A program made the translations under genes and the position numbers. This document shows positions 1 through 37,369 of a stretch of DNA of 37,369 nucleotides, piece by piece. Under the pieces are notes generated by a model. It saw only the letters and a list, made by a program, of their open reading frames with translations. It was not told the origin of the DNA and did not search any database. This DNA comes from Gemmatimonadota bacterium (GTDB taxonomy: Bacteria; Gemmatimonadota; Gemmatimonadetes; Longimicrobiales; RSA9), in the NCBI GenBank assembly GCA_039715185.1, contig JBDLIA010000027.1:1-37369 (forward strand). The letters run 5' to 3'. Every line of letters begins with the position of its first letter. The stretch's first letter is position 1.

Positions 1-423
1 ACCTGGGCGGCGGGCGGGCAGCCGTGGATGATCGTCACGGGTGACATGAACGGCGACGGCCACGTGGACGTCGTGGCGGCCAACCGCGAGGGCGACAACG
101 TGGCGGTCCTGCTGGGTGACGGCACGGGCGACCTCGGGGAACCGGCTACGTATGCCGTGGGCGGAGCCCCGCTCGCCGTGGACGTCGGCGACCTGGACGG
201 AGACGGCGATCTGGACGTGGTCTCCAGCGACTACGACGGCAACAGCTTCACGATCTACGAGAACGACGGCGCGGGCGTCCTGGTGAACCCCAGATCCCAC
301 GCCGCGAGCGGGGCCGGCTCGTGCGCTGTCATTCACGACCGAGATCTGGACGGGGATCTGGACATCACCGGTATCGACGAAAAGGACGACAAGGTGTTCC
401 TGTTCGAGAATCCGGGGGCTTGA
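1..423 (+). CDS. FG-GAP/VCBS repeat protein, C-terminal fragment (5'-truncated by the window edge)
   Basis: The reading frame is open from the first base and ends at TGA 421-423, so the start lies outside the window. The visible part is a run of beta-propeller-type repeats with Ca-binding acidic loops: DMNGDGHVDVV, DLDGDGDLDVV and DRDLDGDLDITG, spaced about 45-50 residues apart. This pattern is typical of FG-GAP/VCBS (integrin-like) repeats, found in secreted or surface proteins that mediate adhesion or carbohydrate contact. No enzymatic domain is visible in the fragment. The ATG at 28 is probably internal. The next gene starts within its last codons. Family assignment is firm; the biological role of this protein cannot be read from the fragment. 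Confidence 0.85.
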   Translation, partial: TWAAGGQPWMIVTGDMNGDGHVDVVAANREGDNVAVLLGDGTGDLGEPATYAVGGAPLAVDVGDLDGDGDLDVVSSDYDGNSFTIYENDGAGVLVNPRSHAASGAGSCAVIHDRDLDGDLDITGIDEKDDKVFLFENPGA

Positions 424-899
424 GCGAATCCCACGTGGCGGACGGCCCGGCGTTGCGCCGGGCCGTACCCGCCGACCTGCCCCACATCGTGCGCATGCTG
501 GCCGATGATCCGCTCGGCGCCGAGCGCGAGCGCTTCGAAACCCCTCTCCCACCAGGCTACGCGATGGCCTTCGAAGCCATCGCGGCCGACCCCAACAACG
601 AGCTCCTCGTGTGCGAGTTGGACGAAGCGGTCGTCGGCGTCCTCCAGATCACCTTCACTCCCTACGTCACGCATCAGGGCAGCTGGCGCGCGACGATAGA
701 GGGCGTGCGGGTGGACCGCGGCGCGCGCGGCAGCGGCGTGGGCAAGGCCATGGTGGAGGAGGCCGTCCGGCGCGCCCGGGAGCGCGGCTGCGCGATCGTG
801 CAACTCACCACCGACGCGACGCGCGCCGACGCGCGGACGTTTTACGAGCGCCTGGGTTTTCGTCCTACCCACGTAGGCATGAAGCTGCGGTTGGACTGA
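420..899 (+). CDS. GNAT-family N-acetyltransferase
   Basis: About 159 aa. It looks like a single GNAT domain, which transfers an acetyl group from acetyl-CoA to an amine; the substrate cannot be predicted. The N-terminal strand and helix (LRRAVPADLPHIVRML) are typical. The acetyl-CoA loop reads VRVDRGARGSGVGKAMV, matching the R/Q-x-x-G-x-G/A motif, followed by a basic helix and the C-terminal FYERLGFRPTHVGMKLRL element. The TTG at 420 overlaps the upstream stop and gives an MSE-type N-terminus. GTG at 435 is the alternative and would remove five residues. Neither has a strong ribosome site, but the overlap suggests translational coupling with the repeat protein, although the two functions are not obviously related. 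Confidence 0.85.
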   Translation: MSESHVADGPALRRAVPADLPHIVRMLADDPLGAERERFETPLPPGYAMAFEAIAADPNNELLVCELDEAVVGVLQITFTPYVTHQGSWRATIEGVRVDRGARGSGVGKAMVEEAVRRARERGCAIVQLTTDATRADARTFYERLGFRPTHVGMKLRLD

Positions 900-993
900 C
901 CCGGGCATCGGCCCGCGGGGCTCCACGAGGGCCCCCGGCTTGCCCCGGTGCGGGGCTTCGAGGAAGTTTCGGCCAATCCTGAAACGCGGATCC

Positions 994-1010
994 CGGGGCG
1001 GATCGCCCCG
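994..1010 (+). promoter_or_regulatory. GC-rich hairpin just upstream of hemQ
   Basis: CGGGGCG (994-1000), loop GAT, CGCCCCG (1004-1010) is a perfect 7-bp inverted repeat ending 8-17 bases before the two candidate hemQ starts. It could fold in the leader and modulate ribosome access, or be incidental in GC-rich DNA. It has no following T run, so it is not a canonical terminator for the acetyltransferase gene. Confidence 0.3.
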
Positions 1011-1027
1011 CCAGAACGGTGAACCGA

Positions 1028-1855
1028 ATGTCAACGACCGATCAGATCGACAACGCACCCCGCGGGGTTCGGCCCGGGCACGTCCAGCGCCCGGCCCTGG
1101 GAGAGGACGCCTGGGCGAAGATTCAGGCCGAACAGGAGAGGACCAAGGACCGCGAGTGCGTGCGGTTCGCCTTCTATCGGGTCGATCCGGCGTGGCGGCG
1201 GCTGTCCCCCGAAGTCCGCGAGGAGCACAAGCGCGAGTTCGTGGAGCTCATAGGCCGGCACGGAGAGCAGTTCATGGTCTACTCCTATTCCATGGTCGGC
1301 ACGCGCGGCGACTGCGATCTCATGCTGTGGCAGGCGTCGAAGGACATCGACCACATGGACGCCCTGGCCAGCGACATCAACGGGACCGGCCTGGGCGGCT
1401 ACCTGAGCATGCCCTACTCGTATTTCGCGCTGACGCGGCGGTCGATCTACGTGAACCGATACGAGGAGGAGTACCTACAGAAGTACGCCGGCAAGATGAA
1501 CCTCGATCTCGCTCGCATAGCGATCAATCCGCAGGGCTCGAAGTTCCTCTTCGTCTACCCGTTCGTGAAGACGCGGGCGTGGTACACGCTGCCGCAGGAG
1601 GACCGGCAGCGGATGATGGACGAGCATATCCGCGTCGGGCACGAGTGGCCGGACGTGAAGCTCAACACCACGTACAGCTACGGTCTGGACGACCAGGAAT
1701 TCGTGGTGGCCTTCGAGAGCGACTTCATCGGCCGCTTCCTCGACCTGCTCATGGCGCTTCGGCTCACCGAAGCGAGCAAGTACACGCTGCGGGACACGCC
1801 GTCGCACACGTGCCTGGCCAAGGACATCCGCAGCTGTCTCGACGCCCTGGGGTGA
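1028..1855 (+). CDS. hemQ: HemQ-type coproheme decarboxylase (chlorite dismutase family)
   Basis: About 275 aa from ATG 1028; GTG at 1019 would add three residues. HemQ performs peroxide-dependent oxidative decarboxylation of coproheme III to haem b, the last step of the coproporphyrin-dependent pathway, in the cytoplasm. The family core is clear: FYRVDPAWRRL, a DCDLMLWQ strand, then VYPFVKTRAWYTLP with the presumed catalytic Tyr (~Y177), and MMDEHIRVGHEW with the proximal haem His (~H200). Aligned by hand from the proximal His, the position that is the distal Arg in true chlorite dismutases is Asn here, which argues against chlorite dismutation. The gene is not next to other hem genes in the window, but its product supplies the haem needed by the many cytochromes at 20-30 kb. 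Confidence in family is high; exact start is uncertain. Confidence 0.9.
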   Translation: MSTTDQIDNAPRGVRPGHVQRPALGEDAWAKIQAEQERTKDRECVRFAFYRVDPAWRRLSPEVREEHKREFVELIGRHGEQFMVYSYSMVGTRGDCDLMLWQASKDIDHMDALASDINGTGLGGYLSMPYSYFALTRRSIYVNRYEEEYLQKYAGKMNLDLARIAINPQGSKFLFVYPFVKTRAWYTLPQEDRQRMMDEHIRVGHEWPDVKLNTTYSYGLDDQEFVVAFESDFIGRFLDLLMALRLTEASKYTLRDTPSHTCLAKDIRSCLDALG

Positions 1856-1866
1856 GGTAGCGGCAG

Positions 1867-2406
1867 GTGTTCTCGGCGCGTACCAGGCTGCTACTCATCA
1901 CGGGTGCGTCGCTGCTAGCGTTCGCCAATCTGGTGCAGCAACGCTGGGCGCTCGGTGCCGTGTTCGGTGCAGCTGCATTCGCGTTCGTGTGGGGACACTG
2001 GCGCTACGGCTCCGTGTTCGCGGCCTGGCAGGCGTTGCTCAAGGAAGACCGCGAGGGCGCCCGCAGGCTGCTCGCGGGTACTCCGCGCCCCGCGTTCCTC
2101 GCGCCCCGGCACCGCGCGTACTACCACTGGGTGAGGGGGCTGCTACTCGTGCACGAAAGGGAGACCGGAGCCGCGCGTGAGCACCTGGAAGCGGCGCTCG
2201 GAGGCCCGCTGCGCTCGAGCAGCAACGAGGCGCTGCTGCGGGCACAACTCGCGGAGCTGGAGATCGGGGCGGGCCGCTGGAGCGCTGCCGAGCGCCACCT
2301 GAGGGCCGCGCACGGAATGCGCGCCCGACCCGGAGTGGCGAGCATCCTCGAGGGTTTGGCCAAGGAACTGCGAGAGCGAGGAAAGCGCGAAGGCGACCGG
2401 ACTTAG
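1867..2406 (+). CDS. Small membrane-anchored helical-repeat (TPR-like) protein
   Basis: 179 aa from GTG 1867; a GAGG-type site (around 1854-1858) overlaps the hemQ stop, so the two genes are likely cotranscribed. The N-terminal ~45 residues hold two hydrophobic segments (LLLITGASLLAFANLV and WALGAVFGAAAFAFVWG). The remainder is Ala/Arg/Leu-rich alpha helix with a tetratricopeptide-like rhythm: YYHWVRGLLLVHERETGAAREHLEAAL, in short pieces, then an AELEIGAGRWSAAERHLRAA repeat. This suggests a cytoplasmic scaffold anchored in the inner membrane. No catalytic motif is visible. The function is unknown; a link to haem synthesis rests on gene order only. It ends five bases before the convergent signalling gene. 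Confidence 0.7.
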   Translation: MFSARTRLLLITGASLLAFANLVQQRWALGAVFGAAAFAFVWGHWRYGSVFAAWQALLKEDREGARRLLAGTPRPAFLAPRHRAYYHWVRGLLLVHERETGAAREHLEAALGGPLRSSSNEALLRAQLAELEIGAGRWSAAERHLRAAHGMRARPGVASILEGLAKELRERGKREGDRT

Positions 2407-2410
2407 CGGA

Positions 2411-5002
2411 CTAGTCCGCGGCGGTACCCGCCAGCGCATCGCCCAGGCGCCAGGCCGAGCGCGGGCCCTCGCGGGTTGATCGCTCGATGAACTCTCGCGC
2501 CTCGTCCGGCCTGAGCGCCGGCGCGATCATGTTTCCCTGAGCCTGCGGGGCGCCCAGCGCCCTCAGGAACCCCAGCTGCTCCGGCGTCTCCACGCCCTCC
2601 GCGATGACGCTCTTCCCGAGCTGCCCGGCGAGCGTGACGATGGCGTTCACGATCTCCCAGTTCACGCTCGATGTCGCCTCCCCCCCGCTGATGAACGAAC
2701 GGTCGATCTTGAGCGCGTCGAAGGGAAAGCGCTGCAGGTAACTGAGAGACGAGTACCCGGTGCCGAAGTCGTCGATGCACACCGGTACGCCGGCTTGCTG
2801 GAGGCGCGCCAGTGCGACCGCGGTCGACTCCGCCTCGTCCATGGCCACGCTCTCGGTGATCTCGATCCTGAGATCCTCCGGGTGCAGGCCGCTGTCGGCC
2901 AGGATGCCCTCTATCCGCTCGGCCAGATCCGGCTGAGCCACCTGCCGGCCCGACATGTTCACGTGCATGCTCAGCACGGGTCCCGACAGGTGGAATTCCT
3001 CCTTCCACCTCCGTAGCTGGTCGCACGCCTGCTCGAGGACCGACCAGCCCATCGGGACGATGAGCCCCGTCTCCTCGGCCAGGTCGATGAACTCGCCCGG
3101 CCCGACTTCCCCGCCGTCCTTCACCTGCCAGCGGACGAGCGCCTCGAAGCCCACCAGAGCGCCCGAATCGATGTCGACGATGGGCTGGTAGCGCACGCCG
3201 AACTCGCCGTTGTCCACCGCCCTGCGCAGGTCGGCCTCCAGCTTGAGTTGATCCATCGCGGCCGCGTGCATCTGACGATCGAAGACCTGATAGCGGCCCA
3301 CGCCCTGGTCCTTGGCCCGGTACATGGCGGTGTCGGCGTCGCGCAGGACGTCCAGCGGCTCTTCGTATTCGGTCCAACTCAGCGCTATTCCGGTGCTCGC
3401 GCTGATCCCGATCTCATGGCCGGCCAGGGTGATGGGCGCGGCCAGCACTTCGCCGATCCGATCGGCCACGCGCGTGGCGTCGCTCAGGTCGTGGACGTCG
3501 TTCACCAAGATCGCGAACTCGTCTCCGCCCAGCCGCGCGACGGTGTCTTCGTCGCGGGTCACTCCGCGTAGGCGCTCGGCGACTTCCTCCAGCAACAGGT
3601 CTCCCTGCAGGTGCCCCAGGCTGTCGTTGACCACCTTGAAGCGATCGAGGTCGAGGAAGAGGACCGCGAACTCGATCCGGTCGTGCCGCCGCCGGTGCTT
3701 GATCGCCTGCTTCAGGCGATCGAGGAATAGCGCACGGTTGGGCAAGCCGGTGAGGTCGTCGTGGAGCGCGTCGTGTCGGAGCCGCTGCTCGCGCGCCTTG
3801 CGCTCGGTGATGTCGCGCAGCACCACCTGCACGGAGTCACGGCCCCGAACACGGGCGCGCGTAGTCACCGCGTCCACGTCCACGGCTCCGTCCGGGTGCG
3901 CTATGGTCGCCTCGACCGACCTCGTGGTGGTTTCGCCGTCGTCGTCGGCCTCCGCCAGCACCTCCCCCGCGGCGAGCAGCTCGGGGGGAAGGAGATCGAT
4001 CACCGGACGCCCGACCAACTGTGCTCCCGCCGACTGGAACAACTCGCCGGCCGCGGCGTTGGCGAATTCGACGACGCCATCGGCGTGCACCAGCACCGGC
4101 GCCGGGGACTGTTCCATCAGCGCCCGGTAGCGCTCCTCGGACTGCCGCAGCTCGGCCGCGCGCCGACCGACTTCCCGCCGCAGAGTGGCGAGCCACAAGA
4201 GCATCGCCGCCAGGACCACCACGGCCGCATACAGGACCCGGTCGTCCACGCCGCGCCGCGCGGGGATCACGGCGATGTCACCAGGGCCCCGTGCGTGTAG
4301 CCGGTAGCCGCTGTCGTGCGGAGGGTCCAAGTCCTCCTGGCCGACGTTCCCCACGACCTCCACGATCATGCCCTCCGACACGTCGACGGGAGCCGGGAAC
4401 GAGGAGGGCAGCAAAACGGGCACCTCGAGCCCGGACTCCGAGGTCAGGATGAGGGCCCGTCCGAGCTCCGTCTCGCGCCAGCCGGCGACGCGCGCGCGCA
4501 CGTGCATCAGGCGTCCTTCGAACGGCTCGCTCAGCGCCTCCAGCTCCACGTGCTCGGGGACGGGAGGACGCCGCTCCCTCGCCGCTACGCGATACCCTAG
4601 CACGTTCAGCCCGCTCGCGCCGTCGGCGAAGCCGAGGACGCCGTAGGCTTCGACCAGATCACCCTCCACGACCGGCTCACCCCTGGGTCCTCCGGTGAGC
4701 AGCAGGCCGTGACGTGGACCCTGGATGAACACGTGCATCGTGCGTCTGGTGACCACCCCGAGACCGACGGACGCACGACCGGACACGGTAACGGTATCCC
4801 CCTGACGGTCCGGGATCAGGTCTCCGTCGTCGTCTCGGAGAACCGCCGAAAGCGACTCTCCGGGAGGCCACTCGGAACGCTCCAGGGGAGCGTCGGGCTC
4901 GCGCTCAGCGGTCGAATCCGCCTCCTGGCCCAACGCTCCTGCCGGAGCGGCGAGTACGGCCATCACGACCAGGAAGCGGATTGAGATGCGCGTCAAGAGC
5001 AC
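2411..5002 (-). CDS. Membrane PAS-GGDEF-EAL cyclic-di-GMP signalling protein
   Basis: About 863 aa from GTG 5002, chosen because it places a signal-type segment (FLVVMAVLAAPAGALG) at the N-terminus; the open frame continues upstream to 5197 without convincing protein. Order: signal/TM; a periplasmic region (~35-245) of two OB-fold-like beta segments; a TM helix (~250-268); a PAS domain (~280-395); GGDEF; EAL. The cyclase motif is intact (RLGGDEF, GGDEF at 492-496). The phosphodiesterase domain has EAL at 620-622, NMSGRQ, ITES, DDFGTGYSS, KIDRSF and EGVET, so both activities look possible. The usual QGYxFSRP end is altered to QGNMIAPALRP. It probably converts an envelope or PAS-sensed signal into c-di-GMP turnover. 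It stands alone, convergent with the helical-repeat gene. Confidence 0.9.
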   Translation of the reverse strand: MLLTRISIRFLVVMAVLAAPAGALGQEADSTAEREPDAPLERSEWPPGESLSAVLRDDDGDLIPDRQGDTVTVSGRASVGLGVVTRRTMHVFIQGPRHGLLLTGGPRGEPVVEGDLVEAYGVLGFADGASGLNVLGYRVAARERRPPVPEHVELEALSEPFEGRLMHVRARVAGWRETELGRALILTSESGLEVPVLLPSSFPAPVDVSEGMIVEVVGNVGQEDLDPPHDSGYRLHARGPGDIAVIPARRGVDDRVLYAAVVVLAAMLLWLATLRREVGRRAAELRQSEERYRALMEQSPAPVLVHADGVVEFANAAAGELFQSAGAQLVGRPVIDLLPPELLAAGEVLAEADDDGETTTRSVEATIAHPDGAVDVDAVTTRARVRGRDSVQVVLRDITERKAREQRLRHDALHDDLTGLPNRALFLDRLKQAIKHRRRHDRIEFAVLFLDLDRFKVVNDSLGHLQGDLLLEEVAERLRGVTRDEDTVARLGGDEFAILVNDVHDLSDATRVADRIGEVLAAPITLAGHEIGISASTGIALSWTEYEEPLDVLRDADTAMYRAKDQGVGRYQVFDRQMHAAAMDQLKLEADLRRAVDNGEFGVRYQPIVDIDSGALVGFEALVRWQVKDGGEVGPGEFIDLAEETGLIVPMGWSVLEQACDQLRRWKEEFHLSGPVLSMHVNMSGRQVAQPDLAERIEGILADSGLHPEDLRIEITESVAMDEAESTAVALARLQQAGVPVCIDDFGTGYSSLSYLQRFPFDALKIDRSFISGGEATSSVNWEIVNAIVTLAGQLGKSVIAEGVETPEQLGFLRALGAPQAQGNMIAPALRPDEAREFIERSTREGPRSAWRLGDALAGTAAD

Positions 5003-5227
5003 GGTTGCTATAGGCGAGTCCGAGGTGAGCGGTCGCGGTCCGGGGGAGGACGGACTTGCCGCTGGAGTAGGGAAGGTACTACCGGCTGGATGCTGCCCAG
5101 TCAAGAGAATCGCGGCGCTTAACGACCTTCGGGAACGGGGAGTCCAGATGGGTGAACGGAAGGTAGAAACCACATGGGCGCGCGTTCCCGCCAGCACGCG
5201 TGGCCCATTCGAGAGAGGAATCCGAAG
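5003..5227. other. Divergent intergenic region
   Basis: This 225-base gap separates the leftward signalling gene from the rightward Spy-like gene and must hold both promoters. I see no near-consensus -35/-10 pair. The ribosome site GAGAGG at about 5213-5218 serves the rightward gene. Confidence 0.4.
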
Positions 5228-5767
5228 ATGAAACTAGGAAAAGCGCTTGTGGTGGGAGCATTCGTTGCCCTGCTGCTACCGGCGACGGGCTCCGCGCAGC
5301 GCGGCCCGCGCGGAATGCACGGGCAGCGTCAGGCCGGCACCCCCATGGAGCGGCTCCTGGAGCACCGCGACGAGTTGGGCCTGTCCGACGAACAGGTGCT
5401 GGAGATGGAGCGGCTGCGGGACGAGTTGCGCGCCGAGAACGCGCCTTACCGGGAGCGAATCGAGGCCGTCCGCGAGGAATTGGGACTGGCCCTGGATCGG
5501 AGTGGGTCGGGGCCGCCCAGCGATGAGGAACGGGCCAAGCTCCACGACTTCCGCCAGAGGACCCGCGACGACATGCGCGCGATGATGGACAATTCTCGGG
5601 CCGGGATGGACGCCGCCCGCGAGCTCCTCACCGACGATCAGCGTGAGAGCGCGCGCGATTTGATGCGAGCGGGGGCGCGGCACCAGGGCCGGCGGGGCAT
5701 GCGCGGAAGCCGTGGAGCGGGCCACGAAGGTAAGGGCGAGATGCACCGCGAGCGGCGCCGCACCTAG
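5228..5767 (+). CDS. Spy/CpxP-like periplasmic (LTxxQ-type) protein
   Basis: 179 aa, ATG 5228 with GAGAGG about 9 bases upstream. A clear Sec signal peptide (KLGKALVVGAFVALLLPATGSAQ) precedes a very polar, all-helical mature chain. The helix LSDEQVLEMERLRDELRAE and the later LLTDDQRESARDLM resemble the paired LTxxQ-like elements of the Spy/CpxP/heavy-metal-resistance fold, which forms periplasmic cradle dimers that bind unfolded proteins or metals. The ends are rich in Gly, Arg, Met and His, as in metal-responsive members. It is likely a stress chaperone or metal-binding protein; the exact role is unproven. The gene stands alone and overlaps the convergent lipoprotein gene by four bases. Confidence 0.75.
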   Translation: MKLGKALVVGAFVALLLPATGSAQRGPRGMHGQRQAGTPMERLLEHRDELGLSDEQVLEMERLRDELRAENAPYRERIEAVREELGLALDRSGSGPPSDEERAKLHDFRQRTRDDMRAMMDNSRAGMDAARELLTDDQRESARDLMRAGARHQGRRGMRGSRGAGHEGKGEMHRERRRT

Positions 5768-6273
5768 GGAATCGCGTCGACCGAACCCGTCACGTGCAGG
5801 ACATCGCCTGGAGCGGGGTTGCCCGTAGCCCCCCGGATCAGCGTCAGGGTCAGCGTCGCCACGATGCCATCGCCCACGCGCTCGCTCACGTCCAGCGCTC
5901 CCGAGTTGGGGGCGAAGGCCTCTCCCTGGAAAAACAGGGATGCGTCCAGGGTCGGCTGCTCCTCGGCGATGTCCAGCTGGTGGATCCCAGGACCCGGCGG
6001 CCCGCCCGAGCGAGTGAGCACCAGAGCCTCGCTCGAGAGCGGCGCCGCCGCCAGTCGTAGAATCCAGGTAGGCACCCCCGTATCGCCGTCGACGTTCAGG
6101 ATCACCTCGGGCACGCCGTCGAAGACCGTATCGAGCGTACCGGTGAGCTGAAGCTGGAAGGTGGTGGCGGGCGCGGGAGCCGGTGGATCCGGATCCGTCG
6201 GCGCCCGATCGGTGCACGCGGCCGCGAGAACGAGCGCGCCGATCAGACTCGGTGCGACCCCGCGGGCCGTCAC
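5764..6273 (-). CDS. Hypothetical lipoprotein
   Basis: About 169 aa. I chose GTG 6273 because it overlaps the stop of the upstream DhaL-DegV gene (GTGA) and puts a compact lipoprotein signal at the N-terminus: a short start, SLIGALVLAAAC lipobox, then an Asp/Pro-rich linker. An in-frame ATG at 6297 would add eight residues. The mature part is a beta-rich domain with repeated TLTLTL-like strands and a C-terminal VLHVTGSVDAIP strand, of no family I recognise. It should be anchored in the inner or outer membrane after lipidation. Operon position suggests coexpression with the fatty-acid-kinase-like fusion, without implying a shared function. Confidence 0.7.
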   Translation of the reverse strand: MTARGVAPSLIGALVLAAACTDRAPTDPDPPAPAPATTFQLQLTGTLDTVFDGVPEVILNVDGDTGVPTWILRLAAAPLSSEALVLTRSGGPPGPGIHQLDIAEEQPTLDASLFFQGEAFAPNSGALDVSERVGDGIVATLTLTLIRGATGNPAPGDVLHVTGSVDAIP

Positions 6274-8075
6274 TCGGCCATCCACGCCAGCCCCCACGCA
6301 CCGGGTCCCGTATGGGTCGCGATTACCGGGGTCACCGGCCCCGTGAGAACCTCCGCGTCTTCTCCGTAGCGTGCGCGGATCGCCGCCGACGCCTCCTCCA
6401 GGATCTCCGGGTAGGCCATGTGCACGACGCCGAAGCGAACCTTGTCGGCGTCGGCCGGCACCCGCTCGGCCAGTAGATCCACCATCTTCCGGAGCACGTT
6501 GGCGCGCCCCCGCACCTTGCCGGCCGGTTGCACCACGCCGTCCGCGCCCACCTCCAGGATGGGCTTGATGTCGAGCAGCGAACCGAGCAGCGCCCGGCCG
6601 CGGCTCACGCGCCCGGATGCGATCAGGCGATCGAACGTGTCCACCGTGAACATGACGCCGCTGCGCGCGCGTATGGCCTCCAGACGCTCCTTGATTTCAG
6701 CGGGCGGTAGCGCGGCCTCCGCCAGCTCCGCCGCGCGCAACGCCAGCAGCCCCTGCATGAGCGAGGCTCCGCCCGAATCGACCAGCGTGATGGGAGCCCC
6801 CTCGAACCGCTGCGCCGCAGCTTCGGCCGAAGCGTACGTGCCCGAGAGGCGTGATCCCAGCGCCACGACGACCAGCTCCTCCCCCTCTTCAGCCGCTTCG
6901 CCGTACGCGCGCAGGAACGACGCGGGCGTCGGCTGCGAGGTGCTCGGGTGATCACCGGCCACGACGCGCTCGGCGAACGTGTCTGAATCGATCTCTACGC
7001 GATCCTTGAGCGCGCCCTCTTCGAACACGAGCTGGAGCGGGACCAGGTGAATGCCGTGCGCGCGCACCTGTTCGTCGGGCAGGTCGCACGCGGTGTCGGT
7101 CACGATCACCACGGGGCGACGGGCCAGGCCGCTGTCCCCGGAAGCCCGACCGATCGCCTCGTGCTGCGCGCGCATGTCCTCGGCCTTGTGGGTCACCAGC
7201 CTGCCGGCTTCGCGCAGCCAGGCAAAGACGACCTCGGGCTCGTCGGTGTGGATGTGGACCTTGAGCAGGTTGCCGGTGGAGATCACCACCATGCTGTCGC
7301 CGATGCGGCCGAGCGCGTCCCGGACCGCCTGCGACCCGGGCAACCCCTCGCCGCGCACGAGCGCCTCGGTGCAGAAGCGGTAGCGCTCCGAGTCGCCGTA
7401 CTCCACCTCGCCGGAGACGATGGGCCCGGGGGAGAAATCCTCCTTGGGCGGGAGGATGGGATCTCCGTTCACGTACGCCGCGATTCCCTCCAGCAACGCC
7501 ACGAAGCCCTTCGCGCCGGCGTCCACGACGCCCGCCTTGCGCAACACGGGGAGAAGCTCTGGCGTGCGCGCGAGCGTCTGCCGCGTGCGCTCGAGGATGC
7601 GCTGGAGCAGCGGATAGAAGTCCCTTTCCTGCCCCTCTTCGGCGGCCTCCGCGCTCGCCCTCATCACCGTGATGATGGTGCCTTCTACCGGCGTCTCGAG
7701 CGCGCCGTACACGTGATCCACGCCCGCGCGCAACGCGCGCGCGAAGTCCTGCGAGCTCACCTCTTCGCGGTCGCCGATGCCGTCGGCGAAGCCGAGCAGG
7801 AAGTGTGACAGGATCATGCCGCAGTTGCCACGGGCGCCGAGTATGCCGGCTTCGGCCGCGCGGCTGGCCACGTCGCCGACGGCCGCCGCGCGCTCGCGCC
7901 GCAGGCCATCGCTGATCGAGCGGAGGGTGAGCGCGAGGTTGGTACCCGTGTCCCCGTCGGGCACGGGGAACACGTTGATGCGGTTCAACTCACCGCGCGA
8001 GCGCTGCCCGTACTCGCAGGCCGCCAGCAGGCCGCGGCGGAGGCGGGGTCCATCCAGATAGCCGATCTTCGTCAA
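6270..8075 (-). CDS. FakA-FakB fusion: DhaL-domain kinase fused to DegV fatty-acid-binding protein
   Basis: 601 aa from TTG 8075, with GGGAGAG about 6 bases upstream. Residues ~1-200 form a DhaL (DAK2) kinase domain whose metal/ATP motif is NVFPVPDGDTGTN (Asp40, Asp42). Residues ~215-305 match the FakA middle domain, with GDSMVVI and the paired His of KVHIHTDEP (H274, H276). Residues ~318-600 form a complete DegV/FakB domain: VTDTACDLP, STSQPTPASF, SRLSGTYASA and ATHTGPGAWG. In known systems FakA phosphorylates fatty acids held by separate FakB proteins, giving acyl-phosphate for PlsX/PlsY; here kinase and carrier are one chain. It is a cytoplasmic enzyme that likely recycles exogenous or liberated fatty acids. 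The fusion is intact, without frameshift. Confidence 0.88.
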   Translation of the reverse strand: MTKIGYLDGPRLRRGLLAACEYGQRSRGELNRINVFPVPDGDTGTNLALTLRSISDGLRRERAAAVGDVASRAAEAGILGARGNCGMILSHFLLGFADGIGDREEVSSQDFARALRAGVDHVYGALETPVEGTIITVMRASAEAAEEGQERDFYPLLQRILERTRQTLARTPELLPVLRKAGVVDAGAKGFVALLEGIAAYVNGDPILPPKEDFSPGPIVSGEVEYGDSERYRFCTEALVRGEGLPGSQAVRDALGRIGDSMVVISTGNLLKVHIHTDEPEVVFAWLREAGRLVTHKAEDMRAQHEAIGRASGDSGLARRPVVIVTDTACDLPDEQVRAHGIHLVPLQLVFEEGALKDRVEIDSDTFAERVVAGDHPSTSQPTPASFLRAYGEAAEEGEELVVVALGSRLSGTYASAEAAAQRFEGAPITLVDSGGASLMQGLLALRAAELAEAALPPAEIKERLEAIRARSGVMFTVDTFDRLIASGRVSRGRALLGSLLDIKPILEVGADGVVQPAGKVRGRANVLRKMVDLLAERVPADADKVRFGVVHMAYPEILEEASAAIRARYGEDAEVLTGPVTPVIATHTGPGAWGLAWMAE

Positions 8076-8097
8076 TCAATCTCTCCCAGCGCTCGGC

Positions 8098-8691
8098 CTA
8101 GCGGGGTCGCAGAAAACCCTTCAGGAGCTGTCCGCCGATGTCGTCCATGACCGACCCATCGCCGTCGCGGTCCAGCATGTTGGTCAGCAACCCGCCCAGA
8201 GCGGAGTCGCCGGAAACCATGTCGTCCCGCTCGCGGCCGAGGCGACCCGCGATGTCCGCGGCGCCGAGGTTCTCCTGCCTGCGCATGCGCCCCAGCGCGC
8301 CCATTACGACGGGAGCGAGCATGGCCATGAGCTTGGTCACCTGGTCCGGCTGCAGGCCGCTCGCCCGGCCGACTCCATGCCGCACGGCCGGCTGACGACC
8401 GCCGAACATGTGCCCCAGGATCTTCCCGCCTTCGGCGACGGTCGAGCCCCCGGTCAGGCCGCTGAGCAGGTTGTCCAGTAGGGAGCCATCGTGGTCCTTC
8501 GCCAGCGCGCGATCCAGCGACTCCGCTCCGTCCGGCTGCTGTGCGTTGCGCGCCAGCGAGCCCAGAAGGAGAGGCAGCGCAGCCGCGATGGCGCCCTCGG
8601 TGGCGCCCGAATCGGCCCCTATCTCGCGGCTCATCCGGTTCACGACCTCGCCGCTCATCTGGCGGGTAATAACGTCCAACAGTTGTGACAT
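8098..8691 (-). CDS. DUF937-like protein
   Basis: 197 aa from ATG 8691, which has GGGAGAG about 5 bases upstream, the same site used by the next gene, 22 bases downstream. The start MSQLLDVITRQMSGEVV, the internal AIAAALPLLLGSLARNA, and paired GLLDNLL/GLTGG and GGLLTNMLDRDGDGS elements fit the DUF937 family, small Gly/Leu-rich helical proteins of unknown function that often occur near the YidB group. No signal peptide and no true TM helix are visible, so it is probably cytoplasmic. An open frame extends upstream to 9036, but that part is low-complexity and lacks a ribosome site. Likely cotranscribed with the DhaL-DegV fusion and the lipoprotein. Confidence 0.75.
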   Translation of the reverse strand: MSQLLDVITRQMSGEVVNRMSREIGADSGATEGAIAAALPLLLGSLARNAQQPDGAESLDRALAKDHDGSLLDNLLSGLTGGSTVAEGGKILGHMFGGRQPAVRHGVGRASGLQPDQVTKLMAMLAPVVMGALGRMRRQENLGAADIAGRLGRERDDMVSGDSALGGLLTNMLDRDGDGSVMDDIGGQLLKGFLRPR

Positions 8692-8974
8692 CGATCTCTC
8701 CCAGGGAGCCGTGGCGGGTTTCAGAACATAACGGGACCGCGATTGCGGTTGCCAGCGAACACGAGGCCGTTCGGCTCGCCGCAGGGATCTCGGCCGCCGG
8801 CGGCCGGGGCGCGCCACCACTCGCAACCACTGGAGCAACGCGCTCGCGCGCGATAGACTTGCAGGAGCTTTTTTGCGCGTAGGACGCGCGACCCCCTGGG
8901 GGTCGCGGCGGTCCGTACGCGGGCCCCCTGGCATGGGCCATGGATTCACTTCAGGTGCTGGAACAGGAGCCATC
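8692..8974. other. Divergent intergenic region
   Basis: This 283-base gap separates the leftward DUF937 operon from the rightward prolyl oligopeptidase. It contains a poly-T stretch at about 8870-8875 (CTTTTTTG). I see no good promoter match and no convincing small gene. The peptidase ribosome site CAGGAG lies at its right end (about 8964-8969). Confidence 0.35.
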
Positions 8975-11158
<2,184 letters not shown>

Positions 11159-11202
11159 ACGGCTTCGGACCCTGGCCGAATCCGGGCCACTCGATCCCGC
11201 GA

Positions 11203-11236
11203 CGCCCGCACCGTGCCTGCCGGCGCGGTGCGGGCG
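11203..11236 (+). terminator. Strong hairpin after the prolyl oligopeptidase gene
   Basis: CGCCCGCACCG (11203-11213) and CGGTGCGGGCG (11226-11236) form a perfect 11-bp stem with a 12-base loop, 45 bases past the peptidase stop. No T run follows, so it is not a textbook intrinsic terminator; it may act as an RNA 3'-end stabiliser or a terminator of a type lacking a U tract. Confidence 0.5.
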
Positions 11237-11276
11237 CTCGCGCTGAGGCGGGGCGGGCAATGGGTCCGGCCGCCGG

Positions 11277-11741
11277 ATGAGCCTGATCACCGAGCACCTG
11301 GCGCTCTTCTTCATCACGCTCGGTTACGGCGTGGCGAGTGGCTTCATCCCGATATTCAACGCGGAGCTGTACGTCATAGGCGGGGCGGCCCTGAGCGGGC
11401 GCGCGGGGACGGCGGCGGTGGTGATCGCCATGACGCTCGGGCAGATGATCGGCAAGGTTCTGCTCTACTACGCCGGCCGCGGCGCCATCCGGATGCCCCT
11501 GCGCCAGTCGCACCGGGAGAAGCTGGAACTCGCGAGCGAGCGCCTGGATAATTCCCGTCTCGGTACGGCGCCGTTCCTTTTCGTGAGCGCGGCCACGGGC
11601 TGGCCGCCCTTCTACGTCGTCTCCATTCTGGCCGGCATGCTGCGCCTGGGGTTCTGGATGTTCTTGACTACGGGCTTCCTCGGGCGGCTGATCCGCTTCG
11701 CGGTCATAGCGTTGTTTCCCCAGCTGCTCGTGGGTGGATGA
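11277..11741 (+). CDS. Small membrane protein of DedA/VTT (SNARE-associated) type
   Basis: 154 aa from ATG 11277, without a strong ribosome site. It has about four hydrophobic segments. FIPIFNAELYVIGGAAL resembles the re-entrant loop that carries the conserved Glu in DedA/VTT proteins, and GRLIRFAVIALFPQL resembles the family's C-terminal RF helix. VTT proteins are lipid scramblases or transporters, often for undecaprenyl phosphate or phospholipids. At 154 aa it is shorter than the usual ~200. Its stop overlaps the next gene's ATG, and that gene encodes a phospholipase-D-type enzyme, which supports a shared membrane-lipid role. The family call is by motif resemblance only. Confidence 0.65.
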   Translation: MSLITEHLALFFITLGYGVASGFIPIFNAELYVIGGAALSGRAGTAAVVIAMTLGQMIGKVLLYYAGRGAIRMPLRQSHREKLELASERLDNSRLGTAPFLFVSAATGWPPFYVVSILAGMLRLGFWMFLTTGFLGRLIRFAVIALFPQLLVGG

Positions 11742-12835
11742 CGTCGTACGCGGACGGGGAACGATTTCGCCTGTTGCTTGGATCCGCCGCCTTCTTCCAG
11801 GCTTTTCAACGCGACGCGGCGGGCGCCGCGCGACGCGTGTGGGTGCAGACGCTGTCCTTCGAAGGTGACGCGGGCGAGGGGCTGACGGAGCTGTTCGAAT
11901 CCTGCGGCGCTCCGGATCGCCGGCTGATCGTCGACGACTTCAATCGCTGGACGCAGACCGATCGCTTCGTCGTGCTGCCCCACAACCTCCTCGATCCGGC
12001 GTTGCGCCGGCACGTCGCACGGACCCGCTCGTTGGAGGCGAGAATCCGGGCCTCCGGGGCCCAACTCAGATACGTGAACGACGCCGGGCTGCTCAAGCTC
12101 AGGGCCGCCTTCCGCAACCACAAGAAAATCCTCATCGTAGATGATCATGTGGCCTACGTCGGCGGCATCAACTTCAGCGATCACAACTTCGCCTGGCACG
12201 ACATGATGATCCGTATCGAGGACCCCGCCATCGTCGCGCTGCTCGTTCGTGACGTAGAGCGGACCTGGAACGGGCAGGACGTGGGCGTCAGCGAGAGCTT
12301 CCCGGGCATGGACATGATCCTGCTCGACGGCAACGACAACGGCCGCTGGTTCGACCCCGTGATGGCGATCCTGGAGCGCGCACGCCGCTCGATCCGCATT
12401 CAGAGCCCATACATCAGCATGCCGTTCACGGATGTGCTGGCGCGCGCCTCGGCCCGGGGCGTGGACGTGAGCATCATCGGCGCGGGGCAAACGAACCGCG
12501 AGTACCTCAATCGATACATCCGCTGGGAATCCTGGCGGCACGGCTTCGAGCTCCGCTTCATCCCCGAGATGACGCACATGAAGGCCATGGTGGTGGACGA
12601 CGAGGTGCTGATCGCCGGATCCGCCAATTTCGACCACCTGAGCTACCACGTGCTCCAGGAGGTCATCACGATCGTCCGCGACCCTGGCCTTGTGGCCGAC
12701 TTCGAGCGGCTGATCTGGCACCCGGACTACGCACGCGCGACCGCGCCCACGCTGGCCGATGATCCGGGCGGGGAGGCGCTCCGCCGGCGCATCGACCGCG
12801 TCTCTCGATTCCTGGTGATGGTGGGCGGCGGGTGA
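11738..12835 (+). CDS. Phospholipase D / cardiolipin synthase-like protein with two HKD motifs
   Basis: 365 aa; ATG 11738 overlaps the upstream stop (ATGA). Both HKD motifs are complete: HKKILIVD followed by YVGGINFSDHNFAWHD, and HMKAMVVD followed by IAGSANFDHLSYH. The two halves form the pseudo-dimeric active site of the PLD superfamily, where a His forms a phosphatidyl intermediate. Family members include cardiolipin synthases and phospholipases. This protein is shorter than ClsA/ClsB and lacks the N-terminal TM helices of ClsA. A cardiolipin-synthase-like transphosphatidylase is the leading idea, given the DedA-like neighbour. Downstream coupling to haem O synthase suggests the operon serves membrane respiratory complexes. 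Confidence 0.8.
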   Translation: MTSYADGERFRLLLGSAAFFQAFQRDAAGAARRVWVQTLSFEGDAGEGLTELFESCGAPDRRLIVDDFNRWTQTDRFVVLPHNLLDPALRRHVARTRSLEARIRASGAQLRYVNDAGLLKLRAAFRNHKKILIVDDHVAYVGGINFSDHNFAWHDMMIRIEDPAIVALLVRDVERTWNGQDVGVSESFPGMDMILLDGNDNGRWFDPVMAILERARRSIRIQSPYISMPFTDVLARASARGVDVSIIGAGQTNREYLNRYIRWESWRHGFELRFIPEMTHMKAMVVDDEVLIAGSANFDHLSYHVLQEVITIVRDPGLVADFERLIWHPDYARATAPTLADDPGGEALRRRIDRVSRFLVMVGGG

Positions 12836-13713
12836 GGGGCGCACGGAAGCTCCCCAGGGCGGCGGATCTGCTCGCGCTCACCAAGCCGGGCATCACGCGC
12901 ATGGTCCTGCTCACGTCGGGCGTGGGGTTCTTTCTGGGCAGCGGGGACCTGATCGACGCGCGTCGGCTGCTGCACGCGCTGATCGGCATCGCGCTCATCG
13001 CGTCCGGCTCCAACGCGCTCAATCAGGTGGTGGAACGCGACCCGGACGCGCGCATGCATCGAACGCGCGGGCGGCCGCTGCCCGCGGGCCGGCTGACCAC
13101 TCGCCAGGCCGCCATCTTCGCCGGCCTGGCTTCGGCGCTCGGCGTCGCGTACCTGGCCGTATTCGTCAACGGCGTGACCGCGGCCGTCGTGGCGGCGACG
13201 CTCCTCAGCTATATCCTGGTCTATACACCGCTCAAGCGGCTCACGAGCTTCAACACGCTGGTGGGCGCGATCCCCGGCGCGCTGCCCATCGTGGCGGGCT
13301 GGACCGCGGCCGGGGCGGCGCTGGATGTGCGCGCGCTGTCGCTGTTCGCGGTGCTCTACTTCTGGCAGATCCCACACTTTCTGGCGCTGGCCTACCTGTA
13401 CCGCGAGGATTACCTGCGCGGCGGCTTCGTGATGCTCGGACGGGACGACCCGCGCGGTGGCGCCACGGGCCGGCAGGCGGCGCTGTACGCGTTGGGACTC
13501 GTGCCGGTCGCGCTGCTGCCGTCGCTTTCCGGCGCAACGGGAAGCTTCTACTTCTTCGGCGCGCTCGCCGCCGGCTTGGTCTTTCTCGCCCTGACCTTGC
13601 CGCTGGCGTTTTTGCCCACGGCCACCTCCGCGCGCCGCGTCTTCTTCGGCTCGGTGATTCATCTGCCCGTGCTGCTCGTACTCATGGTCGCGGACCGCAC
13701 CTTCTGGCAGTGA
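12832..13713 (+). CDS. ctaB: Protoheme IX farnesyltransferase (haem O synthase)
   Basis: 293 aa; GTG 12832 overlaps the preceding stop (GTGA). A polytopic UbiA-superfamily protein of about eight or nine TM helices. The first Asp-rich prenyl-diphosphate motif is NQVVERDPDARMHRTRGRPL and the second conserved loop is YTPLKRLTSFNTLVGAIPGA, both characteristic of CtaB/CyoE. It transfers a farnesyl group to haem b, making haem O in the inner membrane, the precursor of haem A for aa3 oxidases. The partner oxidase is encoded 13 kb downstream (26365-29951). No CtaA (haem A synthase) is seen in this window, so conversion to haem A must be encoded elsewhere or the oxidase uses haem O. Confidence 0.93.
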   Translation: MRGARKLPRAADLLALTKPGITRMVLLTSGVGFFLGSGDLIDARRLLHALIGIALIASGSNALNQVVERDPDARMHRTRGRPLPAGRLTTRQAAIFAGLASALGVAYLAVFVNGVTAAVVAATLLSYILVYTPLKRLTSFNTLVGAIPGALPIVAGWTAAGAALDVRALSLFAVLYFWQIPHFLALAYLYREDYLRGGFVMLGRDDPRGGATGRQAALYALGLVPVALLPSLSGATGSFYFFGALAAGLVFLALTLPLAFLPTATSARRVFFGSVIHLPVLLVLMVADRTFWQ

Positions 13714-13985
13714 GCGACGACGTGTCGGACAACGGAGGAAGCGTGCGCGACATCGAAGAGCAGCAGGTGGGCGACCTCAGGATCAGGATCGACCGCGCCC
13801 TGTGCGTGGGATTCGAGGACTGCGTCGAGGACCGCCCCGCTCTCTTTCGACTGGACGACGACGGCATCTGCACCTTCGTTGACGACCCGGATGTCGCCGC
13901 CACCGACACCACGATCGCCACCTGCGAGGCGTGCCCTGTTGACGCCCTGGAGGTTTTCGACGCCGCGGGCCGCAAGATCGTCTGA
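13710..13985 (+). CDS. Single-cluster ferredoxin
   Basis: 91 aa; GTG 13710 overlaps the ctaB stop (GTGA). The cluster ligands are C32-x5-C38 and C75-P, the pattern of [3Fe-4S] ferredoxins, with extra cysteines C54 and C72 (TCEACP), so a [4Fe-4S] form cannot be excluded. IRIDRALCVGFEDC and ACPVDALEVFD follow the usual ferredoxin beta-alpha-beta layout. It is a small soluble electron carrier. Its place between haem O synthase and an Fe-S carrier ATPase suggests it supplies electrons to a cofactor-maturation step rather than to central metabolism; that is inference from gene order. Confidence 0.8.
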   Translation: MSDDVSDNGGSVRDIEEQQVGDLRIRIDRALCVGFEDCVEDRPALFRLDDDGICTFVDDPDVAATDTTIATCEACPVDALEVFDAAGRKIV

Positions 13986-13997
13986 ACCGGACGTGCC

Positions 13998-14882
13998 ATG
14001 ATCGAGCGCCGCATACGAACCTACGCCGAAGTGGCCCACGAAACGGGCTCGGGGATCCTGGAGCAAGTAGAGGCCCAGGGGGCCCGCCTGGCTAGACGCC
14101 TCGCCGACATCGAGCGGCTGGTGATAGTGGCGAGCGGCAAGGGCGGTGTCGGCAAGAGCCTGGTCGCAGCGAACCTGGCGGTGGCCCTGGCCCAGGAAGG
14201 CCTCGCGGTGGGCGCCGCCGACGCGGACCTGAACGGGCCCTCGCTCGGCCGCATGCTGGGGGTCACCGGCGCCAGGCTCGAGGTCGGCGAGGACGGGGTG
14301 GTGCCGGCTGTGGGCGCGGGCGGAGTCCGCGTGGTGTCGATGGATCTCCTGCTCGCCTCCGACGACGCCCCTCTGCGCTGGCGTGAGCCGGAGCAGGCGG
14401 GCTTCGCCTGGCAGAGCGTGCTGGAGACCGGCGCCCTGCGCGAATTCCTGTCCGACACGAACTGGGGCAAGCTGGACGCGCTCGTGGTGGACCTGCCTCC
14501 GGGCACCGACAAGCTCCAGCGCATGCTGCAGCTCGTCCCCGACCCCAGCGCCGTAGTCCTCGTGACGACTCCCACCGAGGTCACGCGCTTCGTGGTCGGC
14601 AAGTCCATCGCTCTGGTCAGGGAAGGTTGGGCGCGGCGCCTGGGGTTGGTGGCCAACATGGCGGGCCACCGCTGCGAACACTGCGACAAGGAGACGTCCA
14701 TCTTCGACCCCGAGCCGGCCATCGGCCTCGCCGAGGAGTCGGGCGTTCCCCTGTGGGCCCAGATCCCCTTCGATCCGGCGATCGCCGCCCACACGGACGC
14801 CGGCCGACCCATCGTGTCCGAGGCACCGGAATCGGAGGCCGCTCTAGCTTTCGTCGAACTCGCCCGCCGAGTGAGCGAATGA
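13998..14882 (+). CDS. Mrp/ApbC/NBP35-family P-loop ATPase (Fe-S cluster carrier)
   Basis: 294 aa, ATG 13998, 12 bases after the ferredoxin stop. It has the deviant Walker A motif GKGGVGKS (residues 47-54), a DADLNGPSLGRML switch I region, VDLPPGTDKLQRM as switch II/Walker B, and a CEHC pair (C226, C229) that in this family bridges an Fe-S cluster between subunits. It lacks the N-terminal DUF59 domain of longer Mrp proteins. A role in delivering Fe-S clusters to target apoproteins is likely. Its stop overlaps the start of the zinc-ribbon/PCP_red gene, so both are probably made together. An alternative is a dedicated maturation ATPase for the downstream respiratory complex. Confidence 0.87.
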   Translation: MIERRIRTYAEVAHETGSGILEQVEAQGARLARRLADIERLVIVASGKGGVGKSLVAANLAVALAQEGLAVGAADADLNGPSLGRMLGVTGARLEVGEDGVVPAVGAGGVRVVSMDLLLASDDAPLRWREPEQAGFAWQSVLETGALREFLSDTNWGKLDALVVDLPPGTDKLQRMLQLVPDPSAVVLVTTPTEVTRFVVGKSIALVREGWARRLGLVANMAGHRCEHCDKETSIFDPEPAIGLAEESGVPLWAQIPFDPAIAAHTDAGRPIVSEAPESEAALAFVELARRVSE

Positions 14883-15361
14883 AGTTCCTGTGCGTGGACT
14901 GCGACAGCGTCATGGACTTCGCGGAGCGTCAGCTTCCGGGAGACGGCACGATGGCGGCGGTGTTCCGGTGCGGACGCTGCGAGCGGGAGGTCGCCATGCT
15001 CACGAACCCCATGGAGACGCGCCTCGTGTCCGGGCTCGGCGTGAAGGTGGGGGGCAAGGCGATCCCCGATCAGCCCATGGAGCTCGTGCGCAGCAGCATG
15101 GCGGACGGCCGCGAGGACGCCTTCGTCGACCGGGACGGCCCCGCTGGCGGGAGCGATCCAGCCGGCGCCGAGCCGACACGGCGGCCCGGACCGGTCACCT
15201 GGAGCCCGCAGGCGCGCGAGCGACTGGAGAACGTGCCCTCGTTCGTGCGCGGCATGGTCAAGCGCATCTACACGGAGTGGGCCTGGGAGCAGGGCGTCGC
15301 GGAGATGACCCCCGAGATCATGGACCGCGCGCGCACGGAGTTGGGTCTGGAGGGGATGTGA
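14879..15361 (+). CDS. Zinc-ribbon protein with C-terminal PCP_red domain
   Basis: 160 aa; ATG 14879 overlaps the ATPase stop (ATGA). The N-terminus carries two CxxC pairs, CVDC (C5, C8) and CGRC (~31-34), forming a small zinc-ribbon or rubredoxin-like knuckle. After a Pro/Gly-rich linker, residues ~107-156 match the PCP_red domain: W-x-P-x-AR, NVPSFVRGMVKRI and the MTPEIMDRAR helix. PCP_red is named from the C-terminus of the dark-operative protochlorophyllide reductase B subunit, but it also occurs in non-photosynthetic proteins of unknown role. Two further copies lie in the genes at 16770 and 18943. No other chlorophyll gene is present here, so the domain probably serves another redox or assembly function. 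Confidence 0.82.
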   Translation: MKFLCVDCDSVMDFAERQLPGDGTMAAVFRCGRCEREVAMLTNPMETRLVSGLGVKVGGKAIPDQPMELVRSSMADGREDAFVDRDGPAGGSDPAGAEPTRRPGPVTWSPQARERLENVPSFVRGMVKRIYTEWAWEQGVAEMTPEIMDRARTELGLEGM

Positions 15362-15744
15362 GCGATCCGGCGTCCGCCCCTACGGCCCGGGACCGGAAGT
15401 TCCGCCAGGCGGCGATCGTCTACCTCCACGTGGGCGTCCTCTACGAGGCCGCGGTCGTGGCGCTGTGGAGGGCCGGCCTCGTGCCCGACCGCGGGCCGGT
15501 CGGGCTGTGGCTGCTGGTGGGCGCGCTCATCACCGGCGGCGTCACCTGGGCGCTGTGGCGGTACCGTAGCCCGTGGGTTCCGCGGGCCATCTGGGCGCTC
15601 CACGCGCTCAGGCTTCCGAGCGTGATAGGGGGCGCCTTCGGGCTGGATCAGACGACGACGCTCCCACGGGGGTTGTGGACCCTGGCGCTGATCGCCGTGC
15701 TGATCAACCTCGGTTTCCTGGCGCGCGCGGGGTGGGACCTCTGA
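15358..15744 (+). CDS. Small polytopic membrane protein
   Basis: 128 aa; GTG 15358 overlaps the preceding stop (GTGA), so it is the last member of the coupled chain. It has about four TM segments (AIVYLHVGVLYEAAVVALW; VGLWLLVGALITGGVTWALW; a helix before IGGAFGLDQ; LWTLALIAVLINLGFLA) and a short polar start. No family is recognised. The topology and operon position suggest an inner-membrane accessory to the upstream cofactor/lipid genes. It ends 19 bases before the convergent asparaginase-like gene. Confidence 0.65.
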   Translation: MSDPASAPTARDRKFRQAAIVYLHVGVLYEAAVVALWRAGLVPDRGPVGLWLLVGALITGGVTWALWRYRSPWVPRAIWALHALRLPSVIGGAFGLDQTTTLPRGLWTLALIAVLINLGFLARAGWDL

Positions 15745-15763
15745 GGCAGCTCGGCGGGGCCGC

Positions 15764-16297
15764 CTACATTTCCTCGAACACGCCCTTCTCGGCGTTCTTG
15801 CGCACGCGGTCCCAGGCGAAGAAGCGGCCGTTCATGGCCACGTAGGCTCCGGGCGCAAGCACCTGCGCGAAGGACAGCGCCGATCCCAGGTTGAACAGCC
15901 CGTCCGAGGAGCCGAACGCCCAGGGGATCATCGCCCCCGTCAGAACGACCGTCTTGTCCGGCGCGGCTTCGGCGATGACGCGCGCGGTATCGACCATCGT
16001 GTCCGTGCCGTGCGTGACCACCACATGCTTCTCCGGACAGTCCCGCACGGCGGCGGCGACCCGATTCCGATCCGAGTCGGTCATTTCGAGGCTGTCGATC
16101 ATCATCAGGGTCTCGACCGCCACGTCCAGCCGACTGCGCGCGCGCGCCAGCATGTCCGGCAGGTGCGTGCCCTTGAAGTAGAGCGCGCCCCGCAACTCGT
16201 CGTACTCCTTGTCGAAGGTCCCGCCGGTCACGAGCACCCGGACCGGCGGCGACCCATGGCCTGCGCCGCTCAAGCGTAGCTCCCGCTTCCCGTTCAC
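15764..16297 (-). CDS. Asparaginase-domain protein (short, N-terminal domain only)
   Basis: About 177 aa from GTG 16297; GTG 16333 is an alternative and neither has a strong ribosome site. The chain shows the asparaginase signatures: VLVTGGTFDKEYDEL with the nucleophile Thr, and VVVTHGTDTMVDTARV with the second catalytic Thr-Asp, then VVLTGAMIPWAFGSSDG. Normal type I/II asparaginases are ~330 aa with a second domain; here only the catalytic N-terminal half exists, ending after DRVRKNAEKGVFEEM. Short members of this kind are widespread and annotated as asparaginase-domain proteins; amidohydrolase activity is plausible. It is read opposite to both flanking operons and interrupts the two PCP_red gene groups. 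Confidence 0.8.
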   Translation of the reverse strand: MNGKRELRLSGAGHGSPPVRVLVTGGTFDKEYDELRGALYFKGTHLPDMLARARSRLDVAVETLMMIDSLEMTDSDRNRVAAAVRDCPEKHVVVTHGTDTMVDTARVIAEAAPDKTVVLTGAMIPWAFGSSDGLFNLGSALSFAQVLAPGAYVAMNGRFFAWDRVRKNAEKGVFEEM

Positions 16298-16448
16298 CCT
16301 GCATTCCGCGCCTCCGAGCGCGGACCAGGCCACAATCGCGCGCGTTGGACGGCGCGGTCAAGGTGCCGCAACCGGGCCCCCGGAAAACGCTTCCGAGCCC
16401 CCTCCGTTCGAGGTGAAAAACGGCGGTCCCGTGCCCGCGGCCCGCCAT

Positions 16449-16478
16449 TTGACACTCGGCCGCGACAGCGCCTATACT
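16449..16478 (+). promoter_or_regulatory. Sigma70-type promoter for the respiratory operon
   Basis: TTGACA at 16449-16454 (perfect -35) and TATACT at 16473-16478 (one mismatch from TATAAT) are 18 bases apart. In DNA this GC-rich such a pair is unlikely by chance. Transcription would start near 16485, giving a leader of about 285 bases before the ATG at 16770. It points toward the Usp-rSAM-CydA-like-cytochrome genes. Confidence 0.7.
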
Positions 16479-16596
16479 CGCGCCTTCAGTACGGCTATGT
16501 AGGTACCGGTAATCGGATTGCGCACGGCGGCCCGCCCGCCGTTCAGTCTAGAAGTTGGCGGCTCGAGAAGCTGCACGCGCCGTAGCGGCGACGAAC

Positions 16597-16674
16597 GATG
16601 CAGCGGTTGGCCACGGGGCTGACCGCTGCATCATCTGACAGGGTGGCACCTGCCGATGCGCCCCGAGGGGGCGC
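16597..16674 (+). promoter_or_regulatory. Structured 5' leader with two perfect stems
   Basis: GATGCAGCGGT (16597-16607) pairs perfectly with ACCGCTGCATC (16622-16632) around a 14-base loop. A second stem, GCGCCCC (16658-16664) with GGGGCGC (16668-16674), has a 3-base loop. Both lie in the leader downstream of the promoter at 16449. I do not recognise a known riboswitch class, and no T run follows either stem. It may be a cis-regulatory RNA for the operon. Confidence 0.45.
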
Positions 16675-16769
16675 CGAGGATTGGCGCGGAGAGCCGCGCC
16701 CGATTCGGTCCCATGCCACCTCGCCGCATGGCGTATACGTCCCAAGCGCGACGGAGATGCCGCAAGGCG

Positions 16770-18926
16770 ATGTCTGCCCTCTACCGAGAAGTCCTGGTAC
16801 CCGTAGACAATTCGCGAGAATCGGATATCGCGGTGGACCGCGCCATCGAGGTCTGCCGCAGCTCCGACGGCCGCATCACGGGTACTCACGTCTACGCCGC
16901 CCGGCTGCACGACGTGCGGTTTCGCCAGCTCGAGGTCGGCCTCCCCGCGCAGTTCCAGGAGCCGGCCGAGATCAAGCGGCAGCGCAAGATCCACGACAAG
17001 CTGATCGAGAAAGGGCTGCAGCTCATCTCGGACAGCTTCCTGGACCAGGTCGACGCGCGCTGCAAGGCGGCGGGCGTACCGCTCACCCGCCAGCTCCTGG
17101 AGGGTATCAACTACGAGGAGATCGCCAAGGAGGCGAACCGCGGCCAGGGTCGCCTTCCCTCCCTGATCGGCTTCGATCCGAACATCGCCGACAAGTACGA
17201 CGGCGGAGAGCGCGCACGTTCCGATGTGCTGATGGGCGCGGATGGCAAGCTGGTGGCCGAGGAGGAAGAGCAGGACGACAAGGTGGCCGGGTCCAGCGAG
17301 CGCGACTACGACCTGGTGGTCATGGGCGCGCACGGACTCGGCCGGCAGCACTTCAGCCAGCTCGGCGGGGTGGTCGGACGATCGCTGCGTGGCATCGAAA
17401 AAGACGTGCTGGTGGTGCGCGACGATCGCGCGCTGGAGGGCGGCTCGTTCATGGTCTGCGTGGACGGCTCCGCGTACGGCTACAAGGGCATGAGGGTGGC
17501 GCTCGAGCTCGCCCGCCTGTACGGCGCCAAGCTGTACGTGTGCAGCGCGTTCGACGTGGAATACCACCACGTGGTCTTCAACAACATCAAGGACGTGCTG
17601 TCCGTCCAAGCGTCCAAGGTCTTCAAGTTCGAGGAGCAGGAAGAGCTCCACAACAACATCATCGACAAGGGCCTGCTCAGGCTCTGCCAGGCCAACGTCA
17701 GGCGCGCCCAGGTGATGGCCGAGGAGTACCCCGACGTCGAGGTCGAGACCCAGATCCTGATCGGCAAGCCGTTCCAGGTCGTGCTGCAGTGGGCGGAGGA
17801 GGTGGAGCCGTCGTTGCTGGTTCTGGCCCGCCATGGCTCGCACCGGATCGACGGCACGGAGCTGGGCTCGCAGGCGGAAAACCTGGTGCGCCTCGCCCCC
17901 ACCAACGTGCTCCTCATCGGCACCACGGACGTGCGGCCCGAGGAAATCCCCTGGATCGAAGAGGACGGCGAAAAGGGGCTCGAGTGGGCTCCCGAGGCGG
18001 AGGTCAGGATCCTTCGGGTGCCGCCCTTCGCGCTCGGCATCGCGCGCAAGGCGGTGGAGGAATTCGTCCTGGAGCACCACGGCCCGGGCAGCATCTACGC
18101 CGCGGCGTTCGTCGACGAAGGCTTCGGCAAGCTGGCCGCGGACAACGGCAGCGGCGCCATCGCCAACGGTCACGACATCCCCATGCAGGTCACGGCCGGG
18201 CCGCATGGCCCCGTGGCCGCGCCGTCGAAGGAGGACCTGCCCGTCGTCACCGGCGAGCGATTGGACGAGGCGATTCGCAAGCTGCTGCCCACGCACATGC
18301 AGCTCATCATGGGCATCGGCACGGCGGAGGAGCTGGCGCTCGCCGAGGTCAAGGCCGAGCAGGCCATGAAGCGGACGGTCGTCGAAGGACACGACGCGGA
18401 CGGCCTGGACGAGGCGCCGCCGGTCGAGGCCAAGTGCCCCTACACCGGCGCCATCCAGCAGCGCCAGCGCGACGAGCGCGACGCCATCGTGTGGACCGCC
18501 GAAGCCTTCGGGCGGCTGCGTCAGGTGCCGCTCATCGCCCGGCCGCTGGCCCGCAACACGGTGGAGAAGTTCGCCCGCGGGCACGGCCACTGGCGCGTTA
18601 CCACGCCCATCATGGACGATAACAAGCAGGCCATGATCGAGGCGGACGAATTCGACCTGGACACCATGCTGGTGATGTTCAAGGAGCTGCAGACCAAGCA
18701 GCTCAAGGCGGCGGCCGAGGGCGTGGACGGGCTCAGCGAGGAGATGCGCGCGTTCATCGAAGAGGCCAAGGCGAGCGGCGTCACGCGCTGCCCGATCCGG
18801 GACATCGAGGCGCAGGCCGACAAGTGCCCGGTGGATTTCAAGTTGGCGTCGCCGGAGGAAGCCAGGCGCGCGATGGAGATGTTCGTGACTGAGGGGGGCG
18901 GGGTGGAAGAAGGGGAAAAGGCTTGA
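16770..18926 (+). CDS. Tandem universal-stress-domain protein with PCP_red domain
   Basis: 718 aa; ATG 16770 with AAGG close upstream. Usp domain 1 (~1-215) opens with YREVLVPVDNSRESD and contains a long charged insert before VVMGAHGLGRQ and a GRSLRG-type ATP-binding loop. Usp domain 2 (~225-390) has MVCVDGSAYGYKGM, VLARHGSHRIDG and NVLLIG. Residues ~390-570 are unrecognised. Residues ~573-623 match PCP_red (W-x-x-EAFGRLRQVPLIARPLA, then the VTTPIMDDNK helix), and a Cys-containing tail follows (CPIRDI, DKCPVDF). The best guess is a cytoplasmic nucleotide-binding sensor or assembly factor. It is 13 bases from the radical SAM gene that carries the same domain. Usp plus PCP_red in one chain is unusual; its function is unknown. 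Confidence 0.8.
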   Translation: MSALYREVLVPVDNSRESDIAVDRAIEVCRSSDGRITGTHVYAARLHDVRFRQLEVGLPAQFQEPAEIKRQRKIHDKLIEKGLQLISDSFLDQVDARCKAAGVPLTRQLLEGINYEEIAKEANRGQGRLPSLIGFDPNIADKYDGGERARSDVLMGADGKLVAEEEEQDDKVAGSSERDYDLVVMGAHGLGRQHFSQLGGVVGRSLRGIEKDVLVVRDDRALEGGSFMVCVDGSAYGYKGMRVALELARLYGAKLYVCSAFDVEYHHVVFNNIKDVLSVQASKVFKFEEQEELHNNIIDKGLLRLCQANVRRAQVMAEEYPDVEVETQILIGKPFQVVLQWAEEVEPSLLVLARHGSHRIDGTELGSQAENLVRLAPTNVLLIGTTDVRPEEIPWIEEDGEKGLEWAPEAEVRILRVPPFALGIARKAVEEFVLEHHGPGSIYAAAFVDEGFGKLAADNGSGAIANGHDIPMQVTAGPHGPVAAPSKEDLPVVTGERLDEAIRKLLPTHMQLIMGIGTAEELALAEVKAEQAMKRTVVEGHDADGLDEAPPVEAKCPYTGAIQQRQRDERDAIVWTAEAFGRLRQVPLIARPLARNTVEKFARGHGHWRVTTPIMDDNKQAMIEADEFDLDTMLVMFKELQTKQLKAAAEGVDGLSEEMRAFIEEAKASGVTRCPIRDIEAQADKCPVDFKLASPEEARRAMEMFVTEGGGVEEGEKA

Positions 18927-18942
18927 GCCCTATCCCGGCGTG

Positions 18943-20334
18943 ATGGGACGTCTCCCCGTGCTGGACCTCCCCACCGGGAGAGACACCGGCTCAGACGGAC
19001 TGCTTCCCTGGACCGGGCAGAGCGTCGCGTCCGCGCCGGAGGCCCATGCGCGGCGGGCGGGGCACCTTCCGCACGTCGTCGCCTGGAATCTCACCCGCCG
19101 CTGCAACCTCGCCTGCTCTCACTGCTACATCGCCGCCGGCTCCTGGCATACCGAAGACGCGGAGCTGGACACCGCCGAGGTGTTCCGCATCACCGACGAG
19201 ATCCTCGCGGTGAACCCGGCTCCGATGTTCGTGCTGAGCGGCGGCGAGCCGCTGCTGCGGCCCGACCTGGAGGACATCGCCCGGCAGGCGGCGCGCGGCG
19301 GCGCCACGGTCGTCGTGGGCACCAACGGCACGCTGCTGACCGAGGAGCGCATCGCGGGGCTCAAGGACGCGGGCGTGCGCGGGGTGGCGATCAGCGTGGA
19401 CTCGCTCGACGCCCGTTACCACGACCGCTTCCGGCACGGAGGTGGGGCGCTGGAGGACACGCTCGCCGCCGTAGGACGGCTGCGCGAGGCCGAGCTGGAC
19501 TTCATCGTCCAGACCTCGCTGACCGCCGGCAATCGCGCAGAGATCGGCCGGATCGCGCAGTGGGCCGCCGACGCGGGGGCGGTGAGCTTCAACCTGTACT
19601 TCCTGGTGGCGACCGGGCGCGGCGAGCGCATGCGCGGCCTCACCCCGGAGGAGAACGAGGCCGTCCTGCTGGACGTGGTCGAGCTGGAGCGGCGCTACCG
19701 CGGGCGCATGATGGTCCGCACCAAGTGCCAGCCCCAGCTCATGCGACACGTGACGGAGGGTGACCCCGACTCCCCGCTGCTGGGCTACGAGACGCGCTGC
19801 CCGTGCGGGATCCACTACTGCCGCATCACGCCGGAAGGGAAGCTCACCCCCTGCCCGTACGCGCCCGTGGTAGCGGGAGACCTGCGCTCCGAGTCGTTCG
19901 CCGACGTGTGGTTCGGGTCGCCGGCGCTCAACGCGCTGCGCGGGGGCGAGCTCGGCGGTAAGTGCGGCGCCTGCGAGTACCGGCGGGTGTGCGGCGGCTG
20001 CCGCGCCCGGGCGCTTGCGGACACGGGCGACCTGCTCGGTGCCGACGAATCGTGCGCCTACGAGCCCACGGGCGAGGCGGCGGTCGTGGAGCCCGAGCGC
20101 ACGATCACCTACGGGGCGTCGTTCGAGGGCGAGCTGCCCTGGGATGAGGACGCGCGAGAGCGCATCGCGCGCGCCCCCAGCTTCGTGCGCGGCGTGGTGT
20201 CGCAGAGGGTCGAATCTTTCGCGCGCGCGCGTGGCCACACGCGCGTGACCACCGAAGTCATGGACGAGGTGCGACGGTCTATGCCCGTGGATTTCTCGAA
20301 GCGGATGCCCTTCTTCATGAGGGGGGACCGATGA
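18943..20334 (+). CDS. Radical SAM/SPASM protein with C-terminal PCP_red domain
   Basis: 463 aa from ATG 18943 (GTG 18940 just before it is possible). The radical SAM cluster motif is CNLACSHC (C54, C58, C61) in the context NLTRRCNLACSHCYI. LSGGEPLLRPDL and GTNGTLL follow as expected. A SPASM-type auxiliary-cluster region is present: RCPCGIHYCRITPEGKLTPC (~285-304) and CGACEYRRVCGGCRA (~341-355). Residues ~399-446 are PCP_red (DEDARERIARAPSFVRGVV, then VTTEVMDEVR). It resembles the NirJ/PqqE-like group that modifies haem or peptides. Its stop overlaps the start of the CydA-like gene, so a role in maturing that complex or its haem is attractive but unproven. Confidence 0.87.
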   Translation: MGRLPVLDLPTGRDTGSDGLLPWTGQSVASAPEAHARRAGHLPHVVAWNLTRRCNLACSHCYIAAGSWHTEDAELDTAEVFRITDEILAVNPAPMFVLSGGEPLLRPDLEDIARQAARGGATVVVGTNGTLLTEERIAGLKDAGVRGVAISVDSLDARYHDRFRHGGGALEDTLAAVGRLREAELDFIVQTSLTAGNRAEIGRIAQWAADAGAVSFNLYFLVATGRGERMRGLTPEENEAVLLDVVELERRYRGRMMVRTKCQPQLMRHVTEGDPDSPLLGYETRCPCGIHYCRITPEGKLTPCPYAPVVAGDLRSESFADVWFGSPALNALRGGELGGKCGACEYRRVCGGCRARALADTGDLLGADESCAYEPTGEAAVVEPERTITYGASFEGELPWDEDARERIARAPSFVRGVVSQRVESFARARGHTRVTTEVMDEVRRSMPVDFSKRMPFFMRGDR

Positions 20335-22148
20335 TCCGAGGCGGTGGCAGGTGGCGTGGCTGGGCGGCGCTGCTCGGGGCTATGGCGCTGGTGGCGGTCG
20401 GGGTCGCGCTGGCCGAACCGGCCTGGGCCCAGACGGCCGCGCCTGCGGGCCGCGAGTACGGCGATTTCCCCATCGTCGGCGGCCGCATCGTGGTCTGGGT
20501 ATCCGCTCAGATCCACCTGATGTTCGCTGCCTTCGTGCTGGGCGTGCCGATGTTCGCCGTGGTCGCCGAAGCCATAGGCATGTTCGGCGGCGAGAAGCGC
20601 TACGACAGGCTGGCCAAGGAGTTCACGCGGCTGCTGCTGATCGCCTACAGCGCCACCGCCATCTGGGGCGCCATCCTGAGCTTCGCGCTGGTCATCATCT
20701 ACCCGCGCTTCTGGACCCACATGATGGAGATCTTCGAGATCTCCGTGTGGTTCTACCTGGGCCTGTTCTTCCTCGAGTCGTTCACGCTGTACCTGTATTA
20801 CTACGGCTGGGAGCGTTGGAGCACCGGGCGCGCGAAGATGGCGCACTGGGGCATGGGCATCCTGCTCAATGTGTGGGGCACCGCGGTGATGTTCATCGCC
20901 GACTCATGGCTGAGCTACATGATGAGCCCCGCCGAGGGCGTCACGGCGGACACGCCGCCGGGCGACATCGGCGTGTGGTCGGCCATCGTCAACCCCACCT
21001 GGATGCCGATCAACATCCACCGGATCATCGCGAACGTGGTGTTCGGCGGCGCCATCGTCGGCGCCTACGCAGCCTTCCGCTTCCTGAACGCCAGCACCGA
21101 CGAGGAGCGCGCGCACTACGACTGGATGGGCTACGTCGGCAACATCATCGCCATCGGCGCGCTGATCATCCTGCCGTTCGCCGGCTACTACCTGGGGCGC
21201 GAGATCTACGAGTACAACCAGCAGATGGGCATCACCATGATGGGTGGGTTCATGAGCTGGCTGTGGATCATCCAGGCGTTCCTGATCGGCGTGCTGTTCC
21301 TGGCGGGCAACTACTACCTGTGGGTGGGCATGCAGCGCATCCCGGGCGCCGAACGCTTCGCGCCCTACACCAAGTGGATGCTGCTCGTGCTGGTGCTGGG
21401 GGTGATCGTGTGGGCGACGCCGCACACCATGATCGCGAGCCGCTCCGAGCTCGCCGCGATGGGCGGGAGCCACCACCCGTTCCTGGGCGTGCTGGGGGTC
21501 ATGAGCGCCAAGAACACGGCGGTCAACCTCATGATCTTGACCACGTTCTTGTCGTTTCTTCTCTACCGCCGCGCCAACAAGACTCCCGTCGTCCCGTGGG
21601 CGAAGACGGGCACCAGGGTGCAGGGCATGGTGTTCCTGGTGTCATCGGCGGTCGTGCTCTTCTACGGGATCTACGGCTACTTCGTCCCCGCGGTGCAGCG
21701 CATCGGTTTCAGCGTCTACCAGGTCCTGGCGGTCTTGATCACGATCGTGGTGGTGGTGGCCATCGACTTCGCGATGGGCAGGGGCGCCGAGTCGCGGGGA
21801 GCGATCCGCTGGGGCCAGATGCCGCCACGTTCGCAGTACGCCCTGTTCGTGCTGGCCGTGACCTTCACGTGGCTCATGGGGCTCATGGGCTTCGCGCGCA
21901 GCGGCATACGCCAGCACTGGCACATCTGGGAGGTGATGCGCGACACGAGCGAGTGGGCCGCCACCCCGGCGCTCGGCTTCGCCGCCCAGGTGATCACCGC
22001 CTGCGTGCTGATCTTCCTGGGGCTGATCGGGTTCATCTTCTGGCTCGGAGGGCTGGTGGAGAAGCCCGTCCTGGCCGACGTGCGCGCCGACGCTGGCGGT
22101 GCCGTGGCGCTCGCCGGCGCCAACGCCGATCCCGCGCGGGGGCAGTGA
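20331..22148 (+). CDS. CydA-like (cytochrome bd subunit I superfamily) membrane haem protein, no CydB partner
   Basis: 605 aa; ATG 20331 overlaps the radical SAM stop (ATGA). An N-terminal signal-like segment ending PAWAQ is absent from classical CydA. The CydA core follows: AQIHLMFAAFVLGVPMF with H62 (like E. coli H19), FFLES with E149 (like E107), and INIHRIIANVVFGG with H230 (like H186); the spacings of 87 and 168 residues mirror E. coli (88 and 167). By hand alignment the E99 position is Phe141, the quinol-loop Lys/Glu segment is missing, and no GRQPW motif is found. Additional TM helices extend the C-terminus. No cydB follows; three cytochromes c do. It may be an O2 reductase of a divergent bd type, or a quinol or cytochrome c electron-transfer subunit. 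Confidence 0.85.
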   Translation: MIRGGGRWRGWAALLGAMALVAVGVALAEPAWAQTAAPAGREYGDFPIVGGRIVVWVSAQIHLMFAAFVLGVPMFAVVAEAIGMFGGEKRYDRLAKEFTRLLLIAYSATAIWGAILSFALVIIYPRFWTHMMEIFEISVWFYLGLFFLESFTLYLYYYGWERWSTGRAKMAHWGMGILLNVWGTAVMFIADSWLSYMMSPAEGVTADTPPGDIGVWSAIVNPTWMPINIHRIIANVVFGGAIVGAYAAFRFLNASTDEERAHYDWMGYVGNIIAIGALIILPFAGYYLGREIYEYNQQMGITMMGGFMSWLWIIQAFLIGVLFLAGNYYLWVGMQRIPGAERFAPYTKWMLLVLVLGVIVWATPHTMIASRSELAAMGGSHHPFLGVLGVMSAKNTAVNLMILTTFLSFLLYRRANKTPVVPWAKTGTRVQGMVFLVSSAVVLFYGIYGYFVPAVQRIGFSVYQVLAVLITIVVVVAIDFAMGRGAESRGAIRWGQMPPRSQYALFVLAVTFTWLMGLMGFARSGIRQHWHIWEVMRDTSEWAATPALGFAAQVITACVLIFLGLIGFIFWLGGLVEKPVLADVRADAGGAVALAGANADPARGQ

Positions 22149-22155
22149 GGCGACC

Positions 22156-22971
22156 ATGCTGCTGACCAACCTGAAGATCCTGGCCGTCATTCTGGGGACC
22201 GTTACGCTCTACACGGTGCTCGCCTCGGCCATCCCGCAGATAGAGTCGGAGGTCCCTCAGGAACTCACGCTGGGCGCGGACTTTTCCGCCGAAGAGCTGG
22301 TCGCGGCGGGCGAGGATCTGTACCAGGGCGCGGGCGGCTGCGTGGCCTGTCACGGCCTGGGGACGCGGGCGCCCAACCTGCTGACCGACCACGCCGGAAC
22401 GGGACTGATCGGCGCGCGCTGTGCCGCCCGCGAGACCGGCAAGGACTGCAAGACCTACCTGCACGAGGCGCTCGTCCAGCCGCTGGCCTACGTGGTGGAG
22501 GGTTTCGGGCCGATCATGCCGGACATGAGCCGCACGCTGTCGGACGCGCAGATATGGGCGTTGGTGGCGTACCTGGAGAGCCTGGGCGGCACGGTGGACG
22601 TGACGGCCGACGACGTCGGCGCCGGCGCGGACCCCGCAGGCGAGGCGGCCGACGCGCCGAACGGAGCCGCCGCGGCGGCGGGCGGCGGCGCGATCGCGGG
22701 AGGAAGTACGGACGCAACGGAGATCTGGGCGGCGGCGGGCTGCGGCGCGTGTCACCAGCTCGGCGGCGAGGGGGGCGCGGTCGGCCCCGCGCTGGACGGC
22801 CTGGGCGCCACGCGGGATCGCGCCTACATCCGCCGCGCGATCCTGGACCCGGCGGCCGATCTGGCGCCCGGCTTCGAGGCGCTGGGCGGGATGATGCCGG
22901 CGGCGTTCGGCCAGTCGCTGTCGGCGGCGCAACTCGAGGCGCTCGTGGACCTGCTCGCGGAAGAGGGCTGA
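22156..22971 (+). CDS. Membrane-anchored diheme cytochrome c
   Basis: 271 aa; ATG 22156, GTGAGG close upstream, 7 bases after the CydA-like stop. An uncleaved N-terminal TM (LKILAVILGTVTLYTVLASAI) anchors two class I cytochrome c domains. The first haem site is CVACH (C62-H66) with axial Met expected near IMPDMSRTL; the second is CGACH (C196-H200) with a likely Met in GGMMPAAF. An Ala/Gly-rich linker of about 50 residues joins the domains. It faces the periplasm and should accept or pass electrons next to the CydA-like protein. Tight spacing with both neighbours argues for a stable complex. Substrate and direction of electron flow are inferred. Confidence 0.87.
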   Translation: MLLTNLKILAVILGTVTLYTVLASAIPQIESEVPQELTLGADFSAEELVAAGEDLYQGAGGCVACHGLGTRAPNLLTDHAGTGLIGARCAARETGKDCKTYLHEALVQPLAYVVEGFGPIMPDMSRTLSDAQIWALVAYLESLGGTVDVTADDVGAGADPAGEAADAPNGAAAAAGGGAIAGGSTDATEIWAAAGCGACHQLGGEGGAVGPALDGLGATRDRAYIRRAILDPAADLAPGFEALGGMMPAAFGQSLSAAQLEALVDLLAEEG

Positions 22972-22972
22972 C

Positions 22973-23767
22973 ATGCGCTACCTGAAGCACCCGCTCGGCG
23001 CGGCGGTCGCGATCATGGTCGGCTCCTACCTGCTGATCGACTTCGGCATCGTCTACATCCCGCCGCTACTGGGGATGGACAGCGCGCCCGTGCCCAACAG
23101 CGTGGTGCTGCAGTACCTCGCGACCGTGTTCGCCGGCGTGCTGATCCTGGCCAGCTGGAACGACGAGCGCTGGGCGGAGTTCAAGCGGCCGTTCCAGGAG
23201 ACCATGGTGCTGCCCGAGCGGCGCACGTTGCGCTCGATCCTGATGGTGGCGCTGCCGCTGCTGATCGGGCTGTTCGTCTTCCTGCAGGTGCGGCCCACGG
23301 TCGCGGCGCCGTCCACGCTGCGGTCCATCCACCCCGCGCCGCCCTCGCAGATCGACTTCCGGGGCCGGACCATGGTGCTCGCCGGCCTGAACAATCCCCT
23401 GCGGGCCGACGGGTCGATCTCCGAGGACTACGAGGAAGGGAAGCGGGTCTACTACCAGAACTGCCTGCCGTGCCACGGCGACGCGCTGGCGGGCGACGGC
23501 CACTACGCGCGCGGCTTCAACCCCGCGCCGCTGTCGTTCGACGACGTGGGCACCATCGCCCAGCTCACCGAGAGCTTCGTGTTCTGGCGCGTCGCCAAGG
23601 GGGGCCCGGGGCTGCCGGTCGAGGGCACGCCGTGGCACTCCGCGATGCCGGTCTGGGAGGACTTCCTGACCGAGGATGAGATCTGGTCGGTGATCGTCTT
23701 CATGTACGAGCAGGCGGGCCACTCGCCGCGCACGTGGGAAGAAGACGAGGAAGGGGGCGAGCACTGA
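22973..23767 (+). CDS. Membrane-anchored monoheme cytochrome c
   Basis: 264 aa; ATG 22973 is one base past the previous stop. Three N-terminal hydrophobic segments (VAIMVGSYLLIDFGIVYI; YLATVFAGVLILASW; ILMVALPLLIGLFVFLQV) precede a periplasmic cytochrome c domain with one CxxCH, CLPCH (C164-H168), in the form YYQNCLPCHGDALAGDG, and a candidate axial Met in HSAMPVWEDFL. The layout, a multi-span anchor plus one haem c, resembles accessory subunits of alternative oxidase complexes. It shares its last base with the next start (TGATG), so translation is coupled. It is probably an integral subunit of the CydA-like complex. Confidence 0.85.
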   Translation: MRYLKHPLGAAVAIMVGSYLLIDFGIVYIPPLLGMDSAPVPNSVVLQYLATVFAGVLILASWNDERWAEFKRPFQETMVLPERRTLRSILMVALPLLIGLFVFLQVRPTVAAPSTLRSIHPAPPSQIDFRGRTMVLAGLNNPLRADGSISEDYEEGKRVYYQNCLPCHGDALAGDGHYARGFNPAPLSFDDVGTIAQLTESFVFWRVAKGGPGLPVEGTPWHSAMPVWEDFLTEDEIWSVIVFMYEQAGHSPRTWEEDEEGGEH

Positions 23768-25341
23768 TGCGCGCCTTCGTCTCCTCCGCCGGGCTGGTCG
23801 CGGCGGCCATCGCGCTGGCCGCCCCGCTGGCCGCCCAGGACGCCGAGCACCCCGGCAAGGCGCCCTACGACAAGTGGTGCTCCGGCTGCCACGGCGTCGA
23901 GGGCGACGGCCAGGGCTACGGCACCGAGTACATGCTGCCGCGACCCCGGGACTTCACGCAGGCCCTCTACCAGATCCGGACGACCGAGAGCGGCGGCCTG
24001 CCCACCGACGCGGACATCCTCGCGGTCATCGACGACGGCATGCCGGGCACCGCCATGCCGGGTTGGCGCGAACGCCTCACGCGGGACGAGCGCGACGCCC
24101 TGGTCGACTACCTGAAGACCTTTTCGCGCTTCTTCGAGACCGAGGGCACGCCCCAGGCGCTGGACCTCGGGCGACCGTTGGGCGGCGGAGCCGACGGCAT
24201 CGCCGCGGGCCGCGAGGTCTTCGAGCGGGTCGAGTGCTGGAAGTGCCACGGCGATGCGGGCCGCGGCGACGGCACCTCGGCGCCGGACATGACCGACGAC
24301 AACGACGATCCCATTCGCCCCGCCGACCTGAGCGAGCCGTGGATGTTCAACGGCGGCGGCACCGTCGAGGACATCTATCGGCGCCTGCGCACCGGCTTGG
24401 ACGGCACGCCCATGCCGTCCTCGAGCGATCTGATCACCTCGGGCGTCGCCAGCGAAGAGGAACTCTGGAATCTGGCGCATTACGTCCGCAGCCTGGGTCC
24501 CGAGACCTTCCCGGAGCCCGCCGAGGTCATCCGCGCGGACCTCGCCGAGGGCGCGCTTCCGGATTCGCCGGGCGACGCTGAGTGGGCCGGCTACGAGCGC
24601 TTCTGGGTGCCGCTGGTCGGCCAGATCCTGGTGGCGCCGCGCTGGTTCGCGCCGTCGGTGGACGGCGTCTGGGTGCAGGCCGCGCACGACGGCCGGGAGC
24701 TCGCTCTCAGGCTATCCTGGCACGATCCCTCCCAGAGCCCGGACTCCATCTGGGACGCGTGGCGGCAGCTGGTCGAAGCGAGCATGCGGCCCGTCGAGGG
24801 AGAGCCCGCCGGCCCGGATCTGCCGGACGCCTTGTCGGTACAGTTCCCGGCGGTCATGCCGGACGGGCGCGAGCTGCCCTTTTTCCTGGGTGGCGATAGC
24901 CGTCGGCCGGCCTACACCTGGCTATGGAACGCCGCGGACGGCGTCTCGGAGGCGTTCGGCAGGGGGCTCGCCGACACCGAGTCGCTGGGCGCGGGCGACG
25001 TGTCCGCGCAGGCCGAGTTCGACGACGGCGAGTGGCGCTTGGTCATGCGCCGGACGCTGGACGCCGGCGACGATGATCGGCGCCTGAGCTTCGTCACGGG
25101 CGAAGCCATCCCGGTCGCGTTCCGCGTCTGGGACGGCAACAACGGCGAGGCCGGCACGCGCGGCTCGATCAGTTCCTGGTACTATGTTCACCTGACGGAG
25201 CCAACGCCCGCGTCGACCTACGCCTATCCGGTGATCGCCGCGGTCCTGTCCGCCCTGCTGGGTCTGCTCATCGTGCGGCGCGCGCAGAGCGCGAGCGCGA
25301 CGAGCGAGGACGCGCACCCGGCGCCGGCGGGCGCCGTTTGA
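23767..25341 (+). CDS. Diheme cytochrome c fused to an ethylbenzene-dehydrogenase-type haem b domain
   Basis: 524 aa; ATG 23767 overlaps the previous stop by one base. A cleavable signal (LVAAAIALAAPLAAQ) is followed by two haem c sites, CSGCH (C38-H42) and CWKCH (C157-H161), each in a class I-like fold with PGTAMPGW and DGTPMPSS Met loops. Residues ~270-490 match the EB_dh/NxrC-like haem-binding beta domain (WVPLVGQILVAPRWFAP, ALRLSWHDPS, AYTWLWNA, VAFRVWDGNNGE). A C-terminal TM (YPVIAAVLSALLGLLIV) anchors it, facing the periplasm. The domain normally belongs to gamma subunits of molybdenum enzymes, but no such catalytic subunit is encoded nearby. It likely relays electrons between the CydA-like complex and the Cox enzyme. 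Confidence 0.87.
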   Translation: MRAFVSSAGLVAAAIALAAPLAAQDAEHPGKAPYDKWCSGCHGVEGDGQGYGTEYMLPRPRDFTQALYQIRTTESGGLPTDADILAVIDDGMPGTAMPGWRERLTRDERDALVDYLKTFSRFFETEGTPQALDLGRPLGGGADGIAAGREVFERVECWKCHGDAGRGDGTSAPDMTDDNDDPIRPADLSEPWMFNGGGTVEDIYRRLRTGLDGTPMPSSSDLITSGVASEEELWNLAHYVRSLGPETFPEPAEVIRADLAEGALPDSPGDAEWAGYERFWVPLVGQILVAPRWFAPSVDGVWVQAAHDGRELALRLSWHDPSQSPDSIWDAWRQLVEASMRPVEGEPAGPDLPDALSVQFPAVMPDGRELPFFLGGDSRRPAYTWLWNAADGVSEAFGRGLADTESLGAGDVSAQAEFDDGEWRLVMRRTLDAGDDDRRLSFVTGEAIPVAFRVWDGNNGEAGTRGSISSWYYVHLTEPTPASTYAYPVIAAVLSALLGLLIVRRAQSASATSEDAHPAPAGAV

Positions 25342-25404
25342 AACCAGCGCCGCCCCCCTTCTGGGGGCCGGCGTGTCAGTCACACAGCGATGGAGAATCG
25401 GCAC

Positions 25405-26271
25405 ATGAGGAAGTCTTTCGATCCGTTCAGGGTCATGGCGCTCGCGGGCGCCTCTGGGTTCCTGCTGGCCTGCGGAGGAGGCGACGCGGGCTCCGGCGGA
25501 GCGGCGAGCGACGACGGCGGAGATGACGCGGCGGCGTCCGCCCCCGCGGTGGACCCGGCGACGACCGGCGCCGTGGTCGGCACCATCACGTTCACCGGCG
25601 CTGTCCCCGCTCCCGAGATGATCGACATGAGCGACGAGCCGGTCTGCAACGACAAGCACGGCGGCCAGCCCATGCGCTCCCCGGTGAAGGCGGGCGACGG
25701 CGGCGGGCTGGCCGAGGTCTTCGTCTACATCAAGGAGGGCCTGGCCGAGCAGGACTGGGGCGCCGCCGGAGCCATGGCGACCCTCGACCAGAACGGCTGC
25801 GAGTACGTGCCGCACGTGCTGGGCCTGCGCACCGGTCAGGACCTGGAGATCGTCAACAGCGACGGCCTGCTCCACAACATCAACGCGAGCCCCGAGGCCA
25901 ACCGCGGCTTCAACATCAGCCAGCCGACCAACATGACCTCCACACGCAGCTTCTCGCAGCCCGAGATCATGATCCCGCTGCGCTGTGACGTGCACGGCTG
26001 GATGGAGGCGTACGTGGCGGTCATGGAGCACCCCTTCTTCGCGGTGAGCGCCGAGGACGGCACCTACCGCATCGAGGGGCTGCCGGCGGGCGATTACACC
26101 ATCGCCATCTGGCACGAGACATTGGGCGAGCGGGAGATGGTGGTGAACGTCGCGGCGCAGGCCGAGGCGACGGCCGACTTCAGCGTGGACGAGTCGCTGG
26201 CCGGCACCGCCCGCATGGGCCATCCGGTCGCGATGCACGATGCGCACGCCGGAGGCGCGGCCGCGCGCTGA
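25405..26271 (+). CDS. Lipoprotein with cupredoxin-like copper ligand set and regulatory-type beta domain
   Basis: 288 aa; ATG 25405 is preferred over ATG 25390 because GGAG lies nine bases upstream of it. The lipobox is SGFLLAC, followed by a Gly/Asp/Ala-rich linker. The central domain has GQDLEIVNSDGLLHNI and PLRCDVHGWMEAYV; H157, C194, H197 and M200 form an H...CxxHxxM set like a type 1 copper site, though shorter than the plastocyanin CxxHxxxxM loop. The C-terminal part (YRIEGLPAGDYTIAIWHE) resembles carboxypeptidase-regulatory beta sandwiches. Lipid-anchored in the periplasm beside the Cox genes, it could carry electrons or deliver copper to CuA. Related proteins are mostly uncharacterised. 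Confidence 0.78.
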   Translation: MRKSFDPFRVMALAGASGFLLACGGGDAGSGGAASDDGGDDAAASAPAVDPATTGAVVGTITFTGAVPAPEMIDMSDEPVCNDKHGGQPMRSPVKAGDGGGLAEVFVYIKEGLAEQDWGAAGAMATLDQNGCEYVPHVLGLRTGQDLEIVNSDGLLHNINASPEANRGFNISQPTNMTSTRSFSQPEIMIPLRCDVHGWMEAYVAVMEHPFFAVSAEDGTYRIEGLPAGDYTIAIWHETLGEREMVVNVAAQAEATADFSVDESLAGTARMGHPVAMHDAHAGGAAAR

Positions 26272-26284
26272 TGCGCACGCCACG

Positions 26285-26298
26285 TCAACCGCGGTTGA
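26285..26298. promoter_or_regulatory. Perfect 14-bp palindrome before coxB
   Basis: TCAACCGCGGTTGA lies 13 bases past the lipoprotein stop and 66 bases before coxB. It could be an operator for the Cox genes or a processing stem between the two gene groups. No promoter elements of quality flank it. Confidence 0.35.
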
Positions 26299-26364
26299 AT
26301 CTGGTGAACACCGGTTCGGGGGTGGGACGATCCCGCCCTCGACCCGGCACCGAAAGGAGCGTCG

Positions 26365-27156
26365 ATGGGCTGGCTTCCTGAAGCCGTTTCCACGTACGCC
26401 GACCGGATCGACGGGATCTTCTACCTGATCCTCGTGATCACGGGCGTGATCTTCGTCGTGGTGGAGGCGGTGTTGCTTTTGTTCGTGTTCAAGTACCGCC
26501 ATCGCGAAGGACGAGCGGCACACTACACGCACGGCAACACGAAAGTCGAGATCGTCTGGACGGCGATCCCGGCGCTGCTCTGCGTCCTCATCGGCGTGCT
26601 GAGCATCGGGCCTTGGCTGGAGATCCGGAACCAGGCGAACATCCCGGCCGACGCCTACGCGATAGACCTGACGGCCAAGCAGTTCGAGTGGAACGCGTCC
26701 TACCCGGGGCCGGACGGCCGGCTGGGGACGGCCGATGACGTCATCAAGCGCAACCAGATCCACATACCGGGCGACCGACCCGTCGTGGTGACGCTGCGCA
26801 GCGAGGACGTGATCCACTCCTTCTTCCTGCCGGAGTTCCGGGTGAAGCAGGACGCGGTACCGGGCATGGAGATCCCCGTCTGGTTCCAGGCCACGCGCAC
26901 GGGCGAGTTTACGCTGGCGTGCGCCGAGCTCTGCGGCACCGGCCACACGCGCATGGGTGGCAGGCTCATCGTGCACTCGGCCGAGGACTTCAACGCGTGG
27001 CTTCAGAGCGAGGGCGCTGGGCCGCCGCTCGGCCCGCGCGTCGCGGAGGCGTCCGCCGAAGACATCCCCGATCAGGAAGCCTCGGCGGACGTCCCGTCCG
27101 AGCGGCCCGTGGCGGTCGGTACCGCCTCACCATCGACCGATCACGATCACCCGTAG
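26365..27156 (+). CDS. coxB: Cytochrome c oxidase subunit II
   Basis: 263 aa; ATG 26365 with AAAGGAG about 6 bases upstream. Two N-terminal TM helices (FYLILVITGVIFVVVEAVLLL; IVWTAIPALLCVLIGVLSI) are followed by a periplasmic cupredoxin domain. The CuA ligands are complete: H151 in DVIHSFFLPEF, and C186, C190, H194 and M197 in CAELCGTGHTRM. No cytochrome c domain is fused at the C-terminus; instead there is a short acidic/Pro tail ending HDHP. So the enzyme is aa3-like rather than caa3 and must receive electrons from a separate cytochrome c or copper protein, for which the upstream genes are candidates. Confidence 0.95.
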   Translation: MGWLPEAVSTYADRIDGIFYLILVITGVIFVVVEAVLLLFVFKYRHREGRAAHYTHGNTKVEIVWTAIPALLCVLIGVLSIGPWLEIRNQANIPADAYAIDLTAKQFEWNASYPGPDGRLGTADDVIKRNQIHIPGDRPVVVTLRSEDVIHSFFLPEFRVKQDAVPGMEIPVWFQATRTGEFTLACAELCGTGHTRMGGRLIVHSAEDFNAWLQSEGAGPPLGPRVAEASAEDIPDQEASADVPSERPVAVGTASPSTDHDHP

Positions 27157-27162
27157 AGGCCC

Positions 27163-28938
27163 ATGGCGACGACAATGACGGACGCCCACGCGGCGCACGC
27201 CCAGGACCACCACGAGCCTTCGTTCCTCCGCAAGTACGTCTTCAGCGAGGACCACAAGGTCATCGGGATCCAGTTCCTCTTCATGAGCTTGTTCTTCCTG
27301 ATGATCGGCGGCCTTCTGGCGGCGATCATGCGGTGGCAGCTCGCGTATCCGACCGACCCGTCGCGCCCACTGCCGGGCGCGGGCCTGTTCCCCGAGACGA
27401 TGGTGAACGCGGGGATCATCCTGCCGGAGTTCTACAACTCCGCCGTAACCATGCACGGCACGATCATGATCTTCTTCGCGATCATGCCGCTGCTGGTGGG
27501 GGTGTTCGCCAACTACCTGATCCCGCTCCAGATCGGCGCGCCGGACATGGCGTTTCCAAAGCTCAACATGATGAGCTTCTGGACCGCGTTCGTGGCCGGC
27601 CTGATCATCATGGCGGGCTTCTTCGTCGAAGGCGGCCACTCGGCCGCTGGCTGGACCCAGTACGTGCCGCTCAGCGCGGACCCGGAGTGGACCGGAGTCT
27701 ATACGGGGCAGCAGTTGTGGCTGATCGCCATGACCGTGCTGGGCTTCTCCTCGCTCATGGGCGCGGTCAACTACATCACCACGGTGATCAACATGCGCGC
27801 TCCCGGGATGACCTGGCTGCGCATGCCGCTGCCCACCTGGGCGCTGTTCATAACCGCGATCCTGATCCTGCTCGCCATCCCCGTCCTCACGGGCGCTCTG
27901 ATAATGCTGCTATTCGATCAGACGATCGGCACGACGTTCTTCACCGTCGCCACCGGCGGCGAGCCGCTGCTCTGGCAGCACATGTTCTGGTTCTTCGGCC
28001 ACCCCGAAGTCTACATCCTGATCCTGCCCGCGATGGGCTTCGTGAGCGAGATCATCTCGGCGGGGTCGCGCAAGCCGGTCTTCGGCTACAACGCCATGGT
28101 GCTGGCGATCGTGGCGATCGGCTTCATCGGCTGGATCGTCTGGGGGCACCACATGTTCCAGAGCGGGATGAACCCCACGCTGGGCATGAGCTTCATGGTC
28201 ACGACGATGATCATCGCGGTACCGTCGGCCATCAAGACGTTCAATTGGCTGGGCACGATGTGGCGCGGTGACCTGCATTTCCACACGCCCATGCTGCACG
28301 CCGTGGCGTTCGTGGCGATGTTCGTGATCGGCGGGCTGTCGGGGGTGTTCGTGGCGTCGACGCCGGTGGACATCTTCCTGCACGACACGTACTTCGTGGT
28401 CGCGCACATCCACTACGTGCTGTTCGGCGGCAGCCTGTTCGCGATCTTCGGCGCGATCACCTTCTGGTTCCCGAAGATGTTCGGCAGGATGATGAACTCG
28501 TCGCTCGGCAAGATCCACTTCTGGCTGACGCTGCTGTTCTTCAACCTGACGTTCTTCCCGATGCACAACCTGGGCATCGCCGGGATGATGCGCCGGATCT
28601 ACGACTTCACGCAGTACGAGTTCCTGACCCAGTTCCAGGGCCTGCAGGTGTTCATCAGCTGGTCGGCGTTCCTGCTGGTGGCTACGCAGGTGATCTTCGC
28701 CTTCAACTTCATCTACAGCCTGTTCAAGGGCGCCGAAGCGCCGCAGAACCCGTGGCACGCCAACTCGCTGGAGTGGACCGCGGCGCCGTCGCCGCCTCCG
28801 CACGGCAACTTCGAGCGTACGCCCACGGTGTATCGCGGGCCCTACGAGTACAGCCACCCCGACGCGGCCGACGACTACTGGCCCCAGAACGCACCCGGTC
28901 ACGCGGCCCCGGCTTCCGAGCCGGCGTACGCAGAGTGA
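27163..28938 (+). CDS. coxA: Cytochrome c oxidase subunit I
   Basis: 591 aa; ATG 27163, six bases after coxB, with GAGG upstream. A twelve-helix haem-copper oxidase core. Ligand motifs are intact: MHGTIMIFF with the low-spin haem His, WFFGHPEVYILILP with the CuB His and the cross-linked Tyr, and VAHIHYVLFGGSLFAIFG with the haem a3 and low-spin haem His. The HPEVYI sequence in helix VI, with its Glu absent from ILPAMGF, must be checked to decide the A1/A2 class. The 50-residue C-terminal tail is Pro/His-rich. It reduces O2 to water and pumps protons, receiving electrons through CoxB. Confidence 0.96.
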   Translation: MATTMTDAHAAHAQDHHEPSFLRKYVFSEDHKVIGIQFLFMSLFFLMIGGLLAAIMRWQLAYPTDPSRPLPGAGLFPETMVNAGIILPEFYNSAVTMHGTIMIFFAIMPLLVGVFANYLIPLQIGAPDMAFPKLNMMSFWTAFVAGLIIMAGFFVEGGHSAAGWTQYVPLSADPEWTGVYTGQQLWLIAMTVLGFSSLMGAVNYITTVINMRAPGMTWLRMPLPTWALFITAILILLAIPVLTGALIMLLFDQTIGTTFFTVATGGEPLLWQHMFWFFGHPEVYILILPAMGFVSEIISAGSRKPVFGYNAMVLAIVAIGFIGWIVWGHHMFQSGMNPTLGMSFMVTTMIIAVPSAIKTFNWLGTMWRGDLHFHTPMLHAVAFVAMFVIGGLSGVFVASTPVDIFLHDTYFVVAHIHYVLFGGSLFAIFGAITFWFPKMFGRMMNSSLGKIHFWLTLLFFNLTFFPMHNLGIAGMMRRIYDFTQYEFLTQFQGLQVFISWSAFLLVATQVIFAFNFIYSLFKGAEAPQNPWHANSLEWTAAPSPPPHGNFERTPTVYRGPYEYSHPDAADDYWPQNAPGHAAPASEPAYAE

Positions 28939-28948
28939 GGAGGGGACG

Positions 28949-29581
28949 ATGACGACACAGGCGGCCGCGCTGGACCGAGGAGGAATGGACGCCACCGAAG
29001 TGGGGATGGGCGTCTACAACATGAAGCTCGGCATGTGGGTGTTCCTGCTGTCCGAGGTGATGTTCTTCACCAGCCTGATAGGTGGCTACATCATCCTGCG
29101 CGGGGCGCACCCGGACATGTTCGCGCAGCCGGGGGTGGTGCTGAACGTCCCGCTGACGGCGTTCAATACCTTCCTGCTGATCTGCAGCAGCGTGACCATG
29201 GTGCTGGCGTTCGCCGGCATCGAACGCGGCGACCAGGCTAAGCTGAAGATGTGGCTGATCGCCACCGCGGTGATCGGCATGGCCTTCCTGGGCGTGCAGG
29301 TATACGAATACATCCAACTCTCCGGGCACGGATTCGTGCCCACCGTGGAGGGCTACCGCGCGGAGGGCGCGCCCCTGTACGGCACGACCTTCTACACCAT
29401 GACCGGGTTCCACGGCTTCCACGTGCTCATGGGCGTGCTGGCGCTGTGGTACCTGGTGATCCAGGCTTTCCGCGGCAAGTACACCGCGGGCAGCCACGGC
29501 GCGGTGGAGATCACCGGCCTGTACTGGCACTTCGTGGACCTGGTCTGGATCATCCTGTTCACCATCGTCTATCTGATCTGA
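28949..29581 (+). CDS. coxC: Cytochrome c oxidase subunit III
   Basis: 210 aa; ATG 28949 with a strong GAGGAGGGG upstream. Five TM helices, shorter than the seven-helix mitochondrial type and like the bacterial CoxC/CyoC form. Typical segments are GMWVFLLSEVMFFTSLIGGY, the conserved TGFHGFHVLMGVLAL and LYWHFVDLVWIILFTIVYL. Subunit III stabilises the O2 channel and proton uptake side of subunit I. Directly after the stop a strong hairpin separates this gene from coxD. Confidence 0.94.
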   Translation: MTTQAAALDRGGMDATEVGMGVYNMKLGMWVFLLSEVMFFTSLIGGYIILRGAHPDMFAQPGVVLNVPLTAFNTFLLICSSVTMVLAFAGIERGDQAKLKMWLIATAVIGMAFLGVQVYEYIQLSGHGFVPTVEGYRAEGAPLYGTTFYTMTGFHGFHVLMGVLALWYLVIQAFRGKYTAGSHGAVEITGLYWHFVDLVWIILFTIVYLI

Positions 29582-29588
29582 GGATGGA

Positions 29589-29617
29589 GCCCTCCCGGCT
29601 GGAGAATCCGGGAGGGC
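29589..29617 (+). promoter_or_regulatory. Hairpin between coxC and coxD
   Basis: GCCCTCCCGG (29589-29598) pairs perfectly with CCGGGAGGGC (29608-29617) around a 9-base loop, eight bases after the coxC stop. A short TTTT run (29626-29629) follows. It may act as a partial terminator or as an RNA-stability element that sets CoxABC above the downstream genes. Confidence 0.55.
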
Positions 29618-29663
29618 CGCCACGGTTTTCGATAGAGTTTCGACTGTTCGACTGAGGAGGCGC

Positions 29664-29951
29664 ATGGAACACGCGGCAGCGCACACGGGCGGAGCGAGCA
29701 TCAAGGCCTACATGGTCGTATTCGGCACGCTGGCGGTCCTGACGGTGATCGAGGTGCTGATCCCGTTGCGTTTCGGCTTTCCCAAGAACGTGCAGGTCAT
29801 CCTTCTGGTCTTCCTGGCGCTCTGGAAGGCCCTGCTCGTGGCGCTCTACTACATGCACCTGCGCTACGAGCCGCAGCGCCTGAAGTGGATGGTCATCGCG
29901 CCGCTGCCGCTGGCGGTGATCCTGGTGATGGCCGTCCTCACCGAGTTTTAG
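29664..29951 (+). CDS. coxD: Cytochrome c oxidase subunit IV (bacterial)
   Basis: 95 aa; ATG 29664 with GAGGAGG just upstream. A short protein of three TM helices (YMVVFGTLAVLTVIEVLI; VILLVFLALWKALLVALYYM; WMVIAPLPLAVILVMAVL), matching the prokaryotic CoxD/COX4_pro pattern, with the characteristic KALLVALYYMHLRYE motif. This subunit is usually structural, supporting oxidase assembly. It ends three bases before a 53-aa gene. Confidence 0.88.
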   Translation: MEHAAAHTGGASIKAYMVVFGTLAVLTVIEVLIPLRFGFPKNVQVILLVFLALWKALLVALYYMHLRYEPQRLKWMVIAPLPLAVILVMAVLTEF

Positions 29952-29954
29952 CTA

Positions 29955-30116
29955 ATGCGCCCCGAGCTGATGACGGGGATGTTCTGGGCGGGGGTGCTGC
30001 TGTCCTCCATCCCCATCGCCGTCGGCATCTGGATAGCCACGTTCCTGGTGCGAGAGATGCGAGCCGAACGTAGGTTGTCCGACCACGCCGAGGTGGGGCC
30101 GAACGTCTCGGAGTAA
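29955..30116 (+). CDS. Single-span 53-aa membrane protein in the cox operon
   Basis: 53 aa; ATG 29955, three bases after the coxD stop, TAA at 30114-30116. One TM helix (GVLLSSIPIAVGIWIATFLV) is followed by a basic cytoplasmic stretch (REMRAERRL) and an acidic tail. The first residues are RPELMTGMFWA. Its size and position match small accessory subunits seen in many oxidase operons, but I do not recognise a family. There is no strong ribosome site, so translation may depend on coxD. It would be easily missed by size cut-offs. Confidence 0.65.
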   Translation: MRPELMTGMFWAGVLLSSIPIAVGIWIATFLVREMRAERRLSDHAEVGPNVSE

Positions 30117-30132
30117 CCGGAGGCCAGCGAGC

Positions 30133-31113
30133 ATGAGTCGCGCCGCAGACAAGCTGCTCTTCCGAGGAATCGTCGCGGGGTTCGTGGGGGCGTCCACGCT
30201 CGCCCTGTGGTTCCTGGTGATCGACGGCCTGCAGGGCCGTCCCTTCTTCACGCCGGCCTTCCTGGCCGCCGCCGTGACGGGCAGCGAGCAGGTCTCGCTG
30301 ACCCCGTCGCAGATAGGGCTGTTCACCGCCCTGCACTACGCGGTCTTCCTCTTGGTGGGTATCGGCGCCGCGTGGTTCGTCCGGCTGGTGGAAACCGTGC
30401 CCGGCGTGCTCCTGGGCGGGATCCTGGGCTTCCTGCTGTTCGACGTCACCTTCTACGGCAGCCTGTGGCTGACCGGCGTGGACGTGGTAGCGGCGCTCGG
30501 CTGGCCACAGGTGCTGGTGGGCAACGTCCTGGCCGGTATGGCGCTCATGGCCACGCTCGCGCTGCTGCGACCGGAACGGCGCGTGAGTTGGCGCGCCGTG
30601 CTGGACGAGAACCGGGTCCTGCGCGAGGGGCTCTACGGCGGGCTCATCGGCGCGGGCGCGGTGGCCGTCTGGTTCCTGCTCATCGACGCGATCTTCGGCC
30701 GCCTGCTCTTCACGCCCGGGGCGCTGGGGTCGGTCCTGTTCCACGGCGCTCGCAGCGTGGCGGAGGTGCAGACCGACGCGCTCACGATCCTCGGCTACTC
30801 GGGGCTACACGTGCTCGCGTTCTTCGTCACGGGCCTGATCGCGGCGGCGATCGTGAAGGAGGCCGAGGACTACGCGATGCCGCTGATCCTCGGCGCGATC
30901 ATGCTGTTCGTGGTCTTCGAGACCTTCTTCATCGGCGTCCTCGCGATCGTCGCGCAGTGGCTGCTCACCGTGATCCCGTGGTGGAGCATCCTGATCGGCA
31001 ACATCATCGCGGCGGGGGCGATGGGGTCGTACCTGTGGCGGCGCCATCCGAAGCTGCGGGCGGCGTTCGAGGAGGGGCAGGCGTTCGAGGACCAGTTGGC
31101 TGGCAAAGGATAG
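30133..31113 (+). CDS. Internally duplicated polytopic membrane protein
   Basis: 326 aa; ATG 30133 with GGAGG about 11 bases upstream. About eight TM helices in two homologous halves: LFRGIVAGFVGASTLALWFL...IDGLQGRPFFTP (from ~residue 9) and LREGLYGGLIGAGAVAVWFL...IDAIFGRLLFTP (from ~160), each followed by a helix with a conserved LH (TALHYAVFLLVGIGA; SGLHVLAFFVTGLIA). The duplication is visible by eye. The two His sit at equivalent points in the halves and could bind haem or metal, but that is speculation. It closes the cox cluster and likely aids oxidase assembly or electron entry. No family is recognised with confidence. Confidence 0.75.
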   Translation: MSRAADKLLFRGIVAGFVGASTLALWFLVIDGLQGRPFFTPAFLAAAVTGSEQVSLTPSQIGLFTALHYAVFLLVGIGAAWFVRLVETVPGVLLGGILGFLLFDVTFYGSLWLTGVDVVAALGWPQVLVGNVLAGMALMATLALLRPERRVSWRAVLDENRVLREGLYGGLIGAGAVAVWFLLIDAIFGRLLFTPGALGSVLFHGARSVAEVQTDALTILGYSGLHVLAFFVTGLIAAAIVKEAEDYAMPLILGAIMLFVVFETFFIGVLAIVAQWLLTVIPWWSILIGNIIAAGAMGSYLWRRHPKLRAAFEEGQAFEDQLAGKG

Positions 31114-31130
31114 GTTCTGGCTGGCTGGGC

Positions 31131-31198
31131 AGGGGAGTGAAACAACTCCCGCTCCACTCCGCAAGAAACAGTCGGTCGCGGGAGTTTTTCACACCCCT
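31131..31198. repeat. Long imperfect inverted repeat after the cox cluster
   Basis: The left arm, AGGGGAGTGAAACAACTCCC plus GC, spans 31131-31152. It is complementary, with two substitutions-or-gaps, to the right arm GCGGGAGTTTTTCACACCCC plus T at 31178-31198, leaving a 25-base loop. It begins 17 bases after the last gene of the respiratory operon. It may end transcription, since a T5 run sits in the right arm, or be a small palindromic repeat element. Confidence 0.6.
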
Positions 31199-31601
31199 GC
31201 TCAGAGCGTACCGGCAACCCGGGGTCCGCCTCCCCTCTCCCCGTCCTGGGGGAAGGGCCTAGCGGGGACAGAAGGTCGCGGGAGTCACCCGTATTCCGCA
31301 GTGCGATGTCGCGTGGCCTGGCGGTCGCGCCTGGTCCACGAATCGTTATGTCAGCATAGCCGGCCCGCCTCCCACGTCTCCCCCTAGGCTTGGCAGGGAC
31401 GGAAGGTCGCCGGTCAGGCGGCTTCCTCCTGCTGCTCAGATCTGAGCTCGGGGACCCGGTCGCAAGCCCGCTCAACGACGCTGAAAACGCTAGTGGCTGA
31501 GAACCGGAGAAGCTGCGCGCGTCCTGGAAGGCGCCGGCTTCGTCGGGAGGTGCGTCTGATCACCCCGGAGTAAGAGACCCTTTTGTCCGAGCCGTGCCCA
31601 A
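31199..31601. repeat. Gene-free stretch with degenerate CCTCCC...GGACRGAAGGTCG repeats
   Basis: About 400 bases without a credible gene. Two related blocks occur: CCGCCTCCC followed by CTCCCC and then GGGACAGAAGGTCGCGGG near 31228-31281, and again CCGCCTCCC, TCTCCCCCT and GGGACGGAAGGTCGCCGG near 31367-31412. The first also contains an imperfect CTCCCC/GGGGGAAG stem. They look like dispersed, partly palindromic non-coding repeats. The right end leads into the next gene. Confidence 0.5.
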
Positions 31602-32219
31602 ATGGTGGCCTTGATCGAGCACAACGAACGGGATCTCGGGATCGACTTCAACTCCTACAGAACACCGGTCCGCGAGAACACAGCCTACGCGCTTGCGGGC
31701 TACATCAAGCCACTTCTCCCGAAAGAGCTCGCCGTGCCGGCCCTGATGCTGCTGGACCACTTCTGGTGGGTGGATAAGGAGATGCGCGCAGGCAAGGGGC
31801 GCTGGGAGAAGGAGGTTCTCCGCCACTTGAACTCCTACAGCGCCGACGGTCCGTTCAAAAAGCGGAAGTTCAAGCATCCAGGCGGCGCTTTCGAACTCGA
31901 TGCCGCGTTTCCCGAGACGGGGCCCGTGCGCGTGGGCGTCGATGTGAAGCGCTTCGAATCGCCAAGGGACTTCCACAAACGAGGCGACGAGATCACTCAA
32001 AAGGTGAGCCGCCTCCGAGACGTCCACCCCGATGCTCACTTCTACGCCGTTATCTACTACCCTTTCCCCAGTTCACACGATGCCGTTCGTAGTCGATATC
32101 GTGATCAGGGCATCGACGAGATATTCTTCGCCGACGAAACCGAATCGACCCTGTCGGATGTCGCCGAGGCCATTCTGCGACACGCCGGCCTCACCCTCAC
32201 GGGTCGTCCTCGCGGCTGA
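31602..32219 (+). CDS. Hypothetical protein with PD-(D/E)XK nuclease-like motif
   Basis: 205 aa from ATG 31602, without a clear ribosome site; the frame is open further upstream. The centre reads FELDAAFPETG...VRVGVDVKRFESP: E98, D100 and D114-V-K116 give the D-x13-DxK spacing of the PD-(D/E)XK nuclease fold, with a downstream helix DEITQKVSRL. Restriction endonucleases and related DNases share this core. No methyltransferase or other defence gene is next to it. Base composition is less GC-rich than the respiratory genes, which suggests later acquisition. The N-terminus (LAGYIKPLLPKELAVPALML) is helical. Function is unproven; a nuclease is the main hypothesis. Confidence 0.6.
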   Translation: MVALIEHNERDLGIDFNSYRTPVRENTAYALAGYIKPLLPKELAVPALMLLDHFWWVDKEMRAGKGRWEKEVLRHLNSYSADGPFKKRKFKHPGGAFELDAAFPETGPVRVGVDVKRFESPRDFHKRGDEITQKVSRLRDVHPDAHFYAVIYYPFPSSHDAVRSRYRDQGIDEIFFADETESTLSDVAEAILRHAGLTLTGRPRG

Positions 32220-32252
32220 ATGTGGACTTGCAGCCGAAGCGAGGCGACGGCC

Positions 32253-32356
32253 GGGCGGCCCCTACCCCGCGGCCCTGGATATCCGATGCCACTGAGCTTG
32301 ACAGCCGGTGGCGTTTGGCGTGGCCTCGGCCACCACGTATGGGCGGCCCCTACCCC
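32253..32356. repeat. 16-bp direct repeat flanking a short segment
   Basis: GGGCGGCCCCTACCCC occurs at 32253-32268 and again at 32341-32356. Between them lie 72 bases containing GGTGGC and GCCACC arms. The gap 32220-32398 has no credible gene. The pair could mark a small inserted element or simply a local duplication. Confidence 0.45.
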
Positions 32357-32398
32357 AGATCTAGCAAGTCCGCTCTGGCCGGAGCCGACGGGGCGGCA

Positions 32399-32914
32399 CT
32401 ACTGCGCGGGTGTCTCGGCGGTAGTGTCTTGGGGTGGGATCAACCTCAAAACCTTGATCATCCCCTCGCACCGAACCGTTTCAAAACCCTCTGGGTTAAG
32501 GCCCGTATCCACGCACTGTGGCATCTGAGCCTCCGCCGCCGCGGTAGCCGTAACGACGGAGGGTCGCACGCCGGCGAGCCAGGCCAGCGGAGCCGGGAGA
32601 CTGGAGACACGAGCCTCGACTCGAACCTGGATCATCCCCTCCTTGAGATCGATGAGGATGTCTTCCGGTGCCAACATTACTCTACCCGTCTCGTTCGATC
32701 GGACGTAGTCGGTGGCGCTCTGCCTGGCCAGTCTCTCGTCATCGTGTGCATCCAGAAACGAACTCGCACCTGCGAGAGCGGCGGCATCCGCAGCCGACTG
32801 CGCGACGCTTCTGGCGTAGCCGCTGTCCGCACGTTCCAGCGCCCTGGCCACGATCGCCAGGACAACGTAGAAGACCAGCGAGCTGACGATGCTGAGCCTC
32901 CAGCGCCTGCTCAC
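32399..32914 (-). CDS. TadE/TadG-like (Flp pilus assembly) protein, orphan
   Basis: 171 aa from GTG 32914, chosen for its GGGAGG site eight bases upstream; GTG 32959 would add 15 residues. A basic start (SRRWRLS) precedes one TM helix (IVSSLVFYVVLAIVARAL) and then the hallmark QSAADAAALAGASSFLDA, seen at the start of TadE/TadG-type pseudopilins. A beta-rich region follows (MIQVRVEARVSS), then a Cys-containing end (PQCVDTGLNP, VRCEGMIKV). In Tad systems these proteins sit in the envelope and help assemble Flp pili. No other tad gene is in the window, so it is either an orphan or a secreted-protein component of unknown use. Confidence 0.65.
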   Translation of the reverse strand: MSRRWRLSIVSSLVFYVVLAIVARALERADSGYARSVAQSAADAAALAGASSFLDAHDDERLARQSATDYVRSNETGRVMLAPEDILIDLKEGMIQVRVEARVSSLPAPLAWLAGVRPSVVTATAAAEAQMPQCVDTGLNPEGFETVRCEGMIKVLRLIPPQDTTAETPAQ

Positions 32915-33178
32915 GATGGGCACCTCCCGCGAAGGCTGCGTCTGGCCGATCCCGGTCACGGACTGCAGGGCCTCCTCTCCTAAACCGCGCTATCCTCCGT
33001 CGGTCCAGGCTCTTCTGGTCACCCATGGCGCGACTCGGGCAGCGCCCGACCCGGTGGCTCGAGTCGTGTTTCTTGATTTCGGTCTTTCTTGTGTGTCTTT
33101 ACTTTGTATTATAAAGTACTTGTCGCCAACGATCCGCTCATGTTGCGGAGGCCTTCCGCTTCACTCAGGAGACAAGCG
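32915..33178. other. Divergent intergenic region between the TadE-like gene and the membrane protein
   Basis: 264 bases with no credible gene. Its right half is strikingly AT-rich for this genome (around 33068-33125) and holds a palindrome, listed separately. The ribosome site CAGGAG (about 33166-33171) serves the rightward gene. Confidence 0.5.
33100..33118. promoter_or_regulatory. AT-rich palindromic operator candidate overlapping a -10-like box
   Basis: TACTTTGTATTATAAAGTA has perfect 6-bp arms (33100-33105 and 33113-33118) around a 7-base centre. TATTAT at 33107-33112 could be a -10 box; a weak TTTCTT lies 16 bases upstream. This arrangement suits a dimeric repressor, of PadR, BlaI or MarR type, controlling the membrane-protein/beta-lactamase pair. 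The regulator itself is not in the window. Confidence 0.5.
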
Positions 33179-33544
33179 ATGAGGAACGATAGGACGTACA
33201 GGTGGGCCGCCGGGGTCGCGGTCGCGGCGGCTGTGCTGCTGGGGTGGGTGATCGGGGCGGTTGGGCTCATCGGGGTCGAGGGGGACCCGTTCGACCGGCT
33301 GTATGGCGGGGTGGTAATGGTAGGCATCATTGGGGCCTTTATCGCGCGGTTCAGGCCGCGGGGGATGGCGTGGGCGATGGTGGCGACGGCGGGGGCTCAG
33401 GCGGCGGTCACGGTGATCGCGCTGGTCATCGGGAAGCAGCATTCCCCCGTCACCTCGGTGGGCGAGATCCTGGGGCTGAACGGGTTCTACTTCCTGCTGT
33501 GGGTGTGGTCGGCGTGGCTCTTCGGTCGGGCGGCGGGCGAATAA
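33179..33544 (+). CDS. Small polytopic membrane protein upstream of a B3-like beta-lactamase
   Basis: 121 aa; ATG 33179 with CAGGAG seven bases upstream. Four TM helices (WAAGVAVAAAVLLGWVIGAVGLI; YGGVVMVGIIGAFIARF; MAWAMVATAGAQAAVTVIALVIG; GFYFLLWVWSAWLFGRAA). No known family is recognised. The stop TAA is directly followed by the ATG of the metallo-hydrolase gene, so the two are likely one transcript, controlled by the AT-rich palindrome upstream. Confidence 0.7.
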   Translation: MRNDRTYRWAAGVAVAAAVLLGWVIGAVGLIGVEGDPFDRLYGGVVMVGIIGAFIARFRPRGMAWAMVATAGAQAAVTVIALVIGKQHSPVTSVGEILGLNGFYFLLWVWSAWLFGRAAGE

Positions 33545-34453
33545 ATGCGCCGCCTTATCAAACGACATCGGTTTGTAGTACTGCTCGGAGTAGCGGCCGT
33601 TCTTTTCGTGGTAGCCGGCACGCAGTGGCGGGGGGCGATCAGAAGAGGTCGCTCGGTGCCGGATGAGCCATTCCGCATCGCTGGCAACCTCTACTACGTT
33701 GGCGCCACAGGCGTCACCGCATTCCTGCTTACCGGGTCCGAGGGCCACGTGTTGATCGACGGCGGCTATCCCGAAACCGCTCCGTTGATCATCGCGAGCA
33801 TCGCCAAGCTCGGCTTCGACATCGCCGACGTGAAGGTGTTGCTCAACTCGCACGCGCACTCCGACCACGCCGGCGGACTCCGCGCGCTACAGGAGGCCTC
33901 CGGCGCCGAGCTGTGGGTCAGCGAAGGCGATGCCGAGGTCATGGCCGCCGGCCGCCACTCCGGTGACCCGGCCCTCGGGCCGCTCAGGGTTCTCGGCTTC
34001 TTCGGGCTCGGCAGATTCCCCGCCCCGCGCATCGACCACCGGTTCAAAGACAGCGAGACGATCCGCCTCGGGTCGCTCGCCCTCACGGCACATGTCACCG
34101 CCGGCCACACCCGCGGCTGCACATCGTGGTCGTTCCCCGTCCACGACGGCGACCGTGAGTTGCTTGCCGTCAACATCTGCAGCCTCACGCTGCCGCCGTT
34201 CGTGTCGCTGGTCGAGCCGGAGACGTATCCGGGAATGCGGGCCGACTTCGAGCGCAGCTTCAGCACGCTGCGAGGCCTGCCGGCCGACATCTTCCTGGCC
34301 TCGCACGCGAACTGGTTCAGCATGCACCGTAAACGGCGTGAACGCGCCGACGCGGAGGACCCGGCCGAACCGTTCATCGATCGGGTTGGCTACCTCAGCT
34401 TCATCGACCGGGCCGAGGCGAGGTTCCGCGCAGAGTTCACGGACCAACAGTGA
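33545..34453 (+). CDS. Subclass B3-like metallo-beta-lactamase family hydrolase
   Basis: 302 aa; ATG 33545 immediately follows the previous stop. An N-terminal hydrophobic segment (FVVLLGVAAVLFVVAG) exports or anchors it. The chain has the B3 layout: YYVGATGVTAFLLTGSEG, HVLIDGGYPE, then HAHSDHAGG with H103, H105, D107 and H108, H188 in GHTRGCTSW, and H254 in LASHANWFSM. These give the two zinc sites typical of B3 enzymes (HHH and DHH). B3 enzymes hydrolyse penicillins and carbapenems, but close relatives have other substrates, so resistance cannot be asserted from sequence alone. No other resistance gene is adjacent. Confidence 0.85.
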   Translation: MRRLIKRHRFVVLLGVAAVLFVVAGTQWRGAIRRGRSVPDEPFRIAGNLYYVGATGVTAFLLTGSEGHVLIDGGYPETAPLIIASIAKLGFDIADVKVLLNSHAHSDHAGGLRALQEASGAELWVSEGDAEVMAAGRHSGDPALGPLRVLGFFGLGRFPAPRIDHRFKDSETIRLGSLALTAHVTAGHTRGCTSWSFPVHDGDRELLAVNICSLTLPPFVSLVEPETYPGMRADFERSFSTLRGLPADIFLASHANWFSMHRKRRERADAEDPAEPFIDRVGYLSFIDRAEARFRAEFTDQQ

Positions 34454-34636
34454 CGCTCTTGGCCGTCCTTTCGCCGAACCGAGGCAGGAAGTCTTGTCTA
34501 CTGGGGACCCGCGCTGAAGTCCGGATCGAGAAGGCGCTCCACGATCCGCGAGGATGGATGCCAATGGTGGAAAGGCCGTGAGACTGGCTAACTTCCCCAG
34601 CCCGGCATCGGTTCGACGGAGGGAGCGAGGCTGCCC

Positions 34637-35203
34637 ATGTCAGACTTTGAGGTCTTCTCGGTCGTCCTCTCGTTCATTTTGGGACTCGGGGTCGCCCAGA
34701 TTCTCTCGGCGGTCGTTTTCGCGATCCAGTCGCGCCGCGAGATCGCCCTGAGCTGGACGCCGTTTCTGTGGGCGTTCGCCATTTTTCTCTTCCACGTCAA
34801 TTTCCTGTTCGCGGCTTTCTGGTTTTATTCGGCCGACAGGGCCTTCGAGTGGTATCTCGTAGACCTCATCTCGGCGGTGCTCATCTTCCTTAGCGGTGGA
34901 CTCGTTCTGCCTTCCAAAGCTCGCCCGGCCACACTCGACTTCGGCGACTTCTTCGATAAGGACGGAAGGCTGGCGCTCGTACCGCTCGGCGTGTTCTTGC
35001 TCCTGGCGTTCCCGTACAACGTGCAGGGTGGTGCACCGATGATCGGTCCGGACAACCTCGTTATCGCCGGTCTGCTCGTACTCACCGCCACGGCCTTTTT
35101 CTCCCGGGGTCGCCTCAGGTCCGTCGCCAGCGCGGCCTCCGCCGTTCTCACCACCGTCGCGTTCCTCTTCTTCTGGATTCGCCCCGGGCAAGGGGCCGGT
35201 TAG
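34637..35203 (+). CDS. Polytopic membrane protein of unknown function
   Basis: 188 aa; ATG 34637 with GGAGGGAG about 13 bases upstream. About six TM helices, beginning FSVVLSFILGLGVAQILSAV and including WAFAIFLFHVNFLFAAFWF and LVPLGVFLLLAFPYNV. Short polar loops and no catalytic motif are visible. The 183-base gap before it (34454-34636) holds nothing I can name. It converges with the cytochrome gene at 35221, separated by 17 bases that include an A6 run. Confidence 0.7.
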   Translation: MSDFEVFSVVLSFILGLGVAQILSAVVFAIQSRREIALSWTPFLWAFAIFLFHVNFLFAAFWFYSADRAFEWYLVDLISAVLIFLSGGLVLPSKARPATLDFGDFFDKDGRLALVPLGVFLLLAFPYNVQGGAPMIGPDNLVIAGLLVLTATAFFSRGRLRSVASAASAVLTTVAFLFFWIRPGQGAG

Positions 35204-35220
35204 GTCGAAAAAACGGTACA

Positions 35221-36219
35221 CTAGCCCCCAGCCTCACTGAGATCGGCCAGAAGACGGAGTCCGGACTGATGATCGGGGTTGCCTTCGACCCATCGTTCGG
35301 CGAGTTCGAGCGCCCTTAAGTGATCACCCAAGCGCTGTAGCGTCCACGCGAGGTCCTCCGTCGCCACGAACGCATCGGGATGCTCGGAGAGATTGAGTTC
35401 GAATAGTCGAAGGCCGGCGTCCTGGCTTTCTGCCCTGAAGAGTCTTCCCGCCAGGGAAGACAGCAGTAGCGGGCGGAAGGCCTGGGGCGGGTGCTCATCC
35501 CTGAGTTGGTAGTAGCGCGTCACCATGGAATCGATCCCGTCCGATTCGAGGGCCTGAACCAGGCGGAGTCGGATCAGGCCGCCGCGCGCCACCGGGTCAT
35601 CCGTCACCTCGACGTTCAGCCTATGAACTGCCACCGACGCGTCGCCGTGGCCCATCGCGCTCAGGCGATCGGCGACGTTCAGGAGGACCCGCGGCCGAAA
35701 GTCGTAAGCATCGGCCTCATAGTAGCGCGCCCGGACATCTCGGTAGGCCTCGACCAGCCGATCGACTCCCCCTCTCTCGAATTCGGCAATGAGCAGGTCA
35801 GGTAGGGGCGTGGGGTTCGTGCGCGCGGCGTGGCAGGTGTAGCAGGTCACCTCGAGGTCCGGGTTGCTTCTCGTCGGCAACGCTGACAAGAAGGACCCGT
35901 TGATCTCTTGGACCATGGCCATCATCACCCGCGCCTTCCGCTTCATGGGATTCTCGTCGGAGGCCCAATCCCATTCACTTGAAGGCACGTCCATGGACCC
36001 TGCGTGGCAGAAGAGACAGCCTCGGCTGGCCCGCCGTGGGAGGCCCAGACCGCGTAGGTTGCCGAGCATTACCTCGATCAACTCCTGACGGCTTATGTCC
36101 TGCGGCAACACCTGAAGGTTCTCGAACTCCTGCGCGACTGCCGGCGTCGATCCCGCGCAGGCCAGGACTGTGACCGAGCCTAGGTAGCCGACCGCGCGCA
36201 CCCCCCTCTTGATTCTCAT
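35221..36219 (-). CDS. Diheme cytochrome of the reaction-centre cytochrome (CytC_RC) type with helical-repeat C-terminus
   Basis: 332 aa; ATG 36219 with GGAGG eight bases upstream. A signal segment (GYLGSVTVLACAGSTPAVAQ) leads to NLQVLPQDISRQELIEVM, GCLFCHAG (C68-H72), a DWASDENPMKRKARVMMAMV helix with a likely axial Met, and CYTCHAARTNP (C126-H130). This matches the photosynthetic reaction-centre cytochrome c subunit family in its short, two-haem form, common in non-phototrophic Acidobacteria and Gemmatimonadota. The rest (~140-332) is a TPR-like helical solenoid. No reaction-centre genes are present, so it is probably a periplasmic electron carrier or sensor. It stands alone. Confidence 0.85.
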   Translation of the reverse strand: MRIKRGVRAVGYLGSVTVLACAGSTPAVAQEFENLQVLPQDISRQELIEVMLGNLRGLGLPRRASRGCLFCHAGSMDVPSSEWDWASDENPMKRKARVMMAMVQEINGSFLSALPTRSNPDLEVTCYTCHAARTNPTPLPDLLIAEFERGGVDRLVEAYRDVRARYYEADAYDFRPRVLLNVADRLSAMGHGDASVAVHRLNVEVTDDPVARGGLIRLRLVQALESDGIDSMVTRYYQLRDEHPPQAFRPLLLSSLAGRLFRAESQDAGLRLFELNLSEHPDAFVATEDLAWTLQRLGDHLRALELAERWVEGNPDHQSGLRLLADLSEAGG

Positions 36220-36315
36220 CGACCTGCCTCCGCGATCTCGAGTCAGCCAACTGGAACCAACGTTACGGAGCCTGGAGGAGTGCAGCGACGGCTCGGGCGC
36301 TATTTTTGCGAAAGG

Positions 36316-36345
36316 TTGACATGCTCCGGGCCGCCTTGGTCGAAT
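36316..36345 (+). promoter_or_regulatory. Possible promoter for the lipoprotein at 36416
   Basis: TTGACA at 36316-36321 is a perfect -35 match; 18 bases further TCGAAT (36340-36345) is a weak -10. It points to the lipoprotein gene and would give a leader of about 65 bases. The -10 mismatch keeps the call tentative. Confidence 0.35.
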
Positions 36346-36415
36346 GATCACCGGTCCGGCGGGATTCCCAGTGAGATGCGCGCATCTTGGACAATCGATC
36401 CCTAAAGTGCGGACC

Positions 36416-36979
36416 ATGATAGTTGTCCGCATCTCGGTGTCGTCGATCGTATTCCTCGTTGTGCTGCTGACCGGCTGCGCCGAAGGCGCGTCCTCCGACC
36501 TCGGTGGCTTCGCCGATGGCTCGGTGCCTGCGGAGGCCCACGATTTCCATCTGCGTCAGGAACTGGTCAACGACTCACCCATCGGGCCCGGCACGCCGCA
36601 ACCGTCGAGCCATTGTCCGACGGAGCCCGGCGAGTGGTACCCGGGCAGCGGCCGGTCGACGGGTACGTCGGATTTGTTCGGAGACCTCACGGAAACCGAG
36701 GTCTACTGCATCAGCACGGATCTCGCTCAGCTCACTGGCGGCATCGCCACGTGGATCGATGCCGATAGTGACTCGATCTCGATGACCTTCGGGGCGAAGC
36801 TGCTCCGCGGCTTCGTGTATCCGCCGCCCCCAAGCGCTCCGCTGATCGGATTCGCGCAATTCACCGGCGGCACGGGGAAGTGGGCCGGCCTGGCGGGCTC
36901 GGCATTCTTCACGGGGTGGCAGAACGGAGACGGGACGGCCACTCTGGACTATCGTGGCACGGTGTACCTTCCGAGATGA
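36416..36979 (+). CDS. Hypothetical lipoprotein
   Basis: 187 aa; ATG 36416 gives a clean lipoprotein signal (IVVRISVSSIVFLVVLLTGC). The frame extends upstream to 36344 without a better start. The mature domain is beta-rich: ITGG-like strands, YCISTDLAQLTGG, then FTGGTGKWAGLAGSAFFTGW and a closing DYRGTVYLP strand. The GTGKWAGLAG turn resembles small beta-barrel proteins such as those annotated as allene-oxide-cyclase-like, but that is a weak resemblance. Two Cys (~62 and ~102) could form a disulphide. Function is unknown. Confidence 0.7.
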   Translation: MIVVRISVSSIVFLVVLLTGCAEGASSDLGGFADGSVPAEAHDFHLRQELVNDSPIGPGTPQPSSHCPTEPGEWYPGSGRSTGTSDLFGDLTETEVYCISTDLAQLTGGIATWIDADSDSISMTFGAKLLRGFVYPPPPSAPLIGFAQFTGGTGKWAGLAGSAFFTGWQNGDGTATLDYRGTVYLPR

Positions 36980-37120
36980 GCCTCAGCATCCCGCGAACAA
37001 GGGCCTGCGCGCTGAATTCACGGCGTACGGGAGCGGCATGACCGGCCGGTTCGCAGCTGCGCTCGCCTACCGTAGCGAGCGGGCTCATGGGGGAAGCCGC
37101 GTCCTCGATCGAAGGCGGCG
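36980..37120. other. Gene-free stretch before the tandem repeats
   Basis: From 36980 to 37120 no supported gene was found. The short open frames on both strands are Arg/Ala/Pro-rich and start without ribosome sites. Confidence 0.5.
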
Positions 37121-37320
37121 ATCGCCGACAACGCAGCAAGCGGCGATGGTTGGCGGCCGCTTGGGACGCTAACGGCATTAATCGCCGTCAACGCAGCGAG
37201 CATAGACGGACCGCCGGCCGCTTGCTGCGATGACGGCATTAATCGCCGCCGCGGAAGCAACCGTCGAGGGTCGCCCGCCGCTTGTCACGATAACGGCAAT
37301 GAGCGCCACCAGGGCCTGGA
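37121..37320. repeat. Imperfect ~60-bp tandem repeats
   Basis: Three consecutive units, 37121-37180, 37181-37241 and 37242-37301, share ATCGCC at the start, an ACGCAG/AGCAA-like segment, CCGCTTG near position 40 and ACGGCATTA (or ACGGCAATG) at the end; a partial fourth begins at 37302. Unit lengths are 60, 61 and 60, so a coding repeat is unlikely. At unit junctions ACGGC-ATTAATC-GCCGT forms a small hairpin. The array may continue beyond the right edge. Confidence 0.65.
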
Positions 37321-37369
37321 GCCGTGGCAAGATCGGCAACACCTCAGAGCGCGGCTTGGCGCAGAGCGC

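Follow-up and report, generated by a model that had tools for sequence, protein, structure and literature searches.

Why should three unlike proteins, encoded beside a CydA-like respiratory gene, each carry PCP_red (PF08369), a domain known from the protochlorophyllide reductase subunit BchB? The window in which they lie, meaning the whole stretch of DNA analysed, is a 37,369-nucleotide contig of a Gemmatimonadota bacterium; the genes described below between positions 12832 and 29951 are all on the + strand. We propose that the three proteins belong to a module that probably prepares the heme of the CydA-like respiratory complex, by a chemistry that we infer.

The PCP_red proteins and their gene neighborhood

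All three proteins exceed the Pfam gathering cut-off for PCP_red (32.5 bits), as a preliminary description had anticipated, and its coordinates, reading frames and motifs agree with our re-analysis. They are a zinc-ribbon protein (14879..15361; 44.1 bits, E 2e-11) with the domain at its C-terminus (15200-15334), a tandem Usp protein (16770..18926; Usp 105.8 bits) that matches PCP_red over two stretches (52.5 bits, E 5e-14), and a NirJ/AhbD-type radical SAM/SPASM protein (18943..20334; 55.0 bits, E 8e-15), again with a C-terminal domain (20140-20274). In the Usp protein the domain scan places the first copy at 17985-18074, with its second half, judged by eye, probably resuming at about 18237-18290 after an insertion, and the second copy at 18492-18623. 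The Usp protein of the window also has three Cys-Pro motifs, a feature missing in most other phyla and confined to some lineages; these candidate heme-regulatory motifs were set aside as evidence for that reason.

A six-frame search of the 3.66-Mb genome recovered four PCP_red stretches, every one inside the window, and no others. BchB is therefore absent, and the earlier statement that chlorophyll genes are lacking is true as far as BchB. Among 14 named control genomes, Synechococcus alone matched PF08369. The Pfam domains N-terminal to PCP_red are zinc-ribbon-like (a weak match), Usp and Radical_SAM/SPASM, and Pfam detected no nitrogenase component-1 type domain in any of the three proteins. 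The DPOR_BchB model gave the zinc-ribbon and Usp proteins 33.0 and 34.7 bits over the PCP_red part only, below its equivalog cut-off of 490 bits.

The module is larger than previously described: a ferredoxin and a second Mrp accompany the three PCP_red proteins, beside the CydA-like gene and three cytochrome genes. It opens with a Fer4_19-type ferredoxin (13710..13985; PF06902, 32.1 bits), followed by an Mrp/NUBPL-type P-loop Fe-S carrier ATPase (13998..14882; 225 bits against PF10609, cut-off 27.1). Across the loci fetched, the ferredoxin family has 53 matches, most of which lie, to judge by their coordinates, next to the Mrp or zinc-ribbon gene. The module Mrp does not reach the ApbC and MrpORP equivalog cut-offs, and a stronger match (334 bits) lies elsewhere in the genome; the latter is presumed to be the housekeeping copy and the module protein its second paralog. 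A small membrane protein (15358..15744) matched no Pfam or NCBIfam family, and by synteny its gene adjoins the Mrp and zinc-ribbon genes in many loci. Neither the ferredoxin and Mrp genes, nor the second PCP_red of the Usp protein, nor the NirJ/AhbD affinity of the radical SAM protein had been mentioned in the preliminary description. Upstream, a CtaB-like protoheme IX farnesyltransferase was recognized from its translation and synteny (12832..13713); in many other loci this gene is close to the cytochrome c oxidase region. In three other loci (L034, L043, L045) an ABC pair lies between the zinc-ribbon and Usp genes. We considered it as a CcmAB-like heme exporter; it proved to pair an ATPase of the DrrA type with a membrane protein of the general ABC-2 kind rather than CcmB, and was therefore left out of the evidence.

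Downstream of the module, the genome encodes a CydA-like membrane subunit of 605 amino acids (20331..22148; PF01654, 76 bits over profile positions 3-246 of 418), a diheme cytochrome c with an N-terminal membrane anchor (22156..22971; PF00034/PF13442, two stretches), a membrane-anchored monoheme cytochrome c (22973..23767; PF13442) and a fusion of a diheme cytochrome c with an EB_dh/NxrC-like heme-b domain and a C-terminal membrane helix (23767..25341). The fusion has two PF00034 matches, PF09459 at 69 bits and TIGR03477, the DMSO reductase type II heme b subunit, at 91 bits. A secreted protein with a carboxypeptidase-regulatory-like C-terminus follows (25390..26271; PF13620 at 26.1 bits, below the cut-off), and synteny retains its gene in the cluster. 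Cytochrome c oxidase subunits II (26365..27156), I (27163..28938) and III (28949..29581) and a subunit IV-like protein (29664..29951), all assigned from translation and synteny, complete the run.

Linkage to the CydA-like complex across genomes

We surveyed 298 Gemmatimonadota genomes, 79 with the CydA-like gene and 219 without. At least three PCP_red domains were present in 76/79 of the former and in 2/219 of the latter; the main candidates seen for a module without a CydA-like relative were genomes G075 and G247. PCP_red was also found in all 26 of 26 further named genomes with the CydA-like gene, mostly from phyla other than Gemmatimonadota, and the joint gene set occurs in about ten bacterial phyla. 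Gene order varies, with the module downstream of the cytochrome genes in Calditrichia, SAR324 and Bacteroidota and past the cytochrome c oxidase genes in Rokubacteria, and the linkage to the CydA-like complex is kept. In the window, 4-base overlaps join the Mrp and zinc-ribbon genes, the zinc-ribbon and small membrane protein genes, and the radical SAM and CydA-like genes.

The near-perfect co-occurrence, the co-travel despite reordering and the overlapping start and stop codons support the link to the CydA-like gene. That the three PCP_red proteins, ferredoxin and second Mrp form one conserved module travelling with the CydA-like and three cytochrome genes is thus well supported. The preliminary description had suggested a shared docking or redox-maturation step for this complex; its tie to the complex is borne out, and the nature of the step is still something that we infer. 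Both refutation tests named in that description, one on the domain matches and one on co-occurrence with the CydA-like gene, left it standing.

We found no paper describing this module, and nothing relevant on PF08369 outside photosynthesis. A recent study lists the family as one of the commonest Pfams in phototrophs (PMC12815261). About a quarter of the surveyed Gemmatimonadota genomes carry it because of the respiratory module, not photosynthesis, and the module would confound the use of PF08369 as a phototrophy marker.

What the module may do

The radical SAM protein scores highest against the NCBIfam models NirJ2 (267.5 bits) and AhbD (258.1 bits), below every NCBIfam equivalog cut-off (500 bits for these two). 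NirJ2 and AhbD are the top two models in 9/9 proteins, namely that of the window and eight relatives, one from Gemmatimonadota (L133) and the others from different phyla. The motifs CX3CX2C and C-terminal CX2CX5CX20-21C occur in 45/45 aligned radical SAM–PCP_red sequences, with CX2CX5CX20C in the window protein; the longer motif is that defined for AhbD/NirJ (PMC12505453, PMC3942049), and CX2CX5C by itself is common to SPASM proteins. The P-x-F-x-R of PCP_red is likewise invariant across the 45 proteins.

In the CydA-like subunit, H62 and H230 are invariant in 20 relatives and align with canonical histidine heme ligands, which we take to be H19 and H186 of E. coli. Equivalents of the quinol-site residues K252 and E257 are absent (QPxKxAAME is replaced by QxxGITMMGG), as is that of the heme b595 ligand E445, with the glutamate of VTEVGRQPW gone and RQPW changed to RQHWH. 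Such a loss of quinol residues would be expected of a cytochrome c-linked enzyme. A structure model of the subunit (pLDDT 55) was too poor for use.

Given that the radical SAM core is nearest to heme-making enzymes and that PCP_red derives from a tetrapyrrole reductase, we tentatively favour, at almost an even chance, a set of cytoplasmic maturation factors by which a tetrapyrrole is handled or modified for the CydA-like complex, with PCP_red as a shared tetrapyrrole-handling or docking domain. Electrons would come from the module ferredoxin, and the radical SAM enzyme, which is rich in clusters, would receive its Fe-S clusters from Mrp. This enzyme may change side chains on a heme or heme precursor that PCP_red binds or presents; PCP_red would retain a tetrapyrrole-related role as presumed in BchB, and the Usp and zinc-ribbon proteins might transport the tetrapyrrole or gate its entry into the CydA-like subunit. 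The least certain steps are the identity of the substrate as a tetrapyrrole in the first place and the kind of modification. The radical SAM protein is so far below the cut-off (267 versus 500 bits) that it may have left tetrapyrrole chemistry. A search for residue-level evidence of tetrapyrrole binding by isolated PCP_red found none. The altered CydA-like ligands and second Mrp were also counted for maturation; the lineage-restricted Cys-Pro motifs, the HemQ of the window and the folds nearest to the radical SAM model (peptide or PQQ maturases), the last two discussed below, were counted against it. A narrower version, in which this complex alone needs a modified heme with new side-chain chemistry, made or installed by the module with PCP_red as a portable tetrapyrrole-handling domain, is possible but doubtful.

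Two other roles were considered and rejected. Basic heme synthesis as the main role of the radical SAM protein is dismissed because HemQ is in the window (1019-1855); with HemQ available for heme b, basic heme synthesis shows no evident gap. Substitution for complex III is not needed as an explanation: ActD of alternative complex III occurs in 60/61 relatives, whether or not they have the CydA-like gene. A strong match to bc1 cytochrome b is missing in most genomes with the CydA-like gene.

Somewhat improbable, in our estimate, is a PCP_red that serves solely in protein-protein docking, holding Mrp, radical SAM and Usp proteins on one platform that inserts Fe-S or other cofactors, without touching a tetrapyrrole, an idea close to that of the preliminary description. 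The Mrp and ferredoxin genes beside PCP_red genes in many loci agree with it, as do the two to five PCP_red repeats in Usp proteins, as often in scaffold domains, and the kinship of Mrp with BchL, the P-loop partner ATPase of DPOR (a weak shared Walker region in a profile search). However, docking leaves unexplained both the heme-synthase type of the radical SAM core and the recurrence of PCP_red in another tetrapyrrole enzyme.

We consider it unlikely that the radical SAM/SPASM protein acts as a peptide maturase on a residue in the CydA-like or a cytochrome subunit, with PCP_red for recognition. The solved folds nearest to its structure model (pLDDT 86.7) are SkfB, PqqE, SuiB and anSME, although a PDB sequence search gave no NirJ or AhbD chain among the matches listed; the SPASM-type cysteine set is invariant. 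Against this, NirJ2 and AhbD lead the PqqE, mycofactocin and peptide-maturase models by >100 bits in 9/9 proteins, and an unsystematic look saw no small precursor peptide gene adjoining the radical SAM gene.

A general stress or redox operon merely neighbouring respiratory genes would suit the wide distribution of the Usp and Mrp families elsewhere, but it is very improbable: the module and the CydA-like gene occur together almost one for one, their linkage survives reordering in other phyla, and a stronger Mrp lies elsewhere in the genome. A relic of a lost bacteriochlorophyll pathway is hardly credible: some genomes of the phylum have high-scoring PCP_red in BchB-sized reading frames, but such genomes seldom carry the module and carriers of the module seldom have such a match, the module proteins have no BchB nitrogenase-like domain, and they are strongly conserved in about ten phyla.

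As a co-inherited, dedicated set, the module genes are testable candidates for assembly of the bd-like complex. A maturation role would predict an unusual heme or assembly step in the CydA-like complex and would give PCP_red a function outside chlorophyll synthesis. If the modified-heme reading is true, this would be an undescribed heme-maturation pathway for a respiratory complex in roughly ten phyla, and the complex served would resemble its counterparts in nitrite oxidizers and in anammox bacteria.

Comparison with known systems

The source of PF08369, BchB/ChlB of DPOR (PDB 2xdq, 2ynm, 3aek), also has PCP_red at its C-terminus, and by analogy the PCP_red genes have a ferredoxin and a P-loop Fe-S ATPase nearby. 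Unlike BchB/ChlB, the module proteins have other scaffolds, no nitrogenase-like domain and no photosynthesis context. The module Mrp has the NUBPL-type P-loop ATPase domain of the Mrp/ApbC Fe-S cluster carriers but is a divergent second copy tied to the module. NirJ, AhbC and AhbD are the best-scoring families for the radical SAM protein and share its cysteine motifs, whereas it has extra conserved cysteines, an appended PCP_red and sub-cut-off scores, in a window with no evident nir or ahb cluster.

OR-N was reportedly defined by Murali and colleagues in 2021. The OR-N type CydAA' is described in two papers (PMC10839748, PMC12342949), a search of which found radical SAM, universal stress and protochlorophyllide genes unmentioned. 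In nitrite oxidizers and in anammox bacteria, bd-like complexes are regarded as central to energy metabolism, with their composition and function called unproven (PMC6606698 and the OR-N literature). The published cluster of Nitrospira, Nitrospina and anammox bacteria comprises bd-like_3, two cytochromes c and alt_NxrC_2 (PMC6606698). Positions 20331-25341 fit this bd-like_3/OR-N set, a likeness of gene content by published description: a CydA-like subunit comes first, then a pair of membrane-bound cytochromes c, and last a diheme NxrC/EB_dh-like protein that has a membrane helix. Loss of the quinol residues is a further point of likeness. In contrast to those clusters, the one in the window is joined to an aa3-type oxidase operon and to the PCP_red module.

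PCP_red proteins and their gene run

We found open reading frames at the positions proposed in the preliminary description for three plus-strand genes, which encode a zinc-ribbon protein (ZnR-PCP, 14879-15361), a tandem Usp protein (Usp-PCP, 16770-18926) and a radical SAM/SPASM protein (rSAM-PCP, 18943-20334). As it had claimed, all three matched the PCP_red model (PF08369, Pfam cut-off 32.5 bits): ZnR-PCP at residues 108-152 (44.1 bits), Usp-PCP in two stretches (52.5 bits, the best at 575-618) and rSAM-PCP at residues 400-444 (55.0 bits). A six-frame search of the whole genome revealed four PCP_red stretches, all inside the window and none elsewhere, and thus the genome lacks BchB, the DPOR subunit from which PF08369 derives. 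The fourth is an incomplete match at 17985-18074, within Usp-PCP; by eye, its second half, LPVVTGERLDEAIRKLL, resumes past a variable insertion, which gives Usp-PCP two PCP_red domains. Two were also found in 69 of 81 related Usp reading frames, and three to five in some.

Also by eye, the first Usp motif departs from the GxxGx9G[ST] consensus for ATP binding, and a long conserved insertion lies within the first Usp domain. Three Cys-Pro motifs occur in Usp-PCP of the window and of most loci, chiefly Gemmatimonadota (58/81 frames); in more distant phyla they are mostly missing, with a CPF motif often present in ZnR-PCP instead.

The three PCP_red genes do lie beside the gene for the CydA-like membrane subunit (20331-22148, plus strand), as originally described, but the set is larger, since a ferredoxin and an Mrp also belong to the run. 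The ferredoxin gene (13710-13985) comes first, and its 53 matches among the fetched loci mostly adjoin Mrp or ZnR-PCP, as judged by coordinates. An Mrp/NUBPL-type Fe-S ATPase (13998-14882, plus strand) follows directly; because a stronger Mrp match, presumably the housekeeping copy, lies elsewhere in the genome, we consider this a second copy. Four-base overlaps join Mrp to ZnR-PCP, ZnR-PCP to a membrane protein, and rSAM-PCP to the CydA-like gene. Between the first part of the run and Usp-PCP lies a minus-strand asparaginase-like gene (15764-16333) that is absent from the mapped related loci; several Gemmatimonadota have an ABC-2 type transporter pair between ZnR-PCP and Usp-PCP (L034:13429-15122, L043:13987-15659, L045:13055-14700). 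The PCP_red genes are followed by the CydA-like gene and by genes for three cytochromes c: one diheme, one monoheme, and one diheme with an EB_dh/NxrC-like domain. A gene for a secreted protein and those for subunits II, I, III and IV of cytochrome c oxidase come next.

Linkage to the CydA-like gene

The proposed co-occurrence of PCP_red with the CydA-like gene held in related genomes. Among 61 close relatives, PCP_red exceeded the cut-off in 17 of 17 genomes having a CydA-like ortholog, with the order Mrp, ZnR-PCP, Usp-PCP, rSAM-PCP, CydA-like, three cytochrome genes and cytochrome c oxidase conserved where contigs allow. Across 298 Gemmatimonadota genomes (hand-compiled lists, mostly metagenome assemblies, phylogenetically non-independent), at least three PCP_red domains were found in 76 of 79 genomes with the CydA-like gene (one, G284, counted from a contig-edge fragment) versus 2 of 219 without it (Fisher p about 1e-64, uncorrected for shared ancestry). 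Two exceptions, G091 and G281, retain two PCP_red domains each, and in G281 Usp-PCP and rSAM-PCP adjoin the CydA-like gene; in the third, G260, the contig stops within that gene. The two genomes with at least three domains and no CydA-like gene are G075, where a 9.6-kb contig carries a divergent copy, and G247. A 4.4-kb contig of G009 holds Mrp, ZnR-PCP and Usp-PCP with no CydA-like gene on it; in G185, rSAM-PCP and ZnR-PCP occur in divergent form. Although a published survey names PF08369 as one of the Pfams most prevalent in phototrophs (PMC12815261), about a quarter of the surveyed Gemmatimonadota genomes have it via this respiratory module.

A scan of named genomes, with groups as given by depositors, identified CydA-like relatives in NC10/Methylomirabilota, Rokubacteria, Myxococcota, Chloroflexi, SAR324, Calditrichia, Thermoanaerobaculia/Holophagales/Acidobacteria, an acidimicrobial bin and Bacteroidota. 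PCP_red was present in all 26 such genomes tested, mostly outside Gemmatimonadota. The position of the module varies: in NC10 it precedes the CydA-like gene, in Calditrichia, SAR324 and Bacteroidota it follows the cytochromes, and in Rokubacteria it sits past COX1-CtaB-COX3. Its genes share the CydA-like gene's strand in all 60 loci having them in the fetched flank. Linkage that outlasts such rearrangement argues for a shared function, and we judge it very probable that the module serves the CydA-like complex.

Near the same cluster, SAR324 and Myxococcota encode a fourth scaffold, a roughly 250-residue protein fused to PCP_red, and Bacteroidota a protein similar by eye, with a weak PNPOx (split-barrel) match and no PCP_red (L121:16276-17202, L153:7444-8355, L130:16095-16871). 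Standalone proteins with two to four PCP_red domains and a helical-looking region occur in Rokubacteria, an unclassified bin and Myxococcota (L149:6498-7295, L151:8126-8704, L143:2360-3733).

A proposed maturation role

The best NCBIfam models for rSAM-PCP were NirJ2 (267.5 bits) and AhbD heme b synthase (258.1 bits), with PqqE (117.1 bits) and other peptide or cofactor maturases far below. The same two models ranked highest in eight more rSAM-PCP proteins, mostly from other phyla (up to 359 bits); all nine proteins score under the cut-offs of 500. The CX2CX5CX20-21C motif of AhbD/NirJ/AhbC is present in 45 of 45 rSAM-PCP sequences, which is supporting rather than diagnostic, as CX2CX5C alone is common among SPASM proteins. 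The solved folds nearest to the AlphaFold model (pLDDT 86.7, pTM 0.86) are SkfB, PqqE and SuiB; a PDB sequence search listed no NirJ/AhbD chain, so the fold comparison does not decide the substrate. A second radical SAM protein of this genome (G000:C6:15721-16806) has a strong AhbD-type match in two pieces (224 + 90 bits), with no PCP_red match around its gene in the six-frame search.

The PCP_red part of rSAM-PCP is modeled as three helices (402-409, 413-429, 437-446), and P412, F414 and R416 are unchanged in all 45 sequences. By analogy with BchB, PCP_red may contact a tetrapyrrole; the main alternative is that it is a docking module only. In the mechanism that we consider most likely, the module proteins would be cytoplasmic factors: the ferredoxin and Mrp would keep the Fe-S-rich radical SAM enzyme active, and this enzyme, the Usp and the zinc-ribbon proteins would all act on one tetrapyrrole destined for the CydA-like subunit, which would explain their common domain. 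With a HemQ-type chlorite dismutase family protein (1019-1855, plus strand; PF06778, 185 bits) in the window to supply heme b by the coproporphyrin-dependent route, the module is unlikely to be the general heme pathway. We favor a maturation module with reasonable confidence, and regard the case for tetrapyrrole chemistry as evenly balanced.

The CydA-like protein and known complexes

Of the 418 positions of the CydA Pfam model, only the first 246 match the CydA-like protein. Aligned with canonical CydA of related genomes, it retains equivalents of H19, E107 and H186 and lacks E99, the lysine and glutamate of the quinol site and the glutamate of heme b595, with RQHWH in place of RQPW, the C-terminal half being aligned with uncertainty. 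We take these residue roles from general knowledge of cytochrome bd.

In the openly licensed literature, we found no paper tying PCP_red to bd-like or OR-N complexes. For the related OR-N CydAA' enzymes, cytochrome c use is thought likely and the composition is unproven (PMC10839748; PMC12342949). CydA-like/cytochrome clusters occur twice in some genomes, adjacent to each other or as paralogs (L161 in G260, L111, L121), resembling the bd-like_3/bd-like_4 duplication of Nitrospira (PMC6606698). Compared by description, the CydA-like protein and its cytochromes fit the bd-like_3/alt_NxrC_2 cluster of Nitrospira, which is common to Nitrospina and anammox bacteria (PMC6606698).
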